The notes under the pieces are model-generated. The model had not been told where the DNA came from. It saw only the letters and a program-made list of their open reading frames with translations, and did not search any database. Positions 1 to 64,000 of a stretch of 64,000 nt of DNA are shown one piece after another; positions within the stretch are counted from its first letter, which is position 1; the number at the start of each line of letters is the position of its first letter. The position numbers and the translations under genes are program-made. This DNA is from Nannochloris sp. 'desiccata' (Eukaryota > Chlorophyta > Trebouxiophyceae > Chlorellales > Chlorellaceae). Location: contig JAGTXX020000005.1 in assembly GCA_019044685.2 (NCBI GenBank), positions 310,001-374,000 on the forward strand, read 5' to 3'.

Positions 1-2430
1 CGTATACGACCCACAGGTTCTATGGGGGTTGGACCTCCTATCTCTTCTGCGAGCTGTGCAACTCTATTTTCATCTCGAATGAAAAGCTGCTCTACGTTGT
101 CAATATAAATGATTGCCGGTGCTGCAGCCTTAGCAGCGGCAAACACAGACTGTACCGCTACGTCAATAGTTTGCTGGCCAGGATACTTTCTAGCTAACTT
201 TTTGGGGCTAAGATCAAATAGTGATGCCTTCGATTCGTGCGCTACTGCGTGCACGAGCATTGTTTTACCAGAACCTCGAGGGCCATATATTAAACCAGTG
301 ACGGGACAGTTCCTACCGTTGGCGATTTGTGTTTTCAGTTTTTGGTCAGCAATAAAACCTTGTATTGCAAGTGGAAGCGCGCATTTTGCTGTTAATAGCT
401 GTCTGATTTGAGCGAAAGAGGGTTCAGGGTAAAGGACCAGAGGTTCACTTGTTTTTGCAGCAATATTTGCTGCTTTTCCACCAGACTTGGCTTTTCTTAC
501 CGGCGTGGGCTGAGAATCTCCGGCAGCACTGCTGCCAGGCACTAAGCAGCACGTTCCAGTAAAATTCCTAAGATTCATTTCTGGGCATTTAAGTGCAATC
601 TGTTGCTCGGCAAGTTCTTTTAATATTTCTTCAAGGTCGCGTGGTGGTGGCAGTGGTTCTCGCTTTGGCTCTTTATCCTCTTTATTACCAGCGGCTCGCT
701 TGCTACTGTTCGCTGCAGGTGTAGGCTTCTCATCAGGTTTCTTTAAGGTAGGTATAGGGACTTTAGATGATGGCTTTGCACTCGGGGCAGTTTGTTTTTG
801 CTTTGCAGCCGCAGGAGCAGGCCGAGCAGCGTTAGCAGCAGCTGCAGTCTGCCGAGCCCGCTCCCTCACAGTTAACCGAACCTTTTCTTTTATAAGTGGT
901 CTGGTAGCAGTAGTGAGCAATTTGAAGTCGATTGCATCGATGCTGCTGCCTCGTCTGGGCACAGGCAGCCCTTCTAACGCTGGAAGAGGCGCATCGGAGA
1001 TGGAAGTGGCATCTGTATCAGCGTCTGCAGTGGCGGTATCTGTGCCAATACCCCAGACGCCTTGTTGATCCTGCTCAATTTTAAGGTTTTGTTCATCAGT
1101 CACCTTCCACTTCTTGATTAAAACTTCCAACTGCGAAGCAAACGTTGGCACTGCAGAAGATTTTGAAGCCTCATTTGCATTGGTGCTGCCAAAGTTGCTC
1201 CCGCTGCCTGCTCCGAGTTTGCGAGCTTTGCCAGGAGCAAAAGAGGACGCTGCATCACCTGCAAAAGCAGATAACTTTGGGTTTTTACCTTGTAACTTGG
1301 GAATTTGATTCTCTGAGCTAGGAATAATGCCATCTTGTGCTGCTGTCAACAGCTCGCCATCAAGAGGGACCTCTGGCCACCGATCGCCTTCCATTTTAAT
1401 TTTACCGTCTAGCCATGCATTAATTTGATTTATCTCTTCCAAAACCATCAATGGGGTCTCTTGCACTTGAAGTAGCGCTTCAATCTCTAACCTTGCTTGT
1501 TCATATTCCCGGCGACGCCTCTCTCGGCGGGCAACTGCACCCTCTTCCAAATCGAGAAGGCTCTGGATATCAGTGCTCATGTTATCATTTCTAGACATAC
1601 CAACGTATTCATGCTCTTTCCATCTTTTATCTGCTGCGCTCTGCCTGTCTCTCCAACCTCTCCAGGCGGATTGAATTTTCGTGGCAGCCTCGTCAGGGCT
1701 GCTGGTAATCTCAACTGAGGCATCCAGAGGTAAGGATTTAGGGTAAGTTGATCTATTAGGTAAAGCTTTAGTGGAGTACTTTAATGTGGCTATGAGTGGT
1801 TCTTCTGGTACGCTAAAATCAGTTGCCTGTACTGTGCTCGCTTCTGCTGCTGTAAGTGCAGCTTTCAACTTGGCCTGCCCAAGTCGATCTGAAGCCTTCA
1901 ACACTGCTGGCAAAGGCACTTCCAAGTCATCAGGAGTCAATTGCAGCTCTAAAAGATAACTTCCGAAATCAATCACATCTATTCCTTTGTTGGCTGTCAC
2001 CAAAGCAGACCAATATTCTGTCAGCAGTGCCGCACAGCAGAGCACAGCAGTACCCACAGCTTCTCGATGTTGGGGCTGTCTGATGTAGGTATGCACTTCA
2101 TTTACTTCTTTCAATACTTGAAGGAAACGAAGATACGCTTTGGCAAGATGGTCCTGAAAAGGAGGAACAAGGACAAGTTGAGCTAATGTGTTGAGCTAGC
2201 CTATATGGTGAAATAGAAATGAAATAATTGTTTTAAAAATCACACCTTATCTTTGGATGGACTAGTGTTTTCATTTAGAAGCGTTTGGAGCTCATTTAAA
2301 GACGATTGCCACCGGTCGTAGCAATATCTGCCATAGAAATGAAAGTCAAAAGTTTGAAATATTGAGCGAGTTGCCGAGAAAAAAAATATGAAGGTAGTCA
2401 ATAACTGCCGTAAACACACCTTTCAGACAT
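1..2430 (-). CDS. DRC11: DRC11-like IQ and AAA domain protein (3' end off the window)
   Basis: Homologue of IQCA1/DRC11, a subunit of the nexin-dynein regulatory complex that links outer doublets in motile flagella. Exons read 2430-2420, 2327-2246 and 2153 to beyond base 1; both introns are GT-AG and phases match, giving about 748 residues before the edge. The start ATG encodes MSER. A WxxxLxxLxxLL-type helix follows. An IQ motif (KIQSAWRGWRDRQ) lies near residue 185, then a long charged, Ala/Lys-rich linker. An AAA module follows with Walker A GPRGSGKT near residue 654 and Walker B-like AIIYIDNVEQLF near 710. The sequence around LFDLSPKKLARKYPGQ is typical of this family. The rest of the AAA domain lies to the left. 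It implies that the organism builds flagella at some stage. Confidence 0.82.
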
Positions 2431-2750
2431 TGTTGTAGCTAGTTTACTATTTAATTTTGAAAACTTAACGTCGAAATTAAATTAAATAATTTAGGGAACT
2501 AAGGGGCCCCAACCAGCTCTTTGATGTTTGACTTTTGGTCAACGCAGTCGGCACTCTCAGTTTTTACATATAAATGTATATCGTCATGACGTTTCAACGT
2601 CCAAAATAATAGATCAAATCAAACAATACTTATTAAAAAATAAAAATCAAGGGACAAATGATACAGAAAAGGCCAAAATCAAACAAGAAACGGCCCAAAA
2701 ATTTATACATTTCAAAAAGTCAAAAGGCGCCAAGCGCTAACGTACACAGC
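2431..2750. other. AT-rich intergenic region
   Basis: Between the start of the DRC11-like gene and the stop of the betaine lipid synthase, both on the minus strand. It must hold the promoter of the former and the 3' UTR of the latter. Short open frames here look like chance. I see no repeat or RNA gene. Confidence 0.5.
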
Positions 2751-4907
2751 CTATTCTTTCTTCCCTTTCTTTACACAGACGTAGAAAGAAGCATAGCTGT
2801 TCACTCTATCCATATATCCTTGATCAATTCTCTGTAAGCATTTGCAGTCAAAGCCTTCAGCTTCGATAAACTTAACATAAGGAGGAGAAAGAGCAGCAGA
2901 GCGGAGAATAACCCTCCCACCAACAACGACCTGCTGGCCCAAAGCAATAGCCACCTCGCGGGCAGTACTTTCATCCAACCAATCAACATGATCCATCAAA
3001 ATAACTTTAGAATACCTCCTTGCCCTCAACGTGGGCAGGAAGAAGTTATTGACTACGTGAAGGTTATCCACGGCACCAGCTTTAAGAGTTTTGAAACCTT
3101 CAGGAGTAAGATACGCAGGGCAGTTATCACGAGAAAATTCACCAGAGATGCAGTTCAAGTAGAAATAGTTTTGTGTACGGACGTGAGAATGGTTGGCTAC
3201 ACCGTCAAAGGTCCTGGCCACATAAGTGCTCATGTGCACGCCATCATTCTTTATGAGCTCATATTGTTTAAGAGGAACACCGGCACCAAACCACAGAGTC
3301 AAGCGATTAAAAAATAATAGAGCAGCAGCGTCAGAAATAAGTGAAACGAGAGGTTCAGGGGCGTAGCGCAGTATCCTGACAACCCAAACAGAGTTCCAAA
3401 TTTGGCGCTGGTCTTCCAAAGTGGGTGCCTCAAGCAAAGCCTTCATTTTCCCTCCCAAACCAAGACAACGGGCCAATAACTGCATACCCCAGATGACTTT
3501 ACCCATTCCACCAGAGTAATAGAGCCCGCGCTTGAAGTAGTGCAGCTTTGAGCGCCAGAAACGAAGAGAATTTTGGCTTAAAAAGGGAGCAAGCTCTTTC
3601 TCAAAAATAGCATCGATGTTGGGATGCTTTCCGGTACCAAACAATTTCCAAACATCTTCATAATCCAACCTTCTAATAGCAATTTGTTTAAGCTCTAAAA
3701 GTGCATTTTGGGCAGGGTTGCAGTCCACAGAGTACACTGCCTTGGCACCGTGGATAGCCAGCGCTAAAGAATTGCAGCCTCCAGAAGTAAGCGTCAAGCA
3801 GACATCACCAGGTCCAGTACGGAGGTGAGGTACATCTGCATCAGGATCTTCCCAGGATTGGGTATATAAAAATGTAGGAGGGAACATGGGGGGAGCTTCT
3901 GCTTTGTTTTCTACCAGCAGAGTTTCCAATTTGGGAACACGATACAAGGCAACATAATACGGAGCTCTGAAATAGGGAACCCAGGGAATGCTCCCTTCAT
4001 CATTAAATTCCCATACACGAGACAAAGAATGATCTAAATATTGGCGGCGTTCAGGGCCTAGATCGATGGAATCAGTGTCGAAAACTGATCGCCAAAAGAA
4101 TCTACGAGCCCAAGACATTTGTCTCATTGGAAGGTCGTATTTAGCAGCGGTATAAAAATCTGTGACAGCAAGGAGACCAATATCACGATCCAGGTAGGAA
4201 ATAGCGCGGTCTACAGCAGCATGGAAGGGAGGTATCATCGACAAAGAGTAGGAAAAGGTGACCAAAGTAGCTGTGCCTTGAGGAGGTGTAAATTCACAGG
4301 CATCCCCTTCAACCACAGTGACGTTTCGCCACCCTCGGCGACTTTCTTACGAGCTTGCTTGCACAAGCTGCTGCAAAGATCGACGACGTAGATTTGTGTA
4401 AATTTGGAGAGGTCCATATATTCAGACATCATGCTGACGTTCTCGCCAGTACCGCCGCCAAGGTCGACCCAGATCATTTCAGTTTGGCCCTCAAGGCGGG
4501 CAGCAGCAGCAGCCAGCATCGGCTTTCTTCCCCAAAGGAATTTGGATCTGAAGCTATCATCTGCACAGAATATTGAGAGTATAATATTAGCCACTGGAGA
4601 TAAAAGTGGACTATTTTGCTAAAATCAATATATGGATAATGAAAAGGAGAAAGCTTTTTAACTTACAGGCATGCGCCTGACCAGAATAGAAATCTTCAAG
4701 CCTTGCAGCGTGGTCATCAGTATCAGCAAGCTTCTTAAACCAGATGCTTTTGAGAACAGTAAGATCGTTGTGCAATTTACGCATCTTTTCTTTTGTCTCG
4801 AAGTTTGGTGTGATTCGATCGAGCTTCTCCAGGACACTGTTCGAACGTTTTATCACCCTCCCGCTGCCGGTGTGGGTAAGAATACTGGCATCGCCTCCTC
4901 GACCCAT
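2751..4907 (-). CDS. BTA1: Betaine lipid (DGTS) synthase, BtaB-BtaA fusion, with apparent frameshift
   Basis: Makes diacylglyceryl-trimethylhomoserine from diacylglycerol and S-adenosylmethionine in the ER. The N-terminal half is the BtaB-like methyltransferase (SAM loop WVDLGGGTGEN near residue 110). The C-terminal half is the BtaA-like 3-amino-3-carboxypropyl transferase (PTFLYTQSWEDPDADV, then SGGCNSLALA and VDCNPAQNALLELK). Exon 1 runs 4907-4667 or starts further upstream: an acceptor near 4928 would add HQNKVR. The intron is 4666-4561 and exon 2 is 4560-2751. Assembled length is about 680 residues, close to algal BTA1. Oddity: within exon 2 the frame changes between 4346 and 4317. The upstream frame reads ARKKVAEGG and the downstream frame resumes WRNVTVVEGDACEF, as if one G were missing from the GGG run at 4332-4334. 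This is either a sequence error or a disabling mutation. Family identity is secure; start and integrity are not. Confidence 0.85.
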
Positions 4908-5674
4908 TCTGACTTTATTTTGGTGCTGAAGAATGTGTTTGTAGAAGTATACAGGGCTCTGTTTGACTCGCTTGTTTTAACAGAAACAAAGGTCTATCGT
5001 TTGGTAGATGACAAGCAGATCAGTGCGGGCTTGAAGATGTCTAAAGGATACTCAATAAGTCCAACAACGCCTTTCATAAGCTCAGTATCATTCATTAAAA
5101 AAGAAATTGTGCAAAGCTAAAAAGGATTCTTGAATAAAAATTTTGAGAAACGGAATATACTTTTTGTCCACGTTCACAAATTGTTGTAATAGTCAAAAAG
5201 CCGAATCTCTTTGACCGAGGGCCCAAATCCAGGGCTTCTCAATCAGATTTAAGGGCCCGAAATTTGCAGGCTCCCACTATAATATCTTGATTATTGTCTG
5301 CAACAAAACGAAGGCAAAACAAAATTTGCCCGCAGAGATTTTCTGAGAAAAGCCTACTTTCAGATTAATTTCCCGCTTTTTGCGGGCAGCGGGCGCGTAT
5401 GAGAAGCCCTGGCCAAATCTGCAGACTTTGTTGCAAATAATTATGCATTTGTCTCTTTATATAGGACTGGCCTGAAGTTTACTTTAGTGGCGACACTTAA
5501 GCCCTGGCTCTCACAATTCCTAAAGTCACCCTGTTTTTCAATTTCCTAAAACAAAATTCAATCTATCGTCTTCTCAACTCAATAACATTATAAATAAACA
5601 ATCAAAAAAAATCTGCTCTATGCAAATATCTCTCTCTCATTATAGTATGTATAGCTACTGTCTGTAGCTACTAT
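4908..5674. other. Intergenic region with BTA1 5' side, MSH6 3' side and a MITE candidate
   Basis: Flanks the 5' end of BTA1 and the 3' end of MSH6, both minus strand. A minus-strand frame at 5095-5025 begins MNDTELMKGVVGLIEY and might be an upstream BTA1 exon, but I could not find a donor of the right phase. The only structured element is the terminal-inverted-repeat unit at 5229-5412. Confidence 0.45.
5229..5412. mobile_element. Candidate hAT-like MITE, about 184 bp
   Basis: Perfect 13-bp terminal inverted repeats: CCAGGGCTTCTCA at 5229-5241 and its reverse complement at 5400-5412. If the repeat is taken to begin at CAGGG, the usual start of hAT elements, the flanking octamers are CCCAAATC (5222-5229) and GCCAAATC (5412-5419), matching at 7 of 8. 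If it begins one base earlier, a perfect 6-bp duplication CCAAAT flanks the unit. There is no coding capacity. I see no second copy in the window, so the assignment rests on TIR plus target-site duplication alone. Confidence 0.6.
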
Positions 5675-8600
5675 TTACCACCCCAAAGCAGTTCTAACTT
5701 CTGCCAAAATTTCAAAGACTCTCGCAGGATCCACTTCTGCAGTTGAACAAGCTTCTACTACTTTACGACGCAATTTCTCCAGCTCGTTATCTTCAAGAGT
5801 ACTAGTAGCAGCAATATCCATAGCTGATGCTGTTTCTTCTGCACCCAAGGGGGTGTCTTTAAGGCCAGCAATACCTCGGTCCTCAGCTTGCTGACTCACC
5901 ACTGCAGCCCTACGGACTACAGCATCAGGCAAGCCTGCAAGTCGAGCAACGTTTACACCATACGATTTAGGGCAGGCACCTTCAGTTAACCTATACAAAA
6001 AGGTAACCTGATCGACACCGTCGCCGCCATCTTCAGCAGGAGTGACAGCGCAGGCCATGTGTTTAATAGCTATAGCCGGATCTTCAGCATGAGAGTCAGA
6101 GATATGATGATAATGGGTAGCAAAAACACCTCTGCATTTTACAGTCGCTGCTAAATGATCTAACACAGCAGCAGCGATCGCTGCACCATCGGTGGTGGCG
6201 GTACCGCGACCAAGCTCATCCAACGCGACAAGAGAATAACGAGTAGCAGATGCCAAAGCAGCTGCGGTTTCCGATAATTCAACGAAGAACGTGGATTGGC
6301 CAAGCATAATACGATCACGTGCACCCATACGAACAAAGACAGCATCAGTAGGAGTCAACTCCAATGCTTCAGCAGGCACCCAGGCGCCAATTTGAGCAGC
6401 GACTGCCGCCAAGCAAACTTGACGCATCAATGTAGACTTACCGCCCATATTAGGCCCAGTAAGCACCACAAAAGGAGGAGAATTGCCACCAAGTTGAACG
6501 TCGTTAGGGACAAAGGCACCGCCAGAGCCACCAACGCCAGCAGCAGGGTGGCGCAAGCCTTGGGCACAGAACACAGGTGCCGCATTTTCTTCTTCGGACC
6601 AAGTAAGGAGCTTGGGGCGAGACATGACCCCAGCACCACACGCAGCAGCAACAGCTAAACTCATCAAAGCATCTAAAATTGCAACAGAATCCACAGCTGC
6701 AGCCCAAACTTCTCTTTTTTCAGCAAATCTTTTCAAAATCGCCCTTAAAATTCCAGTTTGCGCCTTTTCTTTCGCATCTAAAGCAGCTTCACGAGCAGTA
6801 ACAAGCTCCCTGAGTTCGGAGTTCATATAGCGTTTGACGCCTTTCTTCCCTTGCATTGACTCCCATTCTCGAGGGACCGTTAAATCTTCTGGTACCTCGA
6901 TCACGTGACTCTCTTTATTCAAAGAAGCGTACTTCACATCTCGAGAACCAAGCTCAGCCTTCAATTCTTTTAAATAATCAGCTAAAGCAGCTTCAGAAGT
7001 TTTGACAGCTTCTTCAGCTGCATCGTATTCTGCATCAACACCAGCAGCAGGAACTACTCGACCAGTTGACTCTGCCTCTTCCCAATCAGCCGCAGCACGC
7101 ATTTCAGCTAAAGCAGGCTCCATATCAAGCAATTTCCCGCTACCTTGGGCACTGGGAGTCACTAGATCGAGTAAAAGAGAAGACGTCGCGCCACAGTTGG
7201 CAAAGGCCTGGACTGCCCTTTGCACCTGTTCTAAAGCACGTAGAGTAGAAACAAACGCGTGAACCCTCTTTTTAGAGACATCTTCATACAAAACAACGCG
7301 AGGATGATCGCGTTCGGAGCCTACACCAGCTCCCGTTGCCCCCAACCTCGCCAAAGCACGTTCCAAATCAGAAACACCCGATAATGATTTACGAGCGGTA
7401 CCAGCAGCTTCTTCGGCAGGTCCCATAAGATCTTGCACGGCATCTTGACGCAGTACAATATCTGAAACGCGACATAATGGACGGCAAAGCCATTGACGTA
7501 ACCTTCTACGACCGAAAGGAGTGGTGCAGTGATCGAGTGCCGCAAGAAGAGTGCCAACCACCCCACCTTCGCTGTTCTCCATGATTTCGAGATTTTCAAG
7601 CGCAGGGCCGTCTAACGTCATATACTTGGGTGCAATAGTAGTAGTATCTTTCGCAGCAGTATTCCCTGAACCAATACCGACAGCTTCTTCCATGGCTTCC
7701 ACCCTCCCAGCGCCCAGAATTCTCTTGTCCAAAAGCGTCTTTTGGAGGAAAGAGACACATCCACCAAGAGCAGCAGTTGCGGCAGTGTAGGTAGTACGTT
7801 CGGATTCCATTTTGGAGATAATTGCCGGTAAAGATCCTGAAGGGAAGTACTTGAAACTGGAAGCAGAACCAAGATCAGTATCGTTCCTGTCACAATTGTC
7901 ATCGCCACCCTCAGTTTCTTTCTTCTTGTTCTTTTCTAACAAGCGGTTCCAAGTCTCTTCTGCACTCCAGAAATGCCCATCTTCATCTCCAGGAGGCAAT
8001 TCATTCACCAAAGGAGAACGCAGCACGCCCAGCACGACACGGCGAGAAGGACCAGAGAGTAAACTTGTACCTCGAGGCAGTACAACTTCTACCGGGGACA
8101 ACGCAGTCAACGCAGCACGGAGTTGAGAACGAAGCTCATCATCGCGCCATTGACCAACTAATAATTGGCCAGTAGCGACATCTACAGCTGCAGCACCAAT
8201 CCAGACCTTATCTCTACTTTCGCCGTCGGCATTGCCGTCGCCTTTACCAGCAGGATTTGAAGCAGGCAAAGGCAGTTCTGCTACAGCCATCAAATACTGT
8301 GCATCAGGCACCGCACCCATCATCTCAGCATCTGTCAACGTGCCTCGTGTCAATACAGCTACTTTCTCTCTCCTCACAACCATATCTTTCTTTAAACCAT
8401 TTTTCTTTCTTTCTTCATTTCGCTTTGCCAACGCATCTGGAGTTTCTGTCTGTTCAATAACAACCACCCTGTGTCCAGCACGGGCTAACCTCTCCGCCAT
8501 AGCAGCATACCCTGCTTCGGGAAAGCCACAGTGAGGTTGATCTCCCTTCATATAAGATAAGCCAAGGCACTCAGCACCTATGTGAGCATCCATTTCAAAC

Positions 8601-10094
8601 AACTCATAAAATTTACCCATCTTGAAAAGTAAAACAGAGCCCCAATTAGCTGCTTTAAATTCCCACCATTGTCGTTGTCCTTCGCTAATTTTCTGCTGTT
8701 TAAACCAATCGGGGGGAATGTAGAGAGTCGTAGGATCGTATTCGGGGTCTAATGGACGGCGTTTTGCAGAATCCTTGATCTTATCCGGATGGAGGAAAGG
8801 GAATCGAGCTGCGTCACGTCCAGCGAAACGGGAAGCGTCGCTGGAAGATGCCATAGCTGCATCAACTAACGCGCCGCCAGGAGAGGCTCCTCCTTCACCG
8901 GCAGCAGCACTGGTGGGGCTGCGGTCGAGAGCTTTTCTCATAGCGGAAGATGAGGCAGGGACATGCCCTGCAGTTTGACGAGGCTGTACGGCACCGCTAC
9001 CAGCACCGCTTTCAGGAGTGATACTCAAGCCATTATTTAAAGCAACGCCAGGAGTCTTAGTCTCAGTTTCAGGACCGCCGGAAGTCTTCTTTTCAGTCTT
9101 ACCACCAGCCGCGGGTGTTACAGCAGAGGTCTTTGATTTCCCCTTCCCCTTTCCCTTAGCAGCAGGGACATCATCATCTTCATCATCTTCCTCCTCGTCT
9201 ACCAGATCGCTAACATCATCATCATCGCTACTATGAAGCATTTCTTCATCACTTTCGTCTTCACTTTCCTCCAAGTCCATTGACTCATCATCAGACGACG
9301 CTGCGTCCACTTCTTCGTCATCACTAGCAGCATACTCACTGCCAGACTCAACAGCATTGTCTACACCGTTACCTTTACCAACAGAAGTAGTGGCAACAGC
9401 AGCACCGCCCTCAGAATCGTCGTCAGAGTCGATAAGAACGGCAGCAGCTCTTTTACGTTTAGCAGCCACGGCCGTAGACGGGTTCTTTTTAACTTTGTTC
9501 ATCTTTTTATTTTTAGGTTTCATGATATAGGTATCGAGGATTTCTACTTGTTCTGTAGTAACATCAAGCCATTCTTCATCGCCGTCTTCGTATTCGACGA
9601 GGTATTTGGTAGTGTCGGGGTCGTATTGACCAATGCGACCTTTATACCATGTGTCGTCATCTTTCCAATACACACGGATACCTCTACCTACTTTCTCGGA
9701 AGGATCCACCTCATTATCGGTGTTGATGGTGGTATTTACAATTACTGGTACGGCTGTAGCAGGTTTAGTAGCAGCAAGAGGGCATTCCTTGGGTGGTTTC
9801 TGAGGTTCCTCAGGTGCGACTGCAGGCGGGGATGAGACAGGATCAACAACTGCTGGAGCAGCCTCCTCAACAGGCTTGGGAGCTGGTGCCGGCGATTGCT
9901 CAACCGGAGCAGCAGGTTGCTCAGACTAAAGAAATAAATAAATATACGGTGAGCAAGGAAAACAAAAGAAATATTTATTTGAAATGAATAAACTCAAAAA
10001 TAATCTAATCAAATCACACCTTGGCCTTGGCAGCAAAGAAAGCTGCAATTGAGCGCTGACCCGCTACTGGCTCAATCTTCTTCTTAGGCGGCAT
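5675..10094 (-). CDS. MSH6: DNA mismatch repair protein MSH6, plant-type with Tudor domain
   Basis: Mismatch-recognition subunit that pairs with MSH2 (MutS-alpha) and detects base-base mismatches and small loops in the nucleus. Exon 1 (10094-10020) encodes 25 residues ending in a PCNA-interacting box, QRSIAAFF at residues 13-20. A 94-bp intron (10019-9926) separates it from exon 2 (9925-5675); total 1441 residues. A Tudor-like domain (VYWKDDDTWYKGRIGQYD) sits near residues 100-150, as in land-plant MSH6, where animals have PWWP. A long acidic, Ser/Asp-rich tail follows. MutS domain I carries the mismatch-probing GKFYELFEMDA. The ATPase has Walker A GPNMGGKST, Walker B LVALDELGRGTATTDG and FATHYHH. 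All key residues are present, so it should be functional. It is divergent from the phosducin-like gene. Confidence 0.93.
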
Positions 10095-10454
10095 GGTATT
10101 ATTTGCCCGATGGCTTTCAAAATAAGAATTCAAAAAAAATAGAAGAGCAGATCGCCTCACCAACGCAGCTCAAGATGGCGATGGCGGAGTGATGGCTTAT
10201 TAATTATGGTGTTTATACCCTCAGGATTGCATACACATTCTAATAAAAGGGTGGTCTTGCCAGAAATAACAAGTATTTTAAATCAAAAATTCAAATTGCA
10301 ACCAAGGCGCCGATCGGGAGAAGCAAACGGGTGCAATTTATACGGCCAATTTAAGGGCATTTGAGACCTAAATTAAATGATCTTGAGAGTAAGGATAGCG
10401 TGCCATCGCCTTGGATTACCTCGATAATCAGTCAATTCAAAATCTGATCCCCTT
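10095..10454. promoter_or_regulatory. Divergent intergenic region, MSH6 / phosducin-like gene
   Basis: 360 bp between the start codons of two genes on opposite strands, so it must contain both promoters and 5' UTRs. I see no clear TATA box, repeat or RNA gene. Confidence 0.5.
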
Positions 10455-11344
10455 ATGACAGACTATCATACAACATATAAAGGCCAAGAAGGCGAGACTA
10501 CTGAATGGGATGATATCCAAGCAAAGCATGGGAATAAGCCTGCAAAGGTAAAGCGTCTCTCCACGCGTTCTAAATTCTATCCACTGCTTCACAATAATAC
10601 TCTCTTCTCAACTCTGTCTTTTACCGCCCGTCTGACATATTACTTTTCTACTCACAGGACCCTGTTTGGAAGCCAGATACGTACGCTCCAGAAGAAGAAG
10701 AACCCAAAAAAGATGAATCATACTTAGATACGAAAGACGCAGACGAGCTCGAGGAATTAGAAGACGACTTTGCTGATGACCGTTTCCTAGAAGACTACCG
10801 CCGCAAACGAATAGAAGAGCTTAAGAAAGGCACTACACGCCCCCGTTTCGGCACCTTAGAAACCATTCGCGCCTCTGAATTTGTAGCCCAAGTAACAAAC
10901 GCAGGGGAGGGCGTTTGGGTGGTCTGCCACTTATTTAAAGACGCCGTCAATGATTGCGGAATTCTAAATGCGTGCCTAGGAGAGCTCTCTGAACGCTATC
11001 ACAATACTAAATTCTTGAAAATCATATCTACAGAATGTATTCCTGGATATCCTGATGAAAATTTGCCTACTGTGTTACTATATCATAATACAAAGTGCGT
11101 GCACACCTTTGTCGGCTTGGCGGCGGTTGGCGGAAAAGCCACTAGTCCTGATAGAGTTGCCATGGCGTTGAATTGCTATGGCCCTGTATGTGGAGATTCA
11201 GAACAAGATGCACAGGAGCAGGTGAGGAATATGGTGGAAAGTTTGCTTGTTGAGAGAGCAGCAGCAGAGGCAGCAAAGGGACAAGGAGGCAGAGCGGGTG
11301 GTGGTGGTGGTGAGGACGATGACGAGGATAGCGATTTTTATTGA
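10455..11344 (+). CDS. PDCL3: Phosducin-like protein 3 (thioredoxin-fold chaperonin cofactor)
   Basis: Cytosolic thioredoxin-fold protein of the PhLP2/3 family, which acts with the CCT chaperonin in folding tubulin and actin. Exon 1 is 10455-10547, a 110-bp GT-AG phase-0 intron follows, and exon 2 is 10658-11344; 259 residues. Family hallmarks: TEWDDIQAKHG at the N-terminus, an acidic helix (DADELEELEDDFADD), YRRKRIEELKKG, a thioredoxin fold with AGEGVWVVCHLFKDAV, the signature ISTECIPGYPDENLPT, and an acidic tail ending DDDEDSDFY. The fold lacks a CxxC redox motif, as is usual for this family, so it should not act as a reductase. The C-terminus has a Gly-rich insertion before the acidic end. 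Confidence 0.88.
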
Positions 11345-11564
11345 GCTGGGATTGATTCGAGTTTAAACTTGTATTTGAATAAGCAATGATGTGAGATATT
11401 TCTCAAAAATGTAAATGTAATTGCAATGAAGCTCTCGTGAAAAGTTGTGCCCAAATAGTTGTTCGTTTTCGAAGTATTTGCCGCCCTCTCTTTGATATCT
11501 CAGTTATTGTATTTTTTTTCAGTGATCTGGATTTTGCCTGCATTGCAAAAAGTCTAGGATCACG

Positions 11565-12512
11565 ATGGAAGGGCTATCGCGTAAACTTACGCATTTGCAC
11601 GCCAGCACATCTGCTTTTCAAAATGTGAATTTAAACAACTCATCTGTTCACTTAAGAATATTGCCTAGACGACCTTCGCCTCATACAAGACGAGCAATAC
11701 TATCTATGGCAACATCGGATATTATAACCTTTGCAGAGGTCCAGGAAGTGGCACTCACGAGGTACATTTTTAAAATCCTTTCTTCATTGCCGCTCCCACC
11801 ACTGCCACCAACTCTTAATTTTCTTCTTTTTTTCGATCCTTTCCAGAGGAGTACATATCGGACTACGTACCCTAGGCCCAGGCTATCGCATCATATGCCG
11901 CGATGGCAGTGAATCTGGCCCTATATTAGGCGTTACCAGTGGCTTTCTTGTTACTCCGCTCGGTCTTATGCATTGTGACGCTCTTCAAATTTTCACTCAA
12001 AATCAGAAAGGAGACCAAGGAACTCGCACCAGAGGTGGGTTATTCGGTCTTGGAGTGTTGATTGGTGGAGCTACGTTTGCATTTGGATGGGAAAGAAATT
12101 GTAAAAAGGCTGAGATTTTAGCAATTAATGATGATGGTAAGAAACAAGGGAAAAAAAAATTATCAAGCTTTTATTTATTATTCACTGTCCCTCGACTGAA
12201 TTGATGCCTTGCTTTGATAACCAATGCTCGTCTTTCTCCTCATTAATTAGCTTCTTCATTATTATGTGCTGCTTACTTCTTTCTTTCTCCATCTTCCTCT
12301 GCAATCTAAATACAGATGCTATGCACGCTAGGCTCGTTCGGTACTACAGCCGATTCGGTTTCATTCCAATACGACATGTGACAGGTGGCAAGTTATCAGA
12401 TTTGCCAGATATGCTTGTGTGGGGTGGTGCAGGGACACGAATGGATGCAAACGTGTATGAAATGCTGGAAAGATGGACACCAATAATTAGGAATAGAAGT
12501 ATCAGTGGGTAG
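11565..12512 (+). CDS. GNAT-like N-acetyltransferase-fold protein, possibly plastid-targeted
   Basis: Three exons, 11565-11761, 11847-12136 and 12316-12512, with GT-AG introns of 85 and 179 bp and matching phases; 227 residues. The first about 48 residues are rich in Ser, Arg and His without acidic residues, as in organellar transit peptides. A glycine-rich core follows (GLFGLGVLIGGATFAFG). The end reads ILAINDD-AMHARLVRYYSRFGF, then KLSDLPDMLVWGGAGTRMDA. The His-Ala-Arg-Leu-Val-Arg-Tyr-Tyr segment followed by a Phe-Gly-Phe turn resembles the C-terminal part of GNAT acetyltransferases. I believe a family of uncharacterised plant and algal proteins shares it, but I cannot name a substrate. Tandem with the upstream phosducin-like gene (220 bp apart), with no functional link visible. 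Confidence 0.6.
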
Positions 12513-13421
12513 AACGAGCGATGAGGATGGCGGTGGTGGTGGCGGCAATTGAAATTTTTGTTCCCCTTATTTTTAAATTGACATATATAGTTTGTTACAG
12601 ATACGAGTGCAATTTAATAGCTTTAATAGCTTGAAATACAGAACAAGACAGTATTTGCTAGGAGATATAACACTACAATCCTCTTCCTTTTGATTAGTAT
12701 CGACGTCCTTTCAATCAGGATTTTTGTACATAACAAATTTCCTTTCGGAAAAACACCAATAGCAGCGGCAACGGGGAACATGGAGCGAAAGGAAAGGGAA
12801 AAAAAAAAAGAAATATTCCAGCTAATAGCGCATTGTTTCCAAAGATGGAAAGATTATTTTTCATATTGACAAACAAGAGAAGAGAACGCAGTAGGCCATG
12901 GGGTTTTTTATTTTTAAACGGCCAAAAGGAGCGAGACCAAAGCAATTTGCTTCCAATCAGAAGCGCCTTATTTTTTGCTTCTCTCTCCCTGTTCCAAGAT
13001 ATTAAGAAGACATCAAAATGGGTCAAATGAGGACAAAACAGCCATCTGAAGAGGCCACGAGGAGAAAAAAGAACATGGATTTAAGGAAGAAAATTCGTGC
13101 AGTTCAAGATTTTATTTTTTTAATTTTTTCGAGCGGCAAGGCTTTTTATTTTTCAACTTTTCGAAAATATCATCAAAGGGGTTTTGGGGCACAGCGAAAG
13201 AAATATCCTATGAAATAGCTACACTGCCTTATGGAGTGGAATGGAATTGGAATGGGAGAAATTTAATGAACAAGTGACACATTTCCTATAACCTAGCTTC
13301 TAACTACTAGTCTTAACTACTGCTACTACAACTAGCAATAGTTAAAAGTAAAAAAAATTGGAGACGAAAAAGGAAGAAAGAGAGAAAAGAAAGATTTGTT
13401 TCTTCTTGAGTTTGATTGATT
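12513..13421. other. Convergent intergenic region (3' UTRs)
   Basis: About 900 bp between two stop codons of convergent genes, so it holds two 3' UTRs. It is AT-rich with A and T runs. Open frames of 60-100 codons exist on both strands but read as low-complexity basic or hydrophobic strings with no start context or domain. I see no gene. Confidence 0.5.
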
Positions 13422-15500
13422 TTAATCGCTGTGATCAGCTTGATAGCCACTATTTCCAAATAATCCAAAACTCCACCCTTTTCTAGGGGCAGCGACGGAC
13501 AATTGTGGTGGCTGCAACAAGTTTGCCATCTCAGAGACGCCACCGATCGCGATTCCTTTGTCTTTTTGTTTTCCAGAAGTGAGGTAGATATTAGCCATGC
13601 TAGAAGTCGGCGATGCCCACCTGTCTTCCAATTTAATGACAGATAACGAAGGAATTGATCCGGGAGATCCAGTACCACTAGATACCGTACTACTGGTACT
13701 ACGCTCTGTATCGCTACTTCCCGCAGAGTGGGTCGGTGACGTCGACCTGGCCTGAGCCTCAGGGTCCAAAACAGACACGCTGTTCAGAGAATTTAAGCGT
13801 GGTAAGATTCCAGAAGTACTCTTTGCAGCTAAAGTAGACGCTGTAAGTGGTACATGCTCTTGAGAATGGAGCTGAATTACTGGAATGGTTTGCCGCCTTC
13901 TTATATCCCGAGGGCTCGGGCGTTTTGTTGCTCCTGTTTTGTTAGAGGTTAATCCGGTGGTGATTAAGCCAGTATCTAATCTACCACCTAAGAATCCACC
14001 TACATCGACCATATTAAACCCAAATCCAAAGAACACAGCACCTTGAATAAGCAAATAGCTCGACATGCCCCAATGGCGGCCACTGAAAAGACCGAAAGAG
14101 CCAGCGGTGATTAAAAATAAACCCATAAGCAATTCTCCACCGTAGATTTTGCAAGAGGGGGCTAAAGACGCGTTCGTAGTACCAGGACGTTTATCAGAAG
14201 ACCCTAATTTTGTAGTTACGACCCACTCTTGAGCTCTTTGTAAATCTAAAATCCCAGTGACGACTGCCCAGAGCTTCACCATACCCATGGCATTTTCAAA
14301 AAGCACATAGAGGATGGAATACACCCAGCCACGGGGGGTAAACCACGCTGTAGACATGGTTACAGCCACAGGCAAGTGTACAAGCACCCAGGTAGGAATG
14401 TGAATCTCAGGGGTGAAGATGGCGAGAGGGACGAGGGTGCAGAAAAAGCCAAGTGCTACAAAATGGGTCGCGACTTTTCTGACACCAAAGTACATGAAAG
14501 TAAGCTCAATTTTACGTGGCAGAGGGATAGAAGAAGCCCAAATATCTGCAGCCGCGCGTGTCCAAAGTTGGACAGGGCCGCAGGTCCATCGATGCTGCTG
14601 TTTGCGGAAGGCAAAGAAACTGGCAGGGAGCTCATTCAAACAGGTGACATCTTCCAAGAAAATAGCCTTCCATCCTTTCACGTAGGCTCTTAAACTCAAA
14701 TCCATATCTTCGACAGTCGTTCTAGAGTTCCAGCCACCAGCGGTCTCAATACACTCTCTTCTCCAGACACCAGCAGTACCATTAAAGTTGAAAAAGGAAC
14801 CAGTTGCAGAGTGAGTGAACTGCTCACATCGCATATGATAGTTTAATGAAACTTCCTGGGCTTTCGTGAGGTAAGATTCATCAGGGTTGGTAAACACCCA
14901 CCGGGTTTGAACATAGCCAACTGTGGGGTTTCCTTCCAACCAAGGCACGGTTTTCAATAGGAAATCCGGTTCCGGCTTAAAATCAGCATCAAATACAGCG
15001 ACGTGTTCATACCCACGCTCAGCCAAGACGTCCATGCCTTCTTTCATTGCACCTGCTTTGTAGCCTTGACGATTGGTGCGCCTCATGCAGTCTACATTCA
15101 TTCCACGCTCTCTCCACTCAGCTACCTTTTCATCTACAAGCTCACGAGTGATTTTATCAGTAGAATCATCCAAAACCTGAATGTAGAGTCTGCTTGAAGG
15201 CCATTCCAGCTCACAGCAGCAATCGATAATTGCTTGACACACGGCCCGCTCGTTAAACATAGGTAACTGAACAGCGACTTTTGGGTATTGATGAGGGTCT
15301 TCAGGGAGAGGTTTAAACGTCCATCGACTGTGAGCGGATTTCCCAGTGATTTTGGATCGTGTTGTGATGAGCAAGTATTTCAAAACATTGATTACTCGGT
15401 CCGCTGAGACCAACAGTGACAGCAACACCATTACTTGTATTGCTGCGTGAAGAAAAGTGACGTAGAGGCCATAGTAGGCCCCAAATAGAAGTGCCAACAT
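13422..15500 (-). CDS. GT2 glycan synthase, CSLA/CSLC-like (mannan or glucan backbone)
   Basis: Family-2 processive glycosyltransferase of the cellulose-synthase-like A/C clade, which makes beta-1,4-mannan or glucan backbones in the Golgi. Single exon; the ATG at 15500 follows an in-frame stop, giving 692 residues. One N-terminal membrane segment (about residues 2-40) precedes the catalytic domain. The four GT2 signatures are intact: DDSTD (111-115), DAD (171-173), TVED with the catalytic Asp near 265, and QQHRW (301-305). Several membrane helices follow, from about 330 to 510. A long Ser/Thr-rich cytosolic tail with no recognisable domain ends the protein. Chlorophytes typically carry a single gene ancestral to plant CSLA and CSLC, which fits. 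Product specificity (mannan or glucan) cannot be read from the sequence. Confidence 0.85.
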   Translation of the reverse strand: MLALLFGAYYGLYVTFLHAAIQVMVLLSLLVSADRVINVLKYLLITTRSKITGKSAHSRWTFKPLPEDPHQYPKVAVQLPMFNERAVCQAIIDCCCELEWPSSRLYIQVLDDSTDKITRELVDEKVAEWRERGMNVDCMRRTNRQGYKAGAMKEGMDVLAERGYEHVAVFDADFKPEPDFLLKTVPWLEGNPTVGYVQTRWVFTNPDESYLTKAQEVSLNYHMRCEQFTHSATGSFFNFNGTAGVWRRECIETAGGWNSRTTVEDMDLSLRAYVKGWKAIFLEDVTCLNELPASFFAFRKQQHRWTCGPVQLWTRAAADIWASSIPLPRKIELTFMYFGVRKVATHFVALGFFCTLVPLAIFTPEIHIPTWVLVHLPVAVTMSTAWFTPRGWVYSILYVLFENAMGMVKLWAVVTGILDLQRAQEWVVTTKLGSSDKRPGTTNASLAPSCKIYGGELLMGLFLITAGSFGLFSGRHWGMSSYLLIQGAVFFGFGFNMVDVGGFLGGRLDTGLITTGLTSNKTGATKRPSPRDIRRRQTIPVIQLHSQEHVPLTASTLAAKSTSGILPRLNSLNSVSVLDPEAQARSTSPTHSAGSSDTERSTSSTVSSGTGSPGSIPSLSVIKLEDRWASPTSSMANIYLTSGKQKDKGIAIGGVSEMANLLQPPQLSVAAPRKGWSFGLFGNSGYQADHSD

Positions 15501-16617
15501 GGTCACGATATGAATTTAAAGCAGAGCAATAGCGGTATTGCTCGCCTACTTCAACTTGAAGTCTAGAAAAGAGATGAAAAAATGAATCCGAGTAGGTCTT
15601 GGAGCAGCTGAAACGTAGGGCTGCAACACGTTATAAAATCAACCTCAGGACGGCGGCCAGACTAGCCTTGCTCTGGTCTGAGGGGGGATAAAATATCCTA
15701 GATGTTGATATGTAACATAGGGGATCTAGAGCGAGGTTTTCAAAACGCGATAAAAGGCCGACCTCGGGGAAAGAGCTTTCCTGTCCCACGTTTGGCCTTG
15801 GGAGTGGCAGCAAAGTAAAGCAAGGCTTGCCGGGCTGCAATTAAGGAATTTAGGCAACATTGGAGGTATGTTTTAGCTATAGAGAGAAAAATACAAGGCT
15901 CATGCAGTCTATCAAGGCAAAAAAAGAGCAACTCGGCACAACAATTTTGATTTAGTATTCTTCTTGGCTGCTAATGCATTCCAAGCCTACTTACTCTGTA
16001 GACAGTTTAGTTGAAGCTAAACAAGGTATTATTATGAGCCTCCACAGAGCGAAAACAATTTAGAAATGTAGTGATGGTCGTTGATAACCTTATAGAGCAA
16101 CTAGGGCGAAGTCTGTATAGTGATGTTTTCTTGGCCGACCAGCCTCGTCTTGGATGCGGTCCCTTTTCTCGAAAAGCTGACTCGGACACATCAACGCGTG
16201 GCAAATAGGCCGATACCTATGCAAAATTTCGCTAAATTCCACGTATAATAGCTCTATAAACACGTATGTATTCATAAAGTAGCGCATTGTACTGTCTCAC
16301 CGCTTAGATTCAATACTTTTGATTATTCCTATATTGGACCTCCTGTAACTCGGAAAACCCCGGCTGGCTGCGACGTGACAAGGAAGCGGCTTCAAAATAG
16401 TTGCTATGATGCCATTCTCTAAGCAACATTGCCTTAGACACGCATTTTATTACAATATTATTTATATAGAAGCCCGAGCCTGCCAGCAAAGCCCTTGCTC
16501 ACCGTAAATAAAACCTTCAAAAATTATCTATACTCTTGGAAGCCCGCTCCATTTTTTATTTTTTTTTGTCATTAAATTTGATTTTAAACATATTTTACGA
16601 ATCACTATAGCTCAAGT
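15501..16617. other. Intergenic region, 1.1 kb, no gene seen
   Basis: Promoter side of the glycan synthase and 3' side of OST1. Three overlapping short minus-strand frames (60-70 codons) have no recognisable content. A weak hairpin (CAGAC/GTCTG arms) occurs near 15660-15680. I found no tRNA-like or transposon-like structure. Confidence 0.4.
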
Positions 16618-18107
16618 TTAATTAATTTTCAATTTCCTATTCATATCTTCCCCCTTTCCAGCAGCTGTAAACATAATAATAGCCGAGACAATAATAAGCA
16701 GTCCCCCGCTCAACACCAACGGCTTTAGCAATAGAGCACTCGATGCAAATTTATAGCTAATAGCCAACCCTGCTGCATTTTCCGGCGCTACATTCCTCAT
16801 GTTCAATACCAATACATTCCTTCCCAATATATCAAAGTACGTGTATTGCTTTTCATTCGTCAAATCATAGCCTATAATACTTTCTATTTGAGGGTCATAT
16901 GCGCCTTCTGGTAAAATTACTCGTACTTGCAACTCTTCAACTACAACGTCTTTCACAGAGGGCTTTGCACTGGTTACCAACGCATATCTACCAGTCCTTG
17001 AATCTTTGACTACGGTGTCTGCCAAGGGCAAAGAGTAGCCAAAAATAAATTTAATACTCCAACCTCCAAAAAGCGGGAAGCGAGGAATCAACACAGCTTG
17101 CACTCCTTGCGGTGTAGGTCGCAATCTGGAGGTGGAAATGTTACCTATATCATCACGGAAGTAAATCCAGCGAGCTTTGGGAGGCATTATTGCTGGAAGT
17201 TGAGGGGCAGCTCCGATTGATGCTTCTTCTTTTGTCATCGTAGAAAATCGAGACCACTCTCCAATAATTTTAGCGCCTTTATGAGAAATATCGTACCTTT
17301 CTTCGAAATAAACGTTGCCCCAGTGAGATATAGAGATTTCACGGACAACGGAACCGGCTTCAAGGAAGGGAAACGCGTTTTTATAGTGGACTTCCAAGGG
17401 TGCAGTAGTAAAGGGCGCCACGTTGGAATAAGGGCCTAAAGTGAGGACCTTCTTGGCCACATTTACAGGAGATGGAGCACTATGCGACTCAACGCCGTCA
17501 ATGATGTTGATCTTCGTAGAGTCTTTAATGATCCTGTAAGGAGAGAGGGTGTGGACCTCATCGACATTGTAAACTACTCGTTGATAGTCCCCTTGTTGAA
17601 TCTCAGCAGGCCTAGCATGCAAGACCTTGGTGTAGACTGCTTCAATGACAATTTCTGCTTTATCTCCTGTTGCAAGAGGAGTGGCGAGGGTGAAGTCAGC
17701 ACAGCTGGCAGAAGCGGTGACGGCCGAGGCCGCCCAATCGCCCTTGGGGATGAGCTTGGAAGGGCGTTCTTCCTCGTCCTTGAGCTGTCCTACTTCAATG
17801 GTAGCTGCATGAGGCATTAAAGAAGTTGGCCAGCAGAGATTGATGATCTCTTCTTTACTTCTGCCATCGTTTTTGATGGTAAGCTTGGTGCTGTGGAGTA
17901 CACGCTGGGTTGTGAGATCAATCTGCAAAAGGAGATCAATATATGATCAGATTATTGGCGAAGTCTAGTTGTTGGATTTAGATGCTTCTAAAGTGCTTTT
18001 CTTACCTCGCGATTAGCTTGTTCGATCACTAGAGCATTGGCAGACTCTACTCTTCCCAGCGCTGCTAAAGCACACAGTAACAAAAATGTCCGTAATTTAG
18101 CACCCAT
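16618..18107 (-). CDS. OST1: Ribophorin I / OST1, oligosaccharyltransferase subunit
   Basis: Non-catalytic subunit of the ER oligosaccharyltransferase that N-glycosylates nascent proteins. Exon 1 (18107-18006) encodes 34 residues with a signal peptide (KLRTFLLLCALAALGRVESA). An 83-bp intron follows, then exon 2 (17922-16618); total 468 residues. Ribophorin hallmarks include YNVDEVHTLSPYRIIKDSTK, FEERYDISHKGAKIIGEWSR, an ARWIYFRDDIGNISTSRL block and PRFPLFGGW. One membrane helix near the C-terminus (KPLVLSGGLLIIVSAIIMF) is followed by a short Lys-rich tail. Animal and plant ribophorin I is about 600 residues with a large cytosolic C-terminal domain. This protein stops soon after the helix, like yeast Ost1 (about 476). 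Confidence 0.92.
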
Positions 18108-18475
18108 CAGAGTTATATGCACCCACTTGAGGTCGTAGCAACAATTTAACCAGCGATTGTTTTAATAAAAATCTTCTTTATTATAATTTACTGATCAGGG
18201 CCACACTAGTGCCAGGTCGATCAATAAACCGTGAATAAATTATTTTTTAATATACTTTATCAATGTGATGCCTTGAACAGTGCGCTGCGTATAACTCTGC
18301 CAATACTTTCTACTCGAGGCCACGCCCGCCGTCCCTGCCGCCCTCAGGTTCCAGCTCTTTTGGCTAGGTGAAATTAGGGTTCAAATACTCTCTACAAGAG
18401 GAAAATTACAACAAAGGGATATTATAATCGTAGGGATTGGTCAAAATGGAAAATTAATTTATTAATAAAATAGTA
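18108..18475. other. Intergenic region between OST1 and the large unknown gene
   Basis: OST1 promoter side on the left; 3' UTR territory of no annotated neighbour is obvious because the next gene also lies on the minus strand and ends at 18476. AT-rich, with no gene or repeat seen. Confidence 0.4.
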
Positions 18476-21400
18476 TCACAGCGGCGAGTTCATGTACTCT
18501 TCCTTCATAGTGTCAACTGAAGAGTGTTCATCAACGTGCAAAACCTTGCTCAAAACCCAATACGAACATCCTATACACACACCTAAAGAAAAAATAACTA
18601 GAAAACAAGCAGAAATTCCCATCTTTCCAGAGAAAGTAACGCCCACCATTCTTGGCAAGACACAGAGCGGTAAAAATAAAAGCAAGGTAAAAAGTTCTAG
18701 CACAGTGGTATAACCAAGAGTAAAAATACAACATGCAGAACGCCGGCTCCAGCGGAGGAACGATTCTTGCCGAGATTTGTCCCTGGTATGGGCTGCTGCG
18801 CGTGCTTTGCTGGATAGGCTATACCTCGAGGGTAAGTCTTCTTCTAAAAATGGAGAAGGAGTATATGGCAATGCTGCATACTTCAAATCAGGATTTTTAT
18901 ATGCTAAACAGTCAGAACCACTCCTCTTGTGGTTTCTTTCCACGTCTTCTAAGCGCTGCTTATAATGCCAACTCAAACGTGACCAGCCACATAAATAAGA
19001 TTTCACTTTGGCTCTACCTCCAAGGGCATTTAGCACTTTTCTCACCTCAAAAGCTGTGGAGCTTTCAAACAAGCAACATAACCCTTCTTTTGCATGCTTG
19101 TGCAGACCACGACGAAAGCCTACTATCTGTGCTAGGTACGTTAGTCCGTACCCATAGAGAGCAACAGAAATAAAATAATTCGCTAAGTCAATTTTCTGTT
19201 CAGCAGTCAATCTCGCCAAAACTGATCTATTTCGCAGCAACCGAAGCAAACTTTTAGTGAAGTCCCAATTCCATCCAGATTCAAGAAATGTCAAGGGAGT
19301 AATGAGCTCATAAAAATGGTGGAATCTTGTGCAGAGAAATTCAATACCTCCAATTTCAGCCACCAAGGCAGCGACTGCCGCATCCGGCTGCATATCTGCA
19401 AGCAGCGTACAGAAAGCAAGCTGTTGAAAGTACCCCATCCAAGCCCCGCCGCGGATGAGCCACCCTGCCAACACAACGTTGGTGGCGAGAGACGCATTCC
19501 GGTGCTCTCCTTTCGCTATCCTAGAGACAGCTTTGCCTGCCAAATTCTTTCTTGCAGCAAATTCTTCAACCAACTGTTGAGTTGCAAAGCCACGACCTTT
19601 GGCATCGAGCCACGTCACAGCGCGACCAGAAACATGGCCATAGCAGAAACCAAGAGGAAAATAGCTGGGGTACTCTGCCACCAGGCGGCAGAGCGCATCA
19701 ACCCCAGCAGGCGCAGCATCTGGTTCTTGAACGTAGATACCACCAACGATTTCATACTTTTCACAAATAGCATGATATTTACGCAGGGCTGCGAGGTCTA
19801 AAGGCCATCCAGTGACACCAGCGAGAGCAGTTTCAGCTACAACTTGGCTCATGTGTTCAAAATTTTCTCGCTTAAAGTCAGTTAGAAAACTCGCACCATT
19901 GAAGAGTACGAATTGTCCAGGAGGAACAGCGCCAGAATCACACGTGTTCTCCAAACCAGATAGACCATGAAAAAACAATACAGTATCAGCTACTGGGCCC
20001 ATTTTAAGCTGCTCAGCCTTGAACGAACACACTGCTTTGGTAGAAATTCCAATTCCTTTAAGCGAAGAAACAAATAGTTGAAGATCGTAAGGTGTTGAGT
20101 AAGCGCTTTTGATGTCGAGATACAAGCCACCGGGCTGAGAAAGCATCGCAATAGCAGTTTGGGCAGCAGCTCGAGGGACACCGAGATTAATCGCAGCCTC
20201 GATAACAGGAACTTCTTCTAAAGAAAGACGCAAAACTAAACGAGCGGAAGTCTTGTGACCGGTAGCAGACGCAGCTGGAGGAGATTTTAGAGATTTAGGA
20301 GAGGCAGCACTCTCCTCCACCTCTTCAAGCTCTTCCAGCAACACCATTTCTTCAAGCGTTTCCATCTCCTGCTTTTCTTCAATCATAGGATTAATAGTCA
20401 CACTCACTTCTGATGCGATAGATCCAAGTTCCGTATCTTTACTGTCTTTTTTGACGGCAAGCTTTTTATGAGAACGTTTCTGCATTGACGACGAGGGACG
20501 TGGCCTCATCAAATGCGTCTTTCGAGCTTGTTTGGGCCCTATATCGAGCTCTAAAAGCAATTCTTCCCCCTCTAATAGACCAGGATGCTGCGTAACTATG
20601 TCATTCAGGTTCATTCGAGCCATTCCAAGTAAACAACGTCGAGATAAAAGAGGTTTCGTAGCTATAGTCAGCCCGGCACCAGCGACGTTTGCCACAGTAA
20701 CGAGAGGAGATGGCAAAGTGTCACTCGCAGCATGTATTATCTGAGAAGATGAAACGGTAGCTTCTCCGCTTGCAGTAAATAGCACATCATCGTACAGTAG
20801 ATCCAGTGGCAGAGGCCAGAAAGAAAGTTTTGGATCTGCACCACTGCCACGGTTAACAGAAGCTCTGTTACTACCATCTGCGGCCCAGATGGCAGTTCCA
20901 TCAGGTTTTACAAACGCGTCACCCGTTCTTTGAGGTGTTAACACTACATCTGGGCTATCTATATCCCCAAAAACACTAATTTTCCTCCACTTTTCAGGAT
21001 TTAATCCATCAATTCTTTCTACTTTGGCCACCAGCTTCCAACACGCCCCTTCAGGGCCATGTAACTCTAACGGCGTGTCCTTATCTCCATTAACAGCAAT
21101 ATTAATGGAATTACCAAATTGTGTCAACCATTCAGCAGGAGGAAGCCCTTCCCTGCCCGAAATTTGACTTCTTCCGGCTTGTCGAGCGCAGGCACCAAAA
21201 CCGATGGAGGTAGTAATTGCTTGCGTGACAAGGGCAGTTGCACTACCATGGGCGATACTTGCTCCTGATAACACAGAAGGTCTATTAGGATGCACCCAAA
21301 CATCCCATTCTATAGGTAAAGGCTTGTATCCATATTCGTTTGCGTGCTCCATCAGTTCTCGATAATTCGCCAGTGCTTCTTGTTTTGTAGCAGAACTCAA

Positions 21401-22881
21401 ACGTACATCTAAGCCATCTTCAAGAAGCGGATCCATTAATTGGCGCGTTGGTGCTTGAAGTAATGCTGCCCTTCCTACTTTTTTTGCAGTTTCAACAACT
21501 CTTCGAGACAATTTTCGGCTCAACATTCTATTTCGCAATGACAATTGGCGACTAGTTTGACTCAAAGCGACTTCTCTCGATAAAGAAAGGATAGAGCCAT
21601 TTTCTTTCAGCGATGATGATACAGATGAGATATCGACAACAGGTATGATTTTTCCACTTCGTACTATACCAAATGCACTTAATACGGGACTGTTTTCTAA
21701 GACAGTCATCAGGCGGGACATGGCGGTACTTGGTCGGAGAGCGTGACCTCCGTCCCGTAGTTTGATTAGTCGCAAGGCACTGGATAATACATAGAAATAT
21801 ATTTAAGTTATTAGCAAATTAATATGTGGTAGGCGTCAGCAAAGGATCAATTACTACTATTATTATTAAAAAAAGAATCAGTTATTCAGAGCGTTGATGA
21901 AAAAAGAGAAAATAATAATTATTATTTACTTACTGTTGCACTGCTGACCAGGCATGTGGGTCTACACTTTGAAATATCCCCTTCCACAGATGATCTTCTA
22001 TAATAGAGCAACCTAGACCCATAAATCCTCCATGTGCGTACGAATGTAATTGGTACGGTATAGGGGCAATAGGCAACTCGAGCGCACCACAGCCACTATG
22101 GTAGGAGCCTCTTTGTTCACTCCATTCAGCCAAAGGAGTGACACGTAAACTTAGCCGTAGCCTGAGAAGCTGCGGGTTGATTAGAGAAGCTTCGGAACGG
22201 GATAAACGTCGCTCATTAATTGGATACGGAGGAACAGGAGTAGTACTGGGAGCAGCAGCAGCACCACCACCACCACCACCGTCGATGGCTGCCTCTCTTG
22301 CCTCTCTTTCTGCAGCAGCTAGTGTCCTCGCTTTATTGTTTTCTATCCGTGCTTCATATTCTTTTGCTTCTTCTACTTTTACTTGTTTCTTCTTTCGTTT
22401 ATTCGACACCAATACCAAGACAACTTCACTAAACCCTTGCCGACATTTTTCCACATCACTGTCAGCGGCATATTCTTTCAAATTGATGATAGAAGAGGCT
22501 TTGAACCTACTAGGACTGAGAATATGCACCACAGAGAGATGTTCCTCAACAGATATTTTTAAACTGTTGCTGCCACGGATGATAACGGTTGTCCAGGCGC
22601 CCAGAAATGCGGTACCACGGAGCGACGGCAAAGTGGCAGTAGAGAATTTACAGTGGTCTTCATCATCGGGGGAGGTAACCTGGACATATTTATATAAAGG
22701 AAGTGGTGTCGAATTACTATTTGGGAGGTATTTGGTAAGGTTTATTAGATTGAAGAGGAGTGTTATATTATGCAGCCCACATCGATTTTACCTTTATAGA
22801 AATATTAGGGTCACTCTGCCGTAAGCCGGAGACAGTGTGAAATTTCAAATCCACTGCCCAGCTCCCAGATGCAGGATCCAT
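18476..22881 (-). CDS. Large unrecognised protein, C2-like segments and C-terminal membrane helices
   Basis: Three exons, 22881-22792, 22679-21934 and 21779-18476, with GT-AG introns and phases that join cleanly; 1379 residues. I do not recognise the family. The N-terminus (WAVDLKFHTVSGLRQSDPNI) looks like the first strands of a C2 domain, interrupted by a Lys/Glu-rich coil and an Ala-Gly tract. A second beta-rich block lies around residues 600-700. A Glu-rich linker follows (EEMVLLEELEEVEE). Then comes an alternating strand-helix region: GLYLDIKSAYSTPYDLQ, STKAVCSF, DTVLFFHGLSG, GQFVLFNGASF and FPLGFCYGHVSG. That alternation suggests an alpha/beta barrel, which is inference. Two hydrophobic helices near the end (ELFTLLLFLPLCVL and ISACFLVIFSLGVCIGCSY) should anchor it in a membrane. 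An ER or contact-site protein is possible but unproven. Confidence 0.7.
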
Positions 22882-23874
22882 CAATTTAGCAGCGTTTTGG
22901 GGGGAGTGCAGGAGATGAGCTTCATGTCACGAACGCAATTGAGCTGCGATTTGGTATTTAGGGTTTAGGGTTGGTAAATGAGAGGTAAATTTGTCATAAA
23001 GCGCAAGAATTGCTTTGCTATCGACCTGATACCTCACAGTTGTGCTCAATTTCTACAGGTTTAAGGGCATCGTCGTGGGAAACTGCACTGATAAGGAGGC
23101 AAAATTTAAGATAATCCCTCGGAGTTGATCTTTAAAATCTTGTTATTAAAAATTATTCTGACGTATCAGGATTGTACCCAAACCCAGCTACGTATATGAG
23201 CAGAATAATAGTGGTAGTTACTTTATTAATATACGTTGCTCTGCAAAATTGTCGTCAGTTATTGCATATTCCCAGACTCACCTCAGCAACAGCGTCACCT
23301 CCCTTGTGAGAACAAACTTTCTCATTCAGAAAGCATAACAGTGTCATTATTTCTTGTTCTATTATAACAATGCACGAGCTTTTGAACAATGGGAATCGCG
23401 CAGTTTTTGTGGGCTCAGATGCTGGCACTCGTATTTGTATAGAGGCTAGACGTCCAGAGCAGCGCTGTGGCGGTAATGGTTTAAGACGCTTTGCCTGTGG
23501 CTTTAAACACAAATCTTCAAGTTTGGCATGGGTACGAGGTGTTACAATATTAATTTTGAACTCAGTAATCGCAGAACTAATGTAAAAACTTGTGTCAAAA
23601 TGTCCGTTTTACTATTACGCCTTCCCATTTTTTTTGCCGTTATACAGGAGTTGCGTTTGGCGTGCAAAGTGGTAGAGAAGCACGTTAAGAGGGTAACAGA
23701 CCGCTATCACTATCAAAAGATGTAAAAAATACTTATTTTAAGAGAACACTGTAATTGTTGATGTGATGGGCAGTAGAAAGACTAAAAATTTCAAAAAGTT
23801 CTTTTATTTCAAACGCTTTGTAAGGCACGCAGTTCAGAGGCGATACTATTGAAATCAGGTCTCGTTCTTTTATT
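22882..23874. other. Intergenic region with ambiguous open frames
   Basis: Promoter side of the 1379-residue gene and 3' side of the receptor kinase. Overlapping frames are open on both strands at 23270-23590. On the minus strand a run of about 100 codons (through PRTHAKLEDLCLKPQAKRLK) ends at a strong donor, GAG|gtgagt near 23282. On the plus strand a frame from 23370 encodes MHELLNNGNRAVFVGSDAG. I could not extend either into a multi-exon gene with a domain, so I annotate none. Confidence 0.35.
22957..22972. promoter_or_regulatory. Telomere-like TTTAGGG repeat (telo-box) upstream of the 1379-residue gene
   Basis: Two exact tandem TTTAGGG units at 22957-22970 followed by TTGG. Read on the coding strand of the downstream gene this is CCCTAAACCCTAAA, the plant telo-box, 76 bp before its ATG. 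In land plants telo-boxes occur near starts of growth-related genes. With only two units it is not a chromosome end. Confidence 0.45.
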
Positions 23875-23929
23875 TCAAACGCTTTGTAAGGCACGCAGTT
23901 CAGAGGCGATACTATTGAAATCAGGTCTC
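23798..23929. repeat. Perfect 66-bp tandem duplication at the 3' end of the receptor kinase
   Basis: Bases 23798-23863 and 23864-23929 are identical. The right-hand copy contains the last 17 codons and the stop of the receptor kinase, plus 11 bases after it. The left-hand copy therefore lies wholly in the 3' UTR. Because the stop is inside the unit, the protein is unchanged. Perfect identity suggests a recent event. Confidence 0.9.
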
Positions 23930-26310
23930 GCTGAAGGCTCCTGGGCCCAACATCGCTGTATAAGAGCAGTATACGCATCCAAGTTGTCGCTGGGTTTCAA
24001 CCCAGGAAGCTCAGCTCGAGGAGGAAGAGCAGGGCGCCCACCTTTCAATACATTCCCAACAATATTCCACACAGTGGGAGTGTCAGACCAAGGAAGCTTC
24101 CAAGTCAATAATTCCCAAAGCACAACACCAAATGAAAACACATCAGCTGCAGCAGTAGTATTATCACCATTGAGCACTTCAGGAGCCAGCCAGCGAGGGT
24201 TGGCTGCACCGCCGGTGGTTACTGCAGAATCACGATTAGCCTCATCCATCAATTTACTCAAGCCCATATCAGCCACTTTCACCGTCCAATCAGCAGCTAC
24301 CAACAAATTAGGACTCTTCAAATCACGATGTAATATAGGGGGAGCACGTGTATGTAAATGCAGCATACCTGCTGCTGCGTCTGCAGCCATAGCAAGCCGC
24401 CGCCTCCAAGTGAGCTCTGCAGCAACAGCAGAATCAGTGTTTCCATTTTGCAATACATCGAAGAGCGAGCCACGCGATGCATATTCCAATGCAACGCATG
24501 GTGGATTCATGCAATATCCAACCAGTAATGCGACGTTCTGATGACGCAGTGGAGCCATCACACAAACCTCCTTGACGAGTGCATCAGTAGAGGCCATAGA
24601 AGGGTTGTTTACTGGCTGAGCATTATTGTTGCTCAATCCCGCTGCTGTTGATGCAGAATTCACAGCCGTAACAGCCGCTTTTGCATCAAACAATAGCTTT
24701 AATGCCACAGGAGAGTGATGAAGTTCAGCCAGATAGACATCTCCAAAGGAGCCAACTCCAAGTGGCTTCAAAATACGAGCGTCATCCCAAGCAAATTCCA
24801 GCGCCTTTAAGTGATCTGGAATAGCATAGCTGCTGCTTGAAAAACGCATGGAGATGCCTGAATCTTGTTTGGGTTGGCTTGCAATCCACTGAAGAACAGG
24901 GTCGGAGGATTTATTCATAGTGGACATGGACAGCACTGCAGCGGAATCTTCAAGGCCAGGGGCCGGCCTACCATTTGCAGAGTCCGCCTTCACTGTACTT
25001 GCAGCGTTGATATTTGCAGCAGCCTTCCGCCGCCTGTGTATAATCAAACCGGAAGTAACAGCAGCTATAATAGCGATGCCACCTACCACTCCGCCTATAA
25101 TAGCTCCAATAGGAGCCTCAGAGGACATGCCAGAGGTGTCACTTTCTGCAGCCAGGCCCCAGGTGCCGTTACCACTAACTTTCTGAGCAGAGTTAGCATC
25201 TGGTCCTTTACTGCCAAGTTGTCCGTATGTATTTGAACCCCAGCATGCTACCATACCAGCGTTAGTGATACCACACGCGAACCCAAAGCCCGTCGAGATT
25301 TCACTCCAAGTTATTCCTGGTGCATATAATGCCACTGGCTCACTTTTCCAAGTTCCTGAAGTTCCGTCACCTAGCTCTCCTTTTCCGTTCCATCCCCAAC
25401 ACCAACCTTTGCGATCAGATGCAATCCCACAGGATGAAGACGACCCTGCGTCAACTTGAAGCCACTTAAGCCCTCCCAGAACCAGTTGGGGCGTCGTTGA
25501 GTTCGATCCCTCTTCTTTCCCTTTTCCGTCACCTAGTGCCCCGTACTGATTGCTGCCCCAACACCATGCTGTTCCATCTGTTTTGATGCCGCATGTGTGC
25601 GCCCTGCCAGCACTAACTAGTTTCCAAGTCCCACCTCCGGCTACAGAAGTTGGGAGCAACTGATCAGAAGTGCTCCCATCGCCAAGTCTCCCCTCGGTAT
25701 TTCTACCCCAACACAATAACGTCTCATCTATTTTAATGGCGCAGGTATGGTACTCGCCATTGCTGATCTGCATCCAAGACCCCCCTCCAGCCACAGCGGT
25801 TGGGATCGATTTATCAATAGCAGTTCCGTCGCCAACCTGACCATCATTAAATCCCCAACACCACGCTGTTTCATCTACTTTAATACCGCAACCGTGGACT
25901 CCACCAGCGCTGATCTGTGTCCACGCCCCAACGCCAGCTATGGCGGAAGGGATCGTTCGGCCAACTTTCTTTCCATCGCCAAGCCGGCCATAATCATTGT
26001 CACCCCAACAAAATGCTGTTCCGTCCTTTTTAATGCCACATGTATGATATCCTGCACTGATTTGCATCCAGGTCGCATTGCCTGCCACGCTTGTTGGGGT
26101 CGACCTGGAAGAGTAAGTTCCGTCACCAAGCTGGCCTTTGGCGTTCAAACCCCAGCAGAACAAAGCTCCGTCAGATTTTATGCTGCACGCTTGGTCTACA
26201 CCAGCGCTAACCTGCCCTTGTACTAGATCACCATCACTTTGTAGCAAGACTCTTCCATTTGCTGCCAGCAAACACCCCGCTATGACGGCGGCAAACAAGG
26301 CCAGCTTCAT
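23875..26310 (-). CDS. CRINKLY4-like receptor kinase with seven CWG (RCC1-type) repeats
   Basis: Single-exon, 811-residue membrane kinase. A signal peptide (1-19, LALFAAVIAGCLLAANG) leads into an extracellular domain of about 50-residue repeats, each ending in CWG: positions 52, 101, 151, 200, 250, 304 and 357. Each repeat also has a CGI-type second cysteine. This RCC1-like seven-bladed pattern is that of plant CRINKLY4/ACR4 receptors. A Gly/Ile membrane helix covers about 399-423 with a HRRRKAA stop-transfer. The cytosolic kinase (about 506-808) resembles the TKL/Raf-like group: P-loop GVGSFGDVYLAEL, VALKLL with the ATP-binding Lys, catalytic HRDLKSPN, a DMG in place of DFG (VKVADMGLSKL), and an APE segment (LAPEV). 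It ends in the 66-bp duplication. Ligand unknown. Confidence 0.85.
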   Translation of the reverse strand: MKLALFAAVIAGCLLAANGRVLLQSDGDLVQGQVSAGVDQACSIKSDGALFCWGLNAKGQLGDGTYSSRSTPTSVAGNATWMQISAGYHTCGIKKDGTAFCWGDNDYGRLGDGKKVGRTIPSAIAGVGAWTQISAGGVHGCGIKVDETAWCWGFNDGQVGDGTAIDKSIPTAVAGGGSWMQISNGEYHTCAIKIDETLLCWGRNTEGRLGDGSTSDQLLPTSVAGGGTWKLVSAGRAHTCGIKTDGTAWCWGSNQYGALGDGKGKEEGSNSTTPQLVLGGLKWLQVDAGSSSSCGIASDRKGWCWGWNGKGELGDGTSGTWKSEPVALYAPGITWSEISTGFGFACGITNAGMVACWGSNTYGQLGSKGPDANSAQKVSGNGTWGLAAESDTSGMSSEAPIGAIIGGVVGGIAIIAAVTSGLIIHRRRKAAANINAASTVKADSANGRPAPGLEDSAAVLSMSTMNKSSDPVLQWIASQPKQDSGISMRFSSSSYAIPDHLKALEFAWDDARILKPLGVGSFGDVYLAELHHSPVALKLLFDAKAAVTAVNSASTAAGLSNNNAQPVNNPSMASTDALVKEVCVMAPLRHQNVALLVGYCMNPPCVALEYASRGSLFDVLQNGNTDSAVAAELTWRRRLAMAADAAAGMLHLHTRAPPILHRDLKSPNLLVAADWTVKVADMGLSKLMDEANRDSAVTTGGAANPRWLAPEVLNGDNTTAAADVFSFGVVLWELLTWKLPWSDTPTVWNIVGNVLKGGRPALPPRAELPGLKPSDNLDAYTALIQRCWAQEPSARPDFNSIASELRALQSV

Positions 26311-27064
26311 ACCTGAAAGGCCATCCGGAGTAGAAATAAGAAATATGATCGATGCCAGGCTATTTTACACATGATAGGCATACATATGTTATGGCAATGC
26401 AGCGAAAGGACAAGAACCCCGAAAGCTGAATTTTGTTGCCATTGAACATTCCTAGCATGCACAAGGGCAGGTCCCTCTTGCCACCCTTACCTATGCTGTC
26501 CCCAAAAGACAGGAATGATGATTTAAATCTCAAAAAGTTGGTACTCTGTTCGAATATGGCAGATATATTATTAACTCGATATAAACAGATAGAGGGAGAC
26601 GTCACATGACTACCCCGGACCGTGAGCCCCCCGGACAGGGTCCAATTCAAGTTTGCCAGGGAGGACGAAACTACCCTGTCTCAGGGACAGCTTGCCAGGG
26701 GCTTTTCACAGCCAAGTTTTAGAAAATTCTGCAACTAGAGATGGGAATGAATATTTGAATTCTACTCTGTGTACCTCTAAAAATTTCATTATCGCTTCCC
26801 GCTCTCAGACCTGCAGAAGTTAGGTTTGCATGCTTAGCAGAGAACCAGCGCGCCATGAGGGCACATTTAGACATTATATATCATATTTAGTTGTATCTGT
26901 TGCCAAAAAACTGCATTCAACTAATGAACGTTAAGCATAGGCCACCTTTGAATATTCTCCCACTGCCCGCTTCGTCAAAGTAATTCAAAATTCTAAGAAA
27001 CATATATCTACTCGTTTATGCTCAACTCAAATACATAAAAATTAATATATTAAGGTAACTGCAT
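26311..27064. promoter_or_regulatory. Divergent intergenic region, receptor kinase / helicase
   Basis: 754 bp between divergent start codons. Near 26630-26710 there is a GC-rich patch with two copies of TTGCCAGGG and a small CTGTC/GACAG hairpin; the rest is AT-rich. No gene seen. Confidence 0.4.
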
Positions 27065-28935
27065 ATGACCATGCACACGCAGCCCCGTCAAAACCTAGGC
27101 TTACACTGCCGTCGCCAAAATAAGAATTCGATGTCTTTGCTAATTAGGATCACTTTACGGAGGCTTAAAGCTCCTTCTAAATTTAATAACACCATCTATT
27201 CCTATTTTAGATCACCATTGTTCTTCAATAATCTCCTCAAAGATCCTGTTCAAGGCTCGTTTTTATCAGCTTATTCTACATCTTCACCGCAACTGATGAC
27301 GACAGCAGCAGGAGCGGGAGCAACAAATAGCTATCTAGATGGATTAAATGCTGAGCAATTAGAAGCAGTAACAGGTCCACTTGTCCCAACACGTGTCATT
27401 GCTGGACCAGGCTCAGGCAAAACAAAGACCCTCACCTCTCGCATCGCTCACTTAATCTCACACCACAACACCCGCCCCTGGCAAATCGTCGCCATCACCT
27501 TCACAAATAAAGCTGCAATTGAGATGCGAGAACGCTTGGCAACTGTCTTAGGTCCTAAAGCTGCTTCTGAACTATTTGCTGGTACATTTCACTCTCTATG
27601 TTATAGAATTCTGCTTCGTTCTTTATCCCTACTTCCCGACACCGGCCGAGCAGACGGGTGGAGTATTTACGACGCTGACGCCTCTTTAGCTGTCATTTAT
27701 AAACTTGTACGAATAGTACATACTGATTGGAAATCAAAGGACGCACGTGAATATGCAAAGACACTACAATCCCGTATTTCCCGGGTCAAAAATGGAGTTA
27801 CCAGATATTATGGGGTCAAATCCATCGATGTTGTATACGACTATTACCGTACTGTTGGAGGTAGCTCTCCTACTATGACCCCAGCTGAAAAGGCATCTGC
27901 AGATGATCTTGCTGAATGGTTTGAGATGTATGAACAAGCTATGAGAAGTGCGAACGCATTGGACTTTGATGATTTGCTGGGGTACACAACAGCGGTGCTT
28001 CGGCACGATGTGGAGCTTAGGGAGAGGTTACGGAGACGGTGGAGGCATGTACTTGTTGATGAGTTTCAAGATACAAATAGTGCACAGTATGAACTCGTGA
28101 AACTACTAGCTGGTGTAGATGATGAGAAAATGTTTAAAAATTTAAATTATTATAAAACTATCCACGGTAACAACGGAGGTGACATCAGGATTGATGGAGC
28201 AGCGGCCATGAATAGTTTAAATAGTCATGTCTTTGTAGTTGGTGATACTGACCAAGCTATCTATGGCTGGCGTGGAGCTGATGTCCGTAATATGCGTACC
28301 TTGTTCCAAGCTGATTTCCCAACCGGAGAAGTCTACCGCTTGCGTGATAATTACCGCAGCACGCCTGGAATATTAACAGCTGCTCAAGCGGTGATTTCTC
28401 GAAATGATGACGGTGATAGAGCTGGACTGAGAGCGCATCGCCCACAAGGTCCTCCCATCCGCGTTCGGTGTCTTATGGATGCCTTTGAAGAAGCCGAAAG
28501 CATAGCTAGTGAAATAAAAAAATTAATTCGGTCAAATAGATGTAGAGATCGAGACATTGCAGTGCTTTTTAGAACACATATGCAGGCACGTTTTATCGAA
28601 CAACAACTAGTAAAACAAAGTATCCCTTACGTTTTAGTCGGAGGTGTTAGTTTTTGGAGACGTATTGAAATACAAGACGTACTTGCTTATGTACGATTAG
28701 CGGTTAGTTTAGATGATGAAGTGGCGTTAAAAAGAGTGATTAATGTGCCTAAAAGAGGCATCGGGGATGTTTCTTTGGCGAAGCTTGAGGCGGCGGCGGT
28801 GGAAAGTGAAGGAGGGTCGTTAAGTAGACTTTTATGGCCGAGTCTTAGAGACACTATATCGTGTGCTACCGATACTGCTCTATACCCTGGTACTGATGTT
28901 GAAAGTGCCATGTCTATTGCCTCTCGAAATAATGA

Positions 28936-28966
<31 letters not shown>

Positions 28967-30151
28967 CTATTGGAACCAATACCACTAGTTAAAAAATTTC
29001 TGAGCGCCAAGACCTCTGCTACTGTTGAGCATTTTCGCTTCATTCTACTCCAAATGCGGGAAGCGTTAGCGACCCAGCCTTTGTCGGTTGCTTTACAACG
29101 TATTATAGATCTGTCTGAGTATAGAGACCACGTGAAGAAGGGGGGATGCGGGAGTAAAGAGGATGATGAGGACATTCAAGACAGGTTGCTGAGATTGCGA
29201 CAATTAGTGGCGGCGGCGGCTGAATTCCGGTCAGGTACTGCAGCAGGTGCAGCAGCATTAGATGCTGCATTTGCAGCTCTTGAGCTAGAAGAAGATGAAA
29301 AAACTGATCGACGGATCTCGCAGCTTCAGAATGCAAATTCTGGTGGAAAGAACGAACTTTCTTCCTCAAACATTATTACAAAGAGTGAGAAATGCAGTGA
29401 AACTGCTGGTGTTGCTACAGAAGCCTTGGTTTCTAATGACTCTAATGAATCATCACGTGATGAGTTACTAGCTACTGCACGTGCTTTTCTGGATGAAGCT
29501 GCTCTGTATAGCGGCGCTGATGAAGGGGCAGATGTTGACGGGGTCCGCTTGATGACGATGCACGCAGCCAAGGGACTTGAATTTGAGATTGTGTTTATCC
29601 CTGGGTGCGTTGAGGGACTCGTCCCACTGTTCAACCCCGACAGAGGGGGTACTGCAGATGATTTAGAGGAAGAAACGAGATTGTTTTTTGTTTCAATGAC
29701 CAGGGCAAAAATGGAATTGCGGTTGTCGCATACCACGATGAATGCCCTTCAAGGCCCTGCAAATCGAAGACCGAATATACCTTCGAGGTATTTAGCGGAC
29801 GTCGTGCAGAGTGGACATGCAGTTGTAGAGGAAGGGAGCTCCACGCAGATGATGGGGGCTGCAAGGTCAAGAAAACAACACCATTATATCGGTAATTATA
29901 AAAAGAGCGGGAACAGCAGTCAAACTACAAAGTATGGAGCAAGGACTACAGGGAGGAGTAGTACGAGAGCAGCTGCTGCTGAGTCTTCTTCTTCTACTAA
30001 TGAATGGGATTCTGATTCAGATTGGATTGAAGATGAAGTAGACGTTCCATTTTCCACAGAAGAAGAAGAAGAAGAAGAAAAAGACGGAGTGCCATCTGTG
30101 CCGTTGCGACCTGCTCAGATTAGGGCACTGAGGAGAGCGGGCCGGCGTTAA
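27065..30151 (+). CDS. UvrD/SRS2-like superfamily 1 DNA helicase
   Basis: ATP-dependent 3'-5' DNA helicase of the UvrD/Rep/PcrA family, similar to plant SRS2-like proteins that dismantle recombination intermediates. Single exon, 1028 residues. The first about 80 residues are basic and Ser-rich (SPLFFNNLLKDPVQGSF), so an organellar targeting peptide is possible; a later ATG at 27295 would remove it. Motifs in order: LNAEQLEAV (Q motif), Walker A AGPGSGKTKT, LVDEFQDTN (Walker B), VVGDTDQAIYGWRGAD, LRDNYRST, VRLMTMHAAKGLEFE and FFVSMTRAK. Two insertions stand out: about 30 residues between Walker B and motif III, and an Asn run with acidic flanks before motif V. The tail is Ser/Glu-rich. All catalytic motifs are intact. 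Confidence 0.9.
28937..28966 (+). repeat. (AAT)10 microsatellite, in frame
   Basis: Ten uninterrupted AAT codons give a poly-Asn run inside the helicase, in a linker between motifs. Length changes would keep the frame. Confidence 0.95.
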
Positions 30152-30629
30152 AATAATTAATTTAATTTTCTATATATCATTTGTCTCTCCACGATTTATT
30201 TAACAAAAATCCAGAAGCGTTATCACTCACACTAAATTACATAAAACTTGGGATATGAAAGACAGCAAAATGAACAAAGAATCAATTAAACAGAGAAAGA
30301 GTTGTCGGGCTGGAGCAGGGGAAAGTTCCGACACCAGCGTTATCTCATTACGTTTTTTTTTATGTGTTTTCTTTATGAAACTATTATGATGAGTAAAGAT
30401 TGGAGAAAGGGAAAAGGGTAATCACACTCACACAGACAGTACAAAGCAATTATAGAGAGCCAGTTTATAATGATTAAGAGCACATCATCTTGCCCAGATC
30501 AGATCATCTTGCTCTTTGCAGGAAAAAATTAAAAAGAAAAGACGAAACCAATAGAGACTCGAAAATTTCAAAAAATTTAAACAATTATAGTAAAAACACT
30601 CTTGTGAAGAGGAATAGAAAATACTCTCT
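30152..30629. other. Convergent intergenic region (3' UTRs of helicase and CAO)
   Basis: 478 bp between two convergent stop codons; AT-rich, no gene or repeat seen. Confidence 0.5.
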
Positions 30630-32730
30630 TTACTTTCCTTCCTCTATATCACTGCCATCGAAATACACATGCCTATCGTCATCAACATCGAATATCTCAC
30701 CAGCATTGGCCCGGGCCGATGCCGCTTGCGCCACTGCAGTAGACCCATCAGCACCCCCTTCAGCAACAGCATTCCTCCATCGTCTATATCGTACAGCAAT
30801 CTTATCGTAACTAACAGGATGGCTCCACGTGTCACCTCCCTGTTCCAACCGAGCTTGTTGCCCGGTTACTAAAACAAGGTCCTCGCCAAGAACTTGCTGT
30901 GCGATAGATTTCCAGAAAGATTGAATTCCAGGGATGTATTTCACCCATCCCATAAAGTCCATGCTCATTCTGTATAATAATCTTGTATGCCCCTTTTTAG
31001 AAGGTAAACAGATGTGGACTTGGTGCAAGTGGTTTGCGCAATCAAGTGCTCTGGCACCAGAGGAGAGCTGTCCTGGTTTGGATAAGCCAATAAGTGAGGC
31101 AGTCATGCACGGAGGATTAAATGCCATGTCAATTGGATACGGGTTCCAGTTTCCAGATAACATTTTGCCAGCTTGGAAAGAGACAACATCAGGCACCGCC
31201 CATCCTCGAGCAAATGTTGAGGTATGTGTAAATGGAGCATGTGCTAAATCCAACAAGTTTTCTATTAATAATCCATGTTCTACAGGGACTTCCAGTTCTA
31301 ATTCGGAGTGAATAGTATACCCTGCAGGTGGCAACGTGGCCCCCAGTGGGACCGCCCCAGCCTCTCTCCACCCCGGCCAGACCCAAATTAACCCATCAGC
31401 TTCCTCTATAGGCAGCGCAGAAACACGTATTCCACGACAAAATTTCGTACTAGGCATAGCAGTACATTCTCCTGAACCATTAAATTTCCAGCCATGGTAG
31501 GCACACTGTAATTCACCGTCAACACAAGATCCTGCAGAGAGAGGGCAAGCACGATGGGCGCATTCATCCCTAACACACGCAGCACGACCTTGTGCATCAC
31601 GGAATAGTACCCACGATTCTCCAAATAACTCAAAAGGGAGCATCATATCGGATTTTACTTTATCTGCAAATTGAACAGCAAACCAATGATTGCGTAATTC
31701 GTCTTCTAATTCTAAACTACTTTGAAGACCACGGCGTTTAATAAGCGCCTCACGACGTTCAGTGTCTATAGGATTACTAGAAAGAATACTAGGACTAGGA
31801 GAAGCTTGTTGTTGGTTGTCTAGCTGTCTCTGAGGGGTGGCAGGCGGAGCCAATGTCAGCGCTGCCTTTGCCTTTACCGCTGCTGCTGAAGAAGCTGTAT
31901 TACGAATACTAGAGTCATCATCAGAATCATCGTGGGTTTTCTGCAGCCTCCTCGCTTCCTCTTTCAACTCCTCAATACGTGCTATATTCGATTCCAATCG
32001 TGCTTGTGTAAGATCCAGCTTTGTTTGTGCTGCGCCAACTTCTTTTTGTAATTCCTCCAACCGACGCTTCATGGCACCAACTCCAGCACCTTCCGTAGTT
32101 CCTTCACTCAGAGCTGCTTCTATTTTCCGATTAGCTTCTTCAATGGTCTCTAAAGTGCAAAGGGCGTCTTCATTAGTTACGTATTGGTAGACTAATTCCC
32201 AATTGCGCCGTCTGCGTTTTAAATAATCTACACGGCGACGGACTGCGGCAGCTGCCTCAACTTCGGCTTTTGTTTCCGCTGCAGTGTTGGAAGCCATTGA
32301 TAAGCGTTGGTTCAGGACGGCTAGGTCAGCGAGCTGGTCACGTGCGCGGTCGTGGGCACGGCGTACGCGAACCTGAGGTGCAGTGTCAACTACACGACCC
32401 CATCTGCAAATGAGAGAGAGATTAGAAATTAACGTTCAGGAATCAGCATAGGGGCAATCTGAATAGTGCAATGGGCAGAACAGTAACAGATCGTGTCTAA
32501 TGAAAAATCTGGCAGGGCTTGGCTTCGTTTTCTCACCTCAAATAAGGTGCTTCTGGGTCTTGCAAATTATATAAATTTCCAGACGATTTAGCGGCCTTGT
32601 TTCCACTTGCTACTGTCCTGGTAGTTCTATTGACACGTCTGCTGTTGTTTTTAGGAAGAATGATGTGCAAGGGTGAGGATACAAGGCCCAGGGAGCCTGC
32701 ACCCACTTGTCCACACCCAGCTGTAAACAT
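30630..32730 (-). CDS. CAO: Chlorophyllide a oxygenase
   Basis: Rieske mono-oxygenase of the plastid that converts chlorophyllide a to chlorophyllide b in two steps. Exon 1 (32730-32537) encodes a Ser/Arg-rich transit peptide. A 133-bp intron follows, then exon 2 (32403-30630); total 655 residues, near the Chlamydomonas length. An N-terminal regulatory part with a coiled coil comes first (VDYLKRRRRNWELVYQYV, then a Glu/Lys/Gln-rich helix), as expected for the A and B regions of CAO. Rieske cluster: CAHRAC and CAYHGW. Mononuclear iron site: ENLLDLAHAPFTH. The C-terminal block with LLYRMSMDF, GQQARLEQG and VRYRRWRNAV is diagnostic for CAO rather than PAO or TIC55. The end is unusually acidic (DVDDDRHVYFDGSDIEEGK). 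It fixes the host as a chlorophyll b organism. Confidence 0.94.
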
Positions 32731-33103
32731 CGATTAAATTTGGGATAATAGTCTTTATTTAATTGCAAAATAACGATACTAACATGATGTTCATGATTGG
32801 AATTATCTAACCGAACAATACAAACATTGTTTATTGAGCCTGTCGCATCAAAGGCTACGTGTAGACAAGATTTTGTTTGATATCTTCTTTACCTTGAATG
32901 AAAAAAAAAGAGTCGGCAGTACATGTACCTCACCTCTACACTTACTTTACACATTTTCCGCTTATTTTCTCGATCTGAGGCATTAATTTCAATCGTATTA
33001 GCAGCATCTATACTACGAAACGTCGAATTGATGAGGGACGCTAGTTAAATGATCATGGGGAGTCGGCAATAGTGCAGATTAAAATCCAAAGAGCAAATTT
33101 AAA
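32731..33103. promoter_or_regulatory. Divergent intergenic region, CAO / sugar transporter
   Basis: 373 bp between divergent start codons; promoters and 5' UTRs of both genes. No strong motif recognised. Confidence 0.45.
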
Positions 33104-35682
33104 ATGCTTGTCTTTATCACCCTATTTTCGTGCTTGAGCAGTTTTCTTTTCGGTTATGATTTGGGGCTTATGGTATGTCTGCAAATAGTGACCTAAATAG
33201 TGATTTTTTCCCTCTTGCTCTTACATATCTATCCTATTTTGCAATTTCGATCAACACGCCCACCCACCACTTTCATATTTCTCTTTTGACTACAGGGCGG
33301 TGCTTTGCTGCACATCCAAGAAGAGTTTAATGCCAGTGAAGGAATGTCAGAGTTCATCGTTGCAGCTGCAAAGCTCGGCGCTGTAGGAGGCACTTTTCTC
33401 GGCGGAGCTCTGATGCTTTATTATGGCCGCCGCAGAGCCATTGCAGTTGACAGTTTCTTCTTTATTGTGGGTCCAATCACCATGGCAACATCATGGAACG
33501 TAGTAGGGCTTATACTAGGGAGGTTCCTTGTCGGTATTGGTATTGGAATCTCTGCTGTGGTGGTACCAGCGTATCTAGGTGAGGTGGCGCCTGCAAAAGC
33601 TCGAGGCCGTGTGGTCGAGTTATACGAAGTGATGCTTTGTTTAGGAATGCTGACGTCGGCATTAGCAGATGCAGCGTTAGATGATGTACCCGGGAATTGG
33701 AGATGGATGGTGGGGGCGCCTGCTATCCCAGCTGTTCTTATGAGCTGTAAGTTTTTCTTTCATTTTATTCTACAATTTTTTTTGGGGGGGGGGTGCGGGT
33801 TTAAACTTATGAAGAGAGAAGAAGCCAAATGAGAGGAGAGCCCTATTCTTCCTTACAGTCTTATTTTCTACAGATCAACTTATTGCATACTTCTTATCCT
33901 TCTATTTTTCACCTTATTTTGCCCCCCTAAATTCACTTTGCTGCAGTGGCTGTATGCCTCCTTCCAGAGTCACCACGCTGGCTTGTTGTTTCTGGTCGCC
34001 TCGACGATGCCTTGGCTGTCATTCACAGAGTTCATACCAGCCAGTTACTACCTGTAGGTGCCCAATACTCAACTGCAGAGGTAGAAAATGAGTTAATGGA
34101 GCTGTGGAGCTCAGTAGAAAGAGATAAAGATGCAGCAGCACGACGGGCAGAGGAAGCAAGACTTCGAAGACGAGGCGGTGGTAACAGCGCTGGTGCTAGC
34201 GGACAAGGAGGAGGAAGGCTTGCGTATACTGCTCGTGATAATAATAGTAATCTCCCTGGTGCTGATGCGAGTAATTTAATTCGGAATAAAAAATATACCC
34301 CAGAGATGGGTCAGTCTGGCAGCGGCAATGGAGGTCTCTTAGGCTTTGACAATAGTAATTGCGGTGGCGGTGGGGGCGGTAGTGGGAATGGTGGTAATAA
34401 TACTGATAAAATAGAGCATGAATTGGCTCGTTTAAATGCAGGAAATGAAGATTCAGCTGCATTTGCAAACGCACCAGCATGGCCGCCACCACGGCCACCT
34501 TCTAGCCAACAACAGCGACCTTCTAGCGCTGGAGGAGGTAATACTAGTGGTAATGATGGTCTACGTAGCCAAGGCTGTGCTGAAGGTGCTGGCTCTGGTG
34601 AGTACCACCAGAGTAGTAGAAGCATGAGTAGGGCAAGCAGTTCAGGTCTAGCAGATTGCCTCACTGCAGTAGATACAGACACAGTGTTAGGTATTCCACA
34701 ACGGCTACCCCGTATTAGAACGCAATCAAGAGATAGACTGTATGCAATGGAGCAAGAGGCACTTGCAGCAGAACTGGCAGTAGCTGCTGAAGAGGCAGCT
34801 TCAGGAGCGGGAACAGTGGGGAATGGAGCTCGACTAATAGGAGAAGAGACAGCAGCGTTGTCTCCTACCCCGAAATTACCTGAATCAACACCGAAACTTG
34901 ACGTACACAGCCCTTCTTCTTCATCAGATTATCACTACCGCAACCAGCACAGCCAACAATTGACAACAGGCGGTGGGGGCGGGGGTGGAAGTAGTGAAAG
35001 CAAAGGCTTTTGGACAACTAGTATAGATATGATGAAAGATATTCTAGCTGTAGCTCGTGGCCCAGAATCGTCCGCATTCACCATGATTCTCATTCTTGCC
35101 TTTTTTAATCAAGCCTTTGCCTCCACTGCTATAATCAACTACGCCCCTTCAGTACTTCAAAACGCCGGAGTTGAAAGCAGTTCCGCAGCGTCTCTTTTTA
35201 CTTCCTTAATAGGGGCATCGAAACTCGCTGGAGTCATAATTGCATTTTTCTTGATTGATACCGTCGGAAGGAGACCACTGCTCTTTTGGGGATCTCTAGG
35301 ATCGAGCATATCTTTATTTTTATTGATCCCGGGGGATTACCTAGATTCTCATCCACTGCTAGTAACCGGAATGTGTTTATTTATATTTTCATTTTCTATA
35401 TCCTGGGCTGGGGTATTTTGGGTGCTGTTATCTGAGTCGTTTTCTATGGGCGCGAAATCGCCTGCTGCGTCTGCTGCGACTGCGGTGTTATTTTTAACTG
35501 GAGCGGTGGCTGATATGGTGTTTCTTTCTTTTCATTCTTGGATGGGGCCATTTGCATTTGGTTTGTACGGAATCATTGCAGCAGCAGCAGCGGTGTATGT
35601 GTACTTTGCTGTGCCGGAGACAAAAGGGCGAAATTTGCTGGAAGTTCAGGAGGTTCTGGCGTCACAAAGACGACGGCGATGA
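33104..35682 (+). CDS. MFS sugar transporter, tonoplast (TST/TMT)-like, with very long central loop
   Basis: Sugar/proton antiporter-type MFS carrier. Three exons, 33104-33172, 33296-33746 and 33947-35682, with introns of 123 and 200 bp; 751 residues. Sugar-porter signatures: YGRRRA after TM2, GRFLVGIGIGI, PAYLGEVAPAKARGR, PESPRWLVVSGRLDDAL after TM6, DTVGRRPLL and the final PETKGRNLLEVQEVL. The two six-helix halves are separated by about 350 hydrophilic residues (35050 marks its end), far more than the usual 60-70. Plant tonoplast monosaccharide transporters are the known group of this size (about 734 residues) with such a loop. The loop is Gly/Ser/Asn/Gln-rich, contains RTQSRDRL-like phosphorylation candidates and many simple repeats. 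Vacuolar placement is inferred from this architecture only. Confidence 0.85.
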
Positions 35683-36020
35683 AGAGAAACATAATCAATT
35701 AATAATCATCAGTCTCTTTTCGGTTTTGTACTTCTCTGTTGTTGATCCCTCTTATTTAGTTTTGTATTGAATGTATATTATTCATTTTGTCTTAAAGTAG
35801 TAAGCTAACTAAATAAACGCCTAGGCTAAGACAGCGAAACTGAAAATTTATAAAAGTACTTGCAAGCAGTAAAAAGAAGAAAGAAGTTGTGGTCAGACAC
35901 AATGAAACCCTGTCAATCTTTCCTTCAGTAAGACCTTGTACGCTTGATTACAGCGTATACACCTCTCCATTGTTTTTAGAATCAACAGCAAAAACAACAA
36001 AACACAAAAAAAATAGAAAT
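35683..36020. other. Convergent intergenic region (3' UTRs)
   Basis: 338 bp between stop codons of the sugar transporter and the U-box-rhomboid gene. Contains A-rich tracts near 35980-36010. No gene seen. Confidence 0.5.
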
Positions 36021-38532
36021 CTATCTACTGGGATTCCCGGCTCGGAGCTTACGGCCACCATTGATCAAATTGTCAGCGAGATCCAGAGCACCTTGTACAC
36101 CACCAACAACATCTAACGCTTCACCAACGTTCTCAGGAGCTTGATCATCTGCAGGAAGGTTGGGGTTCGATACAATGTCCGGCACTGGAGTAGTTGAACC
36201 AGCTGCAGGGGTGGTAGCGGTAGAAGGCACAGCAGCCCCAGCGGGGGTAGCAGTAGTAGGGATTGTAGAAGGCGTAATAAGGGTGGTTGTGGGGTTAGGA
36301 GGAGTCGTGGTTGTAATGCTTGGAATGATAATTTCAGCGTCAGCAGGCATAATAATTTCCGTTGTAGGCGCTGCTCTAGGAGCAAATGCTGCCAAGGCAT
36401 CAGCGCAATATAGAGTGCACAAAGCTTCAGTTGAAGTGGCATTTCCATAAGTAAATTGAGCATCAGCTGGGAGAGGGATAACGGTGTTGGCAGGCTGAGG
36501 GCAGGTGAGCATGTTGCTGATGTCAGAGGAGTCGCTTGTGGCGAGGGTGACGCCACAGCCATTAGGCAAGAAGCCATAAGGCACGCAATCCATGCTTCCA
36601 AAATCAAGGCAAGACGCTGTCTTTAAAAGAGACTGGCTTTCTCCCAACTTAGTAGGCATGGCAATGCCAACCACAGAGGCAGTGAAGCCACCAACGAGGA
36701 GGAGAGCGCACACAATCTGTGAAGAAGCCCATTTCATGTTGCCGGGCTTATCACGGCCGACACGAGGAATAACAAGGAGAACAACAGACAAAAGGAACCC
36801 AGCAAGGAACGCAGCACCAGAGTACCAGATTCCAACCATAGGTAATAGAGAAGCAGTGATAAGACCACCAGCGTTGAACAACATGATAAAACTGACCAGC
36901 CACCATTCTTTGAGATTGAACAACTTTTTAGTTCCGAAATTGAGCATTTGATCAGCGCAGACGGTTCCTAAAAGACCAAGCACACCGGCAAAGGCACCGC
37001 AGCTCACGTAGTATGCATTCAAGTTGGCAGAAACCATTGCTCCTACTAGACCAGAGAGTAAATACACTCCAGCAACAGAAACTTGGGGTAAAGGAAGCGC
37101 CGTTTGGGCGTATCTACCATACACCCAAAGACCGAGAAGAGCAACTCCCAGATGAATAGCACCAGCTGGAAGGAAGATAGAGCTGAGTAAACGCCAATAA
37201 GATTTGCCAGATCCTTCCATCAAAGGTAAAGCTTGAGCACCAACAGCAGTAAGGGCTTCAGCGGAAGGGCCAAACCAAGGGTTGATGCTTAACGGCTCCA
37301 TTTTCCAGCTGTTTTTCATCAAGGACATGATGAAAAGAATAAGGGTGGTCAAAGAAATAACACCCAAGAAGCCAGTGGAATACCAATCACGAGTGCCCTT
37401 TACGCGTTTAGAAGGAGAAGAAGAGCGAGATCGACTACGACGCATAGAACGAGGAGCAGAAGCTATGCCACGATTACTCTCCCAGGGGGAAACAGCTGCA
37501 GCGCCGGCAGCGCCGCTTCTGCCTCCAGCACTGGCGTTGATATCATAATTGACAGCTCCAGGTCGGACTTTACTACCATTAGTAAATTTCCAGGAAGATT
37601 TCCTGCTTTCAATACGCCCCACGGAGTTTCCAGCAGTAGGAGCTTCTTCATCCGCCAAGGGAGTGACATACTGAGGGTCCTTGCCTTGGAGCTCCGCAAG
37701 ATCAGGCTCGTTCAGTTCCAAGTGTCCATCCCGGTCCAATAGCCAGGGAGCGTTACGCTTTGCCCAGCCAATGATGCTCTGACGCAATTCCACGTTGGGC
37801 ATTGTGTGAATAGGCTTTTTCAAAGGACGTTTAGTCACTGGGCAGCGCTTGTGGCCCTTCGCCAAGTAGCGCTCGAAGGAGCCACGGTCACAGGTAGTCC
37901 CAGTGCCCAAAATGACAGGATCGCGCATAATACGGCCATTGATGGGACAGATAAAACGGGGAGGAGCGCGGTTTTCGACATGAAGACGATCAAGCTCACG
38001 AGCAGGCGTGCGGGAGTTGGTACGTGCAACAATATCAATACTGATAGCACCAGAAGGGGTACGAGCATGCCCACTCTTCTTTGATGCTGAACGAGGAGTT
38101 TGCATCTTTCCTGAAGATTTTCCAAGGCCCCCAGCAGATATAACCATCATCCGCTCGGGAGCGGGGCCGGCAAGAGATGGTAACAAGACATCTTGCTGTG
38201 TCTGGTGTCGCTGCTTGACCACTTGCTCTACTTCAAGTTCTGCATAATCCTTTTGTTGCATATGAGCGCTACTTACTGCCTTGATGGCGCTATCTCTGCG
38301 CTCTACAAGACCCATAACGGCACTAGAGTCAGGATCAACAGAGACACCACTCAAGTTCTTGCTTCTGCGACCAGCCAGGGAATTGTATTCCTGATGTTCA
38401 CCTGTAGATTATTTAAGAGTCATTTGGGTACAGAGTTAGCTTTCTAGAATACTAAATACCTGATAGGTTCATGCTCGATTTTAACAGAAATCTAATGTAG
38501 GTTAATTGTTTACCTGTTCTCGTGATGGACAT
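36021..38532 (-). CDS. U-box domain fused to a catalytically dead rhomboid
   Basis: Exon 1 (38532-38514, MSITRT) joins exon 2 (38401-36021) through a 112-bp intron; 799 residues. Residues about 155-220 form a U-box: RFICPINGRIMRDPVI, TCDRGSFERYL, RCPVTKRPL and a PN-LR-I-W ending, as in E2-binding ubiquitin ligases. An Arg/Ser-rich stretch (RSMRRSRSRSSSPSKRVKG) precedes TM1 (about 348-368). A six-helix rhomboid core follows, recognisable by YWRLLSSIFLPAGAIHLGV and WVYGRYAQ. The catalytic GxSG is replaced by VSCG (about 472-475) and the His of TM6 by Ser in WYSGAAFLAGF, so it cannot be a serine protease. A Thr/Pro-rich C-terminal tail (TTTTPPNPTTT) follows, probably lumenal. Role inferred: a membrane-anchored ubiquitin ligase with a pseudo-rhomboid substrate receptor, analogous to derlin/UBAC2 systems in ER quality control. 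Confidence 0.78.
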
Positions 38533-39086
38533 GATTTTCTGTCTGTATATATTGTCTGCAAGTGTGTGAAAATAAATAAGTGGGATTGGGTTCAGATATA
38601 AGGCTGTAAATGAGGTTGGGTCGTCTCAGACTATGCCGGCAGTTGAAGCTCGATCGATGCCATTCAGCCTACAAGAATTTCTAGTACGCTATATATCCAT
38701 GTGAATACCTTGATTAGCTTCTGATGTCTCTGAGATTGAAGCTTCAACAGCGTAAGGGCTAATATAATCCATTTTCTATATCTAGCAGTTGGGATTTAGA
38801 GATGCAGATCTACCTTCAAAATGAGGTCGAGAGCACAAAACACGCCGGAGATATGAAGCGCCCAACTTCGAATGTTTGAAATTTATCTATCAATATGGGA
38901 AAGCAATGGGAAAGGGAGGCTATTAACAACTTTGAAAGTGCTGAAGTTGAAGGCGCAATAGCCCCAGCAGCAGCAGGTGAGATTTTTTTTTCGTGCCGAT
39001 TCAGTCGACGAGGAAGACTGCGCGGAGTGTGTTTCCCTTCCTATTTAGCTCAATTTTCTTCAACAATTCTTACATTCGTCATCTTG
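38533..39086. other. Intergenic region upstream of the U-box-rhomboid gene
   Basis: Holds the promoter of the U-box-rhomboid gene and the 3' side of the ABC transporter. Apart from the possible two-exon micro-gene starting at 38895 I see nothing. Confidence 0.4.
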
Positions 39087-39153
39087 TCAATTCATGTTTT
39101 GTAATTCCACCATTGCAGCGTACTTGCCATTCTTCGCCATCAGCGAAGAATGA
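38895..39153 (+). CDS. Possible two-exon micro-gene of 38 residues
   Basis: An ATG opens 27 codons (MGKQWEREAINNFESAEVEG, then AIAPAAA) that end at a consensus donor, GCAGCAG|gtgaga (38976). A consensus acceptor, accattgcag at 39118, joins in phase to AYLPFFAISEE and a stop at 39153. The second exon is antisense to the last codons of the ABC transporter. Both splice sites are good and exon 1 has a balanced composition, but the product is tiny and matches nothing I know. It may be chance. Confidence 0.25.
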
Positions 39154-42100
39154 CTGCCCTTTTCAACTATATTTCCCCGGTCCAGCACCACAATAGTATC
39201 AACATTCCTCACAGTAGCCAGCCGGTGAGCAATAATCAACCCTGAACGGCCTATCATAGCAGCGTCTAATGCATCTTGAACTACCCGCTCAGACGTGGCA
39301 TCCAATGCTGATGTAGCCTCATCCAGCATCAATATTTTGGGGTTCCTTACTATAGCCCGAGCAATGGCAATACGTTGCTTTTGCCCACCACTAAGTTGAA
39401 TCTGTTGGTCTCCAATTAGGGTATCAAACCCAGAAGGCAATTCATTAATAAACCCAGAAGCATTTGCTACAGATGCTGCAGCTTTGCATTCTTCATCAGT
39501 CGCATCGGGGCGGCCATATTTGATATTCTCCATCAAGGTACCTGAAAAAAGCACAGGCTCTTGTCCAACCAACCCAATTTGAGAACGAAGCCAGTGTATA
39601 TTAAGAGATGGAAGAGGCGTCCCATCCATCAGCACGGTGCCAGCAATAGGATCGTAAAAGCGCAGGGTAAGGCCAACTATCGTTGACTTCCCACAGCCGG
39701 AAGGCCCTACCAATGCCAGAGATTTGCCTCGTTGAAGCTCCAGATCCAAATTTTCAAAAATAAGAACATCAGGGCGAGCTGGGTAATAAAATTTAATTGC
39801 TTTGAATGTGAGAGATCCAGCCGATTCTTTAGGCTCCACTCCTGTATTGCTCACGTTATCAATCTTTGGCTTGCGATCGATAATAGCAAATACCCGCTGG
39901 ACAGCAACTTTGCCCTTGGCTACATCAGGGAAATTCTGTTGAGCAGTACTAATATAGACAAATGCCATAAACATGGGTACAATACTACTTGTAGCTTTGT
40001 TTATGCTCGATTTCCCTTCTAAAGTAAGCTGCCCAGCATACCAAAAAGTCAAAGCGTAGGCAGAAAAAGAAATAAAGTAAACTAATCCAATTTGAACACC
40101 TTGCGTTAGACTTTCTTGTACCGCAAATTTCTGAACACGCTCCATTTTGGATTTATACACACTGCATAGAGGTGTTTGAAGGTTAAATACGCTCACAACT
40201 TTATAATTTGAAGTTGACTCCATAGCAACGCTGTCGGCTTCGCTCACTACATGACTTTTTTCCACAAGAAGCGGTTGCATAAGACGCATGCCTATCTTGG
40301 GTATAATGATTGTGACAGGAAGAATGGCCAATAAAATCAAGGTTTCTTGCCATTGATAGACAAATGAGATCGGAATACCAGCTAAAAGACTCCCAAGAAT
40401 TTGAGAATACATACCGAAAGTATCGCTAGCTCGACCTTTGACACTGTACGCATCAGCTTCAAGACGGGCAATAATGGCACTGCTACTATTCTCTTCTCTA
40501 TCATACCATCCAACCTCCTGGCGCACCAAGTTATTCATCATCATGGTACGAAGCCGGAAGGCTAATCGCTGCCCAATTCTGCTAAACAGATAGCCTTGGA
40601 CGAACGCTGCAATGCCTGTGGAAACTGCAATAGCAGTCATAATGAGTGCCCATTTCTCGACGGCAGGCATAACTTGATCTGAAGGGAGGTAGTACGCAGA
40701 CACAATGGATGTCAGTGTAAGACCAGTGCATGGGTAGAGAGCACCGACAATTGTGGCACTCGCTACAGCAAGCAGCACAGAAGTGCGGTCTGGTTTTAAC
40801 AATGAAAGAAAGCGTTGAGTAGGTACTTCAGGAAATTCTTCTTCCTCGTGGTCTTGTTCTTCCTCTACAACGTCAATTTTCAGCCCTGTGCTGGTGACGG
40901 TAGAGCTTTTTGTGGTGAAGGTTTTAGACAGCTGACCAGACGTCAACTGGCGCGAAAGTTGGGTGTTGATGGGACCTGAAGCATTCGGCATTAGAATTGC
41001 ACTCGCTCCAATAAACGAAGAGCCCATTAAATCTTGCGCGGCAAGCTCTCTGGACTGAACTTGTTGTTCTAGAATAGACGACCCCGAGAGACGCATAGAA
41101 GCACTCTGCTTCAAAATAGTTCCGAGAGGCTCTCCAGCTTCAATTGCCTTTTCATATTTCTCGACTAAAATGGAGTAGGCACCTTGTGCAGCGACAAGCT
41201 CTTGATGCGTGCCTTGCTCTATAATCATACCTCGATCCATCACAGCGATAATACTACTATCACGAATAGTAGATAATCTATGAGCAATAGCAATTGTCGT
41301 ACTGCCAGCTGTCAACACTTGGAGCGCGTCTTGAATAGCTCGCTCTGACTGTGTATCCAGTGCAGAAGTTGCTTCATCAAGTACAAAGACTTTGGGGGCT
41401 CTCAAGATGGTGCGCGCAATCGCTACTCGTTGTTTCTGTCCTCCTGATAATTGCGTGCCTTTTTCACCTACCATAGTATCATACCCATTTGGTAATGTGG
41501 CGATAAAATCGTGGATTTGAGCAGCTTTAGCAGCTGTGATAATCTCCTCCATAGTTGACCCAGTTTTCCCGTAACCAATGTTCGCGGCAATACTATTATT
41601 AAAGAGAACTGGTTCTTGGCTCACCAGACCGATATGCATTCTATAGGACTCTAGTGTGATTTGACGCGTATCAAACCCGTCAAAAAGGATTCTACCAGAG
41701 GTAGGGTCATAAAGACGTAGTAAAAGAGAGACGATGGTTGACTTGCCGCACCCGCTTTCACCAACGAGCGCTGCAGAGGTTCCAGCTGGAATGGTCAGGG
41801 AAATGCCATGCAGGATTTCTACATCTGGAGAGACGGGATAAGAGAAACGCACATTTTCGAGAGAGACTTCTCCTGTCGCTGTCGTCAGCTCCAAGGTTTC
41901 CATGTCTATCAATGCAGAGGGGGGGGGGGGGGGGATAAAGGAAGAAAGAAAGAAAAGTTAATTCACCAAGATATTTAATGACATCGTAAATGCTCTTTAT
42001 CAACTCAACGAACTTAATTATCATCAATATACTACTTTACTAACCTTTGGCTGCTCTACTGGATTTACTATTTACATATTCCAGCAATTCATGCACTTGA

Positions 42101-43371
42101 GTTGCCGCCTCTGCCGCTGCAGGGATGAATTTGATCAGTGGTGCAGTAGCAGATAAGTTCTGATACGCCATTAAAAGAGATGACAATACAGCAAACACTG
42201 CACCTCCTTGGTATCTACCATCTACCACTTGAATTCCACCATACCATAGAACAAGAGGAAACACTGCAAAAGCACAAAACCGAATGCTACCCTCTTGTAT
42301 ACCATGCGCCAAAGACGCTTGTAGCCCATATTTCAAAGGTGGTTCCAATTGCTCTGTGTAGTTTTGGACACTACGTTCTCCAGCATCAAAACTGTATACT
42401 GTTCTAATATTACCTAGCATACTTTTGGCATAGGCGCTGGCATCTTGTAACGCTCCAGCGCTTTTTGTATCCATCTTGGTGCTAAACTTTGTTGCAAGAT
42501 ATACAGAGACGACTAAAATAGGTAGGCAGGCAAATGAAATTAGTGTCAAATCCCACCCTTCGTAGAATGAAATTCCCACAGCGGACATAGAAATTGCGAA
42601 CGTTTGTAGAAAAACAGGGAGCCGTACACCAATGAAATCGCCAACAGCCGTGCAGTCCATAAGCATTACGTGGGAAACTCGGCCAGTAGTGGTAGAATCG
42701 TAAAAGGTGCAGTCTTGATTGAGGGATACATAAAGAACTTCAGTTTTCATGGCAGTCATGAACCGAGCTGCTGCGTTTTGCATTCCAAACCTGGCCATGA
42801 CCATTGCGAAGAAAATGGCGATGCCGACGATTGTCAACATGAGAGATGCCTGGTTCAAACCTGGAAAAGATGGGCAAGCAGAATGGGTGATGTACTATAT
42901 ATATCCACATAAACTGTTTTTACTTAAATCTGTACTGAGACTTACTATCGATAGATGCTGGATCAACTACTGGAGCTGCGGCGGTCTCGGTAGTTGGCGC
43001 TTCCGTGGCAGATCCTAAACTATCAAAAATATCCGAGAGCAGGAAGCCAAATAATGGCATCATGGCACCTGCAAATATTGATATTATTGTTAATGCCGAG
43101 GTAGGTTTGGAGAAATAAAAGAATGGCACTTGAGAGCTTTTTTGTTTCCTCGGAATGTGAATTTCGGGGCTCACCACTAGCAAGAGGTCCTATTGTACCG
43201 ATGATCAAATACACCCATGCGGCGGTGTCAAAGAATCTGAATGTTGATTTGTTAATTGGGTGGGTTTAGATGTAGTTCAAAAACAGGCAGCAAAACAATT
43301 AATGTTATATACCTCCTCATCAATGAACTGAGCGCCAACCACCCCGTTGGGGGCTCTCGTGCTGTTACCAT
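39087..43371 (-). CDS. Full-length ABCB/MDR-type exporter
   Basis: P-glycoprotein-like ABC exporter (TMD-NBD-TMD-NBD) that would extrude amphipathic or peptide-like compounds. Five exons: 43371-43313, 43236-43175, 43068-42946, 42860-42045 and 41905-39087. All introns are GT-AG and in phase; 1292 residues, the canonical family length. TMD1 begins with WVYLIIGTIGPLASGAMMPL. NBD1: Walker A GESGCGKST, signature LSGGQKQRVAIARTI, Walker B VFVLDEATSALD. NBD2: GPSGCGKST, LSGGQKQRIAIARAI, ILMLDEATSALD. Both ATP sites look intact. The linker between halves is long and Ser-rich. Intron 4 contains a run of 16 G/C bases. Its ATG lies 334 bp from that of the divergent NRPS gene, so it is the natural candidate exporter for the peptide product; that pairing is inference. 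Confidence 0.92.
41919..41934. repeat. Poly-G/C run of 16 in an intron of the ABC exporter
   Basis: Sixteen consecutive G on the plus strand, that is a C-tract just before the 3' acceptor of intron 4 (41906-42044). It serves as the polypyrimidine tract of that acceptor. Its length could vary or be misassembled. Confidence 0.9.
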
Positions 43372-43705
43372 CAACACAATAAATTTCGATTATAAATTTC
43401 GACTCATGTCGGACAGTATATTTTACGGGTTAAATGCAATAAGAACAAATGAGCTGGCAAGTCATTAAAGTCAGGCAAAGAAGCTTTTTAGACCGAAGAA
43501 TTGCCGACTGCATTTATAAAGTGCTAAACTTTAAATTAGCGATTGCAGATATATCAACGCCGCATTACCATTTCGGGGAATCTTGCTTGATTTTTTTTTT
43601 GTCACATCATTTTTTTTTTAAATAGCATTTCTTCTTGTTTTCAAAACTTTTGCGGTTAACAACTAACGACCTCAATTAATCGTTATCACTACAAGGACGA
43701 ATTCA
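43372..43705. promoter_or_regulatory. Shared divergent promoter region, ABC exporter / NRPS
   Basis: 334 bp between head-to-head start codons. Close to the exporter ATG is a 9-bp direct repeat AAATTTCGA at 43381-43389 and 43394-43402 (period 13). A TATA-like TTTATAAAG lies near 43515. Two T-tracts (about 43591 and 43611) flank GTCACATCA. A common regulator for both genes would most simply bind here; no known factor site is recognised. Confidence 0.55.
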
Positions 43706-46700
43706 ATGCAGCTGGAGCAGGGGCAACAGGTTGCCAGGCCTGTACCTCCAATTGCTCGCCAGATGATAGAGGCGTGGCGTCTTGATCCTCTTCAACAGGG
43801 AAACCTTGTTTCAGAACTCTTGACCCTTCAATACAAGGGTAAACTCGATGATGCATTGCTGGAAAGAGCTTTCCAAGCAGTAGTAGATAGGCACGAGCCT
43901 TTACGTACAGGGTTTCGTGTTGCCACTGACAGCGGAGAAATAACAGCTCATGTGCACCCTGCAGGCAGCATCAAGGCGGAGCTGGAAATTTTGAACTTGG
44001 ATCGTTATGCAGCAACATCACAAGAAGTCAGATCAGCTCTTAAAGATGTGGCTCGACGGGAATTTTTTGAAAATAAACCACCTCTGGTACGATTAGTAGC
44101 AGCTCATGTGGAAGATGATCGGCATGTTTTATTGCTAGCCTACAACCATTGCGTTATGGATGGAATGAGTTCTGGAATATTCTGGAAAGATTTGTCTGCT
44201 GCATACAACAACGCGTTTGATGTGTTACCTCCTTTGCAAATGACATATAGCGACTACACAGCCCTTACTATACAGGCACTCACCCCTGCACTGAAAGATT
44301 CTCAGCTGAATTATTGGAAAAAGTCTCTTGCTAGCGCACCTGAACTTCTAGATCTTCCAGTAGACTTTCCTCGCCCTACAGCTGCATCGTACTTGGGTAA
44401 CACCTTGACCTTTGACATTGATGGAGCTCTCCTGCAGAAAATTAGACAACTGATGGCTAGAGAACACCAATCTTTACTGCGTGTAGCAGCTGCAGCATAT
44501 GCTCGAGTGCTAGCGTATTATACTGGGCAAGAGGAGGTTGTTCTTACTGTGCCACGAGCTGTCCGCCCACCTGGCAGCGAAAACATGATTGGACACACAG
44601 TAAATGTGATGGCTATTCGCATTCCTATAGACCCCAAAACACCATTTATTGACTCAGTACAACTAATTGGAAAGGCTATTAAAGAGGCTGTCTCCCATTC
44701 AGATGTTCCCTTTGCTAGTGTAGTAGCAGCATGCGCACCAATGCGCTCAGCAATGTATTTGCCTATTAGTCAAGCATCAATTTCTGTCCATGAACAAGCC
44801 TGGGTCAGCGCTCCTGAACTTGCAGGATTAATGGCAGAGGAATCCAATATAGAAGTTGAAACTGGGAGACTACGAGGAGATTTGCAGCTCTATGTGAGGC
44901 AATTTAAAGATAAAGTTCAGTGCTTGTTGTTTTACAACTCTGAAATATTATCTTCAAAGACAGCTCAAGCTCTCGCACAAAAATTCCAGATTGCGCTCGA
45001 AATTGGTGCTGAAAATCCCGCTGCACCTGTGGTGCTGGGACTAGCAGAAGAGGAAAAGCAGCGCATCGTCGAGCTCAGTGTTGGTGACCAACGGCCTCAA
45101 TACTTGAGTGCTCCTTTGATGCACGAATCCTTCGAATCTGCTGCTGCAAGATCACCCAGCTCCAACTGCTTGTGTTTTGAAGGCACTTGGCTGAGCTATG
45201 GTGAGGTTGAAGCTCGTGCTTCTGCTGTTGCCGCACACTTGTGGGCTCTTGGTGTCGGTCCCGGGGTGGTTGTGGGCTTGATGCTTGACCGAAGTTTTGA
45301 GTTGGTGATATCTTTGCTGGGTGTGCTGAAGGCTGGCGGGTGCTACCTACCGTGTGACCCTGAGTATCCTGATGATAGGTTGCAGATCTATCTTGAAGAC
45401 GGTAAGGCCAAGGTGGTGTTAACGCAGGCGCAATACACCGAGCGTGCTGGCAGCATGGCTGCTGCTGGGGTGCCTATTATTGATGTAACTTCTTCTGATT
45501 GGCAGGAATCAAGCACTGGAAATGCTTCATTAAGGCGTGCTGGCCCTGAAGACCCTGCCTACATCATCTTCACCTCTGGCTCCACCGGGCGGCCAAAGGG
45601 TGTGCAAATTCCTCACCAAGGTTTGAGGGACTTGATTCCTGGGCTACTCGATTTATATCAGCTTGGTAAGCATTCATACTACTCTTAAAATCTCTTGTGT
45701 GTGGTATTATTCAATAGCATTAGAGTCAGAGTCAGAGTATCGTTTGATTCCTTTTTTCCTTTGCAGGTCCTAAAGATGTCGCCATCTTTACCAACACTGT
45801 AAACTTCGATGCGCACGTCATTCAAGTGCTTCCAATCTTGTATACAGGCGCCTCTTTGGTGGTTGTAAGGCCTAAAGGGCACTTGGATGCATGCCACGTT
45901 GTCGATCTTGTCTTAGCTCACACTGTTACCAGCTTTGTGGTCTCGGTTCCTACGATGGCGCGAGAGTATATGGCTGAATTTAAGAGAAGAAAGCTGGCAC
46001 AGTATAAACCCATGCGAGCTTGGGCTTTAGGCGGAGATGCTGTCCCTGTTGATCTCGTGCATCAAATGCAGGAGGTGAGTCGTGGGATGCGTGAACATTT
46101 TTTCTTTCTTTTCTGCATATCTTTTGATTGTTGTTGATGGTATATTTTTGCGTTTGCTGTGCAGTTCTTCCCTAATTTGGTCCCTATTAATGCCTACGGT
46201 CCCACAGAAGTATCTGTTGTGGCGGTGGAGCATGTCTTCCCCCGTGGCTTTAATACTGTCGTGATAGGTCGTCCAGACGCGAACGTCCTTGCCATGGTGG
46301 TGGACTCTGCACTGCAGCCGCTGCCTGTGGGTGTGCCTGGTGAGCTGCTGCTGAGCGGCCCTCGCTTAGCCATGGGTTATGTAGGTCGACCTGACTTAAC
46401 TGAAGAGAAGTTCATCTCCAACCCTTGTTTGGACTTGGTGCTGGGCAAGTTGCACCCTGCCTTGGCTCCCTATTACAAGAGAGCTTACCGCACTGGTGAT
46501 TTAGTTCGGTGGCGCAGCGACGGCACTATCGACTTCTTGGGCCGTATTGACCGTCAAGTGAAGATCACTGGTGTGCGTATTGAGCTTGGCGAGGTTGAAT
46601 CTGCGCTGGCTGGAGCCCCTGGAGTGGAGCAATCCCAAGCGGCTGCGGTGCCGGACCCACAAGGACAAAAGCGTTTAGTCGGGTATGTTACCCCTGCTTC

Positions 46701-49700
46701 TGCTGACACTATGGCTGTGATTGCTCACTGCCGGGCACAGCTAGTGCCTGCTATGGTGCCCAGCGTAGTAGTAGCGCTGGATTCATTCCCACTGCTGCCC
46801 AATGGCAAGGTGGACACCAAGTCACTACCTGCTCCCGAGTGGGGCGGGGCTGGGTCCGAGAAGTACGAGCCTCCTTCCAATGATGCTGAATCTGCTGTTC
46901 AAAAGGTGTTTGCTGATGTTCTTGGCCGTCCTGTTGAGGAGCTGAGCGTGTTGACCGACTTCTTTGCTGCTGGTGGTACCTCGTTGCAAGTTTTCCGTGC
47001 TGCTGCTCTGTTGCAGTCAGCTCTTGATGTGGCCTCTGTGCCTCCAACCTTGGTTCATACTGCGCGCACAGCTCGTGCTGTCGCGGAAGAGTTGCTGCAG
47101 CTAAAGGAAAAGAGAGGAAGAAAGGCAGGTACAGGTTTAATCAAGCCTCGCATGTGGTCTGCGCAAGAGCGCTTGCTTTCTTCTAATCAACAGCAAATGT
47201 GGCTTCTTAGCAGTCTTGCGGGATCCAGTGCTTACAACGTTCCATGTGCACTAGAACTCAGTAAAATGCCAAATATCGACTACTTACGAAGTGCTCTAAA
47301 TGCAGTCGTTGCCAGGCATGAAGTTCTTCGGACTCGATTCCACAAACAGAGGGATGGCACTCTATGTGGTATTGTGACGCCTGCAAATATGTATACAGTG
47401 CCTTTTATTGTCTCAAAAGTGTCTGGTGACAAACAAATGAGAGCAGCGTTGGCTGCTGAGCTCGCCTTCCCCTTTAATTTGGAGGCTGACCCTTTGCTTC
47501 GAGCCATGTTGTTGGAGCGGCGTGGCGGCTCTGGTGCTGTGCTTGCCTTGACAATGCACCATGCTGTGGGCGATGCTTGGTCTTTGGGAGTGTTCTGGAA
47601 AGAAGTTTCTGAGGCATATGCGGCAGCAGCACGTGGTGTTGCCCCTGCTTGGGACCCATTGCCGATCCAATATGCTGACTATGCTGCTTGGCAAGAGGAG
47701 CAGCTGAGTGGGGAATCTGGAGCTTCTTTGCGTGCTTATTGGAAGGAAGAGCTGGCAGGTGTGCCTTCCGTGGTGCAGCTTCCCTACGATCACCCTCGTC
47801 CCCTTCACCCCACCTTTGCCGCTGGCTCACTGCAGGTGCCACTGCCGCCCAGGTTGTTGCGGGGTGTTGAGGAGGTGGCTCGTCAGCTTCGTGTGAACGT
47901 CCAAGCTGTCCTGCTTGCAGCCCTTCAGACGGTGCTGCTTCGATACAGCGGTCAAGAGGACCTTGTTATTGGCGTGCCCGTTGCCGGGCGTGACCGCTCC
48001 GAGACCCACGGCCTTGTTGGTTACTTTATCAATACGCTTCCTATTCGTTGTCTTGCAAGAGACGATTCAAGTTTTGCTGCGATGATTGGTGATGCAAGTT
48101 CATCTATGCTGGCTGCTTTGGATCACTCTCTTCTTCCCTTGGAAAACATTGTTGCTGTGTCTGGTGTTGGTCGTGTCCAAAATGTGAACCCTCTTTTTCA
48201 AATTTTACTACAGTATCTTCCTGGCTCTCCAACCGACTGGGGATTGAAGCTGGATGGCATTGAAGTGAACTCGTGCAGTTTGTTGCCTGGCCTTGAGCAT
48301 GCTAAAATGGACCTAAACATCAATTTTAAAGCAGATGCTGTGGAAGCAGAGTACTTAAAAGAACTGTTTGATGCCATTACAATTCAGCGCTTGGTGCACA
48401 GTTATATTGCAGTGTTGCAGCATATAGTAATAGATGTGGATGCAACTGCTTTGAAATCTAATTTACTAGGCGATAATAATGCTGAAGAGGTTGTTCTCTT
48501 CAGTATTGGTGACCAACGGCCTCAATACTTGAGTGCTCCTTTGATGCACGAATCCTTCGAATCTGCTGCTGCAAGATCACCCAGCTCCAACTGCTTGTGT
48601 TTTAAGGGCACTTGGCTGAGCTATGGTGAGGTTGAAGCTCGTGCTTCTGCTGTTGCCGCACACTTGTGGGCTCTTGGTGTCGGTCCCGGGGTGGTTGTGG
48701 GCTTGATGCTTGACCGAAGTTTTGAGTTGGTGATATCTTTGCTGGGTGTGCTGAAGGCTGGCGGGTGCTACCTACCGTGTGACCCTGAGTATCCTGATGA
48801 TAGGTTGCAGATCTATCTTGAAGACGGTAAGGCCAAGGTGGTGTTAACGCAGGCGCAATACACCGAGCGTGCTGGCAGCATGGCTGCTGCTGGGGTGCCT
48901 ATTATTGATGTAACTTCTTCTGATTGGCAGGAATCAAGCACTGGAAATGCTTCATTAAGGCGTGCTGGCCCTGAAGACCCTGCCTACATCATCTTCACCT
49001 CTGGCTCCACCGGGCGGCCAAAGGGTGTGCAAATTCCTCACCAAGGTTTGAGGGACTTGATTCCTGGGCTACTCGATTTATATCAGCTTGGTAAGCATTC
49101 ATACTACTCTTAAAATCTCTTGTGTGTGGTATTATTCAATAGCATTAGAGTCAGAGTCAGAGTATCGTTTGATTCCTTTTTTCCTTTGCAGGTCCTAAAG
49201 ATGTCGCCATCTTTACCAACACTGTAAACTTCGATGCGCACGTCATTCAAGTGCTTCCAATCTTGTATACAGGCGCCTCTTTGGTGGTTGTAAGGCCTAA
49301 AGGGCACTTGGATGCATGCCACGTTGTCGATCTTGTCTTAGCTCACACTGTTACCAGCTTTGTGGTCTCGGTTCCTACGATGGCGCGAGAGTATATGGCT
49401 GAATTTAAGAGAAGAAAGCTGGCACAGTATAAACCCATGCGAGCTTGGGCTTTAGGCGGAGATGCTGTCCCTGTTGATCTCGTGCATCAAATGCAGGAGG
49501 TGAGTCGTGGGATGCGTGAACATTTTTTCTTTCTTTTCTGCATATCTTTTGATTGTTGTTGATGGTATATTTTTGCGTTTGCTGTGCAGTTCTTCCCTAA
49601 TTTGGTCCCTATTAATGCCTACGGTCCCACAGAAGTATCTGTTGTGGCGGTGGAGCATGTCTTCCCCCGTGGCTTTAATACTGTCGTGATAGGTCGTCCA

Positions 49701-52700
49701 GACGCGAACGTCCTTGCCATGGTGGTGGACTCTGCACTGCAGCCGCTGCCTGTGGGTGTGCCTGGTGAGCTGCTGCTGAGCGGCCCTCGCTTAGCCATGG
49801 GTTATGTAGGTCGACCTGACTTAACTGAAGAGAAGTTCATCTCCAACCCTTGTTTGGACTTGGTGCTGGGCAAGTTGCACCCTGCCTTGGCTCCCTATTA
49901 CAAGAGAGCTTACCGCACTGGTGATTTAGTTCGGTGGCGCAGCGACGGCACTATCGACTTCTTGGGCCGTATTGACCGTCAAGTGAAGATCACTGGTGTG
50001 CGTATTGAGCTTGGCGAGGTTGAATCTGCGCTGGCTGGAGCCCCTGGAGTGGAGCAATCCCAAGCGGCTGCGGTGCCGGACCCACAAGGACAAAAGCGTT
50101 TAGTCGGGTATGTTACCCCTGCTTCTGCCGACACTATGGCTGTGATTGCTCACTGCCGGGCACAGCTAGTGCCTGCTATGGTGCCCAGCGTAGTAGTAGC
50201 GCTGGATTCATTCCCACTGCTGCCCAATGGCAAGGTGGACACCAAGTCACTACCTGCTCCCGAGTGGGGCGGGGCTGGGTCCGAGAAGTACGAGCCTCCT
50301 TCCAATGATGCTGAATCTGCTGTTCAAAAGGTGTTTGCTGATGTTCTTGGCCGTCCTGTTGAGGAGCTGAGCGTGTTGACCGACTTCTTTGCTGCTGGTG
50401 GTACCTCGTTGCAAGTTTTCCGTGCTGCTGCTCTGTTGCAGTCAGCTCTTGATGTGGCCTCTGTGCCTCCAACCTTGGTTCATACTGCGCGCACAGCTCG
50501 TGCTGTCGCGGAAGAGTTGCTGCAGCTAAAGGAGGAGGGTGGAGGTGCAGGATTAATGACTCGTGCTATTAAATACAAAAAGTGGTTAGGCTCCGAGAGG
50601 CCTTTATCTTCAAACCAAGAGCAGATGTGGTTGCTGAGCACTCTTGGTGGTGCCTCTGCTTACAATATGCCGCTTGCTATTGATCTTACATCTATGCCAG
50701 TGGCTGAAGCGCTGCAGATTGCTCTTGATGCTGTGGCTATGAGGCATGAAGTCCTCCGCACTAGGTTTTTCCGCAAGTCTGATGGTACTGTGGCTGGTCG
50801 AGTAACCCCTCCTGAATCTTTCCATGTACCGCTGCAAGTTATCCAGATAACTTCTGAGAAAGAAGTTGCGGCTGTGGTCGCTGCTGAATGCGACCAGCCC
50901 TTTAACTTGGAGGCTGGCCCTTTGCTTCGAGCCAAGTTGTTGAAGCGGCGTGGCGGCTCTGGTGCTGCGCTTGCCTTGACAATGCACCATGCTGTGGGCG
51001 ATGCTTGGTCTTTGGGAGTGTTCTGGAAAGAAGTTTCTGAGGCATATGCGGCAGCAGCACGTGGTGTTGCCCCTGCTTGGGACCCATTGCCGATCCAATA
51101 TGCTGACTATGCTGCTTGGCAAGAGGAGCAGCTGAGTGGGGAATCTGGAGCTTCTTTGCGTGCTTATTGGAAGGAAGAGCTGGCAGGTGTGCCTTCCGTG
51201 GTGCAGCTTCCCTACGATCACCCTCGCCCCCTTCACCCCACCTTTGCCGCTGGCTCACTGCAGGTGCCACTGCCGCCCAGGTTGTTGCGGGGTGTTGAGG
51301 AGGTGGCTCGTCAGCTTCGTGTGAACGTCCAAGCTGTCCTGCTTGCAGCCCTTCAGACGGTGCTGCTTCGATACAGCGGTCAAGAGGACCTTGTTATTGG
51401 CGTGCCCGTTGCCGGGCGTGACCGCTCCGAGACCCACGGCCTTGTTGGTTACTTTATCAATACGCTTCCTATTCGTTGTCTTGCAAGAGACGATTCAAGT
51501 TTTGCTGCGATGATTGGTGATGCAAGTTCATCTATGCTGGCTGCTTTGGATCACTCTCTTCTTCCCTTGGAAAACATTGTTGCTGTGTCTGGTGTTGGTC
51601 GTGTCCAAAATGTGAACCCTCTTTTCCAAGTGCTGTTCCAATATTTCAATGAAAATGGTCAAGAAGATGGTTTATTAGGAGATATCAAATACAGTCCGCT
51701 GCATATGGCAAAGCTAGGGCAGGCAAAGCTTGATTTGACTACGAGAGTTGTCGGCAATGAACTGCAGATGGACTTCATGTCTGAAGTGTTCAATGAAGCT
51801 ACAGTGAGAAATCTCTTAAATTCTTACATCTCTGTGCTGACTGCCGGGGTAGCAGACATTCAGAGAACAGCAACTATGTTGCCACTTATTGATGTTTCTG
51901 ACGAGCACGGTGTTGAAGCTTTGCGAGTTCTATCCTGTGGCAATTGGAATCCTGCCCACCTTGAGGAACCCATGGTGACAGTTGCACTGACTCAACGTGC
52001 TAAATCGTTCCCTAATCGTTCATGTTTAGTGTTTGAAGGGCAAGAGATGACCTATGGGCAGCTGGAAGCAAGCAATACAACCCTTGCCCAAGTGTTGACG
52101 GGTTGTGGTTTGCAACGAGGAATGGGAGTAGGAATTTTGCTAGAACGTTCCTTTGAGCTATTTATTGCTATGATGGCAGTATTAAGAGCAGGTGGGTACG
52201 TCGTTCCCATGGATCCTGACTTCCCAACTGACCGTTTAGCAATGTACGCAGAAGATACTCAGGTTCATAGCATCATCACAATGGCTGCTTTAAAAAGCCG
52301 TGCAGAATCTCTCAGCACGGCCCATGTTCCACAAATCTTGGTGATAGATGATGAAAGCTTGCAAAATACTCCCAAAGGAGACTTACCTCATGAAATCTCC
52401 CCTGATTCTACTGCTTATGTAGAATTTACGTCTGGCTCAACAGGAAGACCGAAAGGTGTCATGATTCAGCACCACTGTTTGGCGTCATATTGCGCCAGCA
52501 TTCGCGATATGTATTCTCTCGGTCCTGATGATTGCGCTCTTTTATTAACTAGCATCAATTTCGACCCATTTGTGAGGCAAACCTTCCTCCCTTTATATAT
52601 TGGAGCACGTGTTGTCATCGCTAGGTCGGGAGGGCATTTAGATGCTGATTATATAATGGAGCTGGCATCTACTCATGGAGTCACCATCATGCATTCAGTT

Positions 52701-55700
52701 CCAACACTTGCGCTGCAATATTACGCAGCTCCAGCGGCATCCAAGTGCACCAAGCTGCGCTATATTGGCTCTGGTGGAGAGCCGCTACCTCAACAACTAG
52801 TAGATTTGGTGCATGCCCTCAACGGTGGAAAAGTGACTCTATATAATAATTACGGTCCCACAGAGTGTACAGTGTCCTGCACATGCCAAATTGGAGTGAA
52901 ACCAGGTGATGCTATCACTGTAGGTGGCCCAGATATCAATATTGCTGCTTACGTTGTCGATGCTCACATGCAACCAGTTCCTATCGGGGTCCCAGGAGAG
53001 CTCCTTATTAGTGGCCCACGTCTCGCTCAAGGGTACATTGGCAGATTAGATCTTACAGCTGCTGCTTTCATTCCTAACCCTCTGTATGAAATAATGGCAC
53101 CTGCTATTCCAGAAGGAATGCGGCATCATTTTACAAAGGCATATCGCACTGGTGACTTGGTGCGTTGGCGTAGTGACGGGACTTTAGTTTGCATGGGACG
53201 TATTGACCGTCAGGTAAAGATTTCTGGTGTTCGTATTGAGTTGGGTGAGGTAGAAGCTGCTTTGGAAAGTGCAGAAGATGTAGTACAGGCTATGGCTGCA
53301 GCAGTACCAGATGCAAATGGGCATAAAAAGTTGGTTGGGTATGTTACCCCTGAATCTTTAGACCCTGGTGCCGTACTTACTCATTGTAGGTCTATGCTTG
53401 TTCCTGCTATGGTCCCTACTGCAATTGTTGCTCTTGAAAGCTTCCCTTTGCTTCCTAATGGCAAAGTGGATGTTCGCAGCTTGCCCGCTCCAGATTGGAC
53501 TTTCCAAGCCAACCTTCTTGATATGTTTGGAGAAGACGATGGTCCTCTCGATGAGTATTCAGCTGCCGTAGTGGATACCATAAGGCAGGTATTAAGCTTA
53601 GATGAGGACGTGAGGGTACCTCTCAAGGCTGAGCTCTTTGATCTTGGGGCCACCTCGGTGCAGATTGCTTCTCTCGTTGGAAGAATTAGAAAGCAGATGG
53701 AAGTGAAACTTGACATGCGGCAAGTATATCTGAATCCACAGATTGAGTTTTTGTGCAAAGAAGTACGCAAACAAAAGGGGGACGCAGGTGTTCCAGGAGC
53801 GCCAGGCTCTAAAAGATCTACCACCTCCTCTGCTCGCCATCGCCTGCTCGGATACCCGATTGCTGTCTGGGCAAAATCTCTAGTTTCAACAAAGCCACTT
53901 GGTCGGTTTGGAACCGCGCTTGTGCAATTAATTGGTGCTATGATTGTCTTAGCATTCCAATTTGGATGCATTGTTCCAGGGTAAGGGTTTTCAACTACTC
54001 TCCATTTTTAAGGAAGAGAAGATTCTATATTAAAAAAAATCCACATTTTAGGCAGCCTTGGATTCTGTAGCTGGGGATTCTCATTTGTTATTCTTTCTGT
54101 CTTTCTTTTTAATTTCAGGGTGTACGTCATTGGCCGCGTTGACTACTACACTGGTCGGCTTGCTGCATCGCTTTTGGCTCCAATTGCCTTTCTTATGTGG
54201 GGATTGACCTTGCTAGTGCTCACGTTTCTTGTCAAATGGATTTTGATTGGACGCTACAAACCTGGAACGTACCCTTTATGGGGCTGGTATTATCTGCGCT
54301 GGTGGATTGTGCACCGAATGGCTCGAGTATCTGAAGCTGTGCTCCAGGTTGTTGTAGGAACGCCAATTTGTACAATGTATCTCAGACTTATGGGTGCATC
54401 TATTGGATATAATGCCCAAATGTACACCTCTTTTGTCACAGAATTCGATCTAATTTCAATAGGAAGAAACAGCACAATTGGAGAGGTAAGAAAAGAGAAG
54501 AACCAGGCCAGGCTTGAAAACAATTTAATTTCCAATCTTGTCTTCCTCTTCTTCTTCTTCTTCATTTTTTAAACAATCTGGCTTTTCCCTTCTTTATTAT
54601 CATCCCCCTTATCTTCAGGACGTCATGCTTTCTGGGCACAGTATTGAGCGTGGCTACCTTGTATTAGGGCCAATCTACATTGCAGAAAACTGTTCAGTAG
54701 GTATGCTCTCAATTATTATGCCTCACACGTCGCTGGATCACAGCGTGGCACTGGCACCTATGTCGATGGTTCCTTTGGGCACTGCCCTTCCTCCCATGAC
54801 CACTTGGCACGGCTCTCCTGTTCGTAAGAGAGAAGGATCGCTACTAGCACCGCAGGAGAACACCAACCTTTTCAGTTTCAAATATACAGCAATGCTGGCA
54901 TCTTCTGTGCAAGATCATCCTGGTGTCGCCCAAAATGTTCTTGCATCAGCAGCAACTCGTCTGGGTGGGGGAATAGTACGTGGCGTTTCCTCATGGCTGG
55001 CATTATTGCCAGTATCAGTTGGGGTTATCTTTTTATGGAACGACAGTCCTGCTGTGCTGGTTCTCATTCTAGCTTTCGGATTTGTTCTGTCCTTCCCTCT
55101 CTACATGATTCAAGTAGTGGCGCTGAAATGGCTTGTTCTTGGTCGCACCAAGCCTGGCAAATACAAGGCTACTAGCTCATATGCCGTTCGTTATCAACTA
55201 GTTGATCTCTGGTTTACTGCGCCATTAGCACGAAGCTTTTGCAAGCATTTTACCAAGACGCCATTGATGCCTCTGACCTTGCGTGCTCTCGGAGCCAAGC
55301 TGGGAAAGAAGACTATCTTTTACAAAATGCATCCGTTAATGCTTGCTGGTGCTGATCAACTTAATTTCGGCGATGCTGTAGTCATTGGTTCAGATGCTCT
55401 TGTGCTGGGCGGTGCTGTGCTTGCAGACACTCTTCTTATTGCACCAACAACTGTGAAATCAAGTACTTTTGTTGCAGATGGAGCGCTGGTTCTTCCTGGC
55501 AGCACTTTAGGTTTTTCATCGCTGGTGGGTGTGCAAACTATTATCCAACCTTTCTCCAAGTTGGAAAACGGTTCTGTTTGGGCAGGTAGTCCTGCTCTTT
55601 GCCTTGACCCGGGTCTTACAAATGCAGCCAGCTCAAGAGGTATTTCTGCTTCAACGATTTCTATGCGGAACTTAAGCTCAAGGTCTCTAGGCAGCAATAC

Positions 55701-58047
55701 TACTCGCTGGCAAAAAAGTCAAAGGTTGCTTGCTGTGCATATTCTCGACCACGCAATGTCCTCCAGGAATCTCTCTGCTAGAAAATCATCCCTGTTGAGT
55801 AGAGGCTTTTCTGGGCTAAATGCTATTGGAGAGGATGGACCAGTCACCGGCGTTCTTGATAACGAAGGTATTACCAAGCGATCGAGTTCTGCTGGAATCA
55901 AGAGGCCCGCTAAGTCTAAATCGCTCGGCGTGTCTCCTTTTTCTGCATCAATGTCTCCCAAAGTAGCAGCAACAAACGCAGCTGAACCTTCTGGCATCTC
56001 TCTGTGGGGAATGGCATCTCCACTCTTCTCTCAAGCTTCTACCATTGTTGGACAGCTGCAAGAAATGCAAGGTGGAATCAGTGCGTACTTTACCTTAATA
56101 GTGCCATGTCTCTTGTTGCCATGTTTCTTGTTTGCAGCCTTGGTAGCCCCTGCATTTATTATCGACGTGGCAGGGACGACGAGTAGCAAAACTTTGGCGT
56201 ATTGCTTGGTTCCTGTGGCAGCTGTCGTGTTTTGTTTGTCTTCAGCAATCTTGTTGTTGGCGTGCAAGCGTATTCTCCTTGGCCGTACTCAAATCGGAAG
56301 GCACGGCCTGTATGGAAAATGGGCATTGATCCGCTCTGCTGCGCTTTCTAGTATGTTTGACCTCGCTGGCGCTGTATTCCTCAATGCGTTGATGGGCACT
56401 CCTTGGGCAGGCTGGTATCTTCGCGCTCTAGGGGCCTCTATTGGCAAAGATGTGTATTTAGATGGATTGCCTCTGGCAGAAACAGACCTGCTGATACTTG
56501 GTGATGGCGTCATCGTCAACCGCGGTGCTAAAATCAATGTGCACAATGTCGAAAACGGCACTGTAGAGTGTTTGGGTGTTGAAATAGCCCCAGAGGTAAC
56601 CCTAGGTCCCCGTGCACATGTCATGCCCAATGCAGTGCTGGAGGAGCGTAGTGCCCTCGGTGCACTTAGTGTCGCCATGAAGGGCGAAAGTGTAGATGAA
56701 GGAGCATATGCTGAAGGCTATCCGTTGACGCACCTAGGCACCTGGTATGATTCTGAAGCACAGCAGCCAGCTGCGGCAGTAGACGCTGCGGCTGTGGTTG
56801 AAGAAATGCGGAGAGATGCTGTGCTGCCGTCTGATATTCGTCCAGCACCCGTACAAGCCCCTGTTGGTACAGCTAGCCCATTCCAAACAGTGAAACCTGG
56901 TCCTCCAGAAGTGGTATTATTGACTGGAGCTACTGGTTTCGTTGGTGGCTTTATTCTGCGTGAGCTCCTGCGGCCTCCTCGAGGTCTTAAACGCGTGTAC
57001 TGCTTGGTGCGCTGCAAGTCTTCTCAAGATGGTGTTGACCGTATTCGCAAGCAGTTACTCCATCATGAGCTCTATACAGCGTCGGAATGGTTAGAAATAG
57101 CTGCTCCTCGCCTTTACGTGCTGCCAGGCGATCTTGGACAACCATCGTTGGGCCTTGATGCCCCCACAATGCAACGATTAGCTGATGAAGTAGACGTTAT
57201 TATCAACAATGGTGCCATGGTGAACGTAACAAGAGGCTACGCTGGTCTTAAAACATCAAATGTCGATGCTGTTTTGGAATTGCTGCGTCTAAGTACCAGG
57301 GGTGTATATGCCAAGCCCGTGCATCAAATAAGCACAGGTGGTGCACTACCCCGCACAATGACTGGAGCAATTAAAGAAGAATATATCAACCCTGATCCTG
57401 AATATCTAGCCAACTTTACAGGCTATGATCAGAGTAAGTGGGTCGCTGAGCGTCTCGTTCTCGCTGCTGGACAGGCAGGGCTATACACTGCCGTTCAGCG
57501 CCTTGGCCGTGTAGGTGGAGATTCCATCAGTGGTGGTGCGAACGAAAGCGATTACTGTATGCTTTTGATAAAAGGATGTCTTCAAATGGGGTGCTTTCCA
57601 GCAAATTATCAATTTGCTTTGAATATTATTCCTGGAGATCTAGCAGCAAAAGTTATTTGCGACAAGGCGCTTGCCATCGAAGGAAAATCATGTGGTCGTA
57701 CCTATCACGTAACAAACCCAAATCCACCTCCTTTCCAGCTGGCTGTGAATGTATTAAAGCAACTGGGATATCAATTTGAGGAGGTACAGTATGCTGCTTG
57801 GAGAGAAAGATTATTCAGCTGTGCAAAAGACAACAATGCCTTGAGACCATTGGAACTCGCCTTTGGGCAAGAACCGCCTAAAAAGAAAGTTTATTCTTTC
57901 GATTGCACAAATTCTGGAATTCGTGGAAATACATTATCTGCTGCCCATTTAAAACGTGATTTTGAATGGTGCGCTAAAGTGGGTTTCTTTCCACCTTTGC
58001 CCCTCAAGGCAACTAACACAACGCAAGAACAAGGAAAAAATATATAA
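43706..58047 (+). CDS. Giant NRPS: three C-A-T modules, three membrane/LbH units, thioester reductase
   Basis: Seven exons: 43706-45665, 45767-46074, 46165-49090, 49192-49499, 49590-53980, 54119-54485 and 54619-58047. All six introns are GT-AG and in phase; 4562 residues. C1 about 15-445 (active motif NHCVMDG, first His lost); A1 about 470-985 (TSGSTGRPKG, NAYGPTE, NGKVD); T1 Ser1029 (GGTSL). C2 about 1085-1520 (HHAVGDA); A2; T2 Ser2107. C3 (HHAVGDA); A3 about 2624-3130; T3 Ser3190 (LGATSV). Then come three repeats (from about 3255, 3545 and 3906) of membrane helices, an ILIGR/LVLGR/ILLGR-G-Y/H motif, an LRxLGAxxG motif and hexapeptide left-handed-helix strands. The same layout is found in epsilon-polylysine synthetase C-termini. 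The end (4186-4555) is a thioester reductase: GATGFVGGFILREL, STGG and catalytic YDQSK (Tyr4356, Lys4360). Likely product: a membrane-made acylated or free tripeptide aldehyde or alcohol. A1 and A2 have identical pockets. Substrates unknown. Confidence 0.93.
45081..47108 (+). repeat. NRPS module duplication, block 1, copy 1 (A1-T1, with introns)
   Basis: About 2028 bp matching 48506-50533 at an offset of 3425 bp, including both introns (101 and 90 bp). I see only three substitutions: two in one codon (GAA to AAG, Glu to Lys, near 45179/48604) and one silent T/C near 46708/50133. Confidence 0.95.
47473..48197 (+). repeat. NRPS module duplication, block 2, copy 1 (C-terminal part of C2)
   Basis: About 725 bp matching 50901-51625 at an offset of 3428. 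Several substitutions cluster in the first 70 bp; I see only one in the remaining about 650 bp (CGT/CGC). The DNA between blocks 1 and 2, which encodes the N-lobe of the condensation domain, is diverged between the two modules. Confidence 0.93.
48506..50533 (+). repeat. NRPS module duplication, block 1, copy 2 (A2-T2, with introns)
   Basis: Partner of 45081-47108. It carries the same two introns at 49091-49191 and 49500-49589. Adenylation domain 3 has no intron at either site. Confidence 0.95.
50901..51625 (+). repeat. NRPS module duplication, block 2, copy 2 (C-terminal part of C3)
   Basis: Partner of 47473-48197. After 51625 the two modules diverge abruptly again. Confidence 0.93.
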
Positions 58048-58281
58048 ATACATTTTGTCTGGAAATGAATAAATTAAACTTGAAACTTGAGCTCTGTTCC
58101 TTAAACTTTAATCCTACCACAATAAGCATTTCTTTTTGTAAATTTTTACTGGCGTCAACTGCCAAAACAAACGCAAAATTCAAATCGAGAGAGAACAACA
58201 ATAACAAAAATAAAACCTTTTCGGCGTCAACAGGTGCTACGCGTGCAACTAAACTAGTATTCAACATTTCCTCACTCTGCT

Positions 58282-58928
58282 CTACTTCTTTACAGGAAGA
58301 CCTTCGCTTATCCAAGCCTGAAACCCTCCCTGCACATCGACTAGTGCACTATACCCTGCTTGCTCCAACATATCAACAGCGATTGCCGATCTTTTTCCCG
58401 CAGCACAAGCCACGAGGATATCGGCTTCCTTGGGGAAGGTAGCTTCAACTTGGGACACAAAATCAGGATTTGGGCTCATACCACTAGGCCCCATAAAGAA
58501 TACAGGAATGTTTACTGCATTTTCGGCGTGCCCAGCCTCAAATTCAGAAGGGGCTCGAACGTCGAGGTACTGATGGGTGCCAGAAGAGATTTTCTGGAAT
58601 GCTTCTCCGCAAGAACAGCTTCCTGCATTTGGGACGATAGATGAAGACATCGTGCGGCCGGAAGAGGTAAAGAAGCTTGGAGAGCTGGTGAAAGGCTTGC
58701 TGCTCAAGGTCTTGGCGGGTGTGGAGGCGAAAGATCTGTTGGGAAAAAGAAAGGAATTTTATTTGATTCATCGCTGGCCTTGTTTCTGTCAAACACGTAT
58801 AAAGGACTTTCAAGTGCAGGCCATTACCTAGCTCCCACATAAAATGTGCCAGTTTCATAAGAGCTCTTGATCGCAATGGAATTGAATTTCAAACGGGCAG
58901 CGCTGCGAAAAAGAGAGGCGACCTTCAT
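58282..58928 (-). CDS. Single-domain rhodanese (sulfurtransferase)
   Basis: Two exons, 58928-58828 and 58735-58282, with a 92-bp intron; 184 residues. The first about 60 residues are basic and Ser/Thr-rich (KVASLFRSAARLKFNSIAIK), fitting a mitochondrial or plastid targeting peptide. The rhodanese domain has YLDVRAPSEFEAGH, INIPV-type spacing (AVNIPVFF), the active-site loop CAAGKR with the persulfide-forming Cys, and the closing GGFQAWISEGLPVKK. It is most like the short plant sulfurtransferases of the STR14-16/Sen1 type. It converges on the NRPS gene with 234 bp between stops. A role in NRPS chemistry is possible but nothing supports it beyond location. Confidence 0.88.
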
Positions 58929-59141
58929 GGTGGCAGGCGTATTTCAAACCAATGTATTTCCCGAGAATACAATAGATTAAATCTGAGGAGAAACCCTTTA
59001 GGTGCTCTGGTAACGAGAGAAATGTTGTGACAGCAGAATTTTAGCTGGCTTCCCCACAATCACTTTTCTTTAGAAAGGGTTTTATTTTGGCATGGCTGCT
59101 TATTACAAAAATTGAGATGAATAGCATATGGTACTTATTCT

Positions 59142-60713
59142 TTAACAAAGACTATCAAATGAAACATCTTCTTCCTCCCTAGTTTCTAAATTCTTCACCC
59201 TCACTTGCCCCTTCTCCCACTCGTCTGGAGCAAACAACACCAACCTCGATGCCCCGCACCTCTCTGCTTGCTTAAAGGCCCATTTCATCTTCTTGCCTCC
59301 CTCCAACACAAGATCCACCTGTCTTCCAGAAGCACGTAATTTCGTTGCTGCCGTGCATGCTGCGGTTCGCAGTGATTCATCCATAACAACAATCAAATCA
59401 TCCACTTTATGGCCCAGCGTGGGCAGTAGGTTGTTATCTTTTAACAGCTCTATTATCACAGCATCGCCGAAACCGAATCCAGCACATGGTTGATCTTCAC
59501 CACCGAACGTACCAAGGAGTTTATCATATCTACCACCACCACAAATTGCGCGCAGTTGACCGGCGCGGTCAAACCCTTCAAAGACAATGCCTGTATAATA
59601 CGCCAAGCCTCGAACAACAGAAGCATCAAAAACAAGCCAATCAGCAAATCCATACGCTTCTGCAAGCTCAAATAATTTCTTCAAATCAGAGACTGCTTCA
59701 TTTTCAGCACCTAGAAGTGCCTCCAGTTGAGCTACATCGCGAATGTTTAACGAAGCTAAGATTTTATCAACTGCTTCGGTTGAGAGCCCAGCATTGCCCA
59801 AGGCTTCTATAATTTTTTCCTTGGGTAGCTTTTCCATTTTATCTACAATAACACATACAGGTCCGAAATTTGCATCGTCCACTCCACAGGCAGCTAAGAC
59901 TTGCTGCAGCACTTTACGGGATGAAACTTTAATGCCAACTTGATCAGAGGAGAGTCCAAGTCTAGAAAAAAAGGTAGTGATAGCAGCAAGAAGCTCAGCT
60001 TCTGCTTCAACTCCAGGAACGCCAATAATATCCATATTCCATTGATAATGCTCTCTTCTTCGCCCACGGGTAGCACGCTCGTATCGCCAGCATTGACCAA
60101 TGGCAAACCATTTTGCTGGCAGCGGTAAGCCTTTGCCCTTTTGTAACGCCAACCTGGCTAGAGAAGGAGTTAATTCAGGACGTAACGTGACTCGACGGCC
60201 GCCTTTATCTTCAAAGTTGTAGAGCTGTTCAGTGATTTCTTCACCGGCTTTGCGGACAAAAAGCTCCTCGCTTTCTAAAACTGGGAAATCGATTTGCTCA
60301 AAACCGAAAGATCGGCTTACTGCTTCAAATTCTGAAAAGAGCCAATTTTGGAGACGTTTATCTTCAGGAAGGAAATCACGGGTACCACGTGGAGGGTTGA
60401 CATCAATGATGCCTTTTGAAGAAGAACCATTACCGCTGCCATTATTGCCACTGCCGCCGATTTGGGCCGAGCCTGCTTTCCGGTCTGTCGCTGCCGCAAC
60501 GCCAGTGCCGGCATCTGCCTTTGCCTGGGTGCACAGCTGTTTTCTAGAGGGAAAATATACGGGCGAATAATTTATTCTTCTGCTGCCCAAGGTGGACAGG
60601 GCAGGGAGAAGCAACAGCTGTTTAGAAGAGGAAGTGGAAGAGAGGCGTCGGAGATTCGAGCCACATCTTTGCAGTTGCCTTCCACGAGCGAGTAAACGCA
60701 AAGGAGCGGACAT
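59142..60713 (-). CDS. HARS: Histidyl-tRNA synthetase, bacterial-type with organellar presequence
   Basis: Class II aminoacyl-tRNA synthetase that charges tRNA-His. Single exon; the ATG at 60713 gives 523 residues. The first about 100 residues are Arg/Ser/Leu-rich, then Gly/Asn-rich, as in a dual plastid/mitochondrial presequence. The enzyme proper starts at RGTRDFLPEDKRLQNW (motif 1 region). Motif 2 is seen in FAIGQCWRYERATRGRRREHYQ; histidine-binding signatures are GLAYYTGIVFEGFDR and CGGGRYDKLLGTFGG; motif 3 is GFGFGDAVIIELL. The C-terminal anticodon-binding domain has LRASGRQVDLVLEGGKKMKW. All signatures are complete. Divergent from the BRCT gene. Confidence 0.93.
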   Translation of the reverse strand: MSAPLRLLARGRQLQRCGSNLRRLSSTSSSKQLLLLPALSTLGSRRINYSPVYFPSRKQLCTQAKADAGTGVAAATDRKAGSAQIGGSGNNGSGNGSSSKGIIDVNPPRGTRDFLPEDKRLQNWLFSEFEAVSRSFGFEQIDFPVLESEELFVRKAGEEITEQLYNFEDKGGRRVTLRPELTPSLARLALQKGKGLPLPAKWFAIGQCWRYERATRGRRREHYQWNMDIIGVPGVEAEAELLAAITTFFSRLGLSSDQVGIKVSSRKVLQQVLAACGVDDANFGPVCVIVDKMEKLPKEKIIEALGNAGLSTEAVDKILASLNIRDVAQLEALLGAENEAVSDLKKLFELAEAYGFADWLVFDASVVRGLAYYTGIVFEGFDRAGQLRAICGGGRYDKLLGTFGGEDQPCAGFGFGDAVIIELLKDNNLLPTLGHKVDDLIVVMDESLRTAACTAATKLRASGRQVDLVLEGGKKMKWAFKQAERCGASRLVLFAPDEWEKGQVRVKNLETREEEDVSFDSLC

Positions 60714-61051
60714 AATCAACTGACGTAGTTTTACGTCGATGTATGTTAAAGAAATGCGGTATAATAAAGAAGAATTTAGTGGTGGGTATTAAAATTGTGG
60801 CTCCTGCAAAGCAATTAGACGTCGTGAAAGAGAAATGCGCAGGTGCCTTTCACTGAAAAGTTTGTAAATATGACAATTCTAGTTAGACAGATGTTCTTGA
60901 TAATGCGTGGGCCCAAATTCTATCCTCTGTTCTGCAGAAACTTTTTGAGAAAGAAAAATTAAGCGAATCAAACATAACCAAATCTGTTGACCTCTCCGCA
61001 GAAATATAGTTTTTAAATCTGTATGACAGTGTGGAACGCAACAATATCATC
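60714..61051. promoter_or_regulatory. Divergent intergenic region, HisRS / BRCT gene
   Basis: 338 bp between divergent ATGs. AT-rich, with no clear motif seen. Confidence 0.45.
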
Positions 61052-63232
61052 ATGGACTCGCTCCTTTCAAGGATCAAACGTCTGCAGTGCTACGATGCAA
61101 CAGCTTTTTCGGAAATAACATTAACTGGAACTGGTTTCTCTGGCTCTTCGAGAGCAAACCTAAGATCGCTGTGCTCTAAAGCAGGAATAATATATTGCGG
61201 CGATCTCATCAATGGCTGGACCACGCATTTGGTTGTACACGACAATATCTTCAATGCTGAATCTATGAGGTCAAAGAAGATTCAGGTTGCTGCCAAGTGG
61301 GGTGTACCTATTGTGCGCCTGCAATGGCTTCTGGATTCCATCCACCAAGGAGAACCTCTTTGCATAGACCCATATCTAGTGAAGATCAGTGCTAAACATG
61401 CGACACCAGCTGCAAAAGCTGAAGTGGCGCAAGCTGAACTAACCGCTGCCCGACCAACTGAACGACTCTCTAGCAAACAAGACTCTACCGCAACACCCAA
61501 CAGAACACCTCTACACCCAGTAGAGAACGTAATTGAGCAACTTGAGAAACTAGCCGTCACTCCAAATGCATCAAAAGCTTCTAAAATAGCCGAAGCGGAA
61601 ATAGAAGGAGCAGCAGAACAAAATTCAGCGCCAAGCCCCGCTGCAACCAAAGTCTCGTTGCAAACAAACAGCGCTGGAGAAACGCCAGCAGCATCTCCTT
61701 GTAGAACAGAAATACCCTCTGAAATGACTGTAGCTGTTGGAGAATCTTCTCCCAGCTTGAGACCAGCAACAGAGCTTGAAACTGAAGAGGATGAAGAAGG
61801 TGTTGCTGAAATTTCTTCTCCTCAGCTGCAGGAATCTCCTCGATGGTGGGATAGCCAGGATGATCTATGGGCTTCAGGATCACAACCACAATCGATTCAA
61901 ACACCATTGCCACTTCAACCCAGCGAAGAAGAGAATACTTCCTTTTCCTTCGGAGTTGCTGCTGTAACCGGGAAATCACCGCTGCCATCGTTGAGAATAG
62001 CAGAGGGTGCGATAGATCCTAGCAGCAGCAGCAGCACAACGCCTATGTCTGACATGACCCCTCTAGAATTACAAAGACCTGATGACATGACAACAAAGAC
62101 ACGAGTGAAAGACAGCCCTCCTTCAAGTAGTGATCATGCCTGTGACGGTGAACAGCACGCGGGAGACTACACTAGTAATATGCAGCAGCAAAGGTGCTCT
62201 CCTTCTCCTTCTGGTGCTGCTGCTGTAGGTGAAATAATCCAGTGCGGTGGTCAACCAGAGTGGTGGGAGGAAGATGAAGATGAAGAAGAGGATTGTATCA
62301 GTGTCGATAATAATAATAATAATAATATCGAAACTGCATGTGGTGGGTGTCAAGTCAATCCAGCAAAAGAAAGAGAGAATGCTATCCTTATTGTTATTGA
62401 CGAAGGAGGAGAAGAGCCCAGTCCACTTTCTATAGCATGCTCAAATCACGATTACAGTGATGCCCAGGAAAATCAGTATACTGGGCTCAAAAGTTACAAC
62501 CCACGAGAGGATCAACAGCAACAACAAGAAGAAGAAAGTATAGAAGATTTTGAAGATTCCCCTCAAGAAAGTCAAATAATAGCTCGTGCAAGAGCACCGT
62601 TACCCCCATTACCCCCCATCCCATCAGGCCTCCCTCAAGCGGCAGACGACGCTGTACCCCTCAAAGTATTACACCGAGCTCCACGTGGTAGTACAGTGAA
62701 AGCGAGGTACCGTTTAGTGAATACAAAGGCAGTCACATTCGCTGAAGCAGTACACCTACGTGGTAAACAGCTGACACTAAACGTGAAAGATAAACAACAA
62801 GCAATACTCCTAGGACCAATAGATTCATCTTCTTCTACTCCTACTACCTCGTCCAAAGTGGAAGGCGCTACTACTAATGATGACGATGAAAATAGTCCAA
62901 TTTTAGCTGAGCCACTTAGCTTTTATCGCTGTCTAGGTGAAGATATGCAAATGGAATATCATCGTTTATATACAGGAACCCAAGCATTAGCGTTAGCAGA
63001 GAAGGCAGGGGTGCAATTAAGGCTTCCACCAGGGTTTGATGCATCTGTTGAGCTGTTTAAAGGCACTGCACGAGAGCATGCAGATATGAGAAGGGTTGCA
63101 GGGACAGTGTCGGTGAGAAAGGGCAAGCTGGGTGTTCATGCGTTGAAAACAAAGAGCGCTCAAGGAGGAAAGCCTGTACGTTATTGGCGATGTGAGTTTG
63201 ATGCAGGTGTACCTGAAGTGTTGATGCCGTAA
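61052..63232 (+). CDS. BRCT-domain protein with disordered acidic middle
   Basis: Single exon of 726 residues, taking the first ATG at 61052 (an upstream GTG is in frame but unlikely). Residues about 15-110 form a BRCT domain: FSEITLTGTGFSGSSRANL, a CSKAGIIYCGDL strand, TTHLVV and the closing IVRLQWLLDSIHQGE with the conserved Trp. A second BRCT is not evident. The middle is long, acidic and rich in Ser, Gln, Pro and Thr, and contains two Trp-Trp acidic motifs (RWWDSQDD and EWWEEDED) plus an Asn run. The C-terminal about 120 residues are ordered (RLPPGFDASVELFKGTAREH, then RYWRCEFDAGVPEVLMP) but unknown to me. A chromatin or DNA-damage adaptor that reads phosphopeptides is the likely class; the exact partner is not deducible. 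Confidence 0.75.
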   Translation: MDSLLSRIKRLQCYDATAFSEITLTGTGFSGSSRANLRSLCSKAGIIYCGDLINGWTTHLVVHDNIFNAESMRSKKIQVAAKWGVPIVRLQWLLDSIHQGEPLCIDPYLVKISAKHATPAAKAEVAQAELTAARPTERLSSKQDSTATPNRTPLHPVENVIEQLEKLAVTPNASKASKIAEAEIEGAAEQNSAPSPAATKVSLQTNSAGETPAASPCRTEIPSEMTVAVGESSPSLRPATELETEEDEEGVAEISSPQLQESPRWWDSQDDLWASGSQPQSIQTPLPLQPSEEENTSFSFGVAAVTGKSPLPSLRIAEGAIDPSSSSSTTPMSDMTPLELQRPDDMTTKTRVKDSPPSSSDHACDGEQHAGDYTSNMQQQRCSPSPSGAAAVGEIIQCGGQPEWWEEDEDEEEDCISVDNNNNNNIETACGGCQVNPAKERENAILIVIDEGGEEPSPLSIACSNHDYSDAQENQYTGLKSYNPREDQQQQQEEESIEDFEDSPQESQIIARARAPLPPLPPIPSGLPQAADDAVPLKVLHRAPRGSTVKARYRLVNTKAVTFAEAVHLRGKQLTLNVKDKQQAILLGPIDSSSSTPTTSSKVEGATTNDDDENSPILAEPLSFYRCLGEDMQMEYHRLYTGTQALALAEKAGVQLRLPPGFDASVELFKGTAREHADMRRVAGTVSVRKGKLGVHALKTKSAQGGKPVRYWRCEFDAGVPEVLMP
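62309..62326 (+). repeat. (AAT)6 microsatellite, in frame
   Basis: Six AAT codons encode a poly-Asn run in the BRCT protein, the same trinucleotide and amino acid as in the helicase gene. Confidence 0.92.
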
Positions 63233-63795
63233 AACTTATAACGAATTGTAAATGAGAACAATGGGAGTAAATTTCACGATAAGAGCGGCGTGCCCACTGG
63301 TTTGGGAGGTTGGACAGTTTGCTGGGGCTGCATAAAGGAAGATAAAAATGAGCAAGTCTGATAATCAGTGTTCTTACTGGTCGGTGATCCGCCGGCATTC
63401 GCCGAAAAACGCTAAATTTTGAAGCCTTGAAATCGCTGAGCGACAGCAGCAAATGTTGCCGGCTGCTTCGCCGTAGGGCACATTTTCAGAAAAAAAAATT
63501 TTTATGGGATTCTTGCTGCACAGTTTCTTATCTTTTCTATGTAAATACTAGTTTCGCAGGCACCTCTCTTCAGACTTTAAAAATTGGGGAATAGGCATTC
63601 GCCGGCAAGGTCACTGGCAGCTTCGAGAAATTGCTGGCAGGAGGAAAATTCGCCAAAAAATTGCGACAGCCCAAGATCCTTGATAAAATCTTTGGTTTGA
63701 TTAAATTAATTGGCTAATATATTAAGTAATTGATATGTATTCAAGCACAGAATGTTATATTATTAATGAATAGCCTTGATTAATTGCACATCAAA
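63233..63795. other. Intergenic region with GC-rich degenerate short repeats
   Basis: Between the BRCT stop and the next start codon. Variants of CATTCGCCGGC and TTGCCGGC or CTGGCAG occur at about 63393, 63450, 63596 and 63615-63640, more GC-rich than the AT-rich surroundings. They could be remnants of a small element. No gene seen. Confidence 0.4.
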
Positions 63796-64000
63796 ATGAA
63801 CGGTAAAGAGAATGACCGTCTTGGCGTTGCTGCCTCACTTGTTGGCAGCTCGGTAAGTATTATATATTTATTTAGAATTTTTCTGAGGAATGAATAACCC
63901 GTTTGAAAGCTTGAATAGTAACTGAGCATGGTTGGTCGTTGGACATTTTGCAGTATGTAGCTCGGCTCCAGAGGCGCCAAGAGCTTGATAAATTGCGAGA
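63796..64000 (+). CDS. Start of an unidentified gene (cut by the window edge)
   Basis: The ATG at 63796 opens exon 1 of 19 codons (MNGKENDRLGVAASLVGSS) to a consensus donor at 63852 (TCG|gtaagt). After a 101-bp intron, exon 2 from 63954 continues in phase as YVARLQRRQELDKLRE to the window end. The helical, charged start suggests a coiled coil. Too little is present to name the family. Confidence 0.5.

Follow-up and report, generated by a model that had tools for sequence, protein, structure and literature searches.

We identified in the window, a stretch of 64,000 nucleotides from Nannochloris sp. 'desiccata', a gene whose predicted product joins three complete condensation-adenylation-carrier (C-A-T) modules to a membrane and left-handed-helix tail of the Pls/PosA type and ends in a thioester reductase. 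These parts are known; among the matches listed, their combination is confined to this alga and to similar environmental sequences. From the sequence, we consider it moderately likely that the product is a synthetase anchored in a membrane, probably making N-acyl peptides, which are released by reduction and passed to an exporter. The gene lies on the + strand (43706..58047), starts with an ATG at 43706 and comprises seven exons encoding 4562 aa (492 kDa, or 397 kDa minus the tail). Removal of six GT-AG introns leaves a single frame of 4562 codons with zero internal stops and matching phases. The features of the gene and of the adjacent transporter are as follows.

39087..42894, - strand: ABCB/P-glycoprotein-type transporter in two frames, divergent, proposed exporter (profile match)
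43808..45055, + strand: C1 condensation domain, not preceded by A-T, motif NHCVMDG (Pfam, 191.9 bits)
45075..47108, + strand: near-perfect direct repeat, introns included, other copy at 48500-50533 (4 mismatches in 2034 bp)
45113..46851, + strand: A1 adenylation domain, interrupted by two introns, code DAISWLAVVK (Pfam, pocket code)
45666-45766, 46075-46164, 49091-49191, + strand: introns (GT-AG)
46894..47091, + strand: T1 carrier, FFAAGGTSL (PP-binding, motif)
47164..48489, + strand: C2 condensation domain, HHAVGDA (Pfam, 263.6 bits)
48556..50234, + strand: A2 adenylation domain, split by two introns, pocket code identical to that of A1 (Pfam, pocket code)
49500-49589, 53981-54118, 54486-54618, + strand: introns (GT-AG)
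50319..50516, + strand: T2 carrier (PP-binding)
50598..51857, + strand: C3 condensation domain, HHAVGDA (Pfam, 258.1 bits)
51990..53504, + strand: A3 adenylation domain, code DPRSISNVSK (Pfam, pocket code)
53565..53756, + strand: T3 tail-type carrier, LFDLGATSV (PP-binding, motif)
53898..54254, + strand: membrane helix pair 1, holding intron 53981-54118, first helix weak (hydropathy)
54255..54828, + strand: left-handed helix unit 1, holding intron 54486-54618, EFD...GHSIERG (alignment)
54973..55128, + strand: membrane helix pair 2 (hydropathy; helices in the predicted model)
55129..55623, + strand: left-handed helix unit 2 (TIGR02353, alignment, model)
56071..56283, + strand: membrane helix pair 3 (hydropathy; helices in the predicted model)
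56284..56748, + strand: left-handed helix unit 3, where the bacterial QTHLFEDR region reads NVHNVENG with H4062 kept (alignment)
56911..57993, + strand: thioester reductase, TGATGFVG and Y4356-D-Q-S-K4360 (TIGR01746)

The predicted gene structure and domain order were confirmed and lie far beyond chance. The original prediction had described one 4562-residue protein at 43706-58047 in a green alga; it was exact in coordinates, frame, intron phases and length, and right about the host. Pfam, NCBIfam and hydropathy agree with the three C-A-T modules, three membrane/left-handed-helix units and reductase with YDQSK that it had listed, and domain searches matched Condensation and AMP-binding three times each, PP-binding at three places, NAD_binding_4 and TIGR02353, the full set that it had named. 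Rfam and tRNA scans of the window gave no matches.

The repeated C-A-T modules with their core motifs support the claim of a full NRPS. In the C1 motif Asn replaces the first His, and the C2 and C3 motifs end in DA, not DG. In a tree of the 24 C domains from within this genome (quick method, long branches, reference starter C domains not included), C1 and the C1 of a paralogous gene, C3A, cluster apart from the elongation C domains (SH-aLRT 100). We propose, from its position and from this tree, that C1 is of starter type. The pocket codes of the A domains were read by motif anchors, which give no confident substrate prediction; A1 and A2 share one code, so the same amino acid would be used twice. 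Arg at position 3 of the A3 code would presumably suit a carboxylate-bearing substrate and recalls aminoadipate-type codes, but an aminoadipate-like call was dropped because this residue is too weak a basis. The direct repeat corresponds to the A-T of modules 1 and 2 (99.8% identical), and a second repeat pair (47470-48201 and 50898-51629) shows 7 differences in 732 positions. These near-identical module repeats point to recent change within the gene. Carriers need a PPTase for activation, and PPTase matches (PF01648) were found in the genome at C6:2144744 and C5:27570.

A reductive-release domain had been placed beyond the membrane part, and the evidence supports this: TIGR01746 scored 239.1 bits, above its curated cut-off of 213.35, NAD_binding_4 scored 186.4 bits, and both the cofactor (Rossmann) motif and YxxxK are present. 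The best sequence match of this domain was the R domain of myxalamid MxaA (213.6 bits), which its predicted fold also matches (TM 0.84-0.86 of the target). Such a match would fit two- or four-electron reduction alike.

The 21.55-Mb genome assembly carries NRPS genes on three contigs: the window gene on contig C5, two convergent genes on contig C3 (C3A and C3B) and one on contig C9. The single case implied by the original prediction thus gave way to a family, in which the tail-reductase end recurs in C3A and C3B and a reductase-less form is found in C9. C3A (~7,850 aa, its start codon being approximate) has six C-A-T modules, the tail and the reductase. C3B (~15,900 aa) begins with an acyl-ligase-like part (best PDB match oxalate-CoA ligase, 191 bits) and a carrier, followed by thirteen C-A-T modules, the tail and the reductase. 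C9 consists of C-A-T, C plus A with a broken core motif, A-T and the tail, with no reductase. The paralogue models were obtained by domain mapping and exon chaining, and their module counts depend on the assembly of near-identical repeats. The chained totals of 8084 aa (C3A) and 15,993 aa (C3B) include exons of neighbouring genes, namely the first five of the C3A chain and the last two of the C3B chain, which were discounted. C3B is the least sure model: stricter chaining ended at 9,733 aa, looser splice scores gave 15,993 aa, and the full model uses a non-consensus donor at C3:461678 and several other non-consensus donors.

On these models, the carrier-tail-reductase end appears to serve lines of 3, 6 and 13 modules. 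The same end is present in five proteins from the database searches (P0002, P0003, P0005, P0121 and P0170), to the extent that their sequences cover it. The carrier that precedes the tail reads LFDLGATSV, LFDLGASSI or FDLGASSL, versus FFAAGGTSL in most elongation modules, and this GA-type signature also stands before the tail in C3A, C3B, P0121 and P0170. Since the tail-preceding carrier has its own signature, carrier, tail and reductase look like one cassette.

An ABC transporter adjoins all three reductase-type genes. It precedes C3B in divergent orientation, is likewise divergent from the window gene, and immediately precedes C3A on the same strand; the C9 contig gave no ABC membrane-domain match. 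By our own grouping of 30 Pfam matches, the genome contains about 18 ABC transporter genes, so that a three-in-three adjacency is unlikely by chance (~6e-8 for a random order of 9,123 genes). In the matching membrane domains the three partner transporters share 40-52% identity. Three others of the ~18 genes were compared with them: two full transporters, at 25-35% identity, and a half transporter, at 20-27%. The adjacent ABCB transporter is proposed to be the exporter of the product. The original prediction had named neither this transporter, nor the 99.8% identity of A-T between modules 1 and 2, nor the distinct type of C1. Reductive release, membrane anchoring and export, taken jointly, seem fairly likely.

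The tail had been predicted to be homologous to the Pls/PosA synthetases, and TIGR02353 (Pls/PosA terminal domain) does match it, though under the curated cut-off. P0001, the NCBI protein covering the 3' part of the gene, scored 337.2 bits against a cut-off of 423.1 (613.6 for the bacterial member P0010); in the window gene, exon 6 scored 95.3 bits and exon 7 228.1 bits. The predicted membrane helices were also recovered by hydropathy, three pairs preceding the three hexapeptide units. Pair 1 comprises residues 3271-3290 (1.73) and 3312-3343 (2.24). Stretches of the A domains score up to 1.82, a level that neither this first helix nor the first helix of pair 2 (1.82) exceeds; the others do, at 2.24-2.65. 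In an AlphaFold model of exon 7 (mean pLDDT 75.0, pTM 0.57), units 2 and 3 and the reductase are mostly above 80 and the linker between units 2 and 3 is of low confidence. The model of a bacterial tail, P0015 (mean pLDDT 92.1), matched left-handed-helix proteins including hexapeptide acyltransferases, for example maltose O-acetyltransferase, with E-values from 2e-5 and low TM over the query. The available part of PMC10522769 describes the bacterial tail as modelled in one domain with approximate three-fold symmetry and six helices.

To describe conservation, we used as non-algal reference the proteins P0006-P0120 (115 listed) from a search that returned the best 120 of 179 matches; 105 passed the length filter and 70 had a full tail. 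Conservation in at least 85% of these 70 tails defined 98 columns, of which the window gene keeps 56, C3A 50, and C3B and C9 46 each. The unit-3 signature E..D..QTHLFEDR..E has its His and first Glu in 70/70 non-algal tails, its first Asp, Gln, Leu, second Asp, Arg and last Glu each in 69/70, Thr in 66/70 and the middle Glu in 61/70. In the four algal genes, Gln, Thr, Leu and Arg are all missing (0/4), which leaves the QTHL..DR core broken throughout. The first, middle and last Glu are each found in three of the four; C5 and C3A retain the first Asp, C5 and C9 the His, and C3B alone the second Asp. Five of the ten signature residues (Glu, Asp, His, Glu, Glu) thus remain in the window gene, and since the His is one of them, unit 3 of this gene is not simply dead.

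Unit 1 offers other candidate residues (E3406, D3408, H3427, E3430 and R3431). All three reductase-type genes have (E/D)FDLI...HSIERG in this unit; C9 has Tyr at that place. H(S/T)IERG is also kept in P0002, P0003, P0121 and P0170, and P0005 ends short of the site. A His occurs at this site in 3 of the 70 non-algal tails. Compared with P0002, the window gene is 90% identical in unit 1 (exon-7 part), 90% in unit 2, 92% in unit 3 and 94% in the reductase, with 77% and 83% in helix pairs 2 and 3 and 72% in the linker between units 2 and 3. The corresponding values against P0003 are 90%, 83%, 86% and 89%, then 72% and 73%, and 58%. Between the three paralogues with a reductase, conservation is lowest in unit 3, at 31-48%; unit 1 stands at 50-55% and unit 2 at 45-58%.

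Judged on these comparisons, the tail may have a catalytic role, although we lean slightly against it; its conserved residues may serve structure, and conservation alone is no proof of catalysis. One alternative, possible but on balance not what we expect, is that the tail is a mere membrane anchor or scaffold left from a Pls ancestor, with the C-A-T modules and the reductase doing all the chemistry. It would account for a unit-3 core that is near-invariant in the 70 non-algal tails and broken in the four algal genes, and for the low conservation of unit 3 among the reductase-type genes; nor is a tail needed for reductive release. However, the units are almost as conserved as the reductase between close relatives, although a scaffold could be conserved too, and His-x-Ile-Glu-Arg is conserved in unit 1.

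The original prediction had noted that such tails make peptide bonds, as in polylysine synthetases. For the algal tail as it stands this is unlikely, with the unit-3 core lost and the Glu of the terminal A domain absent. Pocket position 3 of the terminal A domain is R, T, M and M in the four algal genes (Glu 0/4); according to the available part of PMC10522769, Glu at this position is conserved in all such homopolymer synthetases (CHPAs). Given the broken core and the missing Glu, the tail is probably no plain polylysine polymerase. It is also improbable that the tail extends the carrier-bound peptide by several free amino acids, in the manner of polylysine or polyornithine synthesis, to give a hybrid before or instead of reduction. 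Homology along the tail (337 bits), the same T-tail order, the five signature residues that the window gene keeps in unit 3, and the requirement of the bacterial C-terminal domain for polymerisation, stated in the same part of that paper, would all suit such a hybrid. Against it stand the terminal A domains of the four genes, the loss of the signature Gln, Thr, Leu, Asp and Arg in the window gene, and the position of the reductase after the tail.

We consider it very unlikely that the modules, tail and reductase are separate transcripts. The NCBI model g02216 (Ndes2526B_g02216, P0001; 1703 aa) does span only the 3' part of the gene: it begins inside condensation domain C3, skips part of A3, is 100% identical to exon 7 and has its tail spliced as in the window gene. 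Separate genes were nevertheless rejected on frame and intron phases, as the single frame runs across all six introns with no stop between the parts. Moreover, P0121 has module, tail and reductase in one protein, and P0170 has carrier, tail and reductase. A codon-usage exon chainer returned the identical seven exons; it was trained on the CDS of this same gene, so that the agreement is a consistency check only. In two environmental relatives, at 86% and 80% identity, the product of exon 7 starts at most 2 residues away from the exon border seen here, which would fit a conserved intron.

To describe occurrence elsewhere, three protein searches, each scoring a capped list of candidates, spanned candidate lengths of ~628-2000, 2509-7983 and 937-2980. 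Among the 226 matches listed, the tail was found in 148, the reductase in 85 and both in seven (P0001-P0005, P0121 and P0170), all algal-type; the remaining listed proteins match only one of the two. Two of the seven are from Nannochloris. The other five are JGI environmental proteins; we count them as algal-type on the ground that their match to the query, at 38-86% identity, extends through both tail and reductase. The tail and a C domain occur in one protein, among the matches listed, in P0001 and P0121. The original prediction had suggested looking for the same order in algae and bacteria: algal-type relatives were found, and none of the best 80 of 584 prokaryotic tail loci has it. An A domain was present in 76 of these 80 loci, and a reductase or C domain (E 1e-5 or better) in none. 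The patterns of this prokaryotic scan were unit-3 motifs, which favours bacterial-type tails, and several contigs were shorter than the 6 kb flank sought per side. A contig scan with the algal tails as query found no relative; a bacterial donor of the whole architecture was not found in scans with algal or bacterial tails.

In a tail tree made by a quick method with many long-branch warnings, the five algal-type rows cluster together (SH-aLRT 100) and are separated from the 89 other rows; C9 sits on a long branch, and the tree shows no close donor. Bacterial contamination or a very recent transfer, brought to mind by the many prokaryotes among the named tail matches, can practically be dismissed and was rejected on introns and neighbours: introns run throughout, the four genes lie on three contigs, the neighbours are eukaryotic (ribophorin I, MutS with a Tudor domain, ABCB), and the algal tails stand apart in this tree.

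Several known systems share part of this architecture. In Pls/PosA (CHPA, NAPAA) synthetases, as in the window gene, a carrier is followed by three units of a helix pair and a left-handed beta-helix. They have a single A-T module and lack both C domain and reductase (in the best 80 of 584 loci), whereas the alga has three C-A-T modules and a reductase; they also have the pocket Glu and the QTHL..DR core, both absent in the alga, whose tail scores below the cut-off. The MxaA (myxalamid) and MxcG (myxochelin) lines share C-A-T modules and a terminal reductive domain with the window gene. Unlike it, the other reductase proteins among the matches listed have no membrane tail. L-aminoadipate reductase (LYS2) and carboxylic acid reductases are single A-T-R enzymes that are not known to carry modular C-A-T repeats or a membrane tail. 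Thioester reduction is common to them and the window gene, and P0001 reaches 265 bits with TIGR03443 (LYS2) against a cut-off of 1030.

A literature search found no description of the NRPS-tail-reductase architecture. The statement of the original prediction that no example had been described held to that extent, but some algal NRPSs in PMC4661987 may share the architecture. According to the available part of this 2015 survey, which took in 32 algal species, 6 NRPS proteins with 11 C domains between them were counted outside Symbiodinium. It includes a Bigelowiella natans NRPS of 490 kDa with 10 domains, three of them C, and an Aureococcus counterpart of 460 kDa, JGI protein 70689, which come near the window gene in C count and mass. 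Its figure key includes a 'Red' domain and that part mentions no membrane tail, the comparison being by description only. We regard this as a serious lead: these two NRPSs might share the architecture, with the tail unrecognised. Bigelowiella natans and Aureococcus are not among the named rows of the matches listed, most rows being nameless. In the bacterial cluster described in the available part of PMC13291983, the A-PCP-Pls protein is encoded separately, next to PKS-NRPS genes, and is not a fusion.

In the membrane-anchored synthetase that we favour, C1, as starter type, would couple an acyl group to the first amino acid, and modules 1-3 would build an N-acyl tripeptide X-X-Y. T3 would present this peptide to the Pls-derived tail, which would hold the line at the membrane and might carry out an acyl-transfer or tailoring step; the best-kept candidate centre lies in unit 1, with unit 3 partly kept. 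The NADPH reductase would then free the peptide as an aldehyde, or as an alcohol by two rounds, and the adjacent ABCB pump would export it. The tail and the reductase have one terminal carrier between them, so if the tail were to pass the peptide on to a free acceptor, that step would be in competition with reduction. A bolder form of this mechanism, which we regard as doubtful, is a new line ending in which a homopolymer-synthetase membrane domain sits between the last carrier and the reductase, its working centre moved from unit 3 to unit 1, and the peptide is transferred or modified before export by a co-evolved ABCB transporter. The shift of the centre is weakened by the half of the unit-3 signature, His included, that the window gene keeps.

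If this reading is true, some green algae own a family of peptide synthetases that are very large, bound to membranes and paired with exporters. Peptide aldehydes or alcohols, compounds that often act on proteases, would then have a source in the green lineage. The alga retains the tail yet alters its conserved residues and adds a release domain, and would thus provide a natural test of the role of the Pls/PosA tail.

The genome of the same alga (G000) carries NRPS genes paralogous to the window gene on two other contigs, C3 and C9. These genes and the associated features are located as follows:

G000:C3:403100-427913 (loci L022-L024, L034): C3A, six-module NRPS gene, start codon provisional
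G000:C3:429900-482100 (loci L025-L030, L035, L036): C3B, 13-module NRPS gene
G000:C9:1011550-1022873 (loci L031-L033): C9, fourth NRPS of the genome
Window 45075-47108 and 48500-50533: 2034-bp direct repeat in the window gene, 4 mismatches, introns included
Window 39087-42894; G000:C3:398220-402629; G000:C3:483069-486000: ABC transporters adjoining NRPS genes

C3A and C3B are convergent and share the carrier-tail-reductase end of the window gene. C3B is ~50 kb long; an exon-chained model predicts a product of about 15,900 residues with a mass near 1.7 MDa, and its loading domain is oxalate-CoA-ligase-like. The C9 tail is Pls-type (polylysine synthetase-like) but divergent, the reductase is absent, and in the second A domain, which is not followed by a carrier, the core motif is disrupted (AAGPAGRPYG). 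For a Pls-type database protein, P0171 (1946 aa, source ena), the precomputed Pfam annotation includes an ACPS (phosphopantetheinyl transferase) domain. In the algal genome, three regions densely packed with ketosynthase and carrier domains (G000:C6:625-662k, C6:2306-2358k and C3:28-54k) are probably large type I polyketide synthases.

The A-T repeat of the window gene reflects recent duplication or gene conversion. Condensation domains C3A_C4, C3B_C8 and C3B_C12 formed one group (SH-aLRT 100) in a quick tree of 24 C domains with long branches. They carry the motif HHIAMDG/HHILMDG and perhaps represent a different stereochemical subtype.

Elsewhere in the window, 2751-4346 (-) encodes a DUF3419 protein (362.5 bits), presumably of betaine-lipid synthase type. 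An ABC transporter adjoins all three reductase-type NRPS genes (window gene, C3A, C3B), and these transporters resemble one another more than they resemble the three others compared.
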